From Bacteroidota bacterium (GTDB lineage: Bacteria > Bacteroidota > Bacteroidia > UKL13-3): DNA of 64,000 nt. Position numbers and translations under genes: made by a program. Shown here one piece after another: positions 1 through 64,000 of the stretch (the stretch's first letter is position 1; each line of letters opens with the position of its first letter). The stretch covers positions 62,001 to 126,000 of the forward strand of contig CANHVU010000003.1 of the NCBI GenBank assembly GCA_947464275.1, in the 5' to 3' direction. The notes under the pieces were generated by a model. It did not search any database and was not told the origin of the DNA. It worked only from the letters and a program-made list of their open reading frames with translations.

Positions 1-657
1 AATATTTCAGTTCAATTCTTTACAGACAGAGTAAGACGTATTAATGCTTATTTTAAAAACTTAGCAAATAGTTTTGAAATAATGGTAGATGGAATGGAGC
101 CTGAGCAATTTTTAAAATTCAGGATGAGTTTATTGCCTGCAAGTGGTTTTCAGAGTGCCCAATACCGCATGATTGAAATGTATGCTACTAGTTTTGAGAG
201 ATTAGTGGCTAAAGATAAGCGTGAAGAGTTAAAAGATAAAAGTATAGAAGAGCAGTTTAAATATATTTATTGGCAAGCAGGAGCTACTGAAACTGATACC
301 GGAAATAAAACCCTAACCTTAACCAAATTTGAACAAAAATATGGTGACGAGTTATTGCGTTTAGCTAAAACAAATAAAGCATGTAACCTTTGGGCCATTT
401 ATGAGTCGTTAAATGAAACTGATAAACAAAATCAGGATTTAATAGCTGAACTACGTAATTTAGATTTAAATGTAAATGTAAATTGGCCTTTAATGCACTA
501 TAAATCAGCAGTAAAATATTTGCAAAAACCTAAAGAGGACGTGGCTGCAACAGGCGGAACCAATTGGCAAAAATACTTGCCTCCACGTTTTCAGTTACGA
601 ATATTTTATCCTGAACTTTTTACTCAAGATGAATTAACGAATTGGGGTAAATTTTAA
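1..657 (+). CDS. Tryptophan 2,3-dioxygenase family protein (5' truncated by window edge)
   Basis: The reading frame is open from base 1, so the ATG at 82 in the ORF track is internal and the gene starts outside the window. The protein carries the family motif ASGFQSAQYRMIE near its visible N-terminus and TGGTNWQKYL near the C-terminus, the regions that in tryptophan 2,3-dioxygenases line the heme and substrate pocket. The expected reaction is heme-dependent oxidative opening of the tryptophan indole ring to N-formylkynurenine, in the cytoplasm. The family identity rests on these motifs. Whether tryptophan is the true substrate is inferred, since Bacteroidota also carry divergent members. An aminomuconate-semialdehyde-type dehydrogenase at 20594-22036 could act further down the same pathway. 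Confidence 0.8.
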   Translation, partial: NISVQFFTDRVRRINAYFKNLANSFEIMVDGMEPEQFLKFRMSLLPASGFQSAQYRMIEMYATSFERLVAKDKREELKDKSIEEQFKYIYWQAGATETDTGNKTLTLTKFEQKYGDELLRLAKTNKACNLWAIYESLNETDKQNQDLIAELRNLDLNVNVNWPLMHYKSAVKYLQKPKEDVAATGGTNWQKYLPPRFQLRIFYPELFTQDELTNWGKF

Positions 658-756
658 AATGAACCATGCACTTTTAAAAGTAAAATTGTTTTACACTACT
701 ATATTTTGTTAGAAACTGTTTTTTACCTTTATTTGAGCAATTAACTATAAAAACTT

Positions 757-951
757 ATGCGTAAAATATTTATATCATTATCAATTATTGCATTGATAGC
801 AAGTTGTACTAATGATGCACCTTTAAATACACAAGAACAAAAATCAGTTGATAGCCTTGTAAACAATGAACAAGCAGCTAGTGATTCTTTAATGAAAGCT
901 ATTCAAGCAGAAATTGGTGCTGATAGTTTAGCTGAGGATAGCCTTAACTAA
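757..951 (+). CDS. Small lipoprotein, 64 aa
   Basis: This is a short protein with a typical lipoprotein signal: Met-Arg-Lys, a hydrophobic stretch and the lipobox IASC at about residues 14-17. The mature part is acidic, Asp/Ser/Gln-rich and without a recognisable domain; it repeats the pattern DSL several times (VDSLV, SDSLM, ADSLA, EDSLN). It is probably anchored in the periplasmic face of a membrane. It stands alone between the dioxygenase and the glycosyltransferase cassette. The function is unknown. Confidence 0.6.
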   Translation: MRKIFISLSIIALIASCTNDAPLNTQEQKSVDSLVNNEQAASDSLMKAIQAEIGADSLAEDSLN

Positions 952-1084
952 TTTTAGAGTTGATAATTGATTATGAAAGTAAATTTAGTGGTTAACTATT
1001 ACCATTCTTAGTTATTTCACGTTTCTAATTGGTTATTAAATTTAAAAAACTATAATTATTGAATTAAAAAACATAAACTAATTA

Positions 1085-1762
1085 ATGTTATCGGTAATAA
1101 TTCCAGTATATAACGAAGTTAACAATATAGATTTATTAATAGAGAGAGTTCTTGCAGTAAATATATTAAAAGAAATTATTATTGTTGATGATGGCTCAAC
1201 TGATGGTACTCGTGCTAAACTTGAAAAATATGCATCAATGCCTAATTTTAAAGTTGTTTTGCATAAAACAAATCAAGGAAAAGGAGCAGCTATAAGGACT
1301 GGTATTTTAGAGGTATCTGGAACTGTTACAATTATTCAAGATGCAGATTTAGAATATAATCCAGAAGAATACCTCTTAATTGTTCCGCCTGTAATGAATG
1401 GTGAAACCAAAGTAATGTATGGTTCAAGATTTTTAAAAACTAATAATGTTCATTCTTATTGGTATTTTTATGCTGGAGGGCAAGTGGTTACTTGGTTTAC
1501 CAATGTTTTGTTTGGTCAAAAGTTAACAGATGAACCAACTTGTTATAAAGTGTTTGATAGTGAATTGTTAAAGTCAATACCTTTACAATGTACAGGTTTT
1601 GAGTTTTGCCCAGAAATTACAGCAAAAGTGGCTAAACTAGGTCATAAAATCCCCGAAATTCCCATCAGTTATTCGCCAAGAACCTTAGATGAAGGGAAAA
1701 AAATAAATTGGAAAGATGGTGTAATTGCTATTTGGACATTAATCAAGTATAGAATTGTGTAA
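1085..1762 (+). CDS. GT2 family glycosyltransferase, polyprenyl-phosphate sugar synthase type
   Basis: This 225-aa GT-A-fold transferase has the N-terminal VIIPVYNE motif, the nucleotide-binding DDGSTDGT, GKGAAIRTG, and the metal-binding DAD of QDADLE at about residues 91-95. Length and motifs match the DPM1/dolichyl-phosphate mannose synthase branch, which moves a sugar from a nucleotide donor to a polyprenyl phosphate at the inner membrane. There is no C-terminal membrane segment. Its stop codon overlaps the ATG of the methyltransferase by one base, so the two are translationally coupled, and the GT-C/TPR protein follows. The product would be a lipid-linked sugar donor for that membrane transferase; this last step is inference from context. 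Confidence 0.85.
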   Translation: MLSVIIPVYNEVNNIDLLIERVLAVNILKEIIIVDDGSTDGTRAKLEKYASMPNFKVVLHKTNQGKGAAIRTGILEVSGTVTIIQDADLEYNPEEYLLIVPPVMNGETKVMYGSRFLKTNNVHSYWYFYAGGQVVTWFTNVLFGQKLTDEPTCYKVFDSELLKSIPLQCTGFEFCPEITAKVAKLGHKIPEIPISYSPRTLDEGKKINWKDGVIAIWTLIKYRIV

Positions 1763-2334
1763 TGGAAACTAAAAGTTTTAATAAATTAGATGAATTTATA
1801 GCCAATTGGAGGCTATCAAAAGTTAAAAAATATGTAACCAAAGGAGATACTGTTTTAGATTTTGGTTGCGGTTATCAAGCATATTTTTTAAATAATATCA
1901 AAAATGAAATTTTAAAAGGAGTGGGTATTGATTCAGATATTGAGGCGCATTCAATAAATGAAAATATTGAACTAGTTCAATTTAATTATCAAGCTAGACT
2001 GCCTTTTGAAGATAATACCTTTGATAAAATATTTTTATTGGCTGTATATGAACATATACCATTAGATAAAACCATTCCATTACTTTTAGAATTGAAAAGA
2101 ATTTTAAAGCCTAATGGTAAAATTATATTAACCATTCCAACGCCTAATGGCAAGCCAGTTTTAGAGTTTATGGCATATAAATTACGTGTAATTTCGATAG
2201 TGCAAATATCTGATCATGTAAAATATTATGCTAAAGAAGATATGTTAGAAGACTCGAAAAAGGCTGGACTTAAACTTACCTTTCATGAATATTTTCAATT
2301 AGGATGGAATAGTCTTCAGGTATTAGAAAAATAA
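1762..2334 (+). CDS. Class I SAM-dependent methyltransferase
   Basis: This 190-aa protein has the Rossmann motif I VLDFGCGYQAYF (about residues 31-42), an acidic end of strand 2 (GVGIDSD), and the motif LPFEDNTFDKIFLLAVYEHI typical of methyltransferase type 11 domains. It starts on the last base of the upstream glycosyltransferase stop codon (TAATG) and is followed after 28 bases by the GT-C/TPR gene, so it is part of the same operon. It probably methylates a glycan, lipid or cell-surface substrate made by this cassette. The substrate cannot be read from the sequence. Confidence 0.85.
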   Translation: METKSFNKLDEFIANWRLSKVKKYVTKGDTVLDFGCGYQAYFLNNIKNEILKGVGIDSDIEAHSINENIELVQFNYQARLPFEDNTFDKIFLLAVYEHIPLDKTIPLLLELKRILKPNGKIILTIPTPNGKPVLEFMAYKLRVISIVQISDHVKYYAKEDMLEDSKKAGLKLTFHEYFQLGWNSLQVLEK

Positions 2335-2362
2335 ATTTTTATAGAACTTAACAAAGTTATAG

Positions 2363-5323
2363 ATGGAAAACATTGCTAAAATTGATACTAGGATTTCAAT
2401 TATATTACAGTTAGAAAAAAAAAATGCAACGCATTTCGAAAACTTTTTTTCTCAAATTGCTAAATCAAAAAGTGATTTAGAATGTATAATCGTTAATAAT
2501 AACGGAACAGAAGACTTTATTTCGAACAATAAAGTTTTTGCTGAACTAATTGGTAAAAATAAAGGTATTGTAATTAATGAAAAAACTTCATTAGGCAATG
2601 CATACTCATTGGCATTAAACAAAGCTACTGGAGCCATTAGTATAATTATTAACGACATTTCTACTATTAACCTAAGTAGTATTTTATCATGGATTACCTC
2701 AAATAAAAAAGGCCTTCAAAACAATGAAATTTATGTTGGCTCACATGGAATTAAGAATAGTAATGGTAAAGTAAGTATCAATTTTGCTTCTAAACTATAT
2801 AACTCAGCTTTAAGGTTTTTTACCCCATTGAATTTAAAAGATCATTCAGCAAATGTGTTGATTTTAAATACAACAAATGCTCAAGTTGTTTTTAAAAGTA
2901 AAATGACCTCAGCTAATTCGCAATTAGAAATTTTAAGTTTAGCAACTTACAACGGAATTGCATTGAATGAATTTGCATTAAGTGCTGAAAAAAATGTTCC
3001 AAATAAGCAAATTTTCAATGTTTTAGCTATACCATTTATTGCCATTGCATTGCGTTTTAAATATTTTGTTACAAGTGCTATTGCTGAGTTAAAATCAGGA
3101 ACTAATCCATCATTAGCAAGTGGGAATCATCCTATTTATCGCCTACTGTTTTTCAGCTTAATTATACTTGCCACTTTTGCCATGCCATACTTAAGTAAAG
3201 ATTTTGGGATGACTTGGGATGAAAAGCAACATAACGATTATTCGATGTTATCTTCTAATTGGATGCTAACTATGGGAGCTGACTCTTCGGCAATTATTGA
3301 TTCGAAGAGCAGTGCAGATTTTATACGTCAGTGTTATAGATACTATGGAGAACAAAGTAATTTGGTGGCTGCTATGGTTTACCGTACTTTTGATTTACCA
3401 CCCTTCGAAACACGACATTTTATTATATCATTATATGGTTTATTAGGTTTAATAGGGATTGCGCTTGCTTCCAAAGAATTGGGAGGCTGGAGAGCAGGTG
3501 TTTTAGGTATATTATTTACCTTTTTTAATCCAGGATGGTTGGGAAACTCTATGAATAATCCAACTGATATTCCTTTTGCTACTGGTTTTGCATTGTCATT
3601 ATACTTTTTCTTTAAGATTTTAAAAGCGCTTCCTAAGCCTAAATTTAGCCATTTAGTTTGGCTTGGTATTGCTATTGGAATAGGAATTGGTGGTCGTATT
3701 GGTGCATTTTTGTTAATTGCTTATTTTGCTCTGTTCTTAGGTGTAAATTGGCTTTCACTATTTAAAAATAAAACAAATAATAACTTTAAACTCATTTGGC
3801 CTTATGCTAAAATATTAATAGCTGTGGCCGTATTTGGTTACTTGTTTGGTGTTTTACTTTGGCCATATGCTTTAGAAAATCCATTCAAAAATCCATTCAT
3901 TGCTTTTTCTAAAGCTTCAGACAATGTTTCTTTTTATACCAATAATGTGGAGATTTTTGAAGGTAAACGACTATACATGAGAGACCAAGCACCATGGTAT
4001 TACGTTATTCGATTTTTAACAATGGGTAATCCATTATATTTATTACTAGGCTTTGTTTTGGGTGTAGTATTAATAAAATGGATGAATAGTAAAATCAAAT
4101 TTGGTTATATTGGATTGTTAATTTTCATGATTATTTTTCCTATTGCCTATGCAGAATATGCTAATTTGAATTACTATAATGGATGGAGACATTACCTATT
4201 TATTTTACCAAGTTTAATCACACTATCAGCTATTACTTTTGATTTTTTACTGGGTCAAAGCAATAAAATTATTCGCATAGTAACAGCAGTTGTTATTATA
4301 GCATTATTTGTAAAGCCAACCTATTGGATAATAAAAAACCACCCAAATGAGTATGTTTACTTCAATGAATTAGTTGGTGGAATTGATGGTGCGTATGGGA
4401 ATTATGAAACCGATTATTATTCAAATTCTTGTCGCGAAGCAGGAGAGTGGATTGCAAAGCAACATCCAAATGAAAAACTAGTGGTTTGTATAAATAATGA
4501 ACCACTAACAGCTTCTTATTATGCCAATAAAATTAATCCAAACTTGCAGTTCCAATGGGTGAGAGAGTATGAAGAGCAAAAACCTAATTGGGATTATTTA
4601 ATCTTGACATCAAGAACTTATTCGAAAAATGAATTATTAAATGGTGCATTTCCTCCTAAAGGAACTGTTTATACAGTAATGGCAGATAATGTTCCTTTAG
4701 CTTGTGTTGTTAAGCGTGAAGTTTCTTATATGCCTTTAGGATATAAATCAATGGATGCTCAAAAATATGATTCTGCTGTTTATTATTTCAAAAAGGCTGT
4801 TGAATGGGAGCCAAAAAGCGAAGAAGCTCACAGAATGTATGGATTTGCTTGTATGGTTAGTAATAATTTTGAAGAGGCTTTAAAGCAATACGATGAAGCA
4901 ATAAGCATTTTTCCTGAAAATTATTCTGCATACTCAAACAAAGGATTATTGTATTTTAATAAAAAAGAATATCAAAAATGTATCGAGGCTTGTGTTAAAG
5001 CTACTACTTATAAAAACAATACTACTGAAGCATATTATTATTCTGCCTTAGCTTATTTAAACATGAATGATTATAATGGAGCAATTGATAGGTTAGAAAC
5101 GGCTTTGAAATTTAATGGACAATCGCCTGAAATATTTTATTATTTGGGTAAATCATATGAGGCTGTTAAAAATAATACACTTGCCGCGACCAACTTTGAA
5201 TATTGTTTGGGTATGAATCCTAATTTTAAACAAGCATGGTATGATTTAGCAAATCAATATAAAATTTTAGGCAATGAAAATGGTTATGAACAATGTATGC
5301 AGCGATTCAACTCTTTACAATAA
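2363..5323 (+). CDS. Fusion: degenerate GT2 domain + membrane GT-C glycosyltransferase + TPR
   Basis: This 986-aa protein has three parts. Residues 1 to about 240 align along their length with the neighbouring GT2 (LGNAYSLALNKATG against GKGAAIRTGILEVSG; VGSHG against YGSRF), but the catalytic DAD is replaced by NDIS, so this domain is probably inactive. Residues from about 258 to 660 hold many hydrophobic segments, with the acidic first loop MTWDEKQHNDY expected of GT-C/PMT-like transferases that use polyprenyl-phosphate sugars. Residues from about 790 to the end are TPR repeats (for example AVYYFKKAVEWEPKSEEAH). It probably transfers a sugar from a lipid carrier on the outer face of the inner membrane. 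The acceptor is unknown. The TPRs may recruit it. Confidence 0.8.
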   Translation: MENIAKIDTRISIILQLEKKNATHFENFFSQIAKSKSDLECIIVNNNGTEDFISNNKVFAELIGKNKGIVINEKTSLGNAYSLALNKATGAISIIINDISTINLSSILSWITSNKKGLQNNEIYVGSHGIKNSNGKVSINFASKLYNSALRFFTPLNLKDHSANVLILNTTNAQVVFKSKMTSANSQLEILSLATYNGIALNEFALSAEKNVPNKQIFNVLAIPFIAIALRFKYFVTSAIAELKSGTNPSLASGNHPIYRLLFFSLIILATFAMPYLSKDFGMTWDEKQHNDYSMLSSNWMLTMGADSSAIIDSKSSADFIRQCYRYYGEQSNLVAAMVYRTFDLPPFETRHFIISLYGLLGLIGIALASKELGGWRAGVLGILFTFFNPGWLGNSMNNPTDIPFATGFALSLYFFFKILKALPKPKFSHLVWLGIAIGIGIGGRIGAFLLIAYFALFLGVNWLSLFKNKTNNNFKLIWPYAKILIAVAVFGYLFGVLLWPYALENPFKNPFIAFSKASDNVSFYTNNVEIFEGKRLYMRDQAPWYYVIRFLTMGNPLYLLLGFVLGVVLIKWMNSKIKFGYIGLLIFMIIFPIAYAEYANLNYYNGWRHYLFILPSLITLSAITFDFLLGQSNKIIRIVTAVVIIALFVKPTYWIIKNHPNEYVYFNELVGGIDGAYGNYETDYYSNSCREAGEWIAKQHPNEKLVVCINNEPLTASYYANKINPNLQFQWVREYEEQKPNWDYLILTSRTYSKNELLNGAFPPKGTVYTVMADNVPLACVVKREVSYMPLGYKSMDAQKYDSAVYYFKKAVEWEPKSEEAHRMYGFACMVSNNFEEALKQYDEAISIFPENYSAYSNKGLLYFNKKEYQKCIEACVKATTYKNNTTEAYYYSALAYLNMNDYNGAIDRLETALKFNGQSPEIFYYLGKSYEAVKNNTLAATNFEYCLGMNPNFKQAWYDLANQYKILGNENGYEQCMQRFNSLQ

Positions 5324-5534
5324 CATTTATCAAAATCCCGCTGAAGGTCAATTAAATATTTTATGATTGGATAATTCAGACTTTAAGATAGAAATATACA
5401 ACACCATTGGGCAATTAGAACTAGCAGTTAATAATTCAAATAGAACTGATATTTCTGCTTTAGAAAAAGGTATTTACTTTATAAAAATTCAGTTAAAGAA
5501 TAGTTCAAAAATCATCAAGTTTGTGAAGCAATAA
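5322..5534 (+). pseudogene. Relic of a T9SS type A C-terminal sorting domain
   Basis: Frame 3 reads NIYQNPAEGQLNIL, then a TGA stop at 5364-5366, then DFKIEIYNTIGQLELAV, LEKGIYFIKI and a basic end IIKFVKQ before TAA. This is the complete Por-secretion tail pattern (NIYPNPAxG, IYNxxGQ, GIYFIKI, KFVK), normally the last 70-80 residues of a T9SS cargo. It lacks a start codon, a passenger domain and continuity: it has an in-frame stop and lies in a different frame from the TPR gene it abuts. The rest of the cargo gene has been deleted, probably at the junction now marked by the stop of the GT-C/TPR gene. This is not a working gene. Confidence 0.8.
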
Positions 5535-5545
5535 ATGGTTAAATA

Positions 5546-6181
5546 ATGAATGAAACTTTAAAGGATAATTTTGTAAAATTAGTTTCAAGATACACCCAAA
5601 ATAGTTTATTGATAAATGAACTTTGGAATGAAATAGAACAGCATTATACTGAACCTACTAGGCACTACCATAATTTAATACATATTGCTGCGGTTTACAA
5701 TAAACTATCAGCAATTAAAGGACTTTTGGCTGATTGGGACATGATTCAATTTTCGGTATTTTACCACGATATTTTTTACAATACCAACAAAAACGACAAT
5801 GAACTAAACAGTGCATTATTGGCAAAAAGTAGTTTGCAAAAGTTGGCTATTGAAGACTCAAGAATTGGTACCGTTTTTAGCCAAATTTTAGCTACACAAA
5901 CTCACCAAAATACTAACGATATTGATACCAATTATTTTACCGATGCTGATTTAAGCATTTTGGGTGAAAGTTGGGAAAATTACCAAGTTTACTCCAAACA
6001 AATTAGAGCAGAATACGTTCAATATGCCGATGAGGTGTATGTTCCAGGTAGGATAAAAGTTTTGAATCATTTTTTAGAAATGGAGCGTATTTTTAAAACT
6101 CCCCAATTCCATAATTTATTTGAAATGAAGGCAAAGCAAAACTTAGAAAATGAAATAAAATTACTGAAACAAAATTTATAG
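5546..6181 (+). CDS. Predicted metal-dependent HD-superfamily phosphohydrolase
   Basis: This 211-aa cytoplasmic protein has the HD signature of the COG4339 type: RHYHNLIHI at about residues 31-39, then FYHDIFYN at about 72-79, followed by conserved NELNSA. Later acidic residues (FTDADLSILG) supply the remaining metal ligands. The family is predicted to hydrolyse a phosphate ester or nucleotide with a divalent metal, but no substrate has been fixed. It opens a plus-strand run (HD hydrolase, DUF3109, ABC ATPase, selD) with short gaps of 31 and 8 bases and one overlap, so it may be cotranscribed with them. Confidence 0.8.
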   Translation: MNETLKDNFVKLVSRYTQNSLLINELWNEIEQHYTEPTRHYHNLIHIAAVYNKLSAIKGLLADWDMIQFSVFYHDIFYNTNKNDNELNSALLAKSSLQKLAIEDSRIGTVFSQILATQTHQNTNDIDTNYFTDADLSILGESWENYQVYSKQIRAEYVQYADEVYVPGRIKVLNHFLEMERIFKTPQFHNLFEMKAKQNLENEIKLLKQNL

Positions 6182-6212
6182 CCTTTAATTTATTACTTTT
6201 GGCTCTTATTTT

Positions 6213-6791
6213 ATGATTTTATTAGAAAACACCATTGTTTCGGAAGATATTTTAGAGAAAAATTTCATTTGCAATTTATCTGCTTGTAAAGGAGCATGTT
6301 GCATTGAAGGCGATTCAGGCGCACCAATAACCCAAGATGAGTTGGAAATTTTAGAAGCAGAATTGAAAAATATAAAACCTTATTTAACTGCTGTTTCGCT
6401 TGAGGCTATTAAAACTCAAAACTTTTGGGAAAAAGATACTGATGGCGATTTGGTAACAACTTGTTTGCCAACTGGCGAATGCAATTTTTCGTTACGCGAT
6501 GAAGCAGGAATGTTAAAATGTGGTATTGAGCAAGCTTACCGCGATGGAAAAGCAAGTATTCAAAAACCTTTATCGTGCCATTTATACCCAATTAGAATTA
6601 GCAATGTGGGCGAATTTGAAGCATTGAATTACCACCGTTGGGATATTTGTAAACCAGCATGCAAACTAGGCGAAGAGCATCAAGTGGCAGTTTATCAGTT
6701 TTTAAAAGAACCTCTCATACGTAAGTTCGGAGCTGATTGGTATAATGAGTTAGACGAAATTGCAAAGCAATGGAAAGCAGAAACTAATTAA
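6213..6791 (+). CDS. DUF3109 family cysteine-rich protein
   Basis: This 192-aa protein is recognisable by CKGACCIEGDSGAP near residue 24, a central CLPTGECNF and a later CHLYPIRI ... CKPACKLG. The eight or so conserved cysteines suggest binding of a metal or an iron-sulfur cluster, as in the related YkgJ cysteine-cluster proteins, but this is not demonstrated. There is no signal peptide, so it is cytoplasmic. The gene lies 31 bases after the HD hydrolase and 8 bases before the ABC ATPase. The function is unknown. Confidence 0.8.
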   Translation: MILLENTIVSEDILEKNFICNLSACKGACCIEGDSGAPITQDELEILEAELKNIKPYLTAVSLEAIKTQNFWEKDTDGDLVTTCLPTGECNFSLRDEAGMLKCGIEQAYRDGKASIQKPLSCHLYPIRISNVGEFEALNYHRWDICKPACKLGEEHQVAVYQFLKEPLIRKFGADWYNELDEIAKQWKAETN

Positions 6792-6799
6792 CAAATTAC

Positions 6800-7414
6800 A
6801 TGCAAGTAGTTTTAAAAAGTTTAACCAAAAAATATAACAAGCAAGTTATTTTTACCAATCTCGATTACACTTTTGAGGCCAACCAAACTTATGCTTTGGT
6901 GGGGCATAATGGAAGTGGAAAATCAACTTTGATTCAAATAATTTATAACTATAATACCATAAGCAAAGGCGAAATAAACTACAATTTAAACAATGAATTG
7001 GTAGAAGAAAATGCCCAACGATTTATGGCTTTTGCTGCTCCTTATGTTGATTTGCCAGAAGAATTAACTTTGCAGGAAATAATTGATTTTCATTTTAGTA
7101 TTAAACAAAAACGAATCAATTTAGACATTGGACAATTGTTAACAGATGCTAATTTAAGCGAGCATACTGATAAAATGATTAAGCATTTTTCGAGCGGAAT
7201 GAAGCAGCGAGCAAAGTTGATTTTAGCTTTTGCTACTCAAGCTGATTTGTTACTTTTAGACGAGCCATGTAGTAATTTTGATCATGCAGGAATAACTTGG
7301 TATCAACAATGCATCAATTTGCTTTTGGGTAAATGCACCATCATTGTGGCCAGTAATCAACTTTATGAATACGAGTTTTGCCAACACACATTAGATATTT
7401 TAAAATATAAATGA
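6800..7414 (+). CDS. ABC transporter ATP-binding protein (CcmA-like size)
   Basis: This 204-aa single nucleotide-binding domain has Walker A GHNGSGKST at about residues 35-43, signature FSSGMKQR and Walker B LLLLDEPCSNFDH. No permease or substrate-binding gene is next to it. The short length and single domain are like the heme-exporter ATPase CcmA, and an orphan ccmB permease lies at 34076-34726, so the two may form one transporter; this pairing is inference. The gene overlaps the selD start by four bases (ATGA), so selD is translationally coupled to it. Confidence 0.85.
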   Translation: MQVVLKSLTKKYNKQVIFTNLDYTFEANQTYALVGHNGSGKSTLIQIIYNYNTISKGEINYNLNNELVEENAQRFMAFAAPYVDLPEELTLQEIIDFHFSIKQKRINLDIGQLLTDANLSEHTDKMIKHFSSGMKQRAKLILAFATQADLLLLDEPCSNFDHAGITWYQQCINLLLGKCTIIVASNQLYEYEFCQHTLDILKYK

Positions 7415-8457
7415 CAGCAATAAAACTTACACAATTTAGCCATGGTGCTGGGTGTGGTTGTAAAATAGCTCCTGATAAATTGGAGCAAATTTTAAGCAAT
7501 AATAAATCAACAGATGTGTTTGCCAATTTATTAGTTGGCAATCAAACCAACGATGATGCAGCAGTGTGGGATTTGGAAAATGGACAAGCATTAATCAGTA
7601 CGGTAGATTTTTTTATGCCTATTGTTGATGATGCTTTTAACTTTGGAAGAATTGCTGCTACCAATGCTTTAAGCGATGTTTATGCCATGGGAGGTAAGCC
7701 AATTTTCGCCAATGCTATTTTGGGCTGGCCTATTGATAAATTGCCTTTGGAGTTGGCTTCAAAAGTAATTGAAGGCGCGCAATCAGTTTGTAAGCAAGCT
7801 AATATTCCTATTGCTGGTGGGCATAGTATTGATAGTTTAGAACCCATGTTTGGTTTGGCGGTAAATGGATTAATTAACAAACAAAATATCAAACAAAACA
7901 GCGGAGCAAAAGCTGGTGATTTATTGTTTTTAACAAAACCTTTAGGAACAGGAATAATTGGAACTGCCATCAAACGTGGTTTGATTGAAGCTGAAGCTCA
8001 TGCTGAAATTTGCATTGAAAGTATGTGTACTTTAAATAGCATTGGTTATGATTTAGCAAAACTCAATGGCGTGTCTGCACTCACTGATGTTACGGGTTTT
8101 GGTCTATTGGGACATTTAATTGAAATGGCAGAAGGAGCTGATTTAACAGCAGAAATAAATTGGAAAAATGTTCCTTATTTTGAGTTTATTGATTCGTATT
8201 TACAAAAAAATATTATACCTGATAACACTTATAGAAATTGGAATGCTTACGAGAAAAAAGTTTTTGGATTAAATGACATGAAAGCATTTCAAATCTTAAA
8301 CGACCCTCAAACAAGTGGAGGTTTATTAATAAGTATTCACCCAGATTCAGTTAATGAATTAGAAGAAATATTTAAAACAAATAACTTATCATTATTTATA
8401 AATCCAATAGGCCGCTTTAAAAATGAAACGCCAAATAGGGTAGAGGTTCAACTTTAA
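7411..8457 (+). CDS. selD: Selenide, water dikinase
   Basis: SelD makes selenophosphate from selenide and ATP, the selenium donor for selenocysteine and for 2-selenouridine in tRNA. The N-terminal GAGCGCK motif carries the catalytic Cys (a Sec in some organisms) followed by the conserved Lys. Further support comes from NDDAAVW, TVDFFMPIVDD, GGHSI and LTDVTGFGLLGH. The length of 348 aa is normal. The ATG overlaps the ABC ATPase stop. The 3' end overlaps the convergent PA14-OmpA gene by four bases. No selA, selB, selC or selU is in the window, so its downstream use here is unknown. Confidence 0.95.
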   Translation: MTAIKLTQFSHGAGCGCKIAPDKLEQILSNNKSTDVFANLLVGNQTNDDAAVWDLENGQALISTVDFFMPIVDDAFNFGRIAATNALSDVYAMGGKPIFANAILGWPIDKLPLELASKVIEGAQSVCKQANIPIAGGHSIDSLEPMFGLAVNGLINKQNIKQNSGAKAGDLLFLTKPLGTGIIGTAIKRGLIEAEAHAEICIESMCTLNSIGYDLAKLNGVSALTDVTGFGLLGHLIEMAEGADLTAEINWKNVPYFEFIDSYLQKNIIPDNTYRNWNAYEKKVFGLNDMKAFQILNDPQTSGGLLISIHPDSVNELEEIFKTNNLSLFINPIGRFKNETPNRVEVQL

Positions 8458-9377
8458 TTAATAATAAATTCAACTCGCCTATTTTGTGAGTTTGAATCAT
8501 TGATTGGTTTTGTTCCTCCAAAACCCTTTGCTGTTAGTCTGTTCTTGTCAATACCTAATTTACAGAGTTGTAGCAATACAGCTAAGGCTCTTTCCTCTGA
8601 TAGTTTTTGGTTTAAATGCGTATCGCCATTAGTATCGGTATGTCCTTCAATACTCACATTTAGCGAGGGAAATCGTTTTAAAAAACTCGCTAACAAAGCC
8701 AATTCTTCTTCAGATTTGCCAATCATTTCACTTGTACTTTGTTTAAATAAAATATTTTTCGGTATGTATTTAGCTATTGTATCGGCAATAGGTTTGTTTA
8801 AAATAGGTTTGATTTGCTTTGAAACAACTGTAATGTTTTTTAATGGAACTATTGAATCCAATTTTATTGGTTTAATTTCTCGTTTATTGGTAGTGATATC
8901 TAGTAGATTATCTTTATTAATAATTTCTATTGAATAAGAACTTGGTTTTTTCCATTTAAATTCCAATTTACCTTCCAACATTCCATTGAAATAATCAATT
9001 CTAATATCATAAATTTTATCTTTTTCAAAATAATAATTAGTAGCATAAAAAACCTTATTATTTAAATTCCATGCATCTATTATTTTTTTATCATTTATCC
9101 ATAACCGAACACCATCATCAACCACAAAGCCAATTTTGTATTTACCCGATTCAGGTGCTACTATTTTTCCAAAACATTTAACTGAAAAATATTCACTATT
9201 TAAGTTTTCTATTTCACTATTATAGTCCCAATAAAAATTTACATCAGGACTATATTTTGTAGTTACTTTAGTATTAAATTCAGCTCCATTATAATACTCA
9301 ATTATAAAACCTTTTTGCCCAAATATTGATGATAATAAAACCAATTTTAGCAATATGATCAAATAAAATTTTAACAT
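8454..9377 (-). CDS. PA14 domain and OmpA-like C-terminal domain protein
   Basis: This 307-aa protein has a signal peptide ending near Phe-Gly-Gln at residue 21. A PA14-type beta-sandwich follows (about residues 24-150: IEYYNGAEF, FVVDDGVRLWINDKKIID, IDYFNGMLEGKLEFKW), which in other proteins binds glycans. After a linker, a peptidoglycan-binding OmpA domain occupies about 205-307 (SIEGHTDTNG, LSEERALAV, GFGGTKPI, NRRVEFIIN). It is probably periplasmic or outer-membrane associated, linking a glycan to the cell wall. It is the last gene of the compact 11338-8454 set, one base after the beta-barrel gene, and its stop overlaps the convergent selD stop. Confidence 0.85.
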   Translation of the reverse strand: MLKFYLIILLKLVLLSSIFGQKGFIIEYYNGAEFNTKVTTKYSPDVNFYWDYNSEIENLNSEYFSVKCFGKIVAPESGKYKIGFVVDDGVRLWINDKKIIDAWNLNNKVFYATNYYFEKDKIYDIRIDYFNGMLEGKLEFKWKKPSSYSIEIINKDNLLDITTNKREIKPIKLDSIVPLKNITVVSKQIKPILNKPIADTIAKYIPKNILFKQSTSEMIGKSEEELALLASFLKRFPSLNVSIEGHTDTNGDTHLNQKLSEERALAVLLQLCKLGIDKNRLTAKGFGGTKPINDSNSQNRRVEFIIN

Positions 9378-9378
9378 T

Positions 9379-10053
9379 TTAAAAAATAAAATAGCCTAAT
9401 TTGAATCCTATAAGTGGTGAAAATCCATTAAAAGAATAATCCCAAAAAATATTATCGTAATTCCTTAGATTGTTTAGATTATTGCTTGCTTCAGCATTGG
9501 AATAACTGCTGCCTATCCAGCCATTAAAAACAAATTTACCTTTTGAAAAAGTTTGTCCTAAATACAAGCTGCCTGTGGTTTGAATACAATTTGCATCAAA
9601 TTTACCTATTCTATATTCATAAAAAGTTACACCATCATCAATAAATGAAAAATAACCATAATCATTGAGTACAAAATCAAATCTGTTGTGTTGTAATTCT
9701 CCACCAATAAATAAATGATTGTCAGTCTCAGTTTCAAAGTAATATTTAACACCTACATTAAATCCCTTACCATTTATTTCATCATTGTTTCGTTTGCTTT
9801 GGTCTGCAGTGCTACCTATGCTATTTTCTTTGGATTTACCGCCACCTTGATTTACTAATCCTGTATAATATTGTCCTCCAACAAAGATGTGAATTTTTGA
9901 ATTAATGGAATATTCAAAATCAGCTTTAAATCCATTAATAGCTAGGTATAATGGCTGTATATTGAAAGAGAGTTTTGATGAGTCGAAACTATTTTGAGCA
10001 CAAGCTGAATTAATGATAAGAAATGCTACAATTGCTAAGTATTTTTTCATCAT
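9379..10053 (-). CDS. Outer membrane beta-barrel-like protein
   Basis: This 224-aa protein has a signal peptide (MMKKYLAIVAFLIINSACAQ). The rest is alternating hydrophobic and polar strands rich in Tyr, Phe and Gly (KIHIFVGGQYYTG, GFNVGVKYYFE, HLFIGGELQHNRF), ending in LIGFKLGYFIF with a terminal aromatic residue, the typical barrel-assembly signal. I predict an 8- to 10-stranded outer membrane barrel. There is no similarity I can name. It sits 2 bases after an LVIVD gene and 1 base before the PA14-OmpA gene, so these products are made together. Confidence 0.65.
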   Translation of the reverse strand: MMKKYLAIVAFLIINSACAQNSFDSSKLSFNIQPLYLAINGFKADFEYSINSKIHIFVGGQYYTGLVNQGGGKSKENSIGSTADQSKRNNDEINGKGFNVGVKYYFETETDNHLFIGGELQHNRFDFVLNDYGYFSFIDDGVTFYEYRIGKFDANCIQTTGSLYLGQTFSKGKFVFNGWIGSSYSNAEASNNLNNLRNYDNIFWDYSFNGFSPLIGFKLGYFIF

Positions 10054-10055
10054 AA

Positions 10056-10814
10056 TTATTGAGCGTTAGTTTGAATTTTACTCATATGCCAAATGCTATC
10101 GTTCACAAAACCAAGTTGGGTTATTCCATCAGCACCAACCAAAATTAACGAAGAGTCAAGGGGGATAATATCATGCGCTGTAATCGTGTAGTTTTTTTTG
10201 CTTACTAAATTACTTGGGTTGGTTGCATCATACCATCTTAATAAATTATCGCATACAAAAAGATTATTGCCTAATAATCCCAATCCTTTTGGTTTGTTTA
10301 AGTTATAAACCGACATGGTAATTGGGTTAGATAAATTTGAAATATCATAGGTTATTAATTGATTAATGCTTCCCCAGCAGTTTCTTGTGGAGAAACTCCC
10401 TTCGCTATTAAGTGTAACAAATGCATAGTTTTTATTAGCTACCACTGGGTCGCATGCCCTGAAATGGGTTATTAAGGCCGTTTGTGATATTAATAAAGGA
10501 TTTGTAACATCATAAATGTGCATTCCGTTTTGTGAGCCAATAAAAATAGTTTTTTCATCGCGAGGAAATATGGTTTCTATATCAAACCCAATATTAGTTG
10601 AGCTAATTTTATTTGGTTTGTTCGCATTTTTTATATCAAATACGTTTAAATTTTGATGATCGACCGTGTAAAGATAATTGCCAATAATAGCAAAGCGAGC
10701 AGTAGAACCTGCCAAACCAACTCCATTACTTCCTAATGAACCTGTTGTGTCACTTTTACTACATGAACTCAATATAATAAATGATATGCTTATAAAAACG
10801 ATGTACTTTTTCAT
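10056..10814 (-). CDS. LVIVD-repeat lipoprotein
   Basis: This 252-aa protein has a lipobox signal (FIILSSCSKSD, Cys at about 18). The mature part contains LVIVD-type repeats, seen as YTVDHQNLNVFDIKNANKPNKIS, GMHIYDVTNPLLIS and LITYDISNLSNPITM. These repeats form beta-propeller blades in surface proteins of bacteria and archaea, usually as ligand or contact modules. It is probably anchored to the outer membrane. It lies 2 bases from both neighbours, including a second LVIVD gene upstream, which suggests a duplicated gene pair. The ligand is unknown. Confidence 0.7.
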   Translation of the reverse strand: MKKYIVFISISFIILSSCSKSDTTGSLGSNGVGLAGSTARFAIIGNYLYTVDHQNLNVFDIKNANKPNKISSTNIGFDIETIFPRDEKTIFIGSQNGMHIYDVTNPLLISQTALITHFRACDPVVANKNYAFVTLNSEGSFSTRNCWGSINQLITYDISNLSNPITMSVYNLNKPKGLGLLGNNLFVCDNLLRWYDATNPSNLVSKKNYTITAHDIIPLDSSLILVGADGITQLGFVNDSIWHMSKIQTNAQ

Positions 10815-10816
10815 GA

Positions 10817-11338
10817 CTAATTGGTTTTATTCCATTTTACTAAAACTAAATCTGCAGGCCTGTTTTGTTTTAAATGTTCAGGTTTTACTAATAAATTATC
10901 TGGTGGAACAGGTTCTGGAAAAACATCTACAAGACGCTCTGTAACGTTAATTTTATTAGGATTACTTAAATCAATTGTTACTAAATCTGTTGCGTTGTCA
11001 GCATACAAAAAATTTCCTTTAATTGCCATATCAAAACAGCCTAATATTTTAATAAAACCAATATTATTGGGTGCATATGGATCATGATTATCAATAACAT
11101 GAACACCCACACCTGCCTCACTAATAAATAAGTAATTATCCTTAGTATATATTTTAGCAGGCGTACCTAATGTTCGTGGCGAGCCAATTGATATGGAGTT
11201 TTCTAAATCAACCCTTTTCATAAAAACAGGATCATATTTAGTATACACTATTGGCTTTTCGCACTTAGAACTGCTTAAGCTAATAAATACCAATAAGCCT
11301 ATTGAAAGTTTAACGGATAAATGTTTAAATTTTGGCAT
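10817..11338 (-). CDS. Short LVIVD-repeat protein
   Basis: This 173-aa protein starts with a signal-like stretch ending at SLSSSKCEKP, so it may be a lipoprotein with Cys at about 27. It has propeller-type repeats (YLFISEAGVGVHVIDNHDPYAP, FLYADNATDLVTIDLSNPNKI) like the following gene, but only about two clear units, fewer than a full propeller. It is the first gene of the compact four-gene set. The C-terminal tail (PADLVLVKWNKTN) is not repeat-like. It may pair with the next LVIVD product to complete a propeller; that is a guess. Confidence 0.65.
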   Translation of the reverse strand: MPKFKHLSVKLSIGLLVFISLSSSKCEKPIVYTKYDPVFMKRVDLENSISIGSPRTLGTPAKIYTKDNYLFISEAGVGVHVIDNHDPYAPNNIGFIKILGCFDMAIKGNFLYADNATDLVTIDLSNPNKINVTERLVDVFPEPVPPDNLLVKPEHLKQNRPADLVLVKWNKTN

Positions 11339-11414
11339 GACAATTAATTTTATTAAATCAAATATTGCACAATTATTTTACAAGAACAATTAGGCAGAAA
11401 AAAATTATCAAAAA

Positions 11415-11825
11415 TTAACTTTTAAAAAAGGGGGCTAATGCTTCAACTAGTATTGCAGGTGCTTGTGTTAGCCTATTTGTTTTCATATCAATGTTTACCA
11501 ACTCCACTTCAGCTTTGGTTATCAATTCATTTTGTGGGTTATAAATTTCATAATGAAAATGAATTCTAACCTTTGGCATTTCTTTAATTGTAGTTACGAT
11601 AATTAATTCATCATCGTAGTATGCCGATTTTATATACTTACAATTTAGACTTAAAACGGGCATCATGATACCACTATCTTCAAAACTTTTGTACGACAAT
11701 CCGATTTGTCGCAAAGCGTCAGTACGCCCTATTTCTAGGTATTGAGCATAATTTCCATGGTAAACTACACCCATTTTATCGGTTTCTGCATAGCGCACTC
11801 TTACTGTTGTTTTACTGGTAAACAT
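11415..11825 (-). CDS. Acyl-CoA thioesterase, YbgC/FadM (4HBT) type
   Basis: This 136-aa hotdog-fold protein has the family signature VRYAETDKMGVVYHGNYAQYLEIGR-like run near the N-terminus, including the catalytic Asp of ETD and the His-Gly-Asn loop. It hydrolyses acyl-CoA or acyl-ACP thioesters in the cytoplasm. The length is normal. It is 10 bases downstream of the PorE-like gene on the same strand, so the two may be cotranscribed, although no functional link is obvious. Confidence 0.9.
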   Translation of the reverse strand: MFTSKTTVRVRYAETDKMGVVYHGNYAQYLEIGRTDALRQIGLSYKSFEDSGIMMPVLSLNCKYIKSAYYDDELIIVTTIKEMPKVRIHFHYEIYNPQNELITKAEVELVNIDMKTNRLTQAPAILVEALAPFFKS

Positions 11826-11835
11826 ATGGTGGTTT

Positions 11836-13734
11836 TTATTGAATAATTTTAAATTCTGTTCTTCTATTTTTACTTCTGTTTGCTTCCGTACTGTTATCTA
11901 CAAGCGGTTGATTATCGGCATATCCTTTAAATGATAATCTTGTCATTTCAATTTTATTGGTAATTAAATAATCGTAGACAGCTTTTGCACGGTTATTTGA
12001 AAGGATAAGGTTATCTTGTTTTTTACCTTGATTATCGGTATGCCCTCCAATTTCTATTTTCAGTTTTGGATTTACTTGTAAAAATTGCACCAGTTTATCC
12101 AATTCAGTAACTGATTCAGGTTTTAAATCAAATTTTCCTGTTTCAAAAAATATATTCTTTAATACCACTTTGGCCCCTGCTGAAATTGGTATCAATGGCA
12201 CATCTAAAAATAATGGATTGGTATTATTCTGTTCTTTTAAACTAAAGTTTTCGGAATAAAACATATAACCAGCCAAGCTAACATTTAAAGCATAGTTTTT
12301 ATTGCCTTGCAAGCTTAATAAAAATTCCCCAGTGGTTTTATTGGAGCGCGATTCAATTACTGTTTTTTTTGTCGCCAAGTCAATTAATTCTAATTTAGCA
12401 GCTAACTTATTTTTTTTAATTGCATCATAAACTACCCCTTTAACATAACCTGTTTGATCAGGGCGTGCTTGTTTGTATAATTCAAATTGGTAAATATCTA
12501 ATCCGCCAAATCCACCTTTTTTAGCTGATGAAATAAATGCATTAATACCATCGCTGGTAATGCAAAAACTTTGTTCATCTTCATTGGTATTAATTGGATA
12601 GCCAATATTAACAGGTGTTTGCCAACGACCATTAACCGTTCTTTTACTACTGAAAATATCCAAGCCGCCCATTCCGGGGTGTCCGCTACTTACAAAAAAC
12701 AAAGTTTTATCGTCTAAGGCTATAAATGGATATTGTTCCTCACCTTCGGTATTAATTTCTGGCCCTAAGTTTACAGGAGGAGCCCAACGACCATTATTAT
12801 AACTTGTCATCCAAATATCGCTGCCACCAAATCCACCTGGCCTATCACTAGCAAAGTAAACGCTCTTACCGTTAAAAGATACACTTGGCTGAGTTTCCCA
12901 TCTGCGGGTATTAACAGGCGAGCCTAAATTTTTGGGTTCGCTCCATTGATCCCCATTAAGCACACTTAATAAAATATCGCAGCTATTCTCTACTTCGCCA
13001 CAATAGGTATAAAATATATATTGGCCATCAGCACTAATAGAGGCAGTGCCTTCGTTCTTGTCGCTATTAATGGGAGTGCCAATAGATTTAGCCTTTGAGT
13101 AACCTTTGCCGTCTTTTTTACTTATATAAAAATCTTCATTACCAGTTCTTCTATCTCCAATATTTCTTGTAAATAAAAGTGTTTGCCCATCGGCTGTTAG
13201 AACTGGAAAATAGTCATCGTAAATTGAATTTACATTTGAACCTAAACTGATAGGATTATAAGGAACTGGATTTTTTACAGCATTTGCTGCAAAATCTATA
13301 TTTTTTTCTAACTTTAATCCAACTGGCTTGCGGGCAAACCAATCGGGGAACTGAATGAATTTTTTAATATTTATTTGAGCACTATCGTATTTTCCATTTG
13401 CATACATATAACTTGCCATACCTAAATAACTTAATGGAAAATTAGGGTTTATAGTTACGAGTTTATTATATAGCTCTTGTGCCTTTTCTTCTTGTTCATT
13501 TTTTTCATACAAATCGGCTAAAAGCATGTGTGCATCAATGTAATTTGCATCTATTTCAAGTGCTTTTTTACATAATGAAATGGCTTCACCATAATTTTGA
13601 AGAGTAAAGTTTTGAAGTGCTTGATTAAATATTTTATCAGCTTTTTTGTTTTGGGTGGAAGTAAATGGTTTATCCTGCGCTAAAACCGATAAATTCATTA
13701 ATAAAACGAATATAAAAAGGGTGCTTTTAAACAT
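11836..13734 (-). CDS. PorE-like protein: TPR, PD40 propeller, carboxypeptidase-regulatory and OmpA domains
   Basis: This 632-aa protein has a signal peptide (to LSVLAQ). TPR repeats follow at about residues 25-125 (ALQNFTLQNYGEAISLCKKALEI), then WD40-like PD40 blades at about 160-435 (SADGQYIFYTYCG, SVYFASDRPGGFGGSDIW). Next come a carboxypeptidase-regulatory-like fold at about 445-515 (GYVKGVVYDAIKKNKLAAKL) and an OmpA peptidoglycan-binding domain at about 530-632 (EIGGHTDNQGKK, NRRTEFKI). This domain order is that of PorE of the type IX secretion system, which ties the secretion machinery to the cell wall. Bacteroidota carry several paralogues with the same layout, so PorE itself is likely but not certain. 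Confidence 0.8.
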   Translation of the reverse strand: MFKSTLFIFVLLMNLSVLAQDKPFTSTQNKKADKIFNQALQNFTLQNYGEAISLCKKALEIDANYIDAHMLLADLYEKNEQEEKAQELYNKLVTINPNFPLSYLGMASYMYANGKYDSAQINIKKFIQFPDWFARKPVGLKLEKNIDFAANAVKNPVPYNPISLGSNVNSIYDDYFPVLTADGQTLLFTRNIGDRRTGNEDFYISKKDGKGYSKAKSIGTPINSDKNEGTASISADGQYIFYTYCGEVENSCDILLSVLNGDQWSEPKNLGSPVNTRRWETQPSVSFNGKSVYFASDRPGGFGGSDIWMTSYNNGRWAPPVNLGPEINTEGEEQYPFIALDDKTLFFVSSGHPGMGGLDIFSSKRTVNGRWQTPVNIGYPINTNEDEQSFCITSDGINAFISSAKKGGFGGLDIYQFELYKQARPDQTGYVKGVVYDAIKKNKLAAKLELIDLATKKTVIESRSNKTTGEFLLSLQGNKNYALNVSLAGYMFYSENFSLKEQNNTNPLFLDVPLIPISAGAKVVLKNIFFETGKFDLKPESVTELDKLVQFLQVNPKLKIEIGGHTDNQGKKQDNLILSNNRAKAVYDYLITNKIEMTRLSFKGYADNQPLVDNSTEANRSKNRRTEFKIIQ

Positions 13735-13821
13735 GCAAGCAATATATTCAATAATTGTGCTAAAAAAATGATGTTAATTTTAGGTGGATTTTTTTAATAA
13801 AATTATTAAAAATTTTACCGC

Positions 13822-14247
13822 TTAAGTATTTTGTTCTATTCCATTTTGTATTGCTGCTTTTAGAATATCCATATTAATATCCTTCAATTTTTTAAATTTG
13901 ATACAATAACCACTTACACTTGCTTTGCCAATATCTTTACCAAAAGTATTGTTCAAGTAAGTTTTATCTTTAATACCCATAATATAAACTGAAATCCCTG
14001 TAGTATTGGCACTCAAACCTATTTGATAAAATGCTCTCGTTTTTCCATCAGCATATGTAATGGTAAGTGTTCCGTACCCAATATTAGGATTAGAAACTAC
14101 TTTATTTTCACTGTTTTTACCATCTAAGAACCAAAGCTTGCAGGCTGGCATCATTTCCAAAATTAGTTGATGCAGTGTTTGCAAATCGCTACATTTTGCC
14201 TCAGTTTGACTTAATATATATTCATTTATTTGTTCTTGAATATTCAT
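13822..14247 (-). CDS. DUF1801 domain protein
   Basis: This 141-aa cytoplasmic protein is of the DUF1801/YdhG-like fold, identified by the mid-protein run YADGKTRAFYQIGLSANT, followed by GISVYIMG, and the late GKASVSGYCIKFKKL. The family has a small alpha/beta fold related to frataxin/iron chaperone-like proteins, but its role is not settled. It is monocistronic, with 165 bases of AT-rich DNA before it and 87 after. Confidence 0.75.
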   Translation of the reverse strand: MNIQEQINEYILSQTEAKCSDLQTLHQLILEMMPACKLWFLDGKNSENKVVSNPNIGYGTLTITYADGKTRAFYQIGLSANTTGISVYIMGIKDKTYLNNTFGKDIGKASVSGYCIKFKKLKDINMDILKAAIQNGIEQNT

Positions 14248-14412
14248 GTAAATTGTGATTAAATACCTTAACTATTTGTTTAATAGTGTTGGTTAAAGTT
14301 ATGTTTCCTTTTAACAAAAGTGTTTTATTTTAAAGGTGCAAAGCGTTACCATTATTGCGTTTAAAACTTAAAGGTATACTCACTATTTTTTTGTATAATT
14401 TATTTTAGACTA

Positions 14413-14919
14413 TTAATTTATTGATATTACTTTTTCGTATGCTTTTCGGGGTGCTCCCATTAACAACACCTCACCACAATACACATAACCCAGTTTATCA
14501 AAAATTTTGAGCATGGGTATATTGTCAAAATTAGTATCCACCTTAATACTATAAACATTTTCTTTCACACACAAATCCTCTATCATCTTAAATAAATTTG
14601 TAGCAACTCCTTTTCTTTTTACTGCATTTAATGTTGCCACTCGGTGTATTACCACATAATCGCCATTGGTTAGCCATTTTCCTTTTATATCATTGTAAGC
14701 TGGTTCAATGCCAAATATAATAGCCGCATATGCTATTATCAAATTATTATCAACTAGCACATACCCATATCCATTCGAAATATCATTATGAACAACTTGT
14801 TCATTTGGATAACCATTTTGCCATTGGTCGCTGCCATCCAGCTTCCTTTGCAGAATAGCTTGCTGTAATATTTCCCAAATAGCAGGTATTTCTATAAAAG
14901 TGGCCTTTCTTAAATTCAT
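14413..14919 (-). CDS. GNAT family N-acetyltransferase
   Basis: This 168-aa protein has the GNAT acetyl-CoA-binding motif A in the run VATLNAVKRKGVATNLFKMIE (Arg/Gln-X-X-Gly-X-Gly/Ala type) at about residues 100-120, then IKVDTNFDNIPMLKIFDKLGY (motif B). The N-terminal half has the usual YVLVDNNLIIAYAAI strands. It is a cytoplasmic acetyltransferase of unknown substrate. The gene stands 31 bases upstream of nothing functional in common; the neighbour 32 bases away on the same strand is a DUF3703 gene. Confidence 0.85.
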   Translation of the reverse strand: MNLRKATFIEIPAIWEILQQAILQRKLDGSDQWQNGYPNEQVVHNDISNGYGYVLVDNNLIIAYAAIIFGIEPAYNDIKGKWLTNGDYVVIHRVATLNAVKRKGVATNLFKMIEDLCVKENVYSIKVDTNFDNIPMLKIFDKLGYVYCGEVLLMGAPRKAYEKVISIN

Positions 14920-14950
14920 ATTATTCTATTATTTTAAGTATTGGGTTGAA

Positions 14951-15319
14951 TTATTTTTTTGTTTGATGAATAATTTGGCTCAAATCTTCAGGTATTTGCA
15001 TTGGCTTCAACGGAGGAACATTTGCACCACCTGTATTACCAATTGGAATTTCTCCAACAAATGATTTTACACCACCAAAAACCAAACGTGGTATTTGGCC
15101 AAAAACTTCTTTAATATTTTTTGTACTAATTCCAAAGCCCAACATTTTATAATGAACAATAGTATGAGCCAAAGGATAAGGTTGCCCTAAAATGTGCGCT
15201 CTTTCAAGATGTTGCCAACACAAATGGTAGTGTTTTAACTTAAAAGCAATAGCCGCATTGTTAAGTTCTCTTTTAAAATATGGAACAAGTTTCTCGGGAA
15301 TTTTTGTATTAATTTTCAT
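14951..15319 (-). CDS. DUF3703 family protein
   Basis: This 122-aa protein is matched to DUF3703 by HYHLCWQHLERAHILGQPYPLAHTIVH-type sequence at about residues 32-58 and the later RLVFGGVKSFVGEIPIGNTGGANV. The family is small, cytoplasmic and without known activity. The His-rich central helix could bind a metal, but that is not shown. It lies upstream of the GNAT gene on the minus strand with a 31-base gap. Confidence 0.8.
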   Translation of the reverse strand: MKINTKIPEKLVPYFKRELNNAAIAFKLKHYHLCWQHLERAHILGQPYPLAHTIVHYKMLGFGISTKNIKEVFGQIPRLVFGGVKSFVGEIPIGNTGGANVPPLKPMQIPEDLSQIIHQTKK

Positions 15320-15435
15320 GGTTAATTTAAAACACTTTTATATAGTTAATTTATAAATTTGAAGGACTCAGTGCAATTCAATTATTGCCGAATAAAACCA
15401 ATTTGTAAAAAATAAACAAAGTAATTTTATTGAAT

Positions 15436-15834
15436 TCAATTTGTAATTACCACTTTGCTTGAGGTTGGAGTTTTCACCAACCTACTCATTAAATTGGTCG
15501 GTGAAAATACCGACCAAAGGCAAATTTGCTCTCCAAATTGAGCATTGATTTGAACTGTATCCTTTTGAATTGGGTCAATTTCATTGTCATTGTCAAAATC
15601 AAATGAACGATTGATAGTAATGGAAAGCTCATTAAATTTTATGGTTGTAAATTTGTCACTTTCTTCTTCCTCATTTGTAAGTGCTAATGGGTTACCTGTT
15701 TGATCAGAAATACTGGTAATTTCACTATCTATACTGTCTATTTGGGTTGCTTCACCTTTGTTTGACAAAGAATTGTTACACGAACAAAGTATTGTTATTG
15801 TTATAATGCTAATTATGTTTTGTAGTGTTTTCAT
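15436..15834 (-). CDS. Small hypothetical lipoprotein
   Basis: This 132-aa protein has a lipobox (ITILCSCNNS, Cys at about 18-20) and an acidic, Ser/Thr-rich mature part containing DFDNDNEIDPIQKD, which could be a single EF-hand-like acidic loop. No family is recognised. The last 20 or so codons (NLMSRLVKTPTSSKVVITN) are written across two DNA hairpins of a repeat type seen again at 33913, so the C-terminus may have been replaced by insertion of that repeat. The gene is monocistronic. Confidence 0.5.
   Translation of the reverse strand: MKTLQNIISIITITILCSCNNSLSNKGEATQIDSIDSEITSISDQTGNPLALTNEEEESDKFTTIKFNELSITINRSFDFDNDNEIDPIQKDTVQINAQFGEQICLWSVFSPTNLMSRLVKTPTSSKVVITN
15463..15517. repeat. 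Tandem pair of short hairpins (GGTTGG/GGTCGG type)
   Basis: Two hairpins lie within 55 bases. 15463-15482 pairs GGTTGG with CCAACC around a small loop; 15494-15517 pairs TTGGTCGGT with ACCGACCAA perfectly over 9 bp. Both resemble the perfect 10-bp hairpin at 33913-33936 (AAGGTTGGTG/CACCAACCTT). They lie inside the 3' end of the lipoprotein ORF rather than after it. Confidence 0.55.
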
Positions 15835-16006
15835 AATATTTTTTCTAAAGTCATAGTGTGAATCCTATATACATAGGGCTTATTCAAAAACGTTCGGTAA
15901 ACATGCTAATAAAAGATAAAAAAACAAAATGAATTATTAAAATGCATTTTTTTACTAGTATTAAATATTAGATAAGTCATAATTGAACTTTACCAATTTA
16001 TATTCT

Positions 16007-16588
16007 TTATTTTTTGTATTGGTAATGTCCAATTATTTTGAAGTTAAACAAACAGTCCTCCAGTACTTGTCCACCGCCAATATTATGAACTATTAAAAAT
16101 CTTTCACCATTTAAAGATTTCTTATTCACTATTATCCCAATATGTGTAACTGAACCTCCAAGATTCCAACATACAATATCACCCGGTAAATAATCAGTTG
16201 AATTAGTTGATATTGGTTTGGAAGTCCCTTTTCTATTAAAAAATGTCATTAAGTTAGGAACACGCCTGTGGTCAATGTTTTTATCAGGCGTATTTAACCC
16301 CCAATTGGTTGGGTATTTTGAAAAATTTGTTTTCATATCCTCATGAACCTCTTTTTGTAAATCAATTCCCAATTTTCTATAAGCCCTAATTACCACATCA
16401 GTGCATACTCCTTTGCCATTTGGAACATCACCATTTGGATAGTCAATTTGAATGTAAGTTGGATCGTAACTAACATTTTGTTTCGTTAATGTAAATGCAG
16501 AGTCTGCCAATTTTTTATAAAAATTAGCTTGTCCTGAAGCAATAGAAACAGCAGAAATAAATAATAGGATGAAAATTGTTTTTGTCAT
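16007..16588 (-). CDS. DUF1287 family (NlpC-like) secreted protein
   Basis: The ORF track starts at 16609, but Met 8 (16588) opens a normal signal peptide (MTKTIFILLFISAVSIASGQ), so I take that start, giving 193 aa. DUF1287 is identified by YDPTYIQIDYPNGDVP, GVCTDVVIRAYRKLGIDLQ, DHRRVPNLMTFFNRKG, PGDIVCWNLGG and THIGIIV. The Cys of GVCTD and the His of THIG fit the NlpC/P60 catalytic pair, so it may be a periplasmic amidase or peptidase acting on cell wall peptides. The precise substrate is not known. Confidence 0.85.
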   Translation of the reverse strand: MTKTIFILLFISAVSIASGQANFYKKLADSAFTLTKQNVSYDPTYIQIDYPNGDVPNGKGVCTDVVIRAYRKLGIDLQKEVHEDMKTNFSKYPTNWGLNTPDKNIDHRRVPNLMTFFNRKGTSKPISTNSTDYLPGDIVCWNLGGSVTHIGIIVNKKSLNGERFLIVHNIGGGQVLEDCLFNFKIIGHYQYKK

Positions 16589-16630
16589 AATTGGAGTATA
16601 TAACGCCAATTCGTGAAATATATTTCACAA

Positions 16631-16656
16631 AAAAAGCCTCCACTTGGAGGCTTTTT
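16631..16656 (-). terminator. Rho-independent terminator
   Basis: The perfect stem AAAAAGCCTCC/GGAGGCTTTTT has a short loop and, read on the minus strand, a run of seven T. It would end transcription coming from the minus-strand membrane protein gene (stop at 17031) before the DUF1287 gene. Confidence 0.8.
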
Positions 16657-16883
16657 GGTAATAATGATTAATTATGTTTTAAAACTTAACAAATAATCAA
16701 AAAGCTCATATTACGCTGTAATTTGTTAAAAAAACATGCTGAACGACATCAGCACAAAATTATTTTCAAAAAACACCTTGCTGCCCATGGAGGTTAAATA
16801 TTTTTATTTTCTTACTGTTTGTTTACCAATTTCTCGTTTTAATATCAATACTTTTAATTTTATTGTCGTTTATGTTTTGGAAA
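16657..16883. other. Intergenic stretch without a supported gene
   Basis: Together with the flanking terminator and palindrome, this forms a 442-base gap between genes. The 61-codon plus-strand ORF in the track (16736-16921) has no homology I recognise and runs into the palindrome, so I do not call it. I see no promoter box of the expected type. Confidence 0.5.
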
Positions 16884-17024
16884 AACGTTATGGTACTACA
16901 GCGAGTTTGGGACTAAATTAAGACCATTCTTCGGATTTTCATCCCGAAGCTTCGGAACCCAAATACAAAACCATTTTTTCATTAAGCCCAATGCCCAAAT
17001 CCGTTGTAGTGTCTGTTAGTCGTT
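16884..17024. repeat. Large imperfect palindromic intergenic element (attC-like in layout)
   Basis: The left arm (16884-16926, beginning AACGTTATGGTACTACAGCG and continuing AGTTTGGGAC) pairs with the right arm (16981-17024), which on the minus strand reads AACGACTAACAGACACTACA, then ACGGATTTGGGC. The centre holds the perfect 12-bp palindrome CCGAAGCTTCGG (16944-16955). It begins 6 bases after the stop codon of the minus-strand gene 17031-17615. Long imperfect palindromes directly after a lone orphan gene are the layout of integron cassette attC sites, but canonical RYYYAAC/GTTRRRY ends are not present in full. It could equally be a dispersed palindromic repeat. Confidence 0.5.
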
Positions 17025-17030
17025 CGGTTT

Positions 17031-17615
17031 TTATGAAACATAAACGTTTATGAATATTGTTTGGTTATCATCATAGAAAGCAATGTTTAAATAATGATCT
17101 TCTTCGCCTTTAATTTGTCTTATAAAACTTGCCGTAAATTTCTTTTCTGTCTTGTTTCCTAAAGTATAAAAGAATTCCTCAAACCCTATATTTTGTCCAT
17201 TTTCAGTAAACTGATTGTCTGACTTGAGTTGTGTTAAAAGTTTTTGGTAATCTTCTTTTGATAATTTTATTTGTGAGCTTGAACAATAATCTCCCTGAAA
17301 ATCTGGATATGAAGATTTTTTAGAAACAAATTTGGCTGATTTTGGAATCTCTCTTAACGTAACTGTTTTGAATTCTTCTTCATAAAAACTTTCAGATGGA
17401 AAAAAGGCGTCAAAAGTCTGATATGCTGAAAATAAGAAAAGTAGAAATATATAGATTATATTTATTCGTTTGCTTTTCGCTGGAGTTAGTTTTCCACTTT
17501 TTAGAAGTTTACGTTTTATAGGCAAATAAATTAAGTAAATTATTCCACCGCATATTCCGACAAAAATAGAAGTAAAAACGAAAGCAATAAATCCCATTAT
17601 TAAATTAAATTCCAT
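17031..17615 (-). CDS. Orphan membrane-anchored protein
   Basis: This 194-aa protein has a first membrane segment at about residues 5-30 (IMGFIAFVFTSIFVGICGGIIYLIY), a basic loop (KRKLLKSGKLTPAKSKR), a second segment (IINIIYIFLLFLFSAYQTF) and then an extracytoplasmic domain of about 130 residues with no family I recognise. It is flanked by unusually long non-coding stretches on both sides and followed by the palindrome at 16884-17024, so it may be an acquired gene. Confidence 0.6.
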   Translation of the reverse strand: MEFNLIMGFIAFVFTSIFVGICGGIIYLIYLPIKRKLLKSGKLTPAKSKRINIIYIFLLFLFSAYQTFDAFFPSESFYEEEFKTVTLREIPKSAKFVSKKSSYPDFQGDYCSSSQIKLSKEDYQKLLTQLKSDNQFTENGQNIGFEEFFYTLGNKTEKKFTASFIRQIKGEEDHYLNIAFYDDNQTIFINVYVS

Positions 17616-18026
17616 TTTATAAATTAATTTTTAATACTGTTTCTTTTCTGTTAAACTGACGGCTAACTTATATATATGTCCATTAAAATGAGACCATCTC
17701 TATATTTGATTAGATAGGCACAACTAGATAATTTTTTTCCTATTTACAAACATATTTATTATTAGCACTAAAACAAGCCGAATTTAACAGCACATTTATT
17801 TCTAGTTCTTAAAAAATTGGTGATTGGTTATCATTGTTTTTACTTTAAAAAACTCATTGCTCAAAGCAAAATCTTCAATATTTATATTATTATTTTAAAT
17901 GATGATTGGTTTGCTGTAAAAATATTCCTGCATAACTGTTTGGGAAAAGTGATGAGCAAATTAGTTTAATTATCTTTTATTGCATGGCAGTTTAAGTACT
18001 TTTTACTTTAACTATTTTTATATGTT
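17616..18026. other. AT-rich intergenic region
   Basis: This is about 410 bases between divergent genes. I see no ORF, hairpin or repeat of note. A short stretch CCATTAAAATGAGACCATCT at about 17681-17700 looks like the end of some element, but no partner copy is visible in the window. Confidence 0.5.
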
Positions 18027-18034
18027 TATATTTG
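18027..18034 (+). promoter_or_regulatory. Putative -7 box TATATTTG of DUF2721 gene
   Basis: TATATTTG matches the Bacteroidota -7 consensus TAnnTTTG. It ends only 4 bases before the ATG at 18039, so transcription would begin at or next to the start codon, giving a leaderless message. No clear -33 TTG is seen at the usual distance, which lowers confidence. Confidence 0.35.
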
Positions 18035-18038
18035 CCCA

Positions 18039-18443
18039 ATGGAATTAACCTTAACCACACCTGCCATTTTATTTCCTGCCATTAGCTTACTTATGCTTGC
18101 TTATACCAATAGGTTTTTGGCATTGGCTAATTTAATCAGAAACTTACATGCTAAATTTATACAAAATGGCGAAAATGAAAAAGTGGTAATAGCACAACTT
18201 AAAAACTTAAGACTTAGAATAAAGTTAATAAAGTACATGCAGGGCTTAGGCGTCTTAAGCATATTTCTGTGTGTATTATGCATGATATTTTTATACATAA
18301 ACTATGCACTAGTTGCCCAATTAATTTTTGGACTCAGTTTGCTTATATTTTTAGCATCGCTTTCTCTTTCATTAATCGAAATAAATATTTCAACCAATGC
18401 ACTTGAATTTGAATTGAGCGATATGGAAGAAAAATATTTCTAA
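18039..18443 (+). CDS. DUF2721 family membrane protein
   Basis: This 134-aa protein has three hydrophobic segments: residues about 5-28 (TTPAILFPAISLLMLAYTNRFLAL), about 72-94 (MQGLGVLSIFLCVLCMIFLYI) and about 98-118. Conserved polar positions between the first two (RFLALANLIRNLH) and the C-terminal EINISTNALEFELSDME match DUF2721. The function is unknown. It sits in the inner membrane. Its stop codon is adjacent to the convergent hldD end, with one base between them. Confidence 0.8.
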   Translation: MELTLTTPAILFPAISLLMLAYTNRFLALANLIRNLHAKFIQNGENEKVVIAQLKNLRLRIKLIKYMQGLGVLSIFLCVLCMIFLYINYALVAQLIFGLSLLIFLASLSLSLIEINISTNALEFELSDMEEKYF

Positions 18444-18444
18444 T

Positions 18445-19413
18445 TTACTCGTATAAGCCTTGCGCTAAATAGTTAGTTACATAATCCTTTACAGCCTCTT
18501 CAATGGGTGTAAATGGTTTTGTATAGCCAATAGCTTTTAATTTATCCATATTGGCTTCAGTAAAGTATTGGTATTTATCTCTAATATCTTCAGGAATAGG
18601 AATGTATTCAATATTTGGTTCTAATTGTAATGCACTAAAAATAGCTTTCACCAAGTCGTTCCAAGTACGCGCTTTACCCGTTCCTAAATTATATATACCC
18701 GAATTTTTGCGTGTTTCCATTAAAAATAAACAAACATCGCAAAGGTCTTTAACATAAATAAAATCGCGCATTTGTTCCCCATCGTTATAATCTGCCCTGT
18801 GCGACTTAAATAAATTCACCTTACCATTTTCCTTGATTTGGTTAAATGCATGGAAAATAACCGATGCCATTCGGCCTTTATGGTATTCGTTAGGGCCATA
18901 CACGTTAAAAAACTTTAGCCCTGCCCAAAAATAAGGTTGCTTAGTTTGGTTTACAGCCCATTTATCAAAATCATTTTTCGATTTACCATATAAATTCAAT
19001 GGATTTAAAGTGTTTAATTTGGTTACATCGTCATCATAACCATTTTCGCCCTCGCCATATGTAGCAGCACTTGATGCATAAACCATTCCTATTCCTTCGC
19101 TCACGCAAATATCCCATAGCGATTTACTGAAATCGTAATTAAGTTCTTTAAAAATAGCTGCATCGGTTTCGGTGGTATCAGTGCGCGCGCCAATATGAAA
19201 TACAAACTGAACTTGATTGGCATTTTTGGCAAGCCAAGCAAAAAAGTCTTTTCTATTTACTTTTGCCGAATATTTTTTACCTATTAAATTAGCCGCACGG
19301 TTTGGCCAAGTATCAAAGTCGTCAACTAAAATTAAATCATTAAAATTATGTTGGTTTAATTTGGCTACCAAACATGAACCTATAAACCCTTCAGCACCTG
19401 TAATTACTATCAT
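18445..19413 (-). CDS. hldD: ADP-L-glycero-D-manno-heptose 6-epimerase
   Basis: This 322-aa short-chain dehydrogenase/epimerase has the NAD(P)-binding GAEGFIGS at residues 6-13, LVDDF, the catalytic YGKSKNDFD (Tyr-X-X-X-Lys), FFNVYGPNEYHKGRMAS and the C-terminal IPIPEDIRDKYQYFT typical of HldD/RfaD. The enzyme converts ADP-D-glycero- to ADP-L-glycero-manno-heptose for the lipopolysaccharide inner core. Length is close to the family norm of about 310. No other heptose gene is nearby. Confidence 0.92.
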   Translation of the reverse strand: MIVITGAEGFIGSCLVAKLNQHNFNDLILVDDFDTWPNRAANLIGKKYSAKVNRKDFFAWLAKNANQVQFVFHIGARTDTTETDAAIFKELNYDFSKSLWDICVSEGIGMVYASSAATYGEGENGYDDDVTKLNTLNPLNLYGKSKNDFDKWAVNQTKQPYFWAGLKFFNVYGPNEYHKGRMASVIFHAFNQIKENGKVNLFKSHRADYNDGEQMRDFIYVKDLCDVCLFLMETRKNSGIYNLGTGKARTWNDLVKAIFSALQLEPNIEYIPIPEDIRDKYQYFTEANMDKLKAIGYTKPFTPIEEAVKDYVTNYLAQGLYE

Positions 19414-19558
19414 TTATTGTTTTGTAAAAATACTTTTGTTTTAACTAAATAAAAGTATTTGGGAATTAATATTCTAAAAAATTTATGGCAAATAACTTTA
19501 TTGAATTGATAAATTCAAATCAAATGTTTTTATTGTGCCACTGCAAATATATAACTAG

Positions 19559-20593
19559 ATGAGAAACTATACCATAAGTTGGCGTTATACAAGTATAATT
19601 ATTGGACTATTATTGCTTTTTGCTTTGTATAAAATTACTTCCGACTTGTTTTTAAGTAATACCAATCCCGATTTAAACAAAACAGCATATATTTATATTC
19701 AATCAAACCAAAGTTTTGATAGGCTCATTTTAAATTTGCAAAAAGATAATCTGCTTGACAATGTTGAATCGTTTGAAAGAGTAGCTAAATTATTGAATTT
19801 GGATAAAAATATAAAGCCGGGACGTTACAAGATAATACCGCGCTTAAGTAATATTCAATTGATTAGGATTTTAAAATTGGGTAGGCAAGAACCCGTTAAC
19901 TTAATAATTAACTATGCAAGAAGAAAAAGCAACTTAGCAGCTACCATTAGTAAACAAATAGAATTAGATAGCAACAAGCTCATGGCATTAATGAGTGATA
20001 GTATTTTATTGCAAAAAGTAAATATGGATAGCAATAATATTATCAGCTTGTTTATACCCAATACCTATAATATGTATTGGAATATTAATAGTACTCGTTT
20101 TATGGAACGTATGTTTAAAGAGTATAACAGCTTTTGGAATAGCAGCAGAACTACCAAATCCATATTGTTAAAAATGAGTCCGCTACAAGTTGCTACATTG
20201 GCCTCTATAGTAATGAGCGAAACCAATAAAGTAGATGAAATGCCAATAATAGCTAGGGCATATTTGAACAGGCTTAAAATTGGAATGCCTTTACAAGCAG
20301 ACCCAACTATTATTTTTGCCTTGAACGATACAGCCGTAAATCGAGTTTTGAGTATCCATACAGCTATTAATAATCCATATAATACCTATTTAAATAAAGG
20401 TTTACCACCAGGTCCAATATGCATGTCATCGGCTGCTGCCATTGATGCAGTGTTGAATGCGCCAAATCATAATTATATTTATTTTTGTGCAAAAGAAGAC
20501 TTTAGCGGGTATCATAATTTTGCTGAAACATTTAGCCAACATCAAATAAATGCACGCAAATATCAAAACGAATTAAATAGGAGAGGGTATTAG
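19559..20593 (+). CDS. mltG: Endolytic murein transglycosylase MltG
   Basis: This 344-aa protein has one N-terminal membrane anchor (IIIGLLLLFALYKITSDLF), a LysM-like region, and the YceG catalytic part: ASIVMSET with the catalytic Glu, MPIIARAYLNRLKIGMPLQADPT, and NNPYNTYLNKGLPPGPICM, followed by YFCAKEDFSGYHNFAETF. MltG cuts nascent glycan strands in the periplasm and sets peptidoglycan chain length. Length agrees with the family. It is divergent from hldD and ends exactly next to the convergent aldehyde dehydrogenase gene. Confidence 0.93.
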   Translation: MRNYTISWRYTSIIIGLLLLFALYKITSDLFLSNTNPDLNKTAYIYIQSNQSFDRLILNLQKDNLLDNVESFERVAKLLNLDKNIKPGRYKIIPRLSNIQLIRILKLGRQEPVNLIINYARRKSNLAATISKQIELDSNKLMALMSDSILLQKVNMDSNNIISLFIPNTYNMYWNINSTRFMERMFKEYNSFWNSSRTTKSILLKMSPLQVATLASIVMSETNKVDEMPIIARAYLNRLKIGMPLQADPTIIFALNDTAVNRVLSIHTAINNPYNTYLNKGLPPGPICMSSAAAIDAVLNAPNHNYIYFCAKEDFSGYHNFAETFSQHQINARKYQNELNRRGY

Positions 20594-22036
20594 TTATAAT
20601 TTTATACAAACATTCTTCTGTTCTGTAAAAAACCTTAAAGCTTCCCAACCACCTTCGCGGCCAACACCACTTTGTTTCATTCCTCCAAAAGGAGTTCTTA
20701 AATCGCGCAGTAACCAACAGTTAATCCAAATAATTCCACTTTTAACCTGCGCGGCCATGTAATGAGCGGTATTTAAATTTTCTGTCCAAATGGTAGCAGC
20801 TAAGCCATATTGCGTGCTATTAGCCATTTTCAAAACTTCTTCTTTGGTTTCAAATGGAGTTAAGGTAACTACAGGGCCAAAAATTTCTTCTTGGTTAGTT
20901 CTACAGTTATACGCCAAACCTTCTATAATGGTTGGTTCCATAAAATAACCTTCCGCATTTTCACCATCTAGTTGTATTTTATGGCCTCCATATAAAATGG
21001 TTCCACCTTCTTGTTTGGCTAAATCAACATAACTCAACACTTTATCAAAGTGCATTTTACTTGCTATAGCGCCCACTTTAGTATCATCGAGTAGAGGATT
21101 TCCCACTTTCATGGTTTTGGTTTTTTCAATAAATGCTGCTTTGAACTTTTCGTAAATTGGTTTTTCAATAAAAATACGTGAGCCACATAGGCAAATTTCA
21201 CCTTGATTGGTAAAAGATGAACGAACACTTTCACTCACCGCTTTCTCAAAATCACAATCCGCAAAAATGATATTCGGATTTTTTCCTCCTAATTCCAACG
21301 ATAGTTTTTTAAACATGGGTGCAGCAACTCTAGCTATTTCAGCACCAGTTTTGGTTCCACCTGTAAATGAAATAACCGAAATTCCGGGATGCGAAACAAT
21401 AGCAGAACCTACTTTTCCGCCCAAACCATGAACAATGTTTAAAACGCCTTTTGGCATTCCTGCTTGTATGCATAATTCAGAAAATAAGTAAGCTGTCATT
21501 GGCGTAACTTCGCTTGGTTTTGCAACTACACAATTACCTGCAGCTAGGGCAGGGGCTATTTTCCAAGTAAATAAATACAAAGGTAAATTCCAAGGACTGA
21601 TACAACCTACCACTCCAATTGGAGTGCGCAAAGTATAGTTAATGGCGTGGCTTCCCATAGAGTGCGACTCGCTAGCATAATGCTCAATTGCGGTAGCAAA
21701 AAAATGAATATTTTGAACTGCTCTTGGTATTTCGCCAAGCTTGGCTAACCAAACAGGCTTACCTTGATCTATGCTTTCAGCAATGGCTAATTGTTCGATA
21801 TTTTCTTCCATTAGCGCAGCCAATTTCAAAAGAATTTTACTTCTTCCATCGGCACTCATATTGCTCCATTCAGGGAAGGCTGCGTTTGCTGCTTGGTAAG
21901 CTAATTCTACATCAGTTTCATCACTATCAGGGCAAAGTGAATATACTTTTCCTGTGGCAGGATTTATATTGTCTAAATAACTTTTTGCATTAGGTTCTAC
22001 TAACGCTCCATTAATATAATTGGCTATTTTTTGCAT
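20594..22036 (-). CDS. Aldehyde dehydrogenase, 2-aminomuconic/2-hydroxymuconic semialdehyde type
   Basis: This 480-aa NAD(P)-dependent dehydrogenase has CISPWNLPLYLFTWKIAPALAAG, FTGGTKTG, the catalytic Glu of LELGGKNPN, and the catalytic Cys in NQGEICLCGSR. The C-terminal INCWLLRDLRTPFGGMKQSGVGREGG is typical of the ALDH8A1/AMSDH branch, which oxidises 2-aminomuconate 6-semialdehyde in tryptophan (kynurenine) breakdown or the hydroxy analogue in catechol meta-cleavage. The tryptophan dioxygenase-family gene at the left edge favours the kynurenine route, but no other pathway gene is present, so the substrate is inference. Confidence 0.85.
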   Translation of the reverse strand: MQKIANYINGALVEPNAKSYLDNINPATGKVYSLCPDSDETDVELAYQAANAAFPEWSNMSADGRSKILLKLAALMEENIEQLAIAESIDQGKPVWLAKLGEIPRAVQNIHFFATAIEHYASESHSMGSHAINYTLRTPIGVVGCISPWNLPLYLFTWKIAPALAAGNCVVAKPSEVTPMTAYLFSELCIQAGMPKGVLNIVHGLGGKVGSAIVSHPGISVISFTGGTKTGAEIARVAAPMFKKLSLELGGKNPNIIFADCDFEKAVSESVRSSFTNQGEICLCGSRIFIEKPIYEKFKAAFIEKTKTMKVGNPLLDDTKVGAIASKMHFDKVLSYVDLAKQEGGTILYGGHKIQLDGENAEGYFMEPTIIEGLAYNCRTNQEEIFGPVVTLTPFETKEEVLKMANSTQYGLAATIWTENLNTAHYMAAQVKSGIIWINCWLLRDLRTPFGGMKQSGVGREGGWEALRFFTEQKNVCIKL

Positions 22037-22054
22037 AAAATTTTTTTGAATAAA

Positions 22055-23383
22055 TTATCTCAAACACTCTGCTGGATCTTGCATGGCTGCGCGCTTAGCA
22101 GGCAGTATACCAAACACCAATCCAACGCTTATTGAAATGGTAAAACTTAAAAATACACTTATTGGTGAAACAATGGTTTCAATATCGGTAGCTGCTTGAA
22201 TAATTAAACTAATGGCAATGCCTAAGAAAATACCGATAATACCTCCACTTACGCTAATGGTTACACTTTCGGCCATAAATTGCATTACAATATCGCGCTT
22301 ACTTGCTCCAATACTCATGCGTAAACCAATTTCTTTAACACGCTCCAAAACGCTTGCAAGCATAATATTCATAATGCCAATTCCACCCACTAACAGCGAA
22401 ATTGAGGCTATAATTCCTAATACGGTATTGAATAATTTTTTGGTTTTTTGTTCTTGTTTTAAAAGCAACTCTGGTACAATGATTTCAAAATCATTTACTC
22501 CATTGTGCCTGCGTAATAAAATGCGTTGCAATACATCTACAGTTGCTTCAATTTCAGAACTTTTTGCCACCTTAACCACTAATCTGTCTAACTGATGGTA
22601 GTTATTATCTGTTGTATTTTGATTATTTCCTTCTTCTTGGTTTTGCGAAGCTTTTAAGCCCGAAATAGTTACTAAGCCACGGTTTTTATAACGCAATAAA
22701 AATGTTTTTACGGGAGTATAAATTTCTAAGTCTACATTACGGATAGAAAGCTTTTGCATATTGCCTTCATCCACGTTTTTATTGTTTAAAACACCCACAA
22801 TTTTCAACCAATTATTGCCGCATTTTATTTCTTTACCAATTGGATCTTCGGTATTGAAAAATTTGGTGGCTACTTTGGAGCCAATAATACAAACTGGTTG
22901 CGCATTTATCAATTGGAAATCGCTAAAAAAGTTGCCACTCAATAGCGAAAAATCAAGCAAATGAAAATAATCGTTACTTACTCCAACTAGCTTGCCGCCA
23001 AGCTTAATTCCTGATCTAATAAATAAAGTTTGTTGTTCTATTTCGCTGCTAACTACTTCTACATCGGCCAAAACTTGCCTAATGTTTTCAGCATCATGCA
23101 TACTTAAACCTGGGCTAAACTTTTTTTGTTCAATACCACTTTCTTTCAATTGTTTTTCTTCTTCTTTGGTTTTAATAATGGGTTTTATAACAATATTATT
23201 AGAACCAACTTGTTTAATTTGTTCTAAAATTTGTTTTTCGGCACCATTCCCAATGGCAAGCATTGCTATAACTGCAGCCACTCCAAATATAATTCCAAGC
23301 GAAGTTAATAAGGCCCTAAACTTATTGGTTAGCAGGGCTTCCATGCCGTTTTTAAAGTTGAAAATAATACGTTGTAAATGCAT
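22055..23383 (-). CDS. MacB-like ABC transporter permease (FtsX family)
   Basis: This 442-aa protein has the MacB layout: an N-terminal membrane segment (NKFRALLTSLGIIFGVAAVIAMLAIG, about residues 20-45), a large periplasmic domain (about 50-310), and three C-terminal segments (LGIIASISLLVGGIGIMNIMLASV, VTISVSGGIIGIFLGIAISLI, SVFLSFTISISVGLVFGILPAKRAA). The conserved GIMNIMLASVLERVKEIGLRMSIGA is diagnostic. Such permeases work with a LolD-like ATPase and often a membrane fusion protein to export or extract lipoproteins or peptides; neither partner is adjacent here. The DUF4290 gene lies 13 bases upstream on the same strand. Confidence 0.88.
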   Translation of the reverse strand: MHLQRIIFNFKNGMEALLTNKFRALLTSLGIIFGVAAVIAMLAIGNGAEKQILEQIKQVGSNNIVIKPIIKTKEEEKQLKESGIEQKKFSPGLSMHDAENIRQVLADVEVVSSEIEQQTLFIRSGIKLGGKLVGVSNDYFHLLDFSLLSGNFFSDFQLINAQPVCIIGSKVATKFFNTEDPIGKEIKCGNNWLKIVGVLNNKNVDEGNMQKLSIRNVDLEIYTPVKTFLLRYKNRGLVTISGLKASQNQEEGNNQNTTDNNYHQLDRLVVKVAKSSEIEATVDVLQRILLRRHNGVNDFEIIVPELLLKQEQKTKKLFNTVLGIIASISLLVGGIGIMNIMLASVLERVKEIGLRMSIGASKRDIVMQFMAESVTISVSGGIIGIFLGIAISLIIQAATDIETIVSPISVFLSFTISISVGLVFGILPAKRAAMQDPAECLR

Positions 23384-23396
23384 GGAAATTAATTAA

Positions 23397-24161
23397 TTAT
23401 CTATCTTTACTGTTGAATTTTCTATAACCGCTATCGTTACTTCCTAAAGTAGGATTTTTGTTGTTTTGGTTGTTGTTATTTGGTTTGCGGTTATTGTTAT
23501 TATTGTTGTTTCTGTGGTTATTATTATTGTTGTTTCTAAAATTACGATTGTTGTTATTTCTGTGATTGTTGTTTTGGTTATTGTTCATTCTACGCATTTG
23601 TTGCGCTTTAAAATCAATATCCTCCGAATCGTTAATTTGAATTTTACCATCACTTAGTTGTTCTAAGTGAGCCATTATTTGTTCATCGCCAATTACTTCA
23701 TCGTTCCAATTGCGGCAATTGGTTTTCATAAAACTTCCAATGGCATTGATATACGAGGTTTTAAAAGGCCCTTCGGGCAATTCAGTAACCTTGTTAATCA
23801 TGTTTTGAATATTTTTGCCATAAAACCTGTACGAAATTTTGCTTTGCGGATATTTCATTGGTTCTGGCTTCACAAAAACTGTTTCTCTAGTCGGTTTTGG
23901 ATAAGGCGAATCAAGCTCTAATTTAAAATCAGAAATAATGAATAAATGATCGTAAAGTTTGTGCTTGTAGTCAGCAATATCGCGCAAGTGGGGGTTAAGC
24001 TGACCCATTAAGGTTAATATTTCGTCAGCTACTTTTTTGCGTTTTTCAATGTCTTCTATTTGGGTAGCATAATCTACCATTTTTTGAATACTGCGTCCGT
24101 ATTCCGAAAGTATTAATTTATTTCGTTCGGTATTGTATTCTAATGTTGCTTCTTTTATCAT
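23397..24161 (-). CDS. DUF4290 protein with Asn/Arg-rich low-complexity tail
   Basis: Residues 1 to about 185 are the DUF4290 domain (EYNTERNKLILSEYGRSIQKMVDYA, LTLMGQLNPHLRD, HKLYDHLFIISDF), a Bacteroidota-specific family of unknown function. From about 190 the chain becomes asparagine tracts broken by Arg and His (NNNNHRNNNNNN-type), ending GSNDSGYRKFNSKDR. Such N/R-rich tails are disordered and often bind RNA or form condensates; that role is inference. The tail DNA is a run of AAT/AAC codons prone to slippage. The gene is 13 bases upstream of the MacB-like gene. Confidence 0.8.
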   Translation of the reverse strand: MIKEATLEYNTERNKLILSEYGRSIQKMVDYATQIEDIEKRKKVADEILTLMGQLNPHLRDIADYKHKLYDHLFIISDFKLELDSPYPKPTRETVFVKPEPMKYPQSKISYRFYGKNIQNMINKVTELPEGPFKTSYINAIGSFMKTNCRNWNDEVIGDEQIMAHLEQLSDGKIQINDSEDIDFKAQQMRRMNNNQNNNHRNNNNRNFRNNNNNNHRNNNNNNNRKPNNNNQNNKNPTLGSNDSGYRKFNSKDR

Positions 24162-24413
24162 AAAGGCGCAAGATAATTTTTTTGATTTAATATTTAAAAG
24201 AGATTTTTTGGGTGGAAAATGGTGTTTTATTAGCCTTAGACAATCAATTTCATCTTTCGAGCGTGTGTCTAATTGGCGTCCTGCCTTTATCTTAATAAAT
24301 CAGCCGGAGGCTTTTCAATATATTCATCCGCAAGATTCAAGCGAATGCTGTGCTTAAGCCAGTTATTACAAATATCTTCGCTTTATACAAATGCTTCTGT
24401 TTTTGAATAAAAA
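24162..24413. other. Intergenic region with G+C-richer core
   Basis: These 252 bases lie between two minus-strand genes. The part at 24250-24360 is richer in G+C than its surroundings and is open in one plus frame (NWRPAFILINQPEAFQYIHP), but no family is recognised and there is no plausible start, so it is left uncalled. Confidence 0.4.
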
Positions 24414-27400
24414 CTACCTAATTAATGTAATATTTCCTTTAAGTTGCTTTACTATATCATCGTTATTGGTATAATCAACAATATAGTAATAAACATCTTC
24501 TTGGCAAGGGTTTCCATCAAAAGTTCCATCCCAGCCTTTGTTTACATTATTGCTGGTAAAAATTAATTGGCCCCAACGGTTATAAATACTTAAAACTGCT
24601 CCTTTTGAGTTATTGTACAATACTCTAAACTCTTCGTTTAATCCATTTTGATTAGGAGTAAATGCATTAGGAATAAAAATATTATTACTACCTTTAATAT
24701 GCAATAATTTGGAGGTTGTATCGCTACAAATGCGGTTAATGGCTTTTAATTGAATGCGATAAAACCCTTCATCTAAAAAATGATAGATTGGATTTTGTAT
24801 GTTACTAAATATAGTATTTTCAAAAGTCCATAAATAATTATTAGCAAATTTACTATTTGATACAAATTGAACAGACTTATCAATATTGGGATTCAATGGC
24901 ATTGTGTAAAACTCAGCTATGGGCTGAGGTACTACTTCAATTGTTTTTTCACTGTTACTGCTACAAAAATTTCTAGAAATAATATACTTAATTTTAAAAA
25001 TCCCAATAACATTAGGTGTAAATAACTTATTAAATATGTGTTCTCCTGCAAATACGCCAATGGAATCAATTGGGGTAATTGTAACAGGTTTTGAAAATTG
25101 ACAAACCAAAGTATCACTTGGTTCAAAATATGCATTTGGAATAGGGGTGAAGTATACTTTAAAAGAATCTAATAAAACACCACATTTGTTTTTTGAAGAC
25201 AAAACGAGCCACTTATTTCCTTCAGTTGTTGGTTTGGCTTTAAAGGTAGTTTGAAGTAATTTGTAATTACCAAATGTACCAAAATCATTTTGAACCCAAA
25301 AAACAGAATCATAATTTATGGCAGCCCCTTTAACTTTTAATTCTAAGTCATTACACATAACTGTATCCTTTCCAGCTTTTATTAACGGCCTCGAATTTAG
25401 AATTATTTGGGTTGTATCAGTGTTAAAGCAGCCATTAAAATCTTCATATTTTATCCAATAACTTCCATTAGTTGGAACTAAAATAGAATCAGTTTTTACA
25501 CCTGTATTCCATAAATAAGATTTAAATTTACTTATTCCAATTTTCCCAATTTCTGTGCACAAATAGGTTGTTTTAGGTAGATTCACTTTGCTATTTGGGT
25601 ACAAACTTATTTTTGCAATTTGAGAAATTACACTATCACATTGGCTTCTAACAATTACTGAATAATTGGCAGAATCGCTAGCATTAACAGCATTAAAATA
25701 TAAAGAATCTGCATTTGAGCCTAGTATGATATTGTTATTTTTCAACCATTGGTAAGTTACCAAACCAGTTCCAGTTCCTTTTACTTTCAAAACCACTTTA
25801 GAGTTAAGGCATTGTAAAACGCTTTGAGGTTGAAGTATTATTTTTGTGTTAGGAACAATTGAAATTCTTGCGGTAGCAGAAGCTACACTATCGCAATTAC
25901 TTTTTACATTAACAGAATAAATTCCAGTATCAGCGTAATTTATATTATTTATTATTAAAGAATCGTTGGTTTGTCCTAAAAGAATAGTATTCCCTTTTTT
26001 CCATTGATAAGATATTACACCTGATCCAGTAGCTTTTACAGTTAAAAAAGCTGTTGTATTTATACATTGTGAAACAGATTGTGGTTGAGTATTTATTGTG
26101 GTGTTTTTGTACAATCTTAAATAAACAGTGTCGCTGAAAATAGATGTACATTTACCAATAGCTTTTATTTGATAAAAACCAGTATCAGAGTTAGTGATAT
26201 TGTTAATTACTAGCGAATCTTTATTGGCTCCAATAACTAAATTTCCATTTTTATACCATTTGTAAATGATATTAGTATCATTTGTAACCCTTGATTTAAA
26301 AATAGCTTTAGTGCCTGAACATTGTAAAATACTAATAGGCTGCGTGGTAAATATTGGAAAGAAAACTTTAAGTTTAACACTATTTGATAAAACGCTATCG
26401 CAAAATGAGGAAACTAAAACCGAATAATCAGCAGTATCGAAATAATTAACAATTGGGATTACAAGTGAATCCGCATTAGCACCAATAATATCTTGTCCAT
26501 TCTTTTTCCATTTATAAGCTACATTTCCGTAACCATCAGCATTTACCTTAAATTTTACTGTACTATCTTTACATGCCGAAACATTAACTGGCTGAGTTAA
26601 TATGGTAGTACTTTTAAATATAATAAGCTTAGCAAAAGAAGAAATTACTGTATCGCACAAACTCCAAATTTTTACTGAATAATCACCCGAATCGGAATAA
26701 TTTAAATTATTTAAAACCAATGAATCTTTAGTTTGTCCAATCAAATCAATGTTTCCTTTTTTCCATTGATAACTCAATATTCCAGGCCCAATTGCTTTTA
26801 CTTTAAAAACTGCTTTACTATTCTTACATTGAGAAATAGATTGAGGTTGTGAATTAATAATAGTTGTATACGCTATGGTTAATTTTACAGTATCACTATT
26901 GGTATAGCTACATTTACCAGTTACTTTTAAATAATAAAACCCTGTATCTAAATTTCCAATATTATTAATTACCAAGGAATCTTTATTGGCCCCAGGAATA
27001 AGTATGCCTCTTTTAAACCATTGATAAACCATATTAGTATCGCTCGTTACAGTTGTTTTAAAAACAGCCCTTGTGCCGGGGCATTGTAATAAACTAACAG
27101 GTTGAATTACAAAAACTGGCTTTATTATTTTGAGGGTTGCAATATTAGAAATTACACTATCGCAATTGGCAATTACCAAAACAGAATAATTTGCGGTATC
27201 GCTATAACTGGCATTTGGAATTACAAGAGAATCGGTGGTAGCACCAATAATATTTACCCCATTTTTTTTCCATTGATATGAAAAGGTGAGTGTACTATTT
27301 ACCGTTACTTTAAATTTTGCTATGCTATCCAAGCAAACTGAAATGTTTTTGGGTTGACTAGTAATGTTTAACTTCAATGTAACTGTAAAACTATCTTTTT

Positions 27401-28565
27401 GTACACAACCATTTACATCTGTGGTGGTTAACAAGTATTTTGTAGTACTTGGCGGAGAAACTACAGGGTTTAAACAATTGCTGCAACTAAGCCCTGTTGA
27501 AGGTGTCCAATTATAATTAATTGGCTGAAAAAATGAACTTACTGTAGCCGTATTTTGAAGTGGAAATGGAGTGCCTCCACATACCAGCGTATCATTTTGT
27601 AAATTTAATTTTAAATCAGAAATTCTTATTACAGTCGTCAATGTATCAGCACAACCAAAAGTAGGGTAAGGTTTTGTTATTAATTTGAATTTATTGTAAA
27701 TGGTAGGGGTTGAAATATTTAAAATTTGCGAACTTCCTAATAGATTGGTAAAAGAAGAATCATACCATTTATAATCGGTAAATCCACTTGGCCCAATAAG
27801 TGTGGAAATAGGATTTCCTTTACATGAAATGGTGGAAATTTTATATTGATCACAATTTACATCCACATAACCATAGCCAAAATGCGCTGTATGCGTACAA
27901 TCACCACTTGCAAAATCTACAGCAATTGTTTTGCCACCATAACCAGATAAATCTAAATTAGCAGATGACCAACTTTTATAATACACGTCTGAAGAACCAA
28001 CACGAAAAAAACCGGGTAATGCAGAGGTGGCAACAAAATTAAAATTTACACAAGGAAGTAAAGTATTTGTTGCTGAATCAAAAGCATTTACACTAAAACG
28101 AGGTTGATCCCAATCATTATGTCCAGGATTTTGAAAAACAACAGCATATTTAAAAATTAATTTGTAATCATTTACACCAGCAGGAATTCTTATATAATAA
28201 CGGGCTCTTTCAGCCTGAGCTCCAGTATTATCATTTCCTAATTTTAATGAATAATTTCCACCATCGGGAGCTACAACTGGAAATCCTCCATAAGGATCAA
28301 CACCGGAGCCTGACATTAAATTATGTCGATTTAAAATGGCTGCAGTCGGGTTGTTAGCAACAATTGGACAACAAAAACCGGTGTAGAATAACCAATTATC
28401 TAAATTTCCGTTTTCAAAATTAATATTTGGTGGGCAAAACACGGTTTGGGCATTTGATTTGGAAATGCTGTTTAATACAAACAAAATGGCAAGCGCAAAA
28501 TGAATATTTTTCCTTTTAAAAATAAATGTTGGATAAAAATGTATTCTTAAATTTCTTATTGCCAT
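24414..28565 (-). CDS. Giant secreted Ig-repeat protein with gliding-motility-type (T9SS type B) C-terminal domain
   Basis: This 1383-aa protein starts with a signal sequence (hydrophobic core at about 24-40, ending SNAQ), then a beta-sandwich region with NINFENGNLDNW. From about residue 400 to 985 there are seven Ig-like repeats of about 84 aa, each with a QP start, a YQWKK-type Trp and a DSLVI ... Y-S-V pattern. PKD-like parts follow (FWVQNDFGTFG, PIAEFYTMP, YLWTFENTIFSNIQNPIYHF). It ends in the CHU_C/gliding domain FIPNAFTPNQNGLNEEF ... IYNRWGQLIF ... GWDGTFDG. This tail directs type IX export and surface attachment, so the product is probably a large adhesin or matrix protein. The gene stands alone. 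Confidence 0.88.
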   Translation of the reverse strand: MAIRNLRIHFYPTFIFKRKNIHFALAILFVLNSISKSNAQTVFCPPNINFENGNLDNWLFYTGFCCPIVANNPTAAILNRHNLMSGSGVDPYGGFPVVAPDGGNYSLKLGNDNTGAQAERARYYIRIPAGVNDYKLIFKYAVVFQNPGHNDWDQPRFSVNAFDSATNTLLPCVNFNFVATSALPGFFRVGSSDVYYKSWSSANLDLSGYGGKTIAVDFASGDCTHTAHFGYGYVDVNCDQYKISTISCKGNPISTLIGPSGFTDYKWYDSSFTNLLGSSQILNISTPTIYNKFKLITKPYPTFGCADTLTTVIRISDLKLNLQNDTLVCGGTPFPLQNTATVSSFFQPINYNWTPSTGLSCSNCLNPVVSPPSTTKYLLTTTDVNGCVQKDSFTVTLKLNITSQPKNISVCLDSIAKFKVTVNSTLTFSYQWKKNGVNIIGATTDSLVIPNASYSDTANYSVLVIANCDSVISNIATLKIIKPVFVIQPVSLLQCPGTRAVFKTTVTSDTNMVYQWFKRGILIPGANKDSLVINNIGNLDTGFYYLKVTGKCSYTNSDTVKLTIAYTTIINSQPQSISQCKNSKAVFKVKAIGPGILSYQWKKGNIDLIGQTKDSLVLNNLNYSDSGDYSVKIWSLCDTVISSFAKLIIFKSTTILTQPVNVSACKDSTVKFKVNADGYGNVAYKWKKNGQDIIGANADSLVIPIVNYFDTADYSVLVSSFCDSVLSNSVKLKVFFPIFTTQPISILQCSGTKAIFKSRVTNDTNIIYKWYKNGNLVIGANKDSLVINNITNSDTGFYQIKAIGKCTSIFSDTVYLRLYKNTTINTQPQSVSQCINTTAFLTVKATGSGVISYQWKKGNTILLGQTNDSLIINNINYADTGIYSVNVKSNCDSVASATARISIVPNTKIILQPQSVLQCLNSKVVLKVKGTGTGLVTYQWLKNNNIILGSNADSLYFNAVNASDSANYSVIVRSQCDSVISQIAKISLYPNSKVNLPKTTYLCTEIGKIGISKFKSYLWNTGVKTDSILVPTNGSYWIKYEDFNGCFNTDTTQIILNSRPLIKAGKDTVMCNDLELKVKGAAINYDSVFWVQNDFGTFGNYKLLQTTFKAKPTTEGNKWLVLSSKNKCGVLLDSFKVYFTPIPNAYFEPSDTLVCQFSKPVTITPIDSIGVFAGEHIFNKLFTPNVIGIFKIKYIISRNFCSSNSEKTIEVVPQPIAEFYTMPLNPNIDKSVQFVSNSKFANNYLWTFENTIFSNIQNPIYHFLDEGFYRIQLKAINRICSDTTSKLLHIKGSNNIFIPNAFTPNQNGLNEEFRVLYNNSKGAVLSIYNRWGQLIFTSNNVNKGWDGTFDGNPCQEDVYYYIVDYTNNDDIVKQLKGNITLIR
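25600..27367 (-). repeat. Seven tandem Ig-type repeats with a three-unit higher-order period
   Basis: Units begin at about residues 399, 484, 570, 654, 738, 820 and 905 of the giant protein. Units 1 and 4, 2 and 5, and 3 and 6 resemble each other more than their direct neighbours (units 2 and 5 share QC.GT.A.FK and DTN..Y.W.K.G; units 3 and 6 share QPQS.SQC and YQWKKGN). The block period is therefore about 255 aa (about 765 bp), present twice plus one extra unit. Confidence 0.7.
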
Positions 28566-28705
28566 TAATAGTTATCGTGTAACTTCTTAAAGTTATTTTT
28601 CAAATGTATTGTTTAGTTATTAGTAATTCAAGCTAAAGCTATAATCTGCATATTTTAAATATATCTTATAATTAACATTATGTTAAGTAATAATTTAAAA
28701 TATAA

Positions 28706-28738
28706 AAAAACCGACTATTTATTATCTAGTCGGTTTTT
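28706..28738 (-). terminator. Rho-independent terminator after the TPR gene
   Basis: A perfect 12-bp stem AAAAACCGACTA/TAGTCGGTTTTT with a 9-base loop and flanking A and T runs works on the minus strand. It lies 23 bases after the stop of the TPR gene and separates it from the Ig-repeat gene. Confidence 0.85.
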
Positions 28739-28760
28739 GTGGTTATTAATAATTTGGGCA

Positions 28761-30164
28761 CTACCCTTTTTTCTTGCTATTGATTATTACTTCTTCTTTC
28801 TTAGCGCGGTATTCATTTGATTTGCTTTCATTTTTCATACCTGCATAAATTAATTGTAAACTATAATAAGCATCTTTAAGATATGCGTATTTAATTGCTT
28901 TATCTTCAGCTGTTTTTTCAGATTTTACTTCAGCAATTTCAATTACTTTTTCAAATTGAGCAATTGCTACGCTAAAAATACTGTCTTGAACTTTTTTATA
29001 TGCATTGAATTTTTTGTCGTATTCTGTTTGCGTTTTAGCATCTATGGCATTAATTTTTTCAGCAATTGCAGTTGTTTTGTTATTTGTTAACGCACCTAAA
29101 TTATAGTATGCATCAATCATATCAGGGTTTAAGTCAATAGCTTTAAAGTAATCAGCCTCAGCCTTTGATTGGTATTGAGCTGCTTTTTTATTTAACTCTA
29201 TTACTTTTGTGCTTAAATCTTTAGCCTGTGCCTCTAATTGCTTTTTAGTAGCAACATTTTTTTCGATCTTAGCTTTTTTATTTATTGCAGCTGCCTCCTC
29301 TTTGTATTTTTTAATTTCTTTCGTAAATCCGGTTGCAGCATTATCGTATAAATTTCCTCTAGTATAAATTAAATCAGGGTCTTCAGGTTTTTGTTCATTT
29401 GCAAGTTCAACCTTTTGCATTAATATATCTAGCTTGTTTTGAGCTATATAAATATTAATCTCTTGTCCAATTAAATCTTTCTTTTCTGGAAATAAAGTTC
29501 TGCCTTTTTCTAAGTAACTAATTGCTGTATTTGTATCGCCTTCTTCAAGGTATATATTAGTTAAATAAGCGTAAATCAAATGATCTTGGTAGTCTAATTC
29601 AATTAAACGCTTCAAATATTTTTTTTGATCTTCCTTGATTTTTTCTTTATTGGCAAAATAGAATTGATTGAAAACAATTGACTTTTCAGTTAAATTGTTG
29701 GTTTTCATATCACCATTTTTATCATAAGGCAATAAGTCAATAACCAATTGATAATATGATTGGATTTTTTTGTAATCACTTCTTTGGCTAGCTTCGTATG
29801 CAGCACTATTACAAGCAAATGCAGCATTAACTATATTATATTCAATTTGCTCTTTGTAAATTTCTTTTTTATCTAACTCTAAGCAACGTTTTGCAGCCAA
29901 AGCCCATTTCTCTGCAGCATCAATATCTAATTTTCTAACTTTTTCATCTTTCGATGTAGCAATGGTATCATAAATTGCAGCTCTGTAATAAAGCATTTTA
30001 ACATTATCTTTGGTATCTGGATGTTCAAATGCGGCATCAATGGCTTTTTTAGCATCTTCCATTTCTGCATTGTTAAAGTATAGAGCAGCTGACTCTACTT
30101 GACTTTTTTGTGCCCAACCACTAATGGTTATTAAGCACATTAAAACTAAAAGCGTTTTTTTCAT
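28761..30164 (-). CDS. Periplasmic TPR protein
   Basis: This 467-aa protein has a signal peptide (MKKTLLVLMCLITISGWAQ). The rest is helical TPR-like sequence (SAALYFNNAEMEDAKKAIDAAFEHP, YAYLTNIYLEEGDTNTAISYLEKGRTLFPEKKD, ADYFKAIDLNPDMIDAYYNLGALTNN), with a Lys/Ala/Glu-rich coiled-coil segment at about residues 280-330 (KEIKKYKEEAAAINKKAKIEKN). It is probably a periplasmic scaffold for protein-protein contacts. It is monocistronic, with a strong terminator. The partner is unknown. Confidence 0.8.
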   Translation of the reverse strand: MKKTLLVLMCLITISGWAQKSQVESAALYFNNAEMEDAKKAIDAAFEHPDTKDNVKMLYYRAAIYDTIATSKDEKVRKLDIDAAEKWALAAKRCLELDKKEIYKEQIEYNIVNAAFACNSAAYEASQRSDYKKIQSYYQLVIDLLPYDKNGDMKTNNLTEKSIVFNQFYFANKEKIKEDQKKYLKRLIELDYQDHLIYAYLTNIYLEEGDTNTAISYLEKGRTLFPEKKDLIGQEINIYIAQNKLDILMQKVELANEQKPEDPDLIYTRGNLYDNAATGFTKEIKKYKEEAAAINKKAKIEKNVATKKQLEAQAKDLSTKVIELNKKAAQYQSKAEADYFKAIDLNPDMIDAYYNLGALTNNKTTAIAEKINAIDAKTQTEYDKKFNAYKKVQDSIFSVAIAQFEKVIEIAEVKSEKTAEDKAIKYAYLKDAYYSLQLIYAGMKNESKSNEYRAKKEEVIINSKKKG

Positions 30165-30283
30165 GGTATATCTATGTTATGTGTTATTAAATAAGGTTTA
30201 CAAATTGCCTGCCAAAAGTAACAGTAAATTGTATATAAGCAAAAGTCAGCCTAAAATTTAATATGGTTGCTTTTGCTTATTTT

Positions 30284-31543
30284 TTATGCCAATACTAATT
30301 GCAATGAGCGCCTATTACGTTGTTCCAACAATATTTTTTTGCCTTCGGTAAATTTATTGGCTTCAGCCGATTCGTAATTACTAATGGTTAAAAGCTCTAA
30401 ATTGTTGTTCGATTTTACCCTGTAATTCTGCTCCAATTCGTTGATTAAATCATTGCATTTGTGCTCATTATAGTCAACACAAACGGTAAAACTAATAGCA
30501 GAATTTTGCATTACATTTATCTTTACTCCATAACTAGCAAATAATGAAAAAATACTGCTCAGATTTTCTTCTACTATAAAGCTAAAATCTTTACTAGCTA
30601 TAGAAATCAGCATTTGATTTTGCTTGAAAATATAAGTTGGAACCAAGTCTTCTTTTTCTCGAGGAACCCCTACTGTTGTTCCTTCATCGCCAGGATTGAT
30701 AAACGATTTTACATATAAAGGAATTTCTTTGTTTAAAAGTGGTTGAATGGTTTTTGGGTGAATTACCGTAGCGCCATAAAAGGCCATTTCAATGGCTTTA
30801 TTATAACTCAAACCTGAAATTTTTACTGCTTCAGCAAAACGTTTTGGATCGGCATTCATAACTCCGGCTACATCTTTCCATATGGTTACACTTTCGGCAT
30901 CTAAACAAAAAGCAAAAATTGCTGCACTGTAATCAGAACCTTCTCGGCCCAATGTTACCGTGGTATTAACCGAACTGCGACCAATAAAACCTTGGGTAAT
31001 AACCATCTTTTTTTGTACAATTGGTTTTAAGGTTTTGGCTATTTTTTCGTTGGTTAAACTCCAATTTACCTTTCCTTCGCGGTAAGTATTATCGGTGCTT
31101 ATAAAATTTTGAGCATCCATCCAACGGTTTTTTAAACCGGCTTCATTTAAGTAAGTACTTACTATTTTAGTTGATAATATTTCACCATAACTTACAATTT
31201 GATCGTAATGGTAATCGTAATTATTATCAGGCTCCGCCTCCAGCAAACATTCTAATTCAATAAAAATGTTTTCTATATCATCAAAAGCGTGGCTTTGTGT
31301 TTGTGGTAATAATTTATCAATAATATTATAATGAAATTGCTTTATTTCCTCCAAAGTTGAGTACTTAGCATCGGTTCTATTGAAATAAGCATCTACTAAT
31401 TTTTCTAACAAATTAGTAGTTTTTCCCATTGCTGAAATAACAATTAATACATTTTCGTTGGCAAAATTGCCTAACACCTTTGCGACATTTCTGACCGCAT
31501 CTGCATCTTTTACCGATGCACCCCCAAATTTAAAAACTTTCAT
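30284..31543 (-). CDS. lysC: Aspartate kinase
   Basis: This 419-aa monofunctional aspartokinase has the N-terminal KFGGASV, the catalytic/ATP region TTVTLGREGSDYSA (about residues 200-213) and WKDVAGVMNADPK. Two ACT-like regions from about 310 (MLISIASKDFSFIVEENLSSIFSLFASYGVKIN) are the usual site of feedback inhibition by lysine or threonine. It phosphorylates aspartate in the first step towards lysine, threonine, methionine and diaminopimelate. No homoserine dehydrogenase domain is fused. It lies downstream of an asparaginase and an orphan gene on the same strand. Confidence 0.93.
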   Translation of the reverse strand: MKVFKFGGASVKDADAVRNVAKVLGNFANENVLIVISAMGKTTNLLEKLVDAYFNRTDAKYSTLEEIKQFHYNIIDKLLPQTQSHAFDDIENIFIELECLLEAEPDNNYDYHYDQIVSYGEILSTKIVSTYLNEAGLKNRWMDAQNFISTDNTYREGKVNWSLTNEKIAKTLKPIVQKKMVITQGFIGRSSVNTTVTLGREGSDYSAAIFAFCLDAESVTIWKDVAGVMNADPKRFAEAVKISGLSYNKAIEMAFYGATVIHPKTIQPLLNKEIPLYVKSFINPGDEGTTVGVPREKEDLVPTYIFKQNQMLISIASKDFSFIVEENLSSIFSLFASYGVKINVMQNSAISFTVCVDYNEHKCNDLINELEQNYRVKSNNNLELLTISNYESAEANKFTEGKKILLEQRNRRSLQLVLA

Positions 31544-31633
31544 TGATACTGATAAAATACTTGTGTTGCAAAATAAAACTAATATTTGATTTACCTATGT
31601 GGCTGTAGGTTTTGGATTTCTACATTAACTAAA

Positions 31634-32236
31634 TTAATACAAACTTGTCTTTATGTTTAAATCTCTTGTCCTGTCGATTGCAATGCCTTTTGGAATGAAA
31701 ACATCTACTTTTTCACTTAAACCAACCCAGATAATTCTATATTCTTTTTGCCATTTATCTTCAATAGATTTCAAAAAATGATTCCTATTTAGTCCTTTTG
31801 TATACTGACAAAAGCCATCTTTTCCAATTAAACCTATTTGTTCATTCAAAGAATTAAAAAGTTTTACATAATCAATAATTTCAACGCAAAACATTTTCTT
31901 AAACTTAAGAGCAGCCTTTTGATGGAAATTAGTACTAAAACAAATTATTAGTGCATCTTCAAATTTTTGATAATGATAAATATTATGATTTATCATTCCA
32001 TTATAAAATATTTTATTATTCTCGGCATGAATTGTAACATTGTTACCAAATTCAAATACTCCTGGTATATATAAAGGATCTCCCTTTGATTCGATTTGAA
32101 GATTTTCATCAGGAGTATAAATTCCATTTCTATCTTTATTCCAATAATTACTTGCTAAAGATAATGTTACTGGACCTCCACCATTAATCCACGTTTCTAC
32201 ATGTGTTTCTTTGTTTAAATATAAATACAATTTCAT
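31634..32236 (-). CDS. Hypothetical protein, 200 aa
   Basis: No family is recognised. The protein is soluble, without a signal peptide, rich in Asn, Lys, Tyr and Ile, with WINGGGPVTLSLASNYWNKDRNG near the N-terminus and KYRIIWVGLSE-like strands near the C-terminus. It lies 8 bases after the asparaginase stop, so it is probably cotranscribed with it, and 90 bases before lysC. It may be an inserted accessory gene between two aspartate-metabolism genes. Confidence 0.55.
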   Translation of the reverse strand: MKLYLYLNKETHVETWINGGGPVTLSLASNYWNKDRNGIYTPDENLQIESKGDPLYIPGVFEFGNNVTIHAENNKIFYNGMINHNIYHYQKFEDALIICFSTNFHQKAALKFKKMFCVEIIDYVKLFNSLNEQIGLIGKDGFCQYTKGLNRNHFLKSIEDKWQKEYRIIWVGLSEKVDVFIPKGIAIDRTRDLNIKTSLY

Positions 32237-32244
32237 TAGTACCC

Positions 32245-32733
32245 TTACCCCAACTCCTCAAAAAAGCCAGTTTGTTTGTTCTTTTTGCAGTTGTTCCAGT
32301 CGTAATAGCGACCATTCATGGCAATATAAATACCTGCAGGTAAGCTTTGTACAAAAGCCAAAGCGCTTCCAAGGTTAAATAATCCATCACTTGAGCCAAA
32401 TTTATACGGAATCATGGCTCCTGTAATCACCACAGTTTTACCTGGAATTTTATCAGCTAAATATTTAGCCGTTTCGGTCATGGTATCAGTTCCGTGGGTA
32501 ATTACTATTTTATTTTCATCGCAACGCTGGCAACTTTCCAAAATGATATTTCTATCCGTATCGGTCATTTCTAAACTATCAATTAACATCAATGTGCGCA
32601 CACTTAAATCTAATCGGCTGCGGCCAAGTTTCAGAATTTCATTGATATGTGAATCTTTAAAGAACAATTGTCCTGTTAATTCATTGTATTCTTTATCAAA
32701 AGTTCCGCCTGTTACAAATAGTCTAATTGCCAT
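32245..32733 (-). CDS. Short L-asparaginase-like protein (N-terminal domain only)
   Basis: This 162-aa protein aligns with the N-terminal catalytic domain of type I/II asparaginases: TGGTFDKEYNE with the nucleophile Thr at about residue 10-12 and THGTDTMTETA with the second Thr-Asp pair at about 80-84, followed by VVITGAMIPYKFGSSDG. Full asparaginases are about 330 aa with a second domain that completes the active site between subunits; here that domain is absent. Short proteins of this kind are known as a family, so this is not necessarily a truncation. Activity on asparagine is uncertain. Confidence 0.8.
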   Translation of the reverse strand: MAIRLFVTGGTFDKEYNELTGQLFFKDSHINEILKLGRSRLDLSVRTLMLIDSLEMTDTDRNIILESCQRCDENKIVITHGTDTMTETAKYLADKIPGKTVVITGAMIPYKFGSSDGLFNLGSALAFVQSLPAGIYIAMNGRYYDWNNCKKNKQTGFFEELG

Positions 32734-32782
32734 AATTAATAATTAATTTACGCTGCAAGAATAAGGAATTGAATAAGGCTAT

Positions 32783-32790
32783 TATATTTG
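32783..32790 (+). promoter_or_regulatory. -7 box TATATTTG of the alkaline phosphatase gene
   Basis: TATATTTG is a full match to TAnnTTTG. It lies inside the N-terminal extension drawn by the ORF track (start 32769), which argues that translation starts later, at the TTG at 32814. No clear -33 element is seen at the usual spacing. Confidence 0.45.
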
Positions 32791-32813
32791 AACCCAATAA
32801 ATTTTTTAAACAA

Positions 32814-33905
32814 TTGAAAAAAAATGTATTCAGTTTTGGAGTAATACTATTGGTGTTGCTTGCTATTGGCGGATCTTATTCGTTTACCCAAAAAGCTAAA
32901 AAGCCAAAAGTTAAAAAAGTGATTTTTATAATTGGCGATGGAATGGGGCTTGCTCAAATAAGCGGAGCCATGAGCGAAAGTACCGACCGCAATGCTTTTG
33001 AAAGATTTAAGGTAATTGGCATGAGCAAAACTTCATCGGCCGACAATTACGTAACCGATAGTGGTGCTGGTGCAACAGTTTTTGCCATTGGTAAAAAAAC
33101 TTTCAATTACGGAATTAGTGTGGGAACTGATTCATTGCCATATCCAAGTTTATTTGAAATGATGAAAAAGAAAAACATGGCAACTGGTGTGGTTGTTACT
33201 TCATCCATTACTCATGCCACTCCTGCTTGTTTTTATGCACATGTTTCATCGCGCAAAAGCGAAGATGATATTGCAGAATTTTTATTAAAAGGCAATTGCG
33301 ATATAGCTATTGGTGGTGGAACTAAGTTTATTACCGATAGAAAAGATAAAAAGAATTTAACTGAGTTATTGCAACTGAATGGCTTTATTGTAAAAACAGA
33401 TACCACCAATAATTTTGAGCCGTTTAGTGGCAATAAACAAGTTTACACCTTGGCTTACGATGGCATGAAACGTAAATTAGATGGCAGAAACGATTTTTTA
33501 AAACTTGCTTCTATGCATGCTATAAGTCAGTTGAATAACAACAAAAATGGTTATATGTTAATGATTGAGGGAAGTCAGGTAGATTGGGGCGGACATGCCA
33601 ATGATTACCAATACATGAAAACTGAATTATACGACCTAAACCAAACCATTAATGCTGTTTTAGATTATGCTGAAAAACAAGGTGATGTTTTAGTGGTTGT
33701 TACAGCCGACCATGAAACAGGAGGACTTTCATTGCATCCAAATAAAGACGATAAAAAACAATTTACAGCAAATTACTCAACTAGTGGTCATTCAGGAATA
33801 ATGGTTCCTGTTTTTGCCTTTGGCCCAGGAGCTGAATTGTTTGGTGGAATTTATGAAAACACTCAAATTCATTATAATTTCAAACAATTATTAGGCTTGG
33901 AATAA
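32814..33905 (+). CDS. Alkaline phosphatase
   Basis: The ORF track begins at a TTG at 32769, but the next TTG at 32814 gives MKKNVFSFGVILLVLLAIGGSYS, a proper signal peptide, and lies just after a -7 box; I choose 32814 (363 aa). There is no upstream ATG. Motifs of the PhoA superfamily are IGDGMGLAQI (metal site), the nucleophile in VTDSGAGAT, EGSQVDWGGHAND, VVTADHETGG and TSGHSGIMVPVFAFG. The enzyme hydrolyses phosphate monoesters in the periplasm to release phosphate. It is followed by a hairpin terminator. No Pho-box-like sequence is recognised. Confidence 0.9.
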   Translation: MKKNVFSFGVILLVLLAIGGSYSFTQKAKKPKVKKVIFIIGDGMGLAQISGAMSESTDRNAFERFKVIGMSKTSSADNYVTDSGAGATVFAIGKKTFNYGISVGTDSLPYPSLFEMMKKKNMATGVVVTSSITHATPACFYAHVSSRKSEDDIAEFLLKGNCDIAIGGGTKFITDRKDKKNLTELLQLNGFIVKTDTTNNFEPFSGNKQVYTLAYDGMKRKLDGRNDFLKLASMHAISQLNNNKNGYMLMIEGSQVDWGGHANDYQYMKTELYDLNQTINAVLDYAEKQGDVLVVVTADHETGGLSLHPNKDDKKQFTANYSTSGHSGIMVPVFAFGPGAELFGGIYENTQIHYNFKQLLGLE

Positions 33906-33912
33906 TATAATA

Positions 33913-33936
33913 AAGGTTGGTGAGAACACCAACCTT
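33913..33936 (+). terminator. Hairpin after alkaline phosphatase
   Basis: A perfect 10-bp stem AAGGTTGGTG/CACCAACCTT with loop AGAA starts 8 bases after the stop codon, followed by an A-rich then T-rich stretch (AAAAAATTTT). The same hairpin type occurs twice at 15463-15517, so it may be a mobile hairpin rather than a gene-specific terminator. Confidence 0.6.
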
Positions 33937-33950
33937 GGACAAAAAATTTT

Positions 33951-34054
33951 GATGGGCAGGAGTTTCAACCTTAAGAGAGTTGGCCATATTGTAAGATGGG
34001 TACTTTCCATTAGCTGGCCATCAATAAGTTCAAGGAAGATTCCTACGGAATGAC
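33951..34054. repeat. Intergenic repeat element, copy A
   Basis: On the minus strand this reads GTCATTCCGTAGGAATCTTC, 19 bases further GCTAATGGAAAGTACCCATC, and so on. The 15-base core AGCTAATGGAAAGTA is identical in copy B at 45025-45111, and the GTCA(N)ATCTTCCTT-like end is shared at a similar distance (39 against 37 bases). It fills the space between the phosphatase terminator and ccmB. Confidence 0.55.
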
Positions 34055-34075
34055 TAGCAATAATTAACAAAAAAA

Positions 34076-34726
34076 ATGAAAGAAATAAAACAATTGATAA
34101 AAAACCTCTTGCTTATTGAATGGCGCGAGCGCTATGCTCTAAATGGAATTTTATTGTATGTTTTTTCGTCTATTTTTACAGTGTCGCTATCAGTTAAAAT
34201 GCTTAATTTACCTGCATGGAACGCCATTTTTTGGGTGTTGATTTTATTTAGTTCTATCAATGCCATTGCCAAAAGTTTTATAGCCGAATCAAAAGGTAAA
34301 ATGCTTTACTTTCATGGTTTGATTTTGCCAGAACATTTAATTTTAGCAAAATCAATTTACAGTGCCATTTTAAATTTGGTACTAAGTTTTATTGCCCTGT
34401 TGTTTTACAGCACTGTTTTAGGCAACCCAATTCACAGTTTAGGGTTTTATTGTTTGATATTGGTTTTAGCATCCATTGGTTTTGCTTTTACCTTTACTAT
34501 GATTTCGGCCATTGCACAAAAAAGCGGGAATGGTAACCTGCTCATGCCTATTTTAAGTTTCCCTATTATTATCCCATTTTTGCTTTTACTTATCAAATCA
34601 AGTAAAAAAGCCATGGATGGCATAGATGTAAGCCTAATTTATACCGATTTATTCCTTTTAGCTGCCATGAATATTTTGGTGGCTGCGTTGGCTTATGTAT
34701 TGTTTCCTTTTTTATGGAAAGAATAA
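34076..34726 (+). CDS. ccmB: Heme exporter protein CcmB
   Basis: This 216-aa integral membrane protein has six hydrophobic segments and the N-terminal LLLIEWRERYALNGILLYVFSS run typical of CcmB, plus SFPIIIPFLLLLIKSS near the fifth segment. CcmB is the permease of the CcmAB ABC transporter involved in releasing holo-CcmE during cytochrome c maturation. In this lineage it usually lies near ccmC; here no other ccm gene follows. The ABC ATPase at 6800-7414 could be its partner. A seven-heme cytochrome at 40614-42575 would need such maturation. Confidence 0.85.
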   Translation: MKEIKQLIKNLLLIEWRERYALNGILLYVFSSIFTVSLSVKMLNLPAWNAIFWVLILFSSINAIAKSFIAESKGKMLYFHGLILPEHLILAKSIYSAILNLVLSFIALLFYSTVLGNPIHSLGFYCLILVLASIGFAFTFTMISAIAQKSGNGNLLMPILSFPIIIPFLLLLIKSSKKAMDGIDVSLIYTDLFLLAAMNILVAALAYVLFPFLWKE

Positions 34727-34741
34727 CTGCAAAATTCTAAT

Positions 34742-34777
34742 AAAAAAATCCGAAATTTAGAATTTAGGATTTTTTTT
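34742..34777. terminator. Bidirectional terminator
   Basis: AAAAAAATCC and AAATT pair with AATTT and GGATTTTTTTT around a TAG loop. It lies between the convergent ends of ccmB and the PspC gene and has A and T runs on both sides, so it can work in both directions. Confidence 0.75.
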
Positions 34778-34780
34778 ACC

Positions 34781-36556
34781 TTATAAATTATCAGCTTTTC
34801 GCTCTAATTCAGCTTCTTTTTCTTCCAATTTGCGTTCAATTTCTGCCTCTTTTTCTTCAATTTTACGTTCAAGTTCAGCTTCTTTTCTCTCAATTTTACT
34901 CTGTTTGCTATTCGAATTTTTATAAAATTCGACTTCATTTATTTCAAACCAAAATTTTTCTGGATTTTCATTTTTTTCAATCAACCCAAATACTTTTTGA
35001 GCAGTTTCATTAGCATAAAACTTTACATTTTCTTTTAAATAAAACTTAACTTTTACAGTCTGAAATTTAAACTTATAAAGTTTAGGAATAAAATAATGAC
35101 TTGGGAAAATTATTGAATCACCAACTAATTTATAATTCAAAACTATTTGAGCAAGTTTAGCTTTTGTTTTACTAACCATTACACCTTTAAATTGCTTATT
35201 AATGGTATATGTGGATTTGTTTTCCAGCGTGTTATCAATTTCATAATTAATTGGTACAAAAATCCCACTATCGCACAATTGAATTTTAAATTCATTTCTA
35301 CTAAAAAAATCTATTTGTTTTCCTGTGTTCAATTCATTAATTATTATTTTTAATGAATCATTTTGTGGCAAATTTTCATTCTCTATATCAGTAATATCAA
35401 CAGCTTGGAAATAGTTAGCCCCCATATTTACACCAACATAGATTAATAAGCCAATTCCCAAAAAAAACAAAAATACCAATCCAAATCCAGCATATCTAAA
35501 TTGTATATTAGCTTTAAATGCATATTTAGCAATAACTGCTAACAAAAATAAAACTGGTGTAAAAACAATTAAAAGAACTCCGGTAAGTAAAATACTTAAA
35601 TTTTCATCAAATGGAACGGTATTAGATAGAAAATCAAATAAATTAATATTAGTAAAGAAACTGAACATACCTGCAGTAAAAAAGAATGAAACAACTAAAA
35701 TACCTAATAAAAAAATGGCTATTAAAGCAATAATTAATTTAAAAACAGACCTAATGCCATCTAATTGAGCATTGTTTTGTTCAACATAATTTTGATTATT
35801 ATTTAGCTTAGTTTTTTGGAATTGGTTATTGGCTTCAGGAATGGTAATCCAAGCAATGATATAAATTAAAAAAGAAGTTCCCCATAAAAATAATCCTGCA
35901 AAAAATGCCAATCGCACTACCCAAATTTCAATTCCAAAATGTAATGCTAAACCACTGCAAACCCCTCCTATTGCTTTAGTTTCCTTGTTTCTAAAAAGTT
36001 TATGAACATTGTTATTTTCATTTTTAATAATCTTATCAGCATCTTCTCCAGTTGCTTTAGGTATTACAATCCATAAAACAATATAAGCCAAAACACCTGT
36101 TCCAAAAAAGAAGAAAGCGAACACAAATGCAATTCTAATAAAACTAGTATCCACGCTCAAATAATTGGCAATTCCACTACACACACCACCCAAACTTTGG
36201 TTAAATGGATTTCTTCTTAACTTAGGTTTTGATGAATTATCATTGGAAAAATCTGATTGATTAGGTTCTTGATTTGAATAACTTTTTTCAGATTTATGAC
36301 TGTTGGTTAATTCTTCAACGGTTCCAAGTGTTTTTATTACTTCATTGATATGATTTGCTTCAACAATTTCAGTTTGAGTTGCTGCTAATTGTATAGTTAA
36401 CAATTCAGCTATTCTAGCTTCTATATCAAACAAAATATCAGGTTCTGAATTAAAACTATTTTTTAATGCAGAAACATAATTATTCAATAAATGGTAAGCA
36501 TCGTTATTTAATGTAAAGGTTGTTTTGTTTAAATTTATTTTGATAGATTGTATCAT
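34781..36556 (-). CDS. Double PspC-domain membrane protein with 11-residue-repeat tail
   Basis: The 591-aa protein begins with a soluble region (1-110) and has two PspC domains, each with a signature and membrane segment: NQSLGGVCSGIANYLSVDTSF (about 118-180) and ETKAIGGVCSGLALHFGIEIW (about 190-255). Further membrane segments lie at about 275-400, then an extracytoplasmic beta-rich domain. The last 36 residues are three near-identical 11-residue repeats (EKEAELERKxE). PspC proteins sense or react to envelope stress in the inner membrane. The gene lies 10 bases after a PadR regulator, a common pairing in Bacteroidota. Confidence 0.85.
   Translation of the reverse strand: MIQSIKINLNKTTFTLNNDAYHLLNNYVSALKNSFNSEPDILFDIEARIAELLTIQLAATQTEIVEANHINEVIKTLGTVEELTNSHKSEKSYSNQEPNQSDFSNDNSSKPKLRRNPFNQSLGGVCSGIANYLSVDTSFIRIAFVFAFFFFGTGVLAYIVLWIVIPKATGEDADKIIKNENNNVHKLFRNKETKAIGGVCSGLALHFGIEIWVVRLAFFAGLFLWGTSFLIYIIAWITIPEANNQFQKTKLNNNQNYVEQNNAQLDGIRSVFKLIIALIAIFLLGILVVSFFFTAGMFSFFTNINLFDFLSNTVPFDENLSILLTGVLLIVFTPVLFLLAVIAKYAFKANIQFRYAGFGLVFLFFLGIGLLIYVGVNMGANYFQAVDITDIENENLPQNDSLKIIINELNTGKQIDFFSRNEFKIQLCDSGIFVPINYEIDNTLENKSTYTINKQFKGVMVSKTKAKLAQIVLNYKLVGDSIIFPSHYFIPKLYKFKFQTVKVKFYLKENVKFYANETAQKVFGLIEKNENPEKFWFEINEVEFYKNSNSKQSKIERKEAELERKIEEKEAEIERKLEEKEAELERKADNL
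34790..34888 (-). repeat. Three 33-bp tandem repeats encoding 11-residue units
   Basis: Units at 34856-34888, 34823-34855 and 34790-34822 encode RKEAELERKIE, EKEAEIERKLE and EKEAELERKAD. The period of exactly 11 residues with regular Glu/Lys/Arg and Leu/Ile positions is the hendecad type of coiled coil. Confidence 0.75.
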
Positions 36557-36566
36557 AACTGCTCGT

Positions 36567-36893
36567 TTATTTTTTTGTGATTGTATTTACTGAGTTTACT
36601 AAATCAATCCATGATTGATTAATTTCCTTTAAAAACTGTTGCCCATTTTTAGTTAATTGATAGTATTTCCTGGGTGGTCCACTATTACTTTCAAACCAAT
36701 TATAATTTAATAAATCTTCATTTTTCAACCTAGTCAGTAAAGGGTATAATGTCCCTTCTACTACAATTAAATTTGCTTTTTTAAGTTCCAAAATAATATC
36801 GCTAGCGTATGCTTCACCCCTACTTATAATGGTAAGAATACAAAGTTCGAGTATTCCTTTTTTCATTTGTGCTTTACTATTCTCTATATCCAT
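36567..36893 (-). CDS. PadR family transcriptional regulator
   Basis: This 108-aa winged-helix protein has the PadR N-terminal domain: MKKGILELCILTIISRGEAYASDIILELKKA, VVEGTLYPLLTRLKNEDLLNYNWFESNSGPPRKYYQLT. PadR proteins repress neighbouring genes and respond to small molecules. It is the short, single-domain type. It lies immediately upstream of, and is probably cotranscribed with, the PspC gene, and may autoregulate that pair from the roughly 225-base intergenic region ahead of it. Confidence 0.9.
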   Translation of the reverse strand: MDIENSKAQMKKGILELCILTIISRGEAYASDIILELKKANLIVVEGTLYPLLTRLKNEDLLNYNWFESNSGPPRKYYQLTKNGQQFLKEINQSWIDLVNSVNTITKK

Positions 36894-37119
36894 TTGAAAA
36901 AAAATTACACCACAAACATATTATAATTTTAGTACTATGCAATACATAGTATCATTTAGTTTTACCTTTCAAATAAAAAAATCTTAATTAAAATAATTAT
37001 GTTTCAAATAGGGTTAAATGCTTCTTCATTAATTAATATTTTGATTGATGTATTTTAAAAATAATTTTTATGAAGGTTTGATAGAAATTATTATTTTGCC
37101 GAAAATAAAATTACATAAT

Positions 37120-37971
37120 ATGATATTAATTGCAGATAGTGGTTCTACAAAAACCGATTGGGTAATAATTAATAAAGATGGTACTGGCCGCAAGACTTTC
37201 CATACAATTGGGTATAACCCTTATTTTATTGACAGTGAAGCAATTTATTACTCACTGAGTGAAAATTTATTGAAGGATTTAGATGGAACTTCTATTTCTG
37301 AAGTTTATTTTTATGGAGCAGGTTGCTCTACACCTGAAAAAAAAGATATTGTTAGAAAAGCATTAACAAGAAGCTTTCCTTATGTACCAGATATCTTTGT
37401 AGGCCATGATTTATTAGCGTCAGCTCGCGCATTATTAGGTAAAGGAAAAGGTTTCGCAGCCATTTTAGGCACTGGCACCAATTCATGTTTATATGACGGA
37501 TTTGATGTTTTTCATAATATTGATTCTTTAGGCTATTTAATGGGTGATGAAGGAAGCGGAAGTTATATTGGTAAAAAGATATTGCGCGACTTTATGAGAG
37601 GTAATCTTCAGCCTGAATTACAAGCTAGATTTAAAGAGCGCTTTCAAATTGAAGATAATGAACAAATTTTCACTACTTTATACCAAACTCAATTCCCTAA
37701 TAGGTATTTGGCTAGTTTTTGCAAGTTTGCAGATGAATATGTTTCACATCCATACATAAAGAATAAAGTACGTGATGGATTTAGAGATTTCTTTAAAAAT
37801 TTAGTGTCGAAATACCCCAATTATAAAGAATACACTTTTAATTGTGTAGGATCCGTAGGATTTGTATTTAAAGAAATTTTAGAAGAAGTTGCTTTAAGTT
37901 ATGATATGAAAATTGGAAAAGTAATTAAGTCGCCAATGGACGATTTGATACAATTCCATTTAAATGCATAA
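37120..37971 (+). CDS. N-acetylglucosamine kinase-like (BadF/BadG/BcrA/BcrD ATPase family)
   Basis: The ORF track starts at 37045, but the conserved phosphate-1 motif ILIADSGSTKTDW begins right after the ATG at 37120, and a -7-like TTATTTTG lies at 37091-37098; I choose 37120 (283 aa). Further family motifs are FYGAGCSTP, GHDLLASARALLG, the phosphate-2 run AAILGTGTNSCLYDG and LGYLMGDEGSGSYIGKK. Members of this type phosphorylate N-acetylglucosamine recovered from cell wall turnover, using ATP. It is followed by a strong terminator, so it is monocistronic. Confidence 0.85.
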   Translation: MILIADSGSTKTDWVIINKDGTGRKTFHTIGYNPYFIDSEAIYYSLSENLLKDLDGTSISEVYFYGAGCSTPEKKDIVRKALTRSFPYVPDIFVGHDLLASARALLGKGKGFAAILGTGTNSCLYDGFDVFHNIDSLGYLMGDEGSGSYIGKKILRDFMRGNLQPELQARFKERFQIEDNEQIFTTLYQTQFPNRYLASFCKFADEYVSHPYIKNKVRDGFRDFFKNLVSKYPNYKEYTFNCVGSVGFVFKEILEEVALSYDMKIGKVIKSPMDDLIQFHLNA

Positions 37972-37990
37972 CTAATTATTATGTTTTTTT

Positions 37991-38014
37991 AAAGCCGCTT
38001 ATGCGGCTTTTTTT
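37991..38014 (+). terminator. Rho-independent terminator
   Basis: A perfect 8-bp stem AAAGCCGC/GCGGCTTT with loop TTAT and a run of seven T starts 19 bases after the GlcNAc-kinase-like gene. Confidence 0.88.
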
Positions 38015-38205
38015 ATGCCCTTTAGTGTAAGTATTTATTATAATCTACATTTAAAATTTTTAATTTATATCAATATTTACAATTGTTTTATAGTAAAATT
38101 TAGACCAAAAATAGCGATAAAATTTATCCGTAAATATCAAAAAATCAAATAAATATCCATACAAATATAAATACAAAAACTAACTATACAAGAACTCTTT
38201 AAAAC

Positions 38206-38235
38206 ACAAATGTAAACCACGTACTTTACATTTGT
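38206..38235 (+). promoter_or_regulatory. Operator 1 upstream of the XRE gene
   Basis: A perfect inverted repeat ACAAATGTAAA - 8 bases - TTTACATTTGT (11-bp arms). The inner GTAAA-N8-TTTAC is shared with operator 2; the two centres (38220.5 and 38261.5) are 41 bp apart, about four helical turns. Confidence 0.75.
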
Positions 38236-38247
38236 ATTTTACTAAAC

Positions 38248-38275
38248 CATTTGTAAATTCGCAGCTTTACAAATG
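38248..38275 (+). promoter_or_regulatory. Operator 2 upstream of the XRE gene
   Basis: A perfect inverted repeat CATTTGTAAA - 8 bases - TTTACAAATG (10-bp arms), with the same 8-base spacer and inner GTAAA/TTTAC as operator 1. It ends 22 bases before the ATG at 38298, overlapping the expected promoter (TATATCTG at 38281-38288 resembles a -7 box), so binding should block transcription of the gene. Confidence 0.75.
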
Positions 38276-38297
38276 TATTATATATCTGATTGCCAAT

Positions 38298-38756
38298 ATG
38301 GATGAACTTAACAAACGTGTATACGAGGTAATGGAGCGTTTCTGCGGCTCTAAATCAATATTTGCTACTGAATTGGGCGTTGGCTTACCTGTAATTACCC
38401 ATATTTCATCAGGCAGAAATAAGCCTGGAGTGGATATTTTACAAAAAATACTTCACACCTACCCTTCTGTTAATGCTACTTGGCTGATGATTGGAAAAGG
38501 AGAGATGATAAAAACTGTAAAACCATCATTAGATATTGATAATGAAATCAATAATATCAAAAATTTAGCTAACCAGTTGGAGCAATTTAAGGAAAATACG
38601 GCTTCGGTTATTAGTTACCATAAACTATTTATGGATGAATTAAGGCACTTTACCGAACTTGATAGCGTTTTACTAAAAACTCAATTCGGTATGAATGAAA
38701 TTCAGCAAAAAATTGGTGAACAATTATTGAATTTAAAATTGAAAGTTGAAAAATAG
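38298..38756 (+). CDS. XRE/CI-like helix-turn-helix regulator
   Basis: The ORF track start (TTG 38232) lies inside operator 1, so I take the ATG at 38298 (152 aa). Residues 1-70 form a small lambda-repressor-like HTH domain (VYEVMERFCGSKSIFATELGVGLPVITHISSGRNKPGVDILQKILHTYPSVNATWLMIGKGEM spans the helices), of the type seen in Bacteroidota CI-like proteins. From about 80 the chain is a predicted coiled coil (INNIKNLANQLEQFKE), probably for dimerisation. No peptidase domain follows. Twin operators directly upstream point to autorepression. No phage genes are nearby. Its targets outside this locus are unknown. Confidence 0.8.
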   Translation: MDELNKRVYEVMERFCGSKSIFATELGVGLPVITHISSGRNKPGVDILQKILHTYPSVNATWLMIGKGEMIKTVKPSLDIDNEINNIKNLANQLEQFKENTASVISYHKLFMDELRHFTELDSVLLKTQFGMNEIQQKIGEQLLNLKLKVEK

Positions 38757-38959
38757 ATATAATATCATATATTCTTGATAAATATATAATTATAAAAAAT
38801 AATTTTATGTTTTTAGTTAAACTAAAAATTGGATAAATTACTATCTGATTTTCCTTATTAAAAAATCAAGTCTTATATTATTATAAAATTAATATAGTTT
38901 TACTTATCCTCCATCTTTTTATAACCCCTGAGAATGGGCTAAAAAAATCATAAAAACTT
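38757..38959. other. AT-rich intergenic stretch
   Basis: No ORF or clear terminator is seen after the XRE gene; an interrupted AT-rich pairing is possible around 38760-38800 but not convincing. Confidence 0.4.
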
Positions 38960-38991
38960 TTGAGTGAATATAAATGTTAATTGTATGTTTG
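38960..38991 (+). promoter_or_regulatory. Promoter of the NFU gene (TTG-N21-TATGTTTG)
   Basis: TTG at 38960-38962, a 21-base spacer and TATGTTTG at 38984-38991 match the Bacteroidota -33/-7 promoter. Transcription would start near 38998, giving a leader of about 28 bases. The ORF-track start at 38981 overlaps the -7 box, which supports the ATG at 39026 as the true start. Confidence 0.65.
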
Positions 38992-39025
38992 CATATCAAA
39001 CTTAATTAGACTAAATAAAAATAAG

Positions 39026-39601
39026 ATGACTGAAAATACTGAATATTGGAATATATATGCTGAACAAACTCCTAATCCTGAAACGATGAAGTTTGTTTTC
39101 AATAAAATGATTTTACCTGATGAGGCCGAAGATTATCCTACAAAAGAAAAAGCAAATGCCTCTCCTCTAGCTAAAAGTTTATTTGAATTTAGCTTTGTAA
39201 ATGGTGTTTTTGTAATGAATAATTTTGTAACCATTACCCGTGCTCCAGAAACTGAATGGCATGAAATTACTCCAATTGTAAAAGAGTTTTTAAAGGCTTA
39301 CGTAGAGGCTGGTGAACCAATAAGCTACAAATCTGATAAATCAAATATTGAAGGTGCTGATAACATTATTGTTGCTCAAATTTTAGATATTTTAGATACT
39401 TATATAAAACCAGCAGTAGAAAATGATGGCGGCATGATTTCATTTAAATCATTTAACGAGGAAAATGGCTTGGTAACTGTTGAATTGAAAGGTTCTTGCA
39501 GCGGTTGCCCATCTTCGACTGTAACTTTAAAACGTGGCATTGAGGGTTTATTAACCCGCATGGTTCCTCAAGTTAAAGAAGTGGTAGCTGAAAGCCTTTA
39601 A
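39026..39601 (+). CDS. NFU-type iron-sulfur cluster scaffold/carrier (Nfu_N + NifU C-terminal domain)
   Basis: Starting at 39026 (191 aa), residues about 10-100 are the Nfu_N domain (QTPNPETMKFVFNKM, SPLAKSLFEFSFVNGVFV, FVTITRAPETEWHEI). Residues about 115-190 are the NifU C-terminal domain with the cluster-binding CSGC in LKGSCSGCPSSTVTLKRGIEGLL. The protein receives or carries [4Fe-4S] clusters to target enzymes in the cytoplasm. Architecture equals eukaryotic NFU1. It is monocistronic, with its own promoter and a terminator. Targets in the window could include the Nth [4Fe-4S] glycosylase. Confidence 0.9.
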   Translation: MTENTEYWNIYAEQTPNPETMKFVFNKMILPDEAEDYPTKEKANASPLAKSLFEFSFVNGVFVMNNFVTITRAPETEWHEITPIVKEFLKAYVEAGEPISYKSDKSNIEGADNIIVAQILDILDTYIKPAVENDGGMISFKSFNEENGLVTVELKGSCSGCPSSTVTLKRGIEGLLTRMVPQVKEVVAESL

Positions 39602-39627
39602 AAAAAAATATTTTTTTGATTACATAT

Positions 39628-39660
39628 AAAAGCTGATTCATTTTTGAGTTGGCTTTTTTT
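39628..39660 (+). terminator. Terminator after the NFU gene
   Basis: RNA stem AAGCUGAUUC/GAGUUGGCUU with three G-U pairs, a 6-base loop AUUUUU and a following T run, 26 bases after the stop codon. Confidence 0.65.
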
Positions 39661-39679
39661 ATTTAAATAATACAAACAA

Positions 39680-39936
39680 AGACTTCTGTTATTTGAGCAA
39701 TACTTTTACTTTTTCGTTTAAAATTTAACGCCAATTCTTATTATAACTAATTTCTGCCATTTCATGTCTATTTTGTTTTGAATATGAATGCTTAAGTTAA
39801 CTAAATTTGCCTCCTGATTTGGTTTATTATTTACTGATATAATAGCCTTTTCAGATTTAACTATCAATGTTTTTGGCTTGACCTAATTTATTTATAAAAT
39901 CAATGCTTTAAAGCGAAAGCGACATTGTTTTGGGAG
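39680..39936 (-). pseudogene. Decayed copy of a TPR segment of the neighbouring multiheme cytochrome gene
   Basis: The plus-strand DNA CCTCCTGATTTGGTTTATT, further TATAAAATCAATGCTTTAAA and GCGAAAGCGACATTGTTTTG aligns in order and spacing with CCTCCTGCTTTGGATTATT, ATAAAATCAATACTTTGAG and GCGAAAGCGACACTGCTTTT at 40856-40990 inside the cytochrome gene. The match extends left through GCCAATTCTTATTATAACTAA against GCCAACGCTCTGTTATAATTAA. It covers about 250 bases corresponding to the TPR region, in the same orientation. Substitutions and frame breaks prevent any product. It is a remnant of a tandem or nearby duplicate. The outer limits are approximate. Confidence 0.75.
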
Positions 39937-40033
39937 ATGTAAATATTACAAAGGTTCACATAAACTATTTGAAAAATTTACAGATTTTCATTTCAAAATA
40001 TAAAAATAAACTACTCTCTAATTTTGTTATAAA

Positions 40034-40411
40034 TTATGTTTTTGTTTTTCGTGAAAGATTCAGATTGATAACAAATAATATGCACAGTAGGAATATACAA
40101 AGAAAATTATAGTTCGTAGTATCCCAATTAATATTTTTTTCTAACATTGAGATTAATAGTGATCCTCCAGAAACCAAACCTAAAAATGCAATTATAAGGA
40201 AACTAATTAATTTGGTAATCCTGCTAAGCCATTTGCTAGAAAATTTCCAACTTGTTTCATATGCCAACCACATGAGTAAAATTAGTGCGTATAAATTAAG
40301 ATATCCTCCGTCCATGTAACGATATTTTATTCCATAAAGGGATATCGATAATCCATAAATATAAATTATTATGGCTATTACTGTTAAAGTTTTACGTCTG
40401 TCTTCTATCAT
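40034..40411 (-). CDS. Small integral membrane protein
   Basis: This 125-aa protein has four hydrophobic segments: about residues 8-27 (LTVIAIIIYIYGLSISLYG), 37-55 (YLNLYALILLMWLAYETSW), 67-90 (LISFLIIAFLGLVSGGSLL) and 104-119 (FLCIFLLCILFVINLNL). No family is recognised. It lies between the decayed cytochrome copy and the functional one, a region that looks rearranged. It has no close neighbour in an operon. Confidence 0.5.
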   Translation of the reverse strand: MIEDRRKTLTVIAIIIYIYGLSISLYGIKYRYMDGGYLNLYALILLMWLAYETSWKFSSKWLSRITKLISFLIIAFLGLVSGGSLLISMLEKNINWDTTNYNFLCIFLLCILFVINLNLSRKTKT

Positions 40412-40613
40412 TAATTTTCGGTCTTTAAAAATGAAGTATACCTAATTGTTAGATTTTAATATTAATAGTAACTTTTTTATTTAAACTATTAAAGGGATAC
40501 ATTCTTAACTGTGAGACTTGTTTATGGTTGTTGAAATTTCATATCCACTTATTTGTGGTTAAATTCTCTGTTTTTAGATTGTGAGTCTTTGAGATAGAAT
40601 TTGTTATTATAAA

Positions 40614-42575
40614 CTAATAATTCAATTTGCCTATCAACGCCTTTACTTCATCGTTTTTAGGATTCACCACCAAAATACGTTTTAATAATTTCAAGGATTC
40701 AGTTTTATTATTTTCCAAATTATAAACCGCTGCTAAATTTAAAAGTGCTTGTTCATTATCTGGGTTCAAAGCCAACGCTCTGTTATAATTAATTTTAGCC
40801 AAAGCAAGGTCATTTTGTTTTAAATAAGCAAAGCCTAAATTAACCAAACTTCCCTCCTGCTTTGGATTATTGGTTAGGTTATTGTTTAATAATAAAATGG
40901 CTTCATCTAACTTATTAAGCATTATTTTTACTTGTGCTAGTTTGTCAATAAAATCAATACTTTGAGGCGAAAGCGACACTGCTTTTTGGAAAAACAATTC
41001 AGCTCTAACAAAATCGTTTTTGGCTTGAAAAGCTTGCCCAACTCGGTAACACATCCACGCACTTTTTTGCTCATCTATATTTATAAACGAAGTCTTGGCT
41101 ATAATGGCATCATAATCGTTTTGTAGGTAGTGTAATTGCACTTGTGCATCTAACCAATTTTGTTGGTTATCATCTGTTTTAAAATAAGTTTTGGCTTGTG
41201 CTAAAGCTTCTTTTTGTCCATTAAATTTTTCTACATAATTTATTAGCGCCTTCACTTTTGACAGTTCGGTAGTTTCCTTATTATTAATACAATATAAACC
41301 TGCAAATTCTTTTACTTTATCTATTTCATTTTGTTTTACCGCTTTAACAGGCTTTTTTATCCAATGGTCGTGAACGGTAACATGCGGAATATCAATTGTT
41401 CCTGAGCGCGGCATGTGGCAATTGCTACAATCATTATTGTTAACCATTCTATTTTTTTCTGGTTCGCTACACAACGTTTGATTGGTATTGGAATGACATT
41501 TAATACAGGCGTTGTTAAATATTTGTGTGCCCGTTTTTTTTACACTTACATGCGGATTATGACATGTAATACAAGTTAAATTTAAGGTTTCAAAGTTTTT
41601 GCCTTCTGTTTTATTTTGTTTGTTACTTTCAATAAAACACTTACTTAGTTGCAGTCGTTGAGCATGGCTAGCCATAATAAATTGATCGTCTTGGCCTTTG
41701 TATTTAGGCATATATACTTCCCAAAAATCGCTTAACACCATGCCAGGTTTAAAATCTTTAAAGGTTTTTCCTTCTTTTAAAATGGCGTTTCCTTGTAAAT
41801 GGCAGCGTTGACAAACATCTATTTGGCGTTCCCAAGGCAATTTTTTAGGATTAACAATGGTGTAATCAATTTCGTGAGCAGTATCAACCAAATGGCCTGC
41901 AAGCTTTTCTTTCAAATGCACTTCGCCTGGACCATGGCAACGTTCACAATCAATTCCATTTGGAATACTGGTAAATTTATTGGCCGTAAAATCGGTTACA
42001 CTAGGAAAACCATTATGACAACTCATGCACTCAAACTCAATAGTGCGACTAAAACGGCTATTGTTTCCATTTTCAAAACCGGGAGGTAAATCCCACTTTT
42101 TTTCTTGTGCATACCAAGTAAGTGGCATCTGATACAAATAGCCATTAATATTCATCAAATGTGAATTGGTATGTTGACCCGAACCAATTACATAATGAAC
42201 CTTTTCAATACGTTTATATACAGTATCTTTTCCATTCATTCTGTATTCCAGAATAAACATATTATTGTTTTTCCAAAATGGATGGTAATACAGGTTTTTA
42301 AATTTATCGTAAACTACGTGGTGTTTGCTAAAGTCTGCACTCGATTTTTGTTTGGTGGCCAAATCAAAACTTTTACCCATGCCAGTTTCTATAAAAGTAT
42401 TGTAAATATCAGCATGACAACTTCTACATTGCTGCATGCCTACATACTTAACCGAGTCGTTGTGATTTAAATATTTAGTATCGACTTTTTTGTCTAAATC
42501 CTGACCACAATTTAAATTCATCACCAAAACAATTGCAGCAATAGGTATGAATAAGAAAACTAATAAATGTCTCAA
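40614..42575 (-). CDS. Seven-heme cytochrome c with TPR domain
   Basis: The 653-aa protein has a hydrophobic N-terminal signal with a possible lipobox Cys (LNCGQDLD, about residue 23). It has seven CXXCH heme sites, namely CRSCH, CMSCH, CERCH, CQRCH, CITCH, CIKCH and CSNCH, between about residues 50 and 390. From about 480 to the end are TPR units (RAELFFQKAVSLSPQSIDFIDKL, AKINYNRALALNPDNEQALLNLA). The layout matches periplasmic c554-like/doubled-CXXCH electron carriers fused to TPRs in Bacteroidota. The redox partner is unknown. It is 9 bases downstream of an AraC regulator and probably cotranscribed with it. Confidence 0.88.
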   Translation of the reverse strand: MRHLLVFLFIPIAAIVLVMNLNCGQDLDKKVDTKYLNHNDSVKYVGMQQCRSCHADIYNTFIETGMGKSFDLATKQKSSADFSKHHVVYDKFKNLYYHPFWKNNNMFILEYRMNGKDTVYKRIEKVHYVIGSGQHTNSHLMNINGYLYQMPLTWYAQEKKWDLPPGFENGNNSRFSRTIEFECMSCHNGFPSVTDFTANKFTSIPNGIDCERCHGPGEVHLKEKLAGHLVDTAHEIDYTIVNPKKLPWERQIDVCQRCHLQGNAILKEGKTFKDFKPGMVLSDFWEVYMPKYKGQDDQFIMASHAQRLQLSKCFIESNKQNKTEGKNFETLNLTCITCHNPHVSVKKTGTQIFNNACIKCHSNTNQTLCSEPEKNRMVNNNDCSNCHMPRSGTIDIPHVTVHDHWIKKPVKAVKQNEIDKVKEFAGLYCINNKETTELSKVKALINYVEKFNGQKEALAQAKTYFKTDDNQQNWLDAQVQLHYLQNDYDAIIAKTSFINIDEQKSAWMCYRVGQAFQAKNDFVRAELFFQKAVSLSPQSIDFIDKLAQVKIMLNKLDEAILLLNNNLTNNPKQEGSLVNLGFAYLKQNDLALAKINYNRALALNPDNEQALLNLAAVYNLENNKTESLKLLKRILVVNPKNDEVKALIGKLNY

Positions 42576-42584
42576 TTTTATAAA

Positions 42585-43175
42585 TTATATTAATTGATCT
42601 AATGGGGTTCTTGGTTTTATAGCTAAGGCTTTGTATTCACTAACCGAATAAGAAGTAATTTGTTTAAATTGGTTACTTAAGTATTGAACACTGCTGTAGC
42701 CCATTTGATAAGAAATTTCGCTTAAAGTCATTTCATTATAACTGAGTAACTCCTTTACCCTTTCTATTTTTACCAAAATAATAAACTTTTCTAGTGTAGT
42801 ATTGGTTTTTTCACTGAATAATTTACTTAAAAATGAGTACGGCTGCTCTAATTTATCACTTAAGTAATCTGAATTTCTAATAATTGTATTTAGATTATTT
42901 CCATAATAAATCATTTCCAAAACAGCCACTTTAATGGCTTCAAGTAAGGCCATTTCTTTATCATATATTAAATCGAAATTATGTTCTTGAAGTTTTTTTT
43001 GCAGAGCAATAAAATCTATGGTTCCGTTTTTATTATTGATTTGCGCTGCGCCTAAATACACTTTTTCAACTTCAATATTAGGCGTATTTTCAAGTACATT
43101 TTGAACCAAAGAAATACACCTGGAACTCACCATGTTTCTTATCTGCAAAATTGTACTTTTACCTAACTTTCCCAT
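42585..43175 (-). CDS. AraC-family regulator with degenerate HMA-like N-terminal domain
   Basis: This 196-aa protein has an AraC-type double HTH at about residues 95-185 (ERVKELLSYNEMTLSEISYQMGYSSVQYLSNQFKQITSYSVSEYK). Residues about 10-75 resemble the HMA-like domain found in many Bacteroidota AraC proteins, in which a NMVCxRC motif could bind a metal. Here the motif is NMVSSRCIS, so the first cysteine is lost and metal binding is doubtful. It is read before the cytochrome gene on the same strand and probably regulates it and itself. Confidence 0.85.
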   Translation of the reverse strand: MGKLGKSTILQIRNMVSSRCISLVQNVLENTPNIEVEKVYLGAAQINNKNGTIDFIALQKKLQEHNFDLIYDKEMALLEAIKVAVLEMIYYGNNLNTIIRNSDYLSDKLEQPYSFLSKLFSEKTNTTLEKFIILVKIERVKELLSYNEMTLSEISYQMGYSSVQYLSNQFKQITSYSVSEYKALAIKPRTPLDQLI

Positions 43176-43306
43176 TTATTAATTGATACTTACAATAATG
43201 CGAATAATTAAACATTTTTGCTACTCAAAAAAAAATTTTGTAATAACTAAAATCACAAAAGCAATTAATGGTAAATAGTTATTTTGCAAACTTTCATTTA
43301 AAACAT

Positions 43307-44845
43307 ATGAACAAACGTACACAATTACAAGAGCTACGCGACCAAGCACAATTAGGTGGTGGAGCAGATAGAATAGCATCTCAACATAAAAAAGGAAAAT
43401 TAACAGCTAGAGAGCGCTTACATTTTTTATTTGATGAAGGAAGTTTTGAAGAAATTGGTGCGTTTGTAATGCATCGTTCTAAAGATTTTGGAATGGAAAA
43501 CCAACAGTTTTTAGGCGATGGGGTAATTACTGGTTATGGAACTATAAACGGTAGATTAGTATATGCTTTCTCTCAAGATTTCACAGTGTTTGGTGGTTCG
43601 TTATCTGAAACCCATGCTGAAAAAATTTGTAAATTAATGGATTTAGCCATGAAAAATGGTGCACCATTAATTGGCTTAAACGATAGTGGTGGAGCTCGTA
43701 TTCAAGAGGGTGTGGTTTCGTTAGGTGGCTATGCCGATATTTTTTATAGAAATACCATGGCGAGTGGAGTAATTCCACAAATTTCAGCAATCATGGGGCC
43801 ATGCGCTGGTGGAGCAGTTTACAGTCCTGCTATTACCGATTTTATTATGATGGTTGAAAATACAAGCTATATGTTTGTAACAGGTCCAAATGTGGTAAAA
43901 ACAGTAACGCATGAAGAAGTAAGTAGCGAAGATTTAGGTGGCGCTTCGGTGCATTCAACCAAAAGTGGAGTAGCTCATTTTACTGCTGCTAACGAAATTG
44001 ATTGTATCAATCAATTGAAAAAATTAATTAGCTATATTCCAGAAAATTGTGAAGAAAAAACACCTGATTTTGCATACGAAGCAACAGATGAAATTAGATC
44101 AAAACTAGCGGATATTATTCCAGAAAATGCAAACCAACCTTACGATATACGCGAGGTAATTAGCGAGGTAATAGATGAAGAAAGTTTTTATGAGGTTCAT
44201 AAAAATTATGCTGAAAATATAGTTGTTGGTTTTGCACGATTAGCAGGTAGAAGCATTGGTATTGTTGCAAATCAGCCAGCTTATTTAGCAGGAGTGTTAG
44301 ATATTCATTCATCGCAAAAAGCTGCTCGTTTTGTGCGTTTTTGTGATAGTTTCAATATTCCTTTATTGGTTTTTGAAGATGTGCCAGGGTTTTTACCAGG
44401 AACCGACCAAGAATGGAATGCCATTATTACCAATGGAGCCAAACTTTTATATGCATTTTGCGAAGCAACAGTGCCACGCATAACTGTAATTACGCGTAAA
44501 GCTTATGGTGGAGCGTACGATGTAATGAACTCAAAACACATTGGTGCAGATATGAACTTTGCTTGGCCAACTGCCGAAATTGCGGTTATGGGAGCTAAAG
44601 GTGCTGCTGAAATTATTTTCAAAAAAGATATTGATAAGGCCGAAGACCATGTGGCTGCATTGGCTGCAAAAGAAAAAGAATATGCCGATTTATTTGCTAA
44701 TCCATACCGCGCAGCGGAACGTGGATTTGTAGATGAGGTTATTTTCCCAGAGGAAACACGAAAAAAGCTGATTAAAGCGTTTAAGATGTTAGAAAATAAA
44801 GTGGTGAATTTACCTAGAAAAAAACATGGTAATATTCCTCTTTAA
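43307..44845 (+). CDS. Acyl-CoA carboxylase carboxyltransferase (beta) subunit, propionyl-CoA type
   Basis: The ORF track starts at 43268, but the conserved start [19 protein letters not shown] begins at the ATG 43307 (512 aa). Motifs are [103 protein letters not shown] and [11 protein letters not shown]. The enzyme transfers carboxyl from carboxybiotin to propionyl-CoA or methylmalonyl-CoA. Biotin carboxylase and biotin carrier subunits are not adjacent. Length agrees with pccB/mmdA. Confidence 0.9.
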
Positions 44846-45024
44846 ATTTGCGATTTAGGAGGTGTGATTTGTGATATAACCTTATTTATTAAGAAAATGT
44901 ATTTCGAAGTGCTCAATTTTAACGGTCGTTATGCTTGTTAGATAGCTATTAGACCAAACCAATGAAGTTGGGCGTGGTAGTAATGATAAATTGGAAATAT
45001 CAATATATTTTGGAATCATCAGCA
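44846..45024. other. Intergenic region after the carboxylase gene
   Basis: Together with copy B of the intergenic element and the part up to 45290 this is a 445-base gap. I see no ORF with a recognised product and no convincing terminator; short open frames (for example KLGVVVMINWKYQYILES) have no match I know. Confidence 0.4.
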
Positions 45025-45111
45025 GTCACGCAGCGCATCTCCTTAATTTGTCAACTAAGTTAGCTAATGGAAAGTAATCATTTATAGCCAAGAAGATGCT
45101 TACAGTATGAC
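45025..45111. repeat. Intergenic repeat element, copy B
   Basis: The plus strand begins GTCACGCAGCGCATCTCCTT and the minus strand from the other end begins GTCATACTGTAAGCATCTTC, so the element is itself an imperfect inverted repeat. The core AGCTAATGGAAAGTA (45063-45077) is identical to copy A (on its minus strand). Confidence 0.55.
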
Positions 45112-45290
45112 TTTGTTTTAGTGTATTGCTATTTTTACTTTTAAAACTTTTTTAGTAAACCATGAAAAATTCAAAAAAAGAAAATGTGTTGCAAACTGTT
45201 GATGATAAAAAATTGACTTTAACAAAAAAACTAAGCCTTGCCGAAGGCAAGAAATTTGCATTTCATTTAATCGATAAATTAAATAAAGAC

Positions 45291-46946
45291 ATGAAAAAAA
45301 TTAAATCAATTATACTCATTTTAGCACTTGCTACATCATTCAATTTATCTGCTCAAAATGGAATAGTAGTTGATGATTTTATTTATACCAATAAAAAACA
45401 AACTGAAAAAAAAGTAAATAGCATGGTAAGTGCTGTTACTGTTTTTGCCAGTCAGGCGCAGGTTACTCGTGTAGCTAAGGTTTCGGGCGAAGCAGGTGTA
45501 TTTAATATTGTTTTTGAACAACTATCTCCATATATAAATATGAATAGTTTAGAAGCAAAAACAGATGCTAATTTAACCATACTGTCGGTAAGCAATAGAA
45601 ACGATTATTTGAATAAAGGCGAAAAGCCTGCTGATATTATTGTATTAGAAGATTCCTTAAATAAAATACAATCAGAATTAGAAGATTTTAAAGCCGATAA
45701 AGAATCAATTGTACATCAAAAAGATTTGATGCTTGCCAATAAAAATGTAGGCAGTAATCAAGTGGGTGTTAAGGCTGATGAATTGGACGATTTAATGGAA
45801 TTATACAAAAAAAAATTGGATGATTTTAAAGTGAATTGGTTTAGGTTGACACGTTTAGAAGATAAATATAACAAAGCGAAATTTAGTATTGAGCAACAAT
45901 TGGCAGCCTACAACAATGGTAAATTAACCTTAAACAATGAAGTAATATTAACGGTAAAAGCTGAAAATAATTTTCAAAATGCACAAGTGGAATTAACTTA
46001 TTTGGTAGGAAATGTTAGTTGGTCGCCCTACTACGACATAAGAGTAAAAGACAATAAAAGCAATGTGCAATTCTTTTTAAAGGCCAATATTTACCAAAGT
46101 ACAGGCGAAGACTGGAACAATGTAAAATTAAAACTAACCACAGCTAATCCTGCCGAAGGAGGTGTAAAGCCTGAATTACAAACTAATTGGTTAGGATATC
46201 AAAACTATAGAAATGATGGATTAAAAGAAGTGGTAATAAGGTCAAAATCAATGTTAATAGATGCTAATTATCCTACACAAGGTTATGGAGTAAATTCAAG
46301 TGCAAGTATGCCAAATATTAGAAAAAGTTTTTCCCAAAACATGTTTAATACAGAGTTTGAAACAAATATAGCTTATTCTATACCAAGCGATAATCAAAAT
46401 CACCAAGTGGATTTAACTAGTTTTGCGCAAAGCGCTATTTATGGTTACTCAGTAGTTCCAAAACTGAACAAAGAAGTATTTGTAACTGCCCAAGTTTTAG
46501 CAAATGATTTAATCAATCAAATTAGTGGTGAAGCCAATGTGTATTACGATGGAACTTTTACAGGAAAAACATTGATTAGTCCAACCGCAAACGATACTTT
46601 ATTGCTTACTTTAGGTAAAGACAAACGCATACAGGTAGAAAGAAAAAAGCTAAAAGAGTTCTGCTCTAATTCATTTTTTGGAGGTACCAAAACCGAAAGT
46701 ATAACATGGGAAATTACCATTAAAAATACGCGTAAAGAAGCAGTTATTTTAATCATTGAAGATCAAATTCCGGTAAGTACCGATAAAGAAATTGAAGTAA
46801 AACTAACCGATAAAGGGTATGCTAATTTAGATGAAGTTACAGGTAAGTTAACTTGGAAATTAGATTTAGCACCCGAAAAAAGCCAAACTATTAAATTTAG
46901 TTTTGATGTAAAACATTCTAAAGCCAAGCAATTGACAGGATTTTAG
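45291..46946 (+). CDS. DUF4139/mucoidy inhibitor MuiA family protein
   Basis: The ORF track begins at 45162, but the signal peptide MKKIKSIILILALATSFNLSAQ starts at the ATG 45291, which I take as the start (551 aa); the upstream in-frame part is Lys-rich and not conserved-looking. The DUF4140 N-terminal part (VTVFASQAQVTRVAKVSGEAGVFNIVFEQLSPYINMNSL) is followed by a coiled coil (about 95-180) and the DUF4139 domain (LTYLVGNVSWSPYYDIRVKDNKSNVQFFLKANIYQSTGEDWNNVKLKLTTANP). It is periplasmic or surface located. The biochemical role is unknown. Confidence 0.8.
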   Translation: MKKIKSIILILALATSFNLSAQNGIVVDDFIYTNKKQTEKKVNSMVSAVTVFASQAQVTRVAKVSGEAGVFNIVFEQLSPYINMNSLEAKTDANLTILSVSNRNDYLNKGEKPADIIVLEDSLNKIQSELEDFKADKESIVHQKDLMLANKNVGSNQVGVKADELDDLMELYKKKLDDFKVNWFRLTRLEDKYNKAKFSIEQQLAAYNNGKLTLNNEVILTVKAENNFQNAQVELTYLVGNVSWSPYYDIRVKDNKSNVQFFLKANIYQSTGEDWNNVKLKLTTANPAEGGVKPELQTNWLGYQNYRNDGLKEVVIRSKSMLIDANYPTQGYGVNSSASMPNIRKSFSQNMFNTEFETNIAYSIPSDNQNHQVDLTSFAQSAIYGYSVVPKLNKEVFVTAQVLANDLINQISGEANVYYDGTFTGKTLISPTANDTLLLTLGKDKRIQVERKKLKEFCSNSFFGGTKTESITWEITIKNTRKEAVILIIEDQIPVSTDKEIEVKLTDKGYANLDEVTGKLTWKLDLAPEKSQTIKFSFDVKHSKAKQLTGF

Positions 46947-47050
46947 CTAAAGTCAATTGAATCTTGATAATTGCGAGAATTTGACTTTTAAGTGATTCAA
47001 GCTTAAGCTTCCAATTTTAATAATGGATAATTAAACTGAATAATTGGTTT

Positions 47051-47455
47051 TTAATCATTCAGGAATCTATTCAAATATTCAGGCCTCATTACCCAGCAAG
47101 TTTTTGTTTTCCCGAAAAACTTATACCTGTTTTTTGCAATGACATCATAAAAGAAATCATTAATGGAAGTAGGTATGAATTTAAAAATAGATAACAATTT
47201 AAATGGGTATTTTAGATTTGAACTAATTAAAAGTGCTGCTTTAGATTTTATGTAAAATACACTATTTTCATAAACAATAATTGAATCAACGTTTAAATTA
47301 AAGCCATTTTTTGTAAAAAATTGAATGGCAAAATCACTCTGCAAACTACAAAATTGATACTTTGGTTCAACTTCATTAGTTAAAACAACCTGTACAAAAT
47401 TATTGCATAAATTACACGCGCCATCAAAAAAAATAATGGATTGCGAGCTAGTCAT
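47051..47455 (-). CDS. DCC-family thiol-disulfide oxidoreductase-like protein (DUF393)
   Basis: This 134-aa protein has the family signature FFDGACNLCNNFVQ near the N-terminus, with a CxxC that could be redox active, and later FCSLQSDFAIQFF and MRPEYLNRF. The DUF393/DCC family is predicted to be thioredoxin-like, but substrates are unknown. It is the last of three minus-strand genes (86-aa membrane protein, DUF983, DCC) spaced by 5 and 2 bases, so it is cotranscribed with them. Confidence 0.85.
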   Translation of the reverse strand: MTSSQSIIFFDGACNLCNNFVQVVLTNEVEPKYQFCSLQSDFAIQFFTKNGFNLNVDSIIVYENSVFYIKSKAALLISSNLKYPFKLLSIFKFIPTSINDFFYDVIAKNRYKFFGKTKTCWVMRPEYLNRFLND

Positions 47456-47457
47456 AA

Positions 47458-47859
47458 CTATTTTTTATTTATTAAATTAATGTCGAACTTAATTGGTGAA
47501 AATAAATAAAGCATTAAAACACGTGCATATCTGTATGTAAATGGTATTGATAAAAACATTGACAAGAAAATTGGAATAATATAACCCCAAAAACCAGCAT
47601 CATGGCCACTTAAAATATAAACAATAGCGCCAACAACTAACATCATTCCAGTGGTAATTGCATAGCTAACGTACATAGCACCCCAAAAAAAACCTGGTTC
47701 TACTTCAAAAGTCAAATCGCAAACTGGACAAGTATCAAACATTTGTGTAAATCCATTTAATTTGAATACACTAAACTTAAACATTTTACCACTTTGACAT
47801 TGAGGACATTTTGCTTTTAATATAGATAAACCTTTATTGGGTTCGTATTTATTACACAT
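47458..47859 (-). CDS. DUF983 family membrane protein
   Basis: The 133-aa protein has an N-terminal zinc-ribbon-like pair of CXXC motifs (CPQCQSGKMF at about 18-27 and CPVCDLTFEVEPGFFWGAMYVSYA at about 44-67) followed by two membrane segments (TTGMMLVVGAIVYIL and YIIPIFLSMFLSIPF). This is the DUF983 pattern. It is in the inner membrane with the cysteines probably in the cytoplasm. The function is unknown. It is flanked in one operon by the 86-aa membrane protein and the DCC protein. Confidence 0.85.
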   Translation of the reverse strand: MCNKYEPNKGLSILKAKCPQCQSGKMFKFSVFKLNGFTQMFDTCPVCDLTFEVEPGFFWGAMYVSYAITTGMMLVVGAIVYILSGHDAGFWGYIIPIFLSMFLSIPFTYRYARVLMLYLFSPIKFDINLINKK

Positions 47860-47864
47860 ATTTA

Positions 47865-48125
47865 TTATTTAGAGTTAATAGTCAATTTCTTTTTAGCTCT
47901 AACATTTTTAATGTATAAAAATAAAAATACCATCGCCAATATGTAAGGAAATACAAATAAGTAAATAATTCCATTATTAAGTGTATTTCCTACACTTGTT
48001 TCTCCATCTGCTCTTGCTGAAGCTAATGACTGTTTGCACATAGGGCATTGAGCATCAATTTTTAATGGTAATGAAATAATAAAACCAAAAACTAATATTA
48101 AAAATGTAATTGTTTTCCTTTTCAT
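47865..48125 (-). CDS. Small membrane protein with CPMC motif
   Basis: This 86-aa protein has an N-terminal hydrophobic segment (ITFLILVFGFIISLPLKI), an extracytoplasmic CPMCKQSLASARADGETSVGNTLNNG and a C-terminal membrane segment (IIYLFVFPYILAMVFLFLYI) with a basic end. The CPMC motif may be redox active or bind a metal. I recognise it as a conserved hypothetical of this phylum but cannot assign a function. It leads the three-gene set with DUF983 and DCC. Confidence 0.65.
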   Translation of the reverse strand: MKRKTITFLILVFGFIISLPLKIDAQCPMCKQSLASARADGETSVGNTLNNGIIYLFVFPYILAMVFLFLYIKNVRAKKKLTINSK

Positions 48126-48217
48126 AGAACAAATGTATGTTTAAATGTCTTGTACTTTTCAATGACTTTTGTCTTTGATTAACACCGAAACAAAAATTAT
48201 CAATTTGAAATTTTTTG

Positions 48218-48676
48218 TTATTCTAAAATATATTCTTCGGCTTCTAGGCCATCATTTTCTAGCCTAATAATAGTTTGATGTTTATGAGTTCCAATAATTA
48301 TTGCCTCAGCAATAAAAAGACCGTCCGCTTCCTCTACTAACACGTCATCAATTTTGTCATTAATTAAATTTTGCCAAGCGTTGGTTTTACTTGCATTACG
48401 TGTTTGATATTGCAAACTACCAGAAAACTCCACTTGTAAGTTATGGTTTAAAAGCTCAATATCCAATGTGGCTATTGGTAAAATCATTTCACTGATTTCT
48501 TCTGCTTTTTGAAGAATCAACTTACTATTGTCGGTAAACTGTAGCTCTATATACTCCACAAAACTAAATATATCTTGCGGGTTGGCCTTATTAACCCAAA
48601 AGTGGTATAAAACATTGCCTAGTATCTTACCTTCAGCACTTTTGAGTAACTTTAGGTGTTCTGGATTGTAATACAT
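48218..48676 (-). CDS. Hypothetical protein downstream of purC
   Basis: This 152-aa soluble protein has no signal peptide and no family that I recognise. It is acidic, with YNPEHLKLLKSAEGKILGNVLYHFW at the N-terminus and ADGLFIAEAIIIGTHKHQTIIRLENDGLEAEEYILE at the C-terminus split by beta-rich sequence. It starts 2 bases after the purC stop, so it is cotranscribed with purC. Confidence 0.6.
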   Translation of the reverse strand: MYYNPEHLKLLKSAEGKILGNVLYHFWVNKANPQDIFSFVEYIELQFTDNSKLILQKAEEISEMILPIATLDIELLNHNLQVEFSGSLQYQTRNASKTNAWQNLINDKIDDVLVEEADGLFIAEAIIIGTHKHQTIIRLENDGLEAEEYILE

Positions 48677-48678
48677 AA

Positions 48679-49629
48679 TTACATAGCTAGTTTGTCTAAT
48701 TCTGATAGGATAGCTTTTTCCATTTGATCTTCAAAATTATCATAACCATTTTTAATAAATTCTAAGCCTGTAATGCTTTGATACAACTCAACATAGCGAT
48801 TGGTAATACTATCAATTAAATCATCAGGGAATGTTGGTGCTGTAGCTCCCTCCTGCCCTTGAAAACCTTGGCTGATTAACCATTGACGCACAAACTCTTT
48901 CGATAATTGGCGTTGTTGCTGGTCTTTAGCTTGAATTTCTTGATAAGTATCTGCATAAAAATAACGTGATGAATCAGGAGTGTGAACTTCATCCATTAAC
49001 ATAATTACACCATCTTTGTTGCCAAATTCATATTTGGTATCCACTAAAATTAAACCTTGCTTTAAAGCAAACTCAGTTCCAAATGCATACAATTCACGGG
49101 TATATTTTTCGATTTGAGCAAAATCTTCAACACTTACCAAACCTTGAGCAATAATTTCCTCTTTGCTAATATCTGTATCATGACCGCTTGTAGCCTTTAT
49201 TGTTGGGGTAATAATTGGTTCAGGAAACTTATCATTTTCGCGCATTCCTTCAGGCATTGAAACACCACAAATAGTGCGTTTTCCACTTTTATATTCGCGC
49301 CAAGCGTGACCAGTTAAATATCCGCGAATTACTATCTCAACTTGGTAAGGTACACATCTATGTCCAATAGTTACATTGGTATGTGGCGATGAAATAATCC
49401 AATTGGGAACTATGTGTTTAGTTAAATCAAAAAAGAATGCCGCAGTTTGATTAAGTACTTGTCCTTTATAGGGAATTGCCTTTGTCATTACCACATCAAA
49501 TGCCGAAATTCTATCAGTAGCAACCATAACCAAAACATCGTCATTTATATTATAAACGTCTCGAACTTTACCTCTGTAAAAGTTTTTTTGTTTTGGAAAA
49601 AAAAAGTTTGTTGCAATTATAGCTTTCAT
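48679..49629 (-). CDS. purC: Phosphoribosylaminoimidazole-succinocarboxamide synthase
   Basis: The ORF track starts at 49665, but Met 13 (49629) begins the conserved MKAIIATNFFFPKQ, so I take that start (316 aa). Motifs are FYRGKVRDVYNINDDVLVMVATDRISAFD, RCVPYQVEIVIRGYLTGHAWREY, LILVDTKYEFG and MDEVHTPDSSRYF. The enzyme condenses CAIR with aspartate, using ATP, in purine synthesis. The length is of the longer, eukaryote-like type common in Bacteroidota. No other pur gene is near. Confidence 0.93.
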   Translation of the reverse strand: MKAIIATNFFFPKQKNFYRGKVRDVYNINDDVLVMVATDRISAFDVVMTKAIPYKGQVLNQTAAFFFDLTKHIVPNWIISSPHTNVTIGHRCVPYQVEIVIRGYLTGHAWREYKSGKRTICGVSMPEGMRENDKFPEPIITPTIKATSGHDTDISKEEIIAQGLVSVEDFAQIEKYTRELYAFGTEFALKQGLILVDTKYEFGNKDGVIMLMDEVHTPDSSRYFYADTYQEIQAKDQQQRQLSKEFVRQWLISQGFQGQEGATAPTFPDDLIDSITNRYVELYQSITGLEFIKNGYDNFEDQMEKAILSELDKLAM

Positions 49630-49730
49630 ATGTTTATAGTAAATTAGGAAGCCGCAATAATACAATATTAACTATGTAATTTGACCACTGTTTATAAACA
49701 AATGATGTCAAAGGCAAACTATCTTTTGGT

Positions 49731-50264
49731 TTAGAACATTAAATCAAATTCTTGCTTAACAAAAACTATAGCTTTATGGGTAGGTGTATCGTTTAAATTT
49801 ATAATTTCTTCAAAAATGGCTTTACTAAGGTCTATACCCACACAGTTAGGGCCTAAATTAGCATAAGAAGTATTAATTAAATTAATCATTTCTTCTTTCA
49901 CTACCCTAATCATTTGCCAGCACTGTGCTGAAACATACAATTGCTGTGAAATATTATGACTAAACTCTTGGTTAATACTAGCTATCAAATCCATTTTTAA
50001 TTGTGAAGCACTGATACCAGGTTGATGAATACGAATAACCAAACTTTCAGGACTAATACGCTCAATAAACAAAATCATGCGTTCATAAGCTTGCAATTTT
50101 AATGGCAATAAAGTCTTTTCTTGTTCTTTTCTTAAGTCAATCATTCGCTTTTGGTACTTGTCATCAAAAAATGCTTTTTGTTGATAGTAAACCACTAAGA
50201 ATATTACCAAAGCAGGTAATAAGTATTTTAAAAAATCTAAAAAAAATGCAAAACTTTCGTTCAT
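49731..50264 (-). CDS. Membrane-anchored conserved hypothetical
   Basis: This 177-aa protein has one N-terminal membrane segment (FLKYLLPALVIFLVVYYQ) followed by a helical cytoplasmic part that begins with a charged coiled coil (KAFFDDKYQKRMIDLRKEQEKTLLPLKLQAYERMILFIERI). The arrangement is that of a phylum-restricted conserved hypothetical. The gene lies 14 bases after rnc on the same strand and may belong to the acpP-fabF-rnc transcript. The function is unknown. Confidence 0.65.
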   Translation of the reverse strand: MNESFAFFLDFLKYLLPALVIFLVVYYQQKAFFDDKYQKRMIDLRKEQEKTLLPLKLQAYERMILFIERISPESLVIRIHQPGISASQLKMDLIASINQEFSHNISQQLYVSAQCWQMIRVVKEEMINLINTSYANLGPNCVGIDLSKAIFEEIINLNDTPTHKAIVFVKQEFDLMF

Positions 50265-50278
50265 GTGTAATATTTTAA

Positions 50279-51295
50279 TTAATTATTTGCTTTAGCATCC
50301 TCAGTTTGGTATTCTAAAGCATTATCTAAATCAATGTTTTCAATCTTAATTTCTTGGATAGCTTCATTTTGATCAGCAAAAATTTCTATTTCTAACTCAT
50401 CTTCTACAATCAACTTTTCTTCCAAAACTTCCTCTAATTGATTCTCAGTTGATTCGTTTTTATCTATAATAAAACTTTCTTCAAATACCTCGTTCAAATG
50501 CACTTCTTCTAATTCGTCTACTCTTTCTTGAGTTATGAAAAAGTCTTTTGGTGTATTTTTGAGCAATTCAATTGCTTTTTCGGAGGCTTGCTGCTCGGCT
50601 TGTTTTTTATTGGTATGTTCCGCTTCACCAAACACTTTTTTGTTTACAATTACCGAAACTTTGAATATTTTTTGTTTTCCGTGAGCCAGCTCATCAACTT
50701 TAAAATCTAGGTTCATGCCCGATTTTTGAGTATATTCAATGAGCCTGCCTTTAAAGTTTTTTTCAGTTTGTTGCAATTTATCTACATCAATGTGCAAACG
50801 AAGCAGCTTTTCAATGATAAAGTATTTTGATTTTTTAAAACCTTTGTCTAAGAATATTGCACCAATAAACGCTTCTAAGGCATTACCAAAAATGCTATTC
50901 CTAACATTAATATTTTGCATACTTTTTCTATCGTACTCAACCAATTCGCTCAAACCAATTTTAAGAGCCAAATCGTTTAAACTAACTCTGCTAACAATCT
51001 TTGATCGTAACTCTGTTAAAAAACCCTCGTCTTTGTATGGATATTTTTTAAATAAATATTCGGCAATTACAGAGTTTAAAACAGCATCGCCCAAAAATTC
51101 CAATCGTTCATTGCTATCTTTACTACCGCTATTATGAATTTTACTAGCAATAGAATGATGCCTTAACGACTGCTTATAGCAACTTAGGTTTAAAGGTGTA
51201 ATACCTGTAATCTGTTTTATCCTTGTAAATAAAACACGATCTTTAGAAAAATAGTATTTAAAATTAGAAAAAAAGGTAATCAAATTATTCCTCAA
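50279..51295 (-). CDS. rnc: Ribonuclease III with long acidic C-terminal tail
   Basis: Residues about 15-160 are the RNase III domain with the signature NERLEFLGDAVLNSVIAEYLF and the second acidic site ALEAFIGAIFLDKG. About 165-240 is the double-stranded-RNA-binding domain (KGRLIEYTQKSGMNLDFKV, ANKKQAEQQASEKAIELL-like). The enzyme processes rRNA precursors and structured RNAs. The last 95 or so residues are very acidic (EEVHLNEVFEESF, QLEEVLEEKLIVEDELEIEIF) and are not part of the usual 220-250-aa protein. The start overlaps the end of fabF by 11 bases, so it is coupled to it. Confidence 0.93.
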   Translation of the reverse strand: MRNNLITFFSNFKYYFSKDRVLFTRIKQITGITPLNLSCYKQSLRHHSIASKIHNSGSKDSNERLEFLGDAVLNSVIAEYLFKKYPYKDEGFLTELRSKIVSRVSLNDLALKIGLSELVEYDRKSMQNINVRNSIFGNALEAFIGAIFLDKGFKKSKYFIIEKLLRLHIDVDKLQQTEKNFKGRLIEYTQKSGMNLDFKVDELAHGKQKIFKVSVIVNKKVFGEAEHTNKKQAEQQASEKAIELLKNTPKDFFITQERVDELEEVHLNEVFEESFIIDKNESTENQLEEVLEEKLIVEDELEIEIFADQNEAIQEIKIENIDLDNALEYQTEDAKANN

Positions 51296-52538
51296 ATTTC
51301 TTTATAATAATCGAGGCGTTGTGGCCACCAAAACCAAATGTATTACTTAAAACTGCTTTTACCTCGCGGTGTTGGGCTTTATTAAAAGTTAAATTTAATT
51401 TTGTGTCAAATGCTGGATCGTCTGTAAAGTGATTGATAGTTGGAGGAATGATACCTTTATTAATAGCTAACAAACTGGCAATTGCCTCAATAGCACCAGC
51501 TCCACCTAATAAATGACCAGTCATTGACTTAGTAGAACTAATATTAATATTGAATGCATGTTCACCAAAAACAGTTTGAATAGCTTTTATTTCTTGCGGA
51601 TCACCTAGTGGAGTCGATGTGCCGTGTACATTCACGTAATCAATTTCGGTTGGTTGCATACCTGCATCTAACAATGCAGCTTTCATAACATTAGCAGCAC
51701 CAATTCCTTCTGGATGAGGGGCTGTCATATGATAAGCATCGGCAGTTGCTCCATAACCAACTATTTCGCCATAAATTTTAGCACCACGAGCTTTGGCATG
51801 CTCTAATTCTTCAAGCATTAATGCACCAGCACCTTCACCTAACACAAATCCATCTCTATCTAAATCGAATGGACGTGAGGCAGTTTCTGGACTATCGTTT
51901 CTTTCAGAAAGCGCTTTCATTGAGTTAAAACCACCCATTGCAGCTTCGTTTACTACAGCCTCAGAACCACCAGTTAAAACCATATCGGCTCTATTTGATT
52001 GGATGTACATAAATGCATCTCCAATAGCGTTGGTACTTGAAGCACAAGCAGAAACAACTGCAAAGTTTGGACCTCTAAATCCGTATTTTATTGAAATTAA
52101 GCCCGCTGCTATATCAGCAATCATCATCGGAATGAAAAAAGGGCTAAAGCGTGGGGTTCCATCGCCTTTTGCAAACGAAGTAACTTCGTCTAGGAAAGTT
52201 TTTAATCCACCAATTCCAGAAGCCCAAATTACCCCAACTCTATCTTTGTTAACTGTCTCTAAGTCAAGTCCGCTGTCTTTAACGGCTTCGTCAGAAGTTA
52301 CCATAGCAAATTGGGTAAATCTGTCCATTCTCCTAGCATCTTTTTTATCAAGAAACTGGTTTGGATCAAAGTTTTTTACTTCGCAAGCAAATTTTGTTTT
52401 GAAATGGGTGGTATCAAATTGGGTAATTGGCGCACTGCCACTTACCCCATTTGATAATCCATTCCAATACTCCTGCAAACTGTTACCTATTGGAGTTATA
52501 GCTCCAAGGCCAGTAATTACTACTCTGCGTTTATGCAT
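51285..52538 (-). CDS. fabF: Beta-ketoacyl-ACP synthase II
   Basis: This 417-aa condensing enzyme has the catalytic Cys in VSACASSTNAIGDA, catalytic His in NVHGTSTPLGD and STKSMTGHLLGGAGA, and the glycine-rich GFGGHN near the end. It elongates acyl-ACP with malonyl-ACP in fatty acid synthesis. It follows acpP by 55 bases and overlaps rnc, giving the well-known acpP-fabF-rnc order. Confidence 0.96.
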   Translation of the reverse strand: MHKRRVVITGLGAITPIGNSLQEYWNGLSNGVSGSAPITQFDTTHFKTKFACEVKNFDPNQFLDKKDARRMDRFTQFAMVTSDEAVKDSGLDLETVNKDRVGVIWASGIGGLKTFLDEVTSFAKGDGTPRFSPFFIPMMIADIAAGLISIKYGFRGPNFAVVSACASSTNAIGDAFMYIQSNRADMVLTGGSEAVVNEAAMGGFNSMKALSERNDSPETASRPFDLDRDGFVLGEGAGALMLEELEHAKARGAKIYGEIVGYGATADAYHMTAPHPEGIGAANVMKAALLDAGMQPTEIDYVNVHGTSTPLGDPQEIKAIQTVFGEHAFNINISSTKSMTGHLLGGAGAIEAIASLLAINKGIIPPTINHFTDDPAFDTKLNLTFNKAQHREVKAVLSNTFGFGGHNASIIIKKFEE

Positions 52539-52593
52539 GTAAGATTAGTTTTGGGAGATGTTTGTTTTAATTTTTTTTGTAAAAATTAGCTGA

Positions 52594-52833
52594 TTATGAT
52601 TTTACATTTTGTTCAATGTAACTAACAGCTTGTCCAACTGTACCAATTTTTTCAGCTTGATCATCAGGAATTGCAATATTAAATTCTTTTTCAAATTCCA
52701 TAATTAGCTCTACAGTATCTAATGAATCTGCGCCTAAATCGTTTGTAAAACTTGCTTCGTCTGTAATTTCAGCTTCTTCAACACCAAGTTTGTCCATGAT
52801 GATGGTTTTTACTTTTCCTTTAATTTCTGACAT
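52594..52833 (-). CDS. acpP: Acyl carrier protein
   Basis: This 79-aa acidic helical protein has the phosphopantetheine attachment Ser in [15 protein letters not shown] at about residue 38. It carries the growing acyl chain in fatty acid synthesis. It leads the acpP-fabF-rnc operon. Upstream on the minus strand, TTTATTTG at about 52866-52873 resembles a -7 box with one mismatch. Confidence 0.96.
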
Positions 52834-53088
52834 TTTTGTATTGTTTAAATTTTTAGATGTGGGTGCAAATAAAGCAGTTTTTATTAAAAAAATAAATTTT
52901 TATCTATTTCGGTAATTACTTAAGCTCGTTTTGCGAATGAATTTTGTTTTTATATATTGTGTTTTTTTCAATATTTATATTGTAATAATTTGATATTCAA
53001 TACTATTTATTTTAACATTTTACTTATCAAATTTGTGAATAATATTTATTCTTATAATACAATTTAACTTTCCTTTAGCAATAAATAT

Positions 53089-53733
53089 TTACATTTTTAT
53101 ACCGTATGCTAAATCGCCTGCATCACCTAAACCCGGAACTATATAACTATTTTCGTTTAAATCCTTATCAACTGCAGCCGTTATTATACTAGCTTTAGGC
53201 ATAAAACGGTTTATATAAACCAAACCTTGCTCACTAGCTATTAGACTAGCAATAATAACCTTAGCAGGAACCCCATGTTTGCAAATGGCTTGATAAGCCA
53301 AATACATGCTTCTGCCTGTGGCTAACATTGGGTCTATTAATATTACTGTTTTATCTTGCAAATTGGGAGATGCCATGTATTCAACTACAATTTCAAATTC
53401 GCCTGGAGCGCTATGCTTTCTATAAGCCGATACAAATGCAGAATCTGATTGATCAAAAAAATCTAGAAAACCTTCATGCATAATTAACCCAGCGCGTAAG
53501 ATGCTGCAAACTATAGGTTGATTATTAATTACATTCACCTCTGCATTTGCCAATGGAGTAGTTACAGTTTTGGTTTCGTAGTTTAATTGCTTACTTACCT
53601 CGTAAGCCAATATTTGAGCTATTCTGAATAAATTTTTTCTGAACCGAAGCGCATCTTTTTGTATTTCTTTATCTCTAATTTGAGCTAAAAAATGCTGAAC
53701 AATGGAGTTTTTTTCAGAAAGATTGATTAACAT
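53089..53733 (-). CDS. upp: Uracil phosphoribosyltransferase
   Basis: This 214-aa protein has the PRPP-binding ILIDPMLATGRSM at about residues 130-142, ILRAGLIMHEGFLDFF, and the uracil-binding C-terminal YIVPGLGDAGDLAYG. It salvages uracil to UMP. Length is that of the family (about 208). It lies 22 bases after the WD40 protein gene on the same strand. Confidence 0.94.
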   Translation of the reverse strand: MLINLSEKNSIVQHFLAQIRDKEIQKDALRFRKNLFRIAQILAYEVSKQLNYETKTVTTPLANAEVNVINNQPIVCSILRAGLIMHEGFLDFFDQSDSAFVSAYRKHSAPGEFEIVVEYMASPNLQDKTVILIDPMLATGRSMYLAYQAICKHGVPAKVIIASLIASEQGLVYINRFMPKASIITAAVDKDLNENSYIVPGLGDAGDLAYGIKM

Positions 53734-53755
53734 AAATAGAGGTAATTAATGTAGT

Positions 53756-54952
53756 TTACTTTTTTAACGATGGTGTTTTGTAAATTTTAACTGTATCAAT
53801 TTTAGAATTGTTAATGTTTGTATTTTTTACACTTGATTTGAAAGCCTTTATTTGAAATTTCAAACTATCTTGCTTAGTCAATGTTCTAATTTTCATAACA
53901 CTGTCAATCGCATTTTGAAATTTGTTGATGCGCATTTTACTCGCATCATTTAAGCCCATTGTAATTGGGTCTATTAAGTCCGTAGAATATATTCTTACAC
54001 CAAAATCAACTGAACCTTTTAACATAGGTGCTGCTGCAATTTGGCTATATTTTTTCAAAAAAACTAAATCTCTGGTATTGTAATTTTGACTTGCAATATT
54101 CTCAATTAGTCTACCCGTTTCCACTTCCCAAATTTTTATACTACCATCATTACACCCAGTTGCACAATATTTACTATCAAAACTGAAAGCTACAGCTGTT
54201 ACTTTCCAACAATCAACGGGTAGTTTTTTTAATTCTTTGCCCGTTTTTACCTCCCAAATTCGAGCACTTTTATCATTACTTCCACTTAGTAAATACTGTT
54301 GATTAGGGCTAATTTCTATGGCATTTATCATATCAGAATGACCAACAAATGAACGTTGAACCTGACCATTTGCAACATTAATAACCTTAATAATTGGCTC
54401 TCTTCCTGCAACAAATACTGTTCTTGGATCATTACTCATAACCATTGCATTTACTGCACTGCCAGTATTCAACTCTCTTAATTTTTTCTGTGTTTCTAAA
54501 CTCCAAATAATAATTTTACCATCATCATCGCCACTAAAAACTACTTTACCACTATTATCAAACATAATCGAATTAATATTTGAAACATGGCCATCATTGG
54601 CTACTAACATTTTTGTCTTTTTGAAAGTACTGTCAAATACATTAACTACAAAATCGTTTGAAGCGCTTGCAAGTAAATTTCCTTGTTTATTAAATTTTAA
54701 AGCATTTATAGGTGCTCTATGTGCATCATTTATCGATTTAATTAGTTTAAATGTGGTATCGTTGCAATTGTAAATATTGATAGTATTATCCCAACCTGCA
54801 GATGCCAATAAATTAAATTTAAAAGAAACAGCCAATGCATTAACATCATTAGTGTGTCCTGGTAAAATTAACTGATGCGAAGCAAGTTGTTTTTGAGCAA
54901 AAGCACCTTGCAATCCAAAAATAAAAAGTACAAATGGAATTAATTTCTTCAT
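53756..54952 (-). CDS. Secreted WD40 beta-propeller protein
   Basis: This 398-aa protein has a signal peptide (MKKLIPFVLFIFGLQGAFAQ) and about seven WD40 blades (for example INALKFNKQGNLLASASNDFVVNVFD, AIEISPNQQYLLSGSNDKSARIWEVKTG, AVAFSFDSKYCATGCNDGSIKIWEVETG) over about residues 30-320. A C-terminal helical region follows. It is a periplasmic or surface scaffold; WD40 proteins with signal peptides are common in Bacteroidota, but the partner here is unknown. It precedes upp on the same strand. Confidence 0.85.
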   Translation of the reverse strand: MKKLIPFVLFIFGLQGAFAQKQLASHQLILPGHTNDVNALAVSFKFNLLASAGWDNTINIYNCNDTTFKLIKSINDAHRAPINALKFNKQGNLLASASNDFVVNVFDSTFKKTKMLVANDGHVSNINSIMFDNSGKVVFSGDDDGKIIIWSLETQKKLRELNTGSAVNAMVMSNDPRTVFVAGREPIIKVINVANGQVQRSFVGHSDMINAIEISPNQQYLLSGSNDKSARIWEVKTGKELKKLPVDCWKVTAVAFSFDSKYCATGCNDGSIKIWEVETGRLIENIASQNYNTRDLVFLKKYSQIAAAPMLKGSVDFGVRIYSTDLIDPITMGLNDASKMRINKFQNAIDSVMKIRTLTKQDSLKFQIKAFKSSVKNTNINNSKIDTVKIYKTPSLKK

Positions 54953-55031
54953 TTTAGCTTAAAAAAATATTTGTCGCAATCTAATGTTTTATAAGTAAAT
55001 TCAAATAGGATTGTTACAAAAAGTCCAAATT

Positions 55032-55685
55032 TTAAATAGGCAAACCTTTTTGCCACTTAGGATATGATTTACAAAATTCGGTTAATTTACAATTATCACA
55101 CTTGGGTGATCTTGCGGTGCAAGTGTATCTTCCATGCAAAATCAACCAATGATGAGCTACAGCCACATATTCTTCTGGTATATATTTAATTAGCTCTTTT
55201 TCGGTTTGAAGTGGTGTTTTTGAATTGGTAGTTAAACCCAAACGATTACTTACTCTAAAAACGTGCGTATCAACGGCCATGCTTGGTTGGTTATAAACCA
55301 CCGAAGTAATTACATTGGCTGTTTTACGGCCTACTCCTGGCAGTTTTGTGAGAGTTTCTGTTGTTTCGGGAACTTTTCCGTTAAAATCGTTTACCAGCAT
55401 TTGAGCCATACCAATTAAGTGTTTGCTTTTATTACTTGGATAGCTAACTGATTTTATATAATAAAAAACTTCATCAAACTCAGCTTCGGCTAATTTTTGT
55501 GGAGTTGGAAAAGCTTTAAACAATGCTGGTGTAATCATATTGATACGTTTATCGGTACACTGAGCTGAAAGAATTACTGCTATTAAAAGTTGGAAAGGAT
55601 TTTCATAATGCAGTTCTGTTTCTGCAATTGGCTGATTAGTTTTAAAATAGTTTATAATTTGCTCAAATCGATCTTGCTTTCTCAT
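55032..55685 (-). CDS. nth: Endonuclease III
   Basis: The ORF track starts at 55736; Met 18 (55685) gives MRKQDRFEQIINYFK and the normal length of 217 aa, so I take it. Motifs are the HhH KLPGVGRKTANVI with the catalytic Lys, the catalytic Asp in MAVDTHVFRVSNR, and the [4Fe-4S] ligands in CTARSPKCDNCKLTEFC. It is a DNA glycosylase and AP lyase that removes oxidised pyrimidines. Confidence 0.95.
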   Translation of the reverse strand: MRKQDRFEQIINYFKTNQPIAETELHYENPFQLLIAVILSAQCTDKRINMITPALFKAFPTPQKLAEAEFDEVFYYIKSVSYPSNKSKHLIGMAQMLVNDFNGKVPETTETLTKLPGVGRKTANVITSVVYNQPSMAVDTHVFRVSNRLGLTTNSKTPLQTEKELIKYIPEEYVAVAHHWLILHGRYTCTARSPKCDNCKLTEFCKSYPKWQKGLPI

Positions 55686-55776
55686 AAAATGGGTTTGTTT
55701 TATTTCTACAATATTATGCTCAAAATGTTTAAACAATAATTGTATTGATTATTATTGCTCCAAAATAAATAAAAAC

Positions 55777-56301
55777 ATGAAACTATTTTCAACCATTGCC
55801 TTTATTTTAGTATTTACTATTGTAGGTTTTTCGCAAAACAATGCCGATTCGTTAATGAATGCTTTTACGCCTGAAAAAAAATCGGCTAAAATATTTACCC
55901 AAAAAGCCATTCAATTTAACTCAAACGATAGTATAAATCCTGATTACGAAATAAAAGCAGGTAATAAATTATTATTTGAGTACGAATTTAGAAGCAAAGA
56001 ATACCTTCAAATAGCCGATGACGAAATATTAGAAAGGTTAATTTTTACCATTAACCTAAAAGCAAATAGTTTTTACTTTAAATCATCTAACTTAAAAAAC
56101 ATACCTATATTATATACTCAAAGTTGTTTTTGCCGCGATGCAGGAACCTATAAAATAAAAAACGGAACATTTATAGGTACAAAAGTTAACAGCACTACTT
56201 GGAAAGTAAAAGTTAAATTTAGCTATATAGCCCGTAACTCTAATTTAGTGGTAAAAAAAGCATACACTTTAACCTACAAAATAGCTAAAAATAATGACTG
56301 A
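55777..56301 (+). CDS. Hypothetical secreted protein
   Basis: This 174-aa protein has a signal peptide (MKLFSTIAFILVFTIVGFSQ) and a beta-rich mature part with one CFC pair (QSCFCRDAG). No family is recognised. It overlaps the following GNAT gene by 8 bases, and three to four further genes follow closely on the plus strand, so it leads a short operon with rnhA and probably with the CDGSH and miaA genes. Confidence 0.6.
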   Translation: MKLFSTIAFILVFTIVGFSQNNADSLMNAFTPEKKSAKIFTQKAIQFNSNDSINPDYEIKAGNKLLFEYEFRSKEYLQIADDEILERLIFTINLKANSFYFKSSNLKNIPILYTQSCFCRDAGTYKIKNGTFIGTKVNSTTWKVKVKFSYIARNSNLVVKKAYTLTYKIAKNND

Positions 56302-56776
56302 TATTTTTGAAATAAAACCTGCTACCAAAAATGATGCAGGAATCATTTTAGAATTAATAAAAGATATAGCCGAATATGAAAAATTATCGGACCAAGTAGA
56401 AGCAACTGAAGAAAGTATTGTAAAATATTTATTTAGAGAAAAAGCTTTTGCGGAATGTTTGATTGGTTTTGAAAACCAAGTTCCAATTGGTTTTGCCTTG
56501 TTTTTCCATAACTACAGTACCTTTGTAAGCAAGCCCGGTATTTACTTGGAAGATTTATTTGTTAAAGAAAAATACAGAGGAAAAGGTTATGGCAAAAAAT
56601 TGTTGTTAAGACTAGTAAAAATAGCTCATGAGCGCAACTGCGGCAGAGTAGAATGGAGTGTGTTAAATTGGAACAAACCAGCTATTGATTTTTATGAAAG
56701 CTTGGGTGCTACACCCATGAATGAATGGACAGTTTACCGATTAAACCAAGAAGCAATAAATAAGTTAGTATTATAA
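56294..56776 (+). CDS. GNAT N-acetyltransferase, diamine acetyltransferase-like
   Basis: This 160-aa protein has FEIKPATKNDAGIILELIKDIAEYEKL at the N-terminus, the acetyl-CoA motif in LEDLFVKEKYRGKGYGKKLLLRL, and RVEWSVLNWNKPAIDFYESLGA, a pattern shared with spermidine/spermine and thialysine acetyltransferases. The actual amine is inferred. It overlaps the preceding gene by 8 bases and ends directly at the rnhA start. Confidence 0.88.
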   Translation: MTDIFEIKPATKNDAGIILELIKDIAEYEKLSDQVEATEESIVKYLFREKAFAECLIGFENQVPIGFALFFHNYSTFVSKPGIYLEDLFVKEKYRGKGYGKKLLLRLVKIAHERNCGRVEWSVLNWNKPAIDFYESLGATPMNEWTVYRLNQEAINKLVL

Positions 56777-57256
56777 ATGATTGTAAATATATATACCGAT
56801 GGTTCAGCAAGAGGAAACCCCGGAAATGGCGGTTATGGAATAGTATTAACCAGCGGACAGTTTAGAAAAGAACTTTCGGCTGGCTACCGATTAACTACCA
56901 ATAACCGAATGGAATTATTGGCTGTTATTATAGCATTGCAACAACTTAAAAAACCTAACACACAAGTTAACATTTACACCGATAGTAAATACGTATGCGA
57001 TGCCATTGAAAAAAAATGGGTTTTTGGATGGAAACAAAAAAACTTTGCTGGTAAAAAAAATGGTGATTTATGGAATGAGTTTTTAAAAATATATGCCCAA
57101 CACCAAGTAAAAATGCATTGGGTAAAAGGCCATGCCGGACATCCGGGGAATGAACGCTGCGACCAACTAGCCACAGCAGCTGCCGATGATAGAGCCAACC
57201 TAATGATTGACCATGTGTATGAACAAGAACAAAAAGCCGAAAAAGGTTTAGTTTAA
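56777..57256 (+). CDS. rnhA: Ribonuclease HI
   Basis: This 159-aa protein has the catalytic acidic residues in IYTDGSARGNPGNGGYG, NRMELLAVI, NIYTDSKYV and the late HWVKGHAGHPGNERCDQLA. It cuts the RNA strand of RNA-DNA hybrids. The ATG follows the GNAT stop without a gap. Confidence 0.95.
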   Translation: MIVNIYTDGSARGNPGNGGYGIVLTSGQFRKELSAGYRLTTNNRMELLAVIIALQQLKKPNTQVNIYTDSKYVCDAIEKKWVFGWKQKNFAGKKNGDLWNEFLKIYAQHQVKMHWVKGHAGHPGNERCDQLATAAADDRANLMIDHVYEQEQKAEKGLV

Positions 57257-57277
57257 AATATTGAATTATAAATAACC

Positions 57278-57700
57278 ATGAAAGAAATTACCAAAACCTA
57301 CACCAATGATGAAATAACCATTGTTTGGAAACCAAACACCTGCATTCATTCACGCATTTGTTTTTCAGGATTAGGAAAAGTATTCAATCCATCAGAGCGT
57401 CCTTGGGTAAAACCAGAAAATGCTTCTTCGGAAGAGTTAATGGCGCAAATAGATAAATGTCCAAGTGGGGCTTTGAGTTACTATAAAAAAAATGAAGCCA
57501 AAACTGAAAATGTAGAAGTGGAAACCATAGCCGAAGTTTCGGAAAATGGACCATTATTAGTTTATGGAAACTTAAAAGTGAAAAAAAATGATGGAACCAT
57601 TGAACAAAAAAACAAAGTAACTGCTTTTTGTCGTTGTGGTGCCTCTGGCAATAAACCATACTGCGATGGCAGTCACCGCAAAATTGATTTTAAAGGATAA
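57278..57700 (+). CDS. CDGSH iron-sulfur protein with 4Fe-4S mono-cluster-like N-terminal domain
   Basis: The 140-aa protein has an N-terminal divergent 4Fe-4S/ferredoxin-like part (TCIHSRICFSGLGKVFNP, IDKCPSGALSY; about residues 17-70) and a C-terminal CDGSH zinc-finger-like domain (FCRCGASGNKPYCDGSHRKIDF, about 112-135) that binds a [2Fe-2S] cluster with three Cys and one His. Such proteins are small cytoplasmic iron-sulfur proteins of uncertain role. It lies 21 bases after rnhA and 8 before miaA. Confidence 0.88.
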   Translation: MKEITKTYTNDEITIVWKPNTCIHSRICFSGLGKVFNPSERPWVKPENASSEELMAQIDKCPSGALSYYKKNEAKTENVEVETIAEVSENGPLLVYGNLKVKKNDGTIEQKNKVTAFCRCGASGNKPYCDGSHRKIDFKG

Positions 57701-57708
57701 AGCGTATT

Positions 57709-58602
57709 TTGGAAAATAAAAAATACTTAATTAGTGTAGTTGGGCCAACAGCTGTGGGCAAAACAGCCTTGGCAATTGAATTAGCTAAACACTATAAAAC
57801 AGTAATTCTTTCGGCTGATAGCAGGCAATTTTATAAAGAAATAAGTATTGGTACAGCTAAACCGAGCCAAGATGAATTAAACGCAGTAAAACACTATTTT
57901 ATTGATAATAAAAGTGTAACTGAAACTTATTCGGCAGGCGATTTTGAACGCGATGCAATGGATTTATTATCAAATCTGTTCCAAGAAAACAATCTTGTAA
58001 TTTTGGTTGGAGGAAGCGGCTTATACATAAAAGCCTTATGGGAAGGTTTAGATGAAATGCCTCCAGTTGATGAAGCATTGAGGCAAGAACTAATCAATAA
58101 TTTTGAGCAAAAAGGTATAACCTGTTTGCAAGAAAAACTGAAGGAATTAGATGCTGATAAATTACAAAATATGGATGCCCAAAACCCGCAACGGTTAATG
58201 AGAGCCATAGAAATTGCTAGTCAAAATGTTACCTTGAACAAAAATAAACCCAAGCGTCCTTTTGAATTAATAAAAATTTGTTTGAATAAAGACCGTGAAC
58301 AACTTTATGATACCATTAACAAACGAGTTGATATAATGATAAACAACGGTTTGTTAAAAGAATGCGAACAAATGGTAGATTTTCGAAATCATTATGCACT
58401 AAAAACGGTAGGTTATACCGAAGTTTTTGAGTTTTTTGATGGTATTCATTCATTGCCAAAGGCTATAGAATTAATTAAACAACATAGCCGAAATTATGCT
58501 AAAAGACAAATAACTTGGTTTAAGCGCGAAACTGATTTACAGTGGTTTGAACCCAATGAAACTACAAAAATTATTGAATTTATAAATAATAAAATGGCGT
58601 AA
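57709..58602 (+). CDS. miaA: tRNA dimethylallyltransferase (TTG start)
   Basis: This 297-aa protein has P-loop GPTAVGKT at residues 12-19, ILSADSRQFYKEISIGTAKP, and GGSGLYIKAL. It adds the isopentenyl group to A37 of tRNAs that read UNN codons. The P-loop lies so close to the N-terminus that the TTG at 57709 must be the start; no ATG exists before it in frame. It lies 8 bases after the CDGSH gene. Confidence 0.95.
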   Translation: MENKKYLISVVGPTAVGKTALAIELAKHYKTVILSADSRQFYKEISIGTAKPSQDELNAVKHYFIDNKSVTETYSAGDFERDAMDLLSNLFQENNLVILVGGSGLYIKALWEGLDEMPPVDEALRQELINNFEQKGITCLQEKLKELDADKLQNMDAQNPQRLMRAIEIASQNVTLNKNKPKRPFELIKICLNKDREQLYDTINKRVDIMINNGLLKECEQMVDFRNHYALKTVGYTEVFEFFDGIHSLPKAIELIKQHSRNYAKRQITWFKRETDLQWFEPNETTKIIEFINNKMA

Positions 58603-58623
58603 AAAAAGTTTGTTATTTTTTTG

Positions 58624-58631
58624 TACTTTTG
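58624..58631 (+). promoter_or_regulatory. -7 box TACTTTTG of the TerC-family gene
   Basis: A full match to TAnnTTTG, 33 bases before the ATG at 58665, within the typical AAAAAAAGTTTG ... TACTTTTGC arrangement. A -33 TTG at the standard spacing is not obvious. Confidence 0.5.
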
Positions 58632-58664
58632 CGGTTCAAAAAATAATCCACTTTCTTTTAAACT

Positions 58665-59402
58665 ATGATTGAATTTTTAAGCTCTCCAGAAGCTTGGTTA
58701 AGTTTATTTACTTTAACCATCCTAGAAATTGTACTTGGTGTAGATAACATCATTTTTATTTCTATCATTACAGGAAAACTACCTAAATTACAACAACTTA
58801 AAGCCAGAAGATTAGGATTATTTTTAGCCTTATTTATTCGTATTATTTTACTAGCATTTATAAGTAAAATTGTTCATGAACTAACTGATGATATCATAAC
58901 TTTATCGGGCATTGGCTTTAGCTGGAGAGATATCATTTTATTGGCTGGAGGTGTATTTTTATTATACAAAAGCAGCATTGAACTTTACGAAAAACTTGAA
59001 AAAGGACATGATGAAACAGAAGGTAAGTCAAAATACAACTCGTTTTGGAATGTAGTAATGCAAGTTATTGTTATTGATATTGTTTTCTCTTTCGATAGTA
59101 TTTTAACTGCGGTTGCAATATCTGATCATATTGAAATTATGGTAACTGCGGTTATTTTATCAATGATTGTAATGATGATTTTTGCTCAAAAAGTGGGTGA
59201 CTTTATCAACGATAACCCATCAATGAAAATTTTAGCTTTAGCTTTCCTATTAATGATTGGTGGCTTATTAACAGTAGAAGCTTTCGAAATTCATGTAGAG
59301 AAATCGTATATTTATTTTGCTTTGGCATTTAGTATTTTAGTAGAAATGTTAAACTTACGTTATCGCAAAAATGTAAGTAAAGGTAAATTTGATAATCACT
59401 AA
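58665..59402 (+). CDS. TerC family integral membrane protein
   Basis: This 245-aa protein has seven or so membrane segments and the family signatures LTILEIVLGVDNIIFISIITGKLP and VIVIDIVFSFDSILTAVAISDH, each with acidic residues in the membrane. TerC/YkoY-type proteins are involved in manganese or tellurite handling and metallation of exported enzymes; the metal is not determined here. It has its own -7 box and is followed 16 bases later by folD. Confidence 0.9.
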   Translation: MIEFLSSPEAWLSLFTLTILEIVLGVDNIIFISIITGKLPKLQQLKARRLGLFLALFIRIILLAFISKIVHELTDDIITLSGIGFSWRDIILLAGGVFLLYKSSIELYEKLEKGHDETEGKSKYNSFWNVVMQVIVIDIVFSFDSILTAVAISDHIEIMVTAVILSMIVMMIFAQKVGDFINDNPSMKILALAFLLMIGGLLTVEAFEIHVEKSYIYFALAFSILVEMLNLRYRKNVSKGKFDNH

Positions 59403-59418
59403 TTAAAGCAATTAAACC

Positions 59419-60276
59419 ATGCAAATTATAAACGGAAACGAAGTAGCCAAACAAATAAAACTTGAAATAAAAGCCGAAGTAGAACAACTAGTAGCCAATG
59501 GTTCAAAAAAACCTCATTTGGCTGCCATTTTAGTTGGAAACGATGGTGCAAGTATGACCTACGTAGCCGCTAAAGCTAAGGACTGCGAACAAGTTGGTTT
59601 TAATTCTACCGTTTTACGTTTTGACGCTACCATAACCGAAGCAGAATTGCTAAATGAAGTTGAAAAAATTAATAATAACCCTGAAATAGATGGGCTAATA
59701 GTTCAGTTACCCTTACCAAAACATATTAATGAAAAAAAGGTAACTGAAACTATTAAATGGCAAAAAGATGTAGATGGTTTTCATCCATACAATGTTGGTT
59801 TAATGTTTAAAGGTTTACCTTGCTATTTACCTGCCACTCCATTTGGAATTATTAAATTATTAGAGCATTACAATATTGAAACTAACGGTAAAAATTGCGT
59901 TGTAATTGGCCGTAGCGATATTGTGGGTAAACCAATGAGTGCATTGATGCTTAATAAAAACTGTACGGTTACTATTTGCCACAGCAAAACGGTAGATATT
60001 AACTCCTTTACTCAAAAAGCAGATATTTTAATAGCTGCGGTTGGTATTCCAAACTATGTTAAAGCCGAAATGGTAAAACAAGGTGCAGTGGTTATTGATG
60101 TAGGTATAACCCGTGTAGACGATAGTACTGAAAAAGGTTATAAACTAGTGGGCGATGTTGATTTTGAAAATGTATCAAAAGTAGCTGGTTATATTACTCC
60201 TGTTCCTGGTGGTGTTGGCCCTATGACTCGTGTTGGTTTATTGCTAAATACTTTGCTTGCAGTAAAAGCTAAGTAA
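59419..60276 (+). CDS. folD: Bifunctional methylenetetrahydrofolate dehydrogenase/cyclohydrolase
   Basis: This 285-aa protein has the catalytic TYVAAKAKDCEQVG (Tyr and Lys), DGLIVQLPLPKHI, PATPFGIIKLLEHY, VIGRSDIVGKPMSALML and PVPGGVGPMTRVGLLLN. It interconverts methylene-, methenyl- and formyl-tetrahydrofolate with NADP. Length is normal. It lies 16 bases after the TerC gene. Confidence 0.96.
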   Translation: MQIINGNEVAKQIKLEIKAEVEQLVANGSKKPHLAAILVGNDGASMTYVAAKAKDCEQVGFNSTVLRFDATITEAELLNEVEKINNNPEIDGLIVQLPLPKHINEKKVTETIKWQKDVDGFHPYNVGLMFKGLPCYLPATPFGIIKLLEHYNIETNGKNCVVIGRSDIVGKPMSALMLNKNCTVTICHSKTVDINSFTQKADILIAAVGIPNYVKAEMVKQGAVVIDVGITRVDDSTEKGYKLVGDVDFENVSKVAGYITPVPGGVGPMTRVGLLLNTLLAVKAK

Positions 60277-60322
60277 TTTATTACCATTTTAATACAAAAA
60301 AAACTTTCAAACTTTTATTTTA

Positions 60323-61522
60323 ATGAAGAAAATCCTTTGGGCTTTGTGCATTTTTCCTGTTTTTTTAAAAGCTCAAAATATTCCTAAAATAGGTAACGAT
60401 ACCCTACTCGATATTGCAGCATGGAATATAGAATGGTTTGGCGATGCAACTAATGGGCCTAGTAATGAAACTTTACAATACAATAACGTAAAAGCAGTTA
60501 TTACCAAAACCGATATGGACATTTGGAGCTTAGAAGAAATGAGTAATCCAGCTTCGTTTACTGCATTAAGTAATGATTTACCCGCTTATGGAAGTGTAAA
60601 TAGTACTTTTAGTCAAACACAAAAAATGTGCTTATTCTACAAAAAAAACATGTTTAATTTTATAAATGCTGAACATATCTTAGCTACTAGTAATTACGAT
60701 TTTGCTAGTCGCCAACCGCTAATGGTCACACTTGCCACCAAAGGCGATAGTTTAATAATAGATACCATTTATTTTATAGTAGTTCATTTAAAAGCCAATA
60801 GTGATGCCACTGCTAGTGCCAAATTGGAATCTTATAATCGAAGAAAACGAGCTGCAGATGCTTTAAAAATATTTATTGAAACTACCTTAGCCTATAAAAA
60901 ATATTTTATTATGGGTGATTGGAATGATAGATTAGATTTTTCTATACATAATGGAACCGACATTACTCCATTTAAGCAATTATTAGATGCAAAATATAAC
61001 TTTATAACTAAACCCTTAGCTGATGCAGGAAAACGCAGTTATGCTTTTTCTGCCGGGTTTATAGACCATATGATGTTAGCACCCAGAATGGATTCGTTTT
61101 ATGTTAAACAAAGTGCTGGGGTAATGGATAATATGGGGCAATTTATTTCTAATTTTAGCAATAACACTACCGATCATTATCCTATTTATGGTAGATTTTT
61201 AATGAATAGAATTAAATATTCAACTCCAATAGATTCCATTCCAAGTGATACTTTACCAACTGATACTGTTCCAAATACTTCTGTTAAAACCGTTATCAAT
61301 TCAACTTTTAATATTTATCCTAATCCTAATAATGGTGCATTTTTTATTGAGTGCCATCAATTAATAAACCAAACCAATATGGAGATTTATAACACTTTGG
61401 GGCAATTGGTATTTAGCAAACCTATTGAAAGTAAAATAGACGAAATAAAACTAAGCAACTTTACATCAGGAATTTATTTTGTAAAAATAAACAGCAGTTA
61501 TTTTAAAATCAGGATTCAATAG
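60323..61522 (+). CDS. Secreted endonuclease/exonuclease/phosphatase-family protein with T9SS type A tail
   Basis: This 399-aa protein has a signal peptide (MKKILWALCIFPVFLKAQ), then the EEP fold at about residues 27-295 (IAAWNIEWFGD, the metal-binding Glu in IWSLEEMSN, VVHLKANSD, FIMGDWNDR, and the terminal TTDHYPIYG with the catalytic Asp-His). After a Pro/Thr/Asp-rich linker, the type A sorting domain covers about 325-399 (FNIYPNPNNGAFF, IYNTLGQLVF, GIYFVKIN). It is probably exported by T9SS as an extracellular DNase or phosphodiesterase used for nutrient scavenging. The substrate is inferred. Confidence 0.88.
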   Translation: MKKILWALCIFPVFLKAQNIPKIGNDTLLDIAAWNIEWFGDATNGPSNETLQYNNVKAVITKTDMDIWSLEEMSNPASFTALSNDLPAYGSVNSTFSQTQKMCLFYKKNMFNFINAEHILATSNYDFASRQPLMVTLATKGDSLIIDTIYFIVVHLKANSDATASAKLESYNRRKRAADALKIFIETTLAYKKYFIMGDWNDRLDFSIHNGTDITPFKQLLDAKYNFITKPLADAGKRSYAFSAGFIDHMMLAPRMDSFYVKQSAGVMDNMGQFISNFSNNTTDHYPIYGRFLMNRIKYSTPIDSIPSDTLPTDTVPNTSVKTVINSTFNIYPNPNNGAFFIECHQLINQTNMEIYNTLGQLVFSKPIESKIDEIKLSNFTSGIYFVKINSSYFKIRIQ

Positions 61523-61552
61523 TTTATTATTGTTTTAATAAATAATATTTTT

Positions 61553-61654
61553 ATGGATGATTTTACATTAATATTGGTTGTGCTAAGTTGCACTATTCCT
61601 TCGATTGTTGCAGTTGTTTTTTATAAAAAACGTAACAATAAAAAAGACAATTAG
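61553..61654 (+). CDS. 33-aa single-pass membrane peptide
   Basis: This is absent from the ORF track because of its length. It begins MDDFTLILVVLSCTIPSIVA and ends in a basic, Asn/Lys-rich tail (FYKKRNNKKDN). It has one membrane segment and a positive-inside tail. Its last codons form the left arm of the terminator at 61641-61675. The start follows 30 bases after the nuclease gene. Without homologues I cannot exclude a chance ORF. Confidence 0.4.
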   Translation: MDDFTLILVVLSCTIPSIVAVVFYKKRNNKKDN

Positions 61655-61675
61655 GAAACCCTAATTGTCTTTTTT
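61641..61675. terminator. Bidirectional terminator between the secreted nuclease and argS
   Basis: AAAAAGACAATTAGG pairs with CCTAATTGTCTTTTT around a 4-base loop, with A and T runs on both sides. It lies between convergent transcripts and can serve both. Confidence 0.85.
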
Positions 61676-61696
61676 ATTACATTATTATTAAACAAA

Positions 61697-63478
61697 CTAC
61701 ATTTTTTCAGGAACATTTATTCCCAATAATCCAAAACTCGATTTTAAAATATGAGCGGTTAAGTTAACTAACTGTATTCTAAAATTACGTTGTGATTCAT
61801 TTTCCTCTTTTAAAACAGAACATTCGTGGTAAAAATGGTTAAATGCTTTAGCTAAATCGTAAGCATAATTACAAATTATACCAGGACTCATGTCTTTTCC
61901 TGCATCGGCTATGGCTTGTGGGTATTGGTAAATAGCAAAAACTAATTTACGCTCAGGTTCTGTTATATTGGTTTTTGAAAAATCAAAATTAGTATAATCA
62001 ATACTTCCTGCATTGCGTAAAATAGACTTGATACGAGCATGAGTATATTGAATAAATGGACCAGTGTTTCCTTGAAAATCAATAGATTCTTCAGGATTAA
62101 ACATCATTTTCTTTTTAGGATCAACTTTAAGCAAATAATATTTTAAAGCTCCCATACCAATGGTTTCAAAAAGGTGTTGTAATTCCGCTTCAGGAATACC
62201 ATCTGTTTTACCTAAAGCCTTAGTAGTTTCTGTTGCGGTAGCAATCATTTCATCAATCAAATCGTCAGCATCAACCACAGTTCCTTCGCGGCTTTTCATT
62301 TTACCATGAGGTAATTCTACCATACCGTAGCTTAAATGGTAAATACCATCAGCAAAAGGCTTGTGTAAACGCTTACAAATTAATTGCAATACTTTAAAGT
62401 GGTAATCTTGCTCATTACCAACTACGTATACCGAGCGTTCACAATCAAAGTCTTTGTATTTTAACTCTGCTGTTCCAATATCTTGGGTAATGTAAACCGA
62501 AGTTCCATCGCCACGTAATAATAATTTTTGGTCTAATCCATCTGCTGTTAAATCAATCCAAACCGAACCATCATCTTTTTTGAAAAACGCACCCGATGTT
62601 AAACCTTGCTGAACAATGTCTTTACCTAAAATATAGGTATTTGATTCGTAGTAAAATTTATCAAACTGAACACCCAATTTTTTATAGGTTACATCAAAAC
62701 CTTGATATACCCAGCCATTCATGGTTTTCCAAATGTTTACAGTTTCTTCATCGTTTGCTTCCCATTTTTGTAATAACTGTTGAGCAGCCATTATAGATGG
62801 AGCTTTCTTTTCCGCTTCTTCTTTGGTTAAACCTTCTGCTATTAAACCTTCAATTTCTTGTTTGTAATACTTATCAAAAATTACATAGTATTTTCCTACT
62901 AAATGATCGCCTTTTAAACCTGCAGATTCAGGAGTTTCGCCATTGCCAAATTGCATCCAAGCATACATACTTTTACAAATATGTATTCCTCTATCGTTTA
63001 CTAAATTACAGGTGTAAACTTGGTGTCCATTTGCTTTTAAAATTTGAGCAACTGAATAACCTAATAGGTTGTTTCTTATATGACCTAAATGTAAAGGTTT
63101 ATTGGTATTTGGCGAAGAATATTCTACCAATATTTTTTGTCCGCTATGGGCAAAAGTAAAACCAAAATCTTTGTTATTATAAGCATTGTTTAAAAACTCA
63201 AACCAAAATTGGTTATTGATTGATAAATTTAAAAAACCTTTTATAACATTGAAACTAGCCAATTGGCTAAAATTAGTTTTTAGGTATTCACCAATTTCTT
63301 GAGCGGTTTGCTCAGGTCCTTTTTTGCTTTGCTTTAAAATAGAGAAAACCACATAGGTAAAATCGCCTTCAAATTCAGGTTTGGTATTTTCAACAACTAT
63401 TTGATTATCTATTACTTCTATTTGGTATAAATGTTTGAGCGCAGCAGCTATTTGGTGTTTAATTATTTCTTGAATCAT
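61697..63478 (-). CDS. argS: Arginyl-tRNA synthetase
   Basis: This 593-aa class I synthetase has the HIGH-type LHLGHIRNN in EYSSPNTNKPLHLGHIRNN (about residues 120-138), LVNDRGIHICKSM, the KMSKS-loop equivalent GKMKSREGTVV, an N-terminal Add-1 domain (about 5-85) and a C-terminal DALR anticodon-binding domain (GPFIQYTHARIKSI ...). It charges tRNA-Arg. Length is normal. It has a terminator after it. Confidence 0.96.
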   Translation of the reverse strand: MIQEIIKHQIAAALKHLYQIEVIDNQIVVENTKPEFEGDFTYVVFSILKQSKKGPEQTAQEIGEYLKTNFSQLASFNVIKGFLNLSINNQFWFEFLNNAYNNKDFGFTFAHSGQKILVEYSSPNTNKPLHLGHIRNNLLGYSVAQILKANGHQVYTCNLVNDRGIHICKSMYAWMQFGNGETPESAGLKGDHLVGKYYVIFDKYYKQEIEGLIAEGLTKEEAEKKAPSIMAAQQLLQKWEANDEETVNIWKTMNGWVYQGFDVTYKKLGVQFDKFYYESNTYILGKDIVQQGLTSGAFFKKDDGSVWIDLTADGLDQKLLLRGDGTSVYITQDIGTAELKYKDFDCERSVYVVGNEQDYHFKVLQLICKRLHKPFADGIYHLSYGMVELPHGKMKSREGTVVDADDLIDEMIATATETTKALGKTDGIPEAELQHLFETIGMGALKYYLLKVDPKKKMMFNPEESIDFQGNTGPFIQYTHARIKSILRNAGSIDYTNFDFSKTNITEPERKLVFAIYQYPQAIADAGKDMSPGIICNYAYDLAKAFNHFYHECSVLKEENESQRNFRIQLVNLTAHILKSSFGLLGINVPEKM

Positions 63479-63545
63479 GATTATCTATCTGCTACGAAAA
63501 TATTTTATTATTATGGTTTTTTATAGTATTAAATTAGTAAAAGGC

Positions 63546-63584
63546 AAAAAAAAAGTTGTTACAATATTTGTAACAACTTTTTTT
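63546..63584 (-). terminator. Terminator after the right-edge gene
   Basis: A long stem AAAAAAAGTTGTTACAA/TTGTAACAACTTTTTTT with a 3-base loop. On the minus strand it follows the stop at 63602 by 17 bases and precedes argS. Confidence 0.85.
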
Positions 63585-63601
63585 AAATTTTCTGGTATTA
63601 A

Positions 63602-64000
63602 CTAACACTCTGGTGTAGAAAACCTAACATCTATTTTGAGTTTATTAGTTGCAGGTACGTAAGTTGCTGTACCAGTTAAACCACTAATATTTGGTAAAGT
63701 TGTACTATTTTTAGTTACGGCAAATTCAGTATTATAGGTTTTACCTTCATAAACAGTACTAATTACATAAGTAACACCTTCTTTTAAATTTGCAAATGAT
63801 AAAGCCCCATTTACCATGTAATAATTTTGAGCAGTGCTAGCAGCTGCTGTTTTTTCTCTAACTGAAAAATATCCTGTGTACAATACATTGTTTTTCCTTT
63901 TTTGACAATAAACTAAAGTATTCACATCAACATTTAAAATAGGGCTTGTTGGCGGTGCTTGAGGAATTGTAACAATAATACTTCCTTGAGAACAAGGATT
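63602..64000 (-). CDS. C-terminal part of a secreted-looking protein (truncated by window edge)
   Basis: The frame stays open from the GTG at 63925 (used by the ORF track) to the last base, so the visible part is 132 codons of a longer gene that starts outside the window. The visible sequence is beta-rich and Ser/Thr/Ala-rich (PCSQGSIIVTIPQAPPTSP, AQNYYMVNGALSFANLKEGVTYVIST, TYNTEFAVTKNSTTLPNISG), like an Ig- or prealbumin-like repeat, and ends in a Cys. It has no T9SS sorting tail. The function is unknown. Confidence 0.6.
   Translation of the reverse strand, partial: NPCSQGSIIVTIPQAPPTSPILNVDVNTLVYCQKRKNNVLYTGYFSVREKTAAASTAQNYYMVNGALSFANLKEGVTYVISTVYEGKTYNTEFAVTKNSTTLPNISGLTGTATYVPATNKLKIDVRFSTPEC

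Follow-up and report, generated by a model that had tools for sequence, protein, structure and literature searches.

Partial gene duplication leaves pseudogene remnants in bacteria. In the window, a 64,000-nucleotide stretch of a Bacteroidota contig, we found a relic that is the same in kind as such remnants: it is likewise truncated, frame-broken, non-coding and AT-drifting, and it stands beside its intact parent. It reproduces, in part and without function, the TPR-coding 3' region of the seven-heme cytochrome gene next to it. It is an ordinary gene fossil, which happens to sit on the junction left by the relocation of a gene block; the relocation is a modest extra. Another described process, tandem duplication random loss, predicts a change of order from nfu-block-cytochrome-X to nfu-cytochrome-X-block, as is seen here. 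Unlike what that process leaves, however, the stretch between nfu and the cytochrome gene in this genome yielded no trace of the lost block (none in 39595-40620), and a profile scan brought up no cytochrome remnant where one would be expected, next to the block in its new position. The locus matters as a legible trace of two events, a small duplication and the move of a gene block, in an uncultured lineage of freshwater Bacteroidota.

Local alignment under strict scoring showed that positions 39724-39936 are collinear with 40765-40991 of the cytochrome gene, in the same orientation. The wider pair of regions (39601-40115 against 40614-41100) scored 211, compared to a mean of 84.8 (sd 9.7) and a maximum of 125 among 1000 dinucleotide shuffles. 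This bears out the first-pass annotation, which had described about 250 bases as matching a TPR segment of the cytochrome collinearly and in the same direction, and had proposed pairwise alignment against shuffled sequence as the check. The relic-gene pair was also recovered within the window by blastn, over 227 columns at 69% identity (E 8e-19). Further, a nucleotide profile of ten cytochrome genes from the genus matched the relic (E 9e-19, aligned at 39692-39935) in a scan of the 125 kb around the gene, with no significant match besides the gene and the relic. The extent originally claimed, 39680-39936, stands at its right end but not at its left, where support starts only at about 39724: the stretches on the two sides, 39663-39723 and 39937-40033, gave alignments indistinguishable from those of shuffles (fractions 0.34 and 0.87, respectively). 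The true extent of the relic is, accordingly, about 213 bases (Table 1). It is devoid of heme motifs and sits about 1.05 kb to the left of its counterpart, downstream of the 3' end of the cytochrome gene, copying part of the coding sequence for the TPR tail that ends the protein.

Table 1. Features of the locus and, in the last rows, the corresponding intervals in genomes of the genus (positions are those of the window unless a locus with an L number is named)
Feature	Position	Strand	Evidence or remark
nfu (Nfu_N + NifU domains), left neighbour of the relic	38981..39601	+	likely start ATG 39026
nfu terminator hairpin	39628..39657	+	conserved in relatives; followed by the breakpoint (about 39662)
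Novel segment (relic, orphan ORF, spacers)	39663..40641	.	at this place the nearest relative has a 13.5-kb stretch of other genes
Possible left margin of the relic	39673..39723	-	permissive scoring only; shuffle fraction 0.34, unsupported statistically
Relic, incomplete and decayed copy of TPR-coding sequence in the 3' part of the cytochrome gene	39724..39936	-	shuffles, blastn, profile
Orphan hydrophobic ORF of 125 aa between relic and gene	40034..40411	-	no Pfam/NCBIfam match
Intact seven-heme (7 CXXCH) TPR cytochrome, 653 aa, lipobox-like N-terminus	40614..42575	-	one copy in each relative
Counterpart of the relic in the intact gene, TPR region	40765..40991	-	local alignment, blastn
Interval Cys/Met enzyme-cytochrome, L030	15717-16654		
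Interval Cys/Met enzyme-cytochrome, L032	11549-15930		
Interval Cys/Met enzyme-cytochrome, L035	5196-7619		
Interval Cys/Met enzyme-cytochrome, L033	9915-11282		
Intervals Cys/Met enzyme-cytochrome, L038 and L039	1894-2970 and 10488-10872		reverse complement

On the strand of the gene, the three frames of the relic contain 8, 5 and 12 stops. Of the gaps that separate it from the gene, 19 of 22 are not multiples of three, and its differences fall evenly on the first, second and third codon positions (16/81, 18/84 and 19/84), the codon-position counts being small. The changes comprise 25 from GC to AT compared to 13 from AT to GC, with a GC fraction of 0.27 in the relic against 0.32 in its counterpart. 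All these counts vary in their exact values with the alignment. Thus, the stops, the frame-breaking gaps, the drift towards AT and the even spread over codon positions point to unconstrained decay, and the relic probably has no activity at present. It displays the marks of a pseudogene remnant, namely homology, a lost reading frame, evenly affected codon positions and no functional gene at that place in relatives. The earlier reading of this stretch as a duplication followed by decay agrees with these features, and with there being no second gene or relic in relatives.

The nine congeners have one cytochrome gene apiece and no relic: when their DNA was searched with the region of the relic, the matches were to the intact gene, to the nfu flank and to short AT-rich stretches, and none to a second relic, and a profile scan of all the loci retrieved from relatives likewise found no other relics. 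Across the family, the cytochrome tail is single in 56 of 64 genomes (at E 1e-20 or better) and is never found twice; among 58 relatives searched, just one genome gave two cytochrome matches, and there the gene is split between contigs. The search for relatives with tandem cytochrome genes, which the first-pass annotation had suggested, was therefore negative. An in-frame TGA in the cytochrome gene of one relative proved to be its normal stop codon. The records of the genus that bear names are Bacteroidetes metagenome bins, and a literature search on this cytochrome family found nothing. Immediately upstream of the cytochrome gene, separated from it by 9 bases and read in the same direction, is an AraC-type regulator ORF (42585-43175); the relative G004 keeps it there, but in the other congeners examined it does not adjoin the cytochrome.

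That the cytochrome locus has been rearranged, as had been claimed, is seen from comparison with G004, the best-matching relative, which shares the gene order on both sides. There, 13.5 kb separates nfu and the cytochrome gene, and the present genome carries 12.6 kb of this interval, with unchanged orientation, some 50 kb further right, at C3:153058-165192. In the closest relative, the block ends with a thioesterase gene on the nfu side and a Cys/Met PLP enzyme gene on the cytochrome side. G003, G004 and G009 retain nfu and the thioesterase gene side by side, and in seven of the nine congeners the near downstream neighbour of the cytochrome is the Cys/Met PLP enzyme gene; both adjacencies are broken in this genome. 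Since these two ancestral adjacencies are broken at once here, the gene orders suggest that the rearrangement most likely happened in the lineage of this genome. The breakpoints fall just after the nfu terminator (39662) and within the last cytochrome codons (about 40642), with 980 bases of novel segment between them, in which the spacers are AT-rich. Up to 39662, the sequence consists of the conserved 3' flank and terminator of nfu, a gene 98.5% identical in the nearest relative, and the left end of the relic lies about 60 bp beyond this breakpoint. As to the membrane protein gene said to lie between the relic and the cytochrome, the ORF is present, but it is an orphan of unproven gene status: homologues are absent from 63 other family genomes, and a sample of about 290 genomes from across the class gave one weak match (E 1e-4, 28% identity). 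With a downstream neighbourhood that is not ancestral, the function of the cytochrome should not be guessed here from nfu or the membrane ORF.

The best explanation overall, which we consider very probable, is that the relic arose by local duplication of the 3' part of the cytochrome gene and then decayed. A unit of about 1.05 kb (about 1054 bases), comprising the 3' end of the cytochrome gene and the downstream flank with the membrane ORF, would have been duplicated in tandem. If the unit began to the left of the membrane ORF and ended within the TPR-coding part, its duplication would put a truncated gene tail exactly at the right end of the relic. The left copy, cut inside the gene and functionless, would have decayed, and the relocation of the 12.6-kb block would then have removed all that followed the nfu terminator as far as the middle of the decayed copy, leaving a scrap of 213 bp. 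A breakpoint inside the dead copy would explain both the start of the relic about 60 bases past the nfu breakpoint and its missing last codons. While the fossil and the rearrangement are well supported, we infer the order and mechanism, and hold the exact succession of tandem duplication, decay and block removal only tentatively, with confidence slightly short of even. The duplication unit cannot be seen in relatives because in none of them does the membrane ORF adjoin the cytochrome. Of 133 positions that do not vary within the genus, the relic differs at 25, about 0.22 substitutions per site after correction, and the synonymous distance to the closest species is 0.52-0.55, half of which is about 0.27. 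The closeness of the two values suggests, as a rough timing, that the age of the copy may be close to that of the divergence from the nearest species.

The source of the copy bears on a different history, in which the relic is the rest of a complete second cytochrome gene, either tandem or gained from a related species, with all but the tail deleted. The relic scores almost alike against the genes of three species (190 for this genome, 191 for L003 and 191 for L004), and the donor need not have been its own gene. Trees do not single out a position of the relic as sister to this genome's own gene, and they reject no placement, every one tested having an AU p above 0.12. All five private bases of its own gene occur in the relic when it is aligned to that gene, but in an alignment made without that gene 3 are common to the relic versus 8 that are not; this count depends on the alignment and was set aside as evidence of origin. 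Against a complete second gene, the other two thirds leave no trace elsewhere in the 125 kb around, and no relative has two cytochrome genes; we regard this history as rather unlikely. We give similarly limited credence to the relic being filler DNA captured at the repair of the break left by block removal. This would make relic and rearrangement one event, where the duplication-first model needs two, and the relic does lie within the new junction segment between two broken neighbourhoods; however, its direct orientation about 1 kb from the source fits a tandem duplication as well.

Two other readings fare worse. Both regions are AT-rich (GC 0.27 and 0.32), which might favour a chance or compositional similarity, but the score lies about 13 sd above the dinucleotide shuffles and the profile E is near 1e-18; chance was ruled out by the shuffle test, and its probability is negligible. 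That the relic acts as an RNA or a regulatory element descended from the gene has nothing in its favour beyond its existence, and is very improbable given that the relic has no Rfam match, is conserved in none of the nine congeners searched and shows a neutral substitution pattern. Beyond the partial duplication that we prefer, the 3' flank of the cytochrome gene might be a recurrent site of breakage and insertion in the genus, with the relic as one of its scars. Genomes of the genus carry differing cargo between the cytochrome and Cys/Met enzyme genes, but we consider such recurrence quite unlikely.

The interval between the Cys/Met PLP enzyme and the cytochrome ranges from about 0.4 to 4.4 kb across the genus, and its cargo includes a RelBE-like pair in L038 and an SMI1-like ORF in L030 (both named by eye). 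A RelE-like ORF in the G004 block (L030 5666-5956, within the interval 5635-6174) has no match here, the flanking pieces of the block being directly joined. Elsewhere in the window, the 12.4 kb at 44838-57265, between two stretches collinear with G004, has no counterpart at that place in G004; thus, the window departs from G004 in gene order at several further points.
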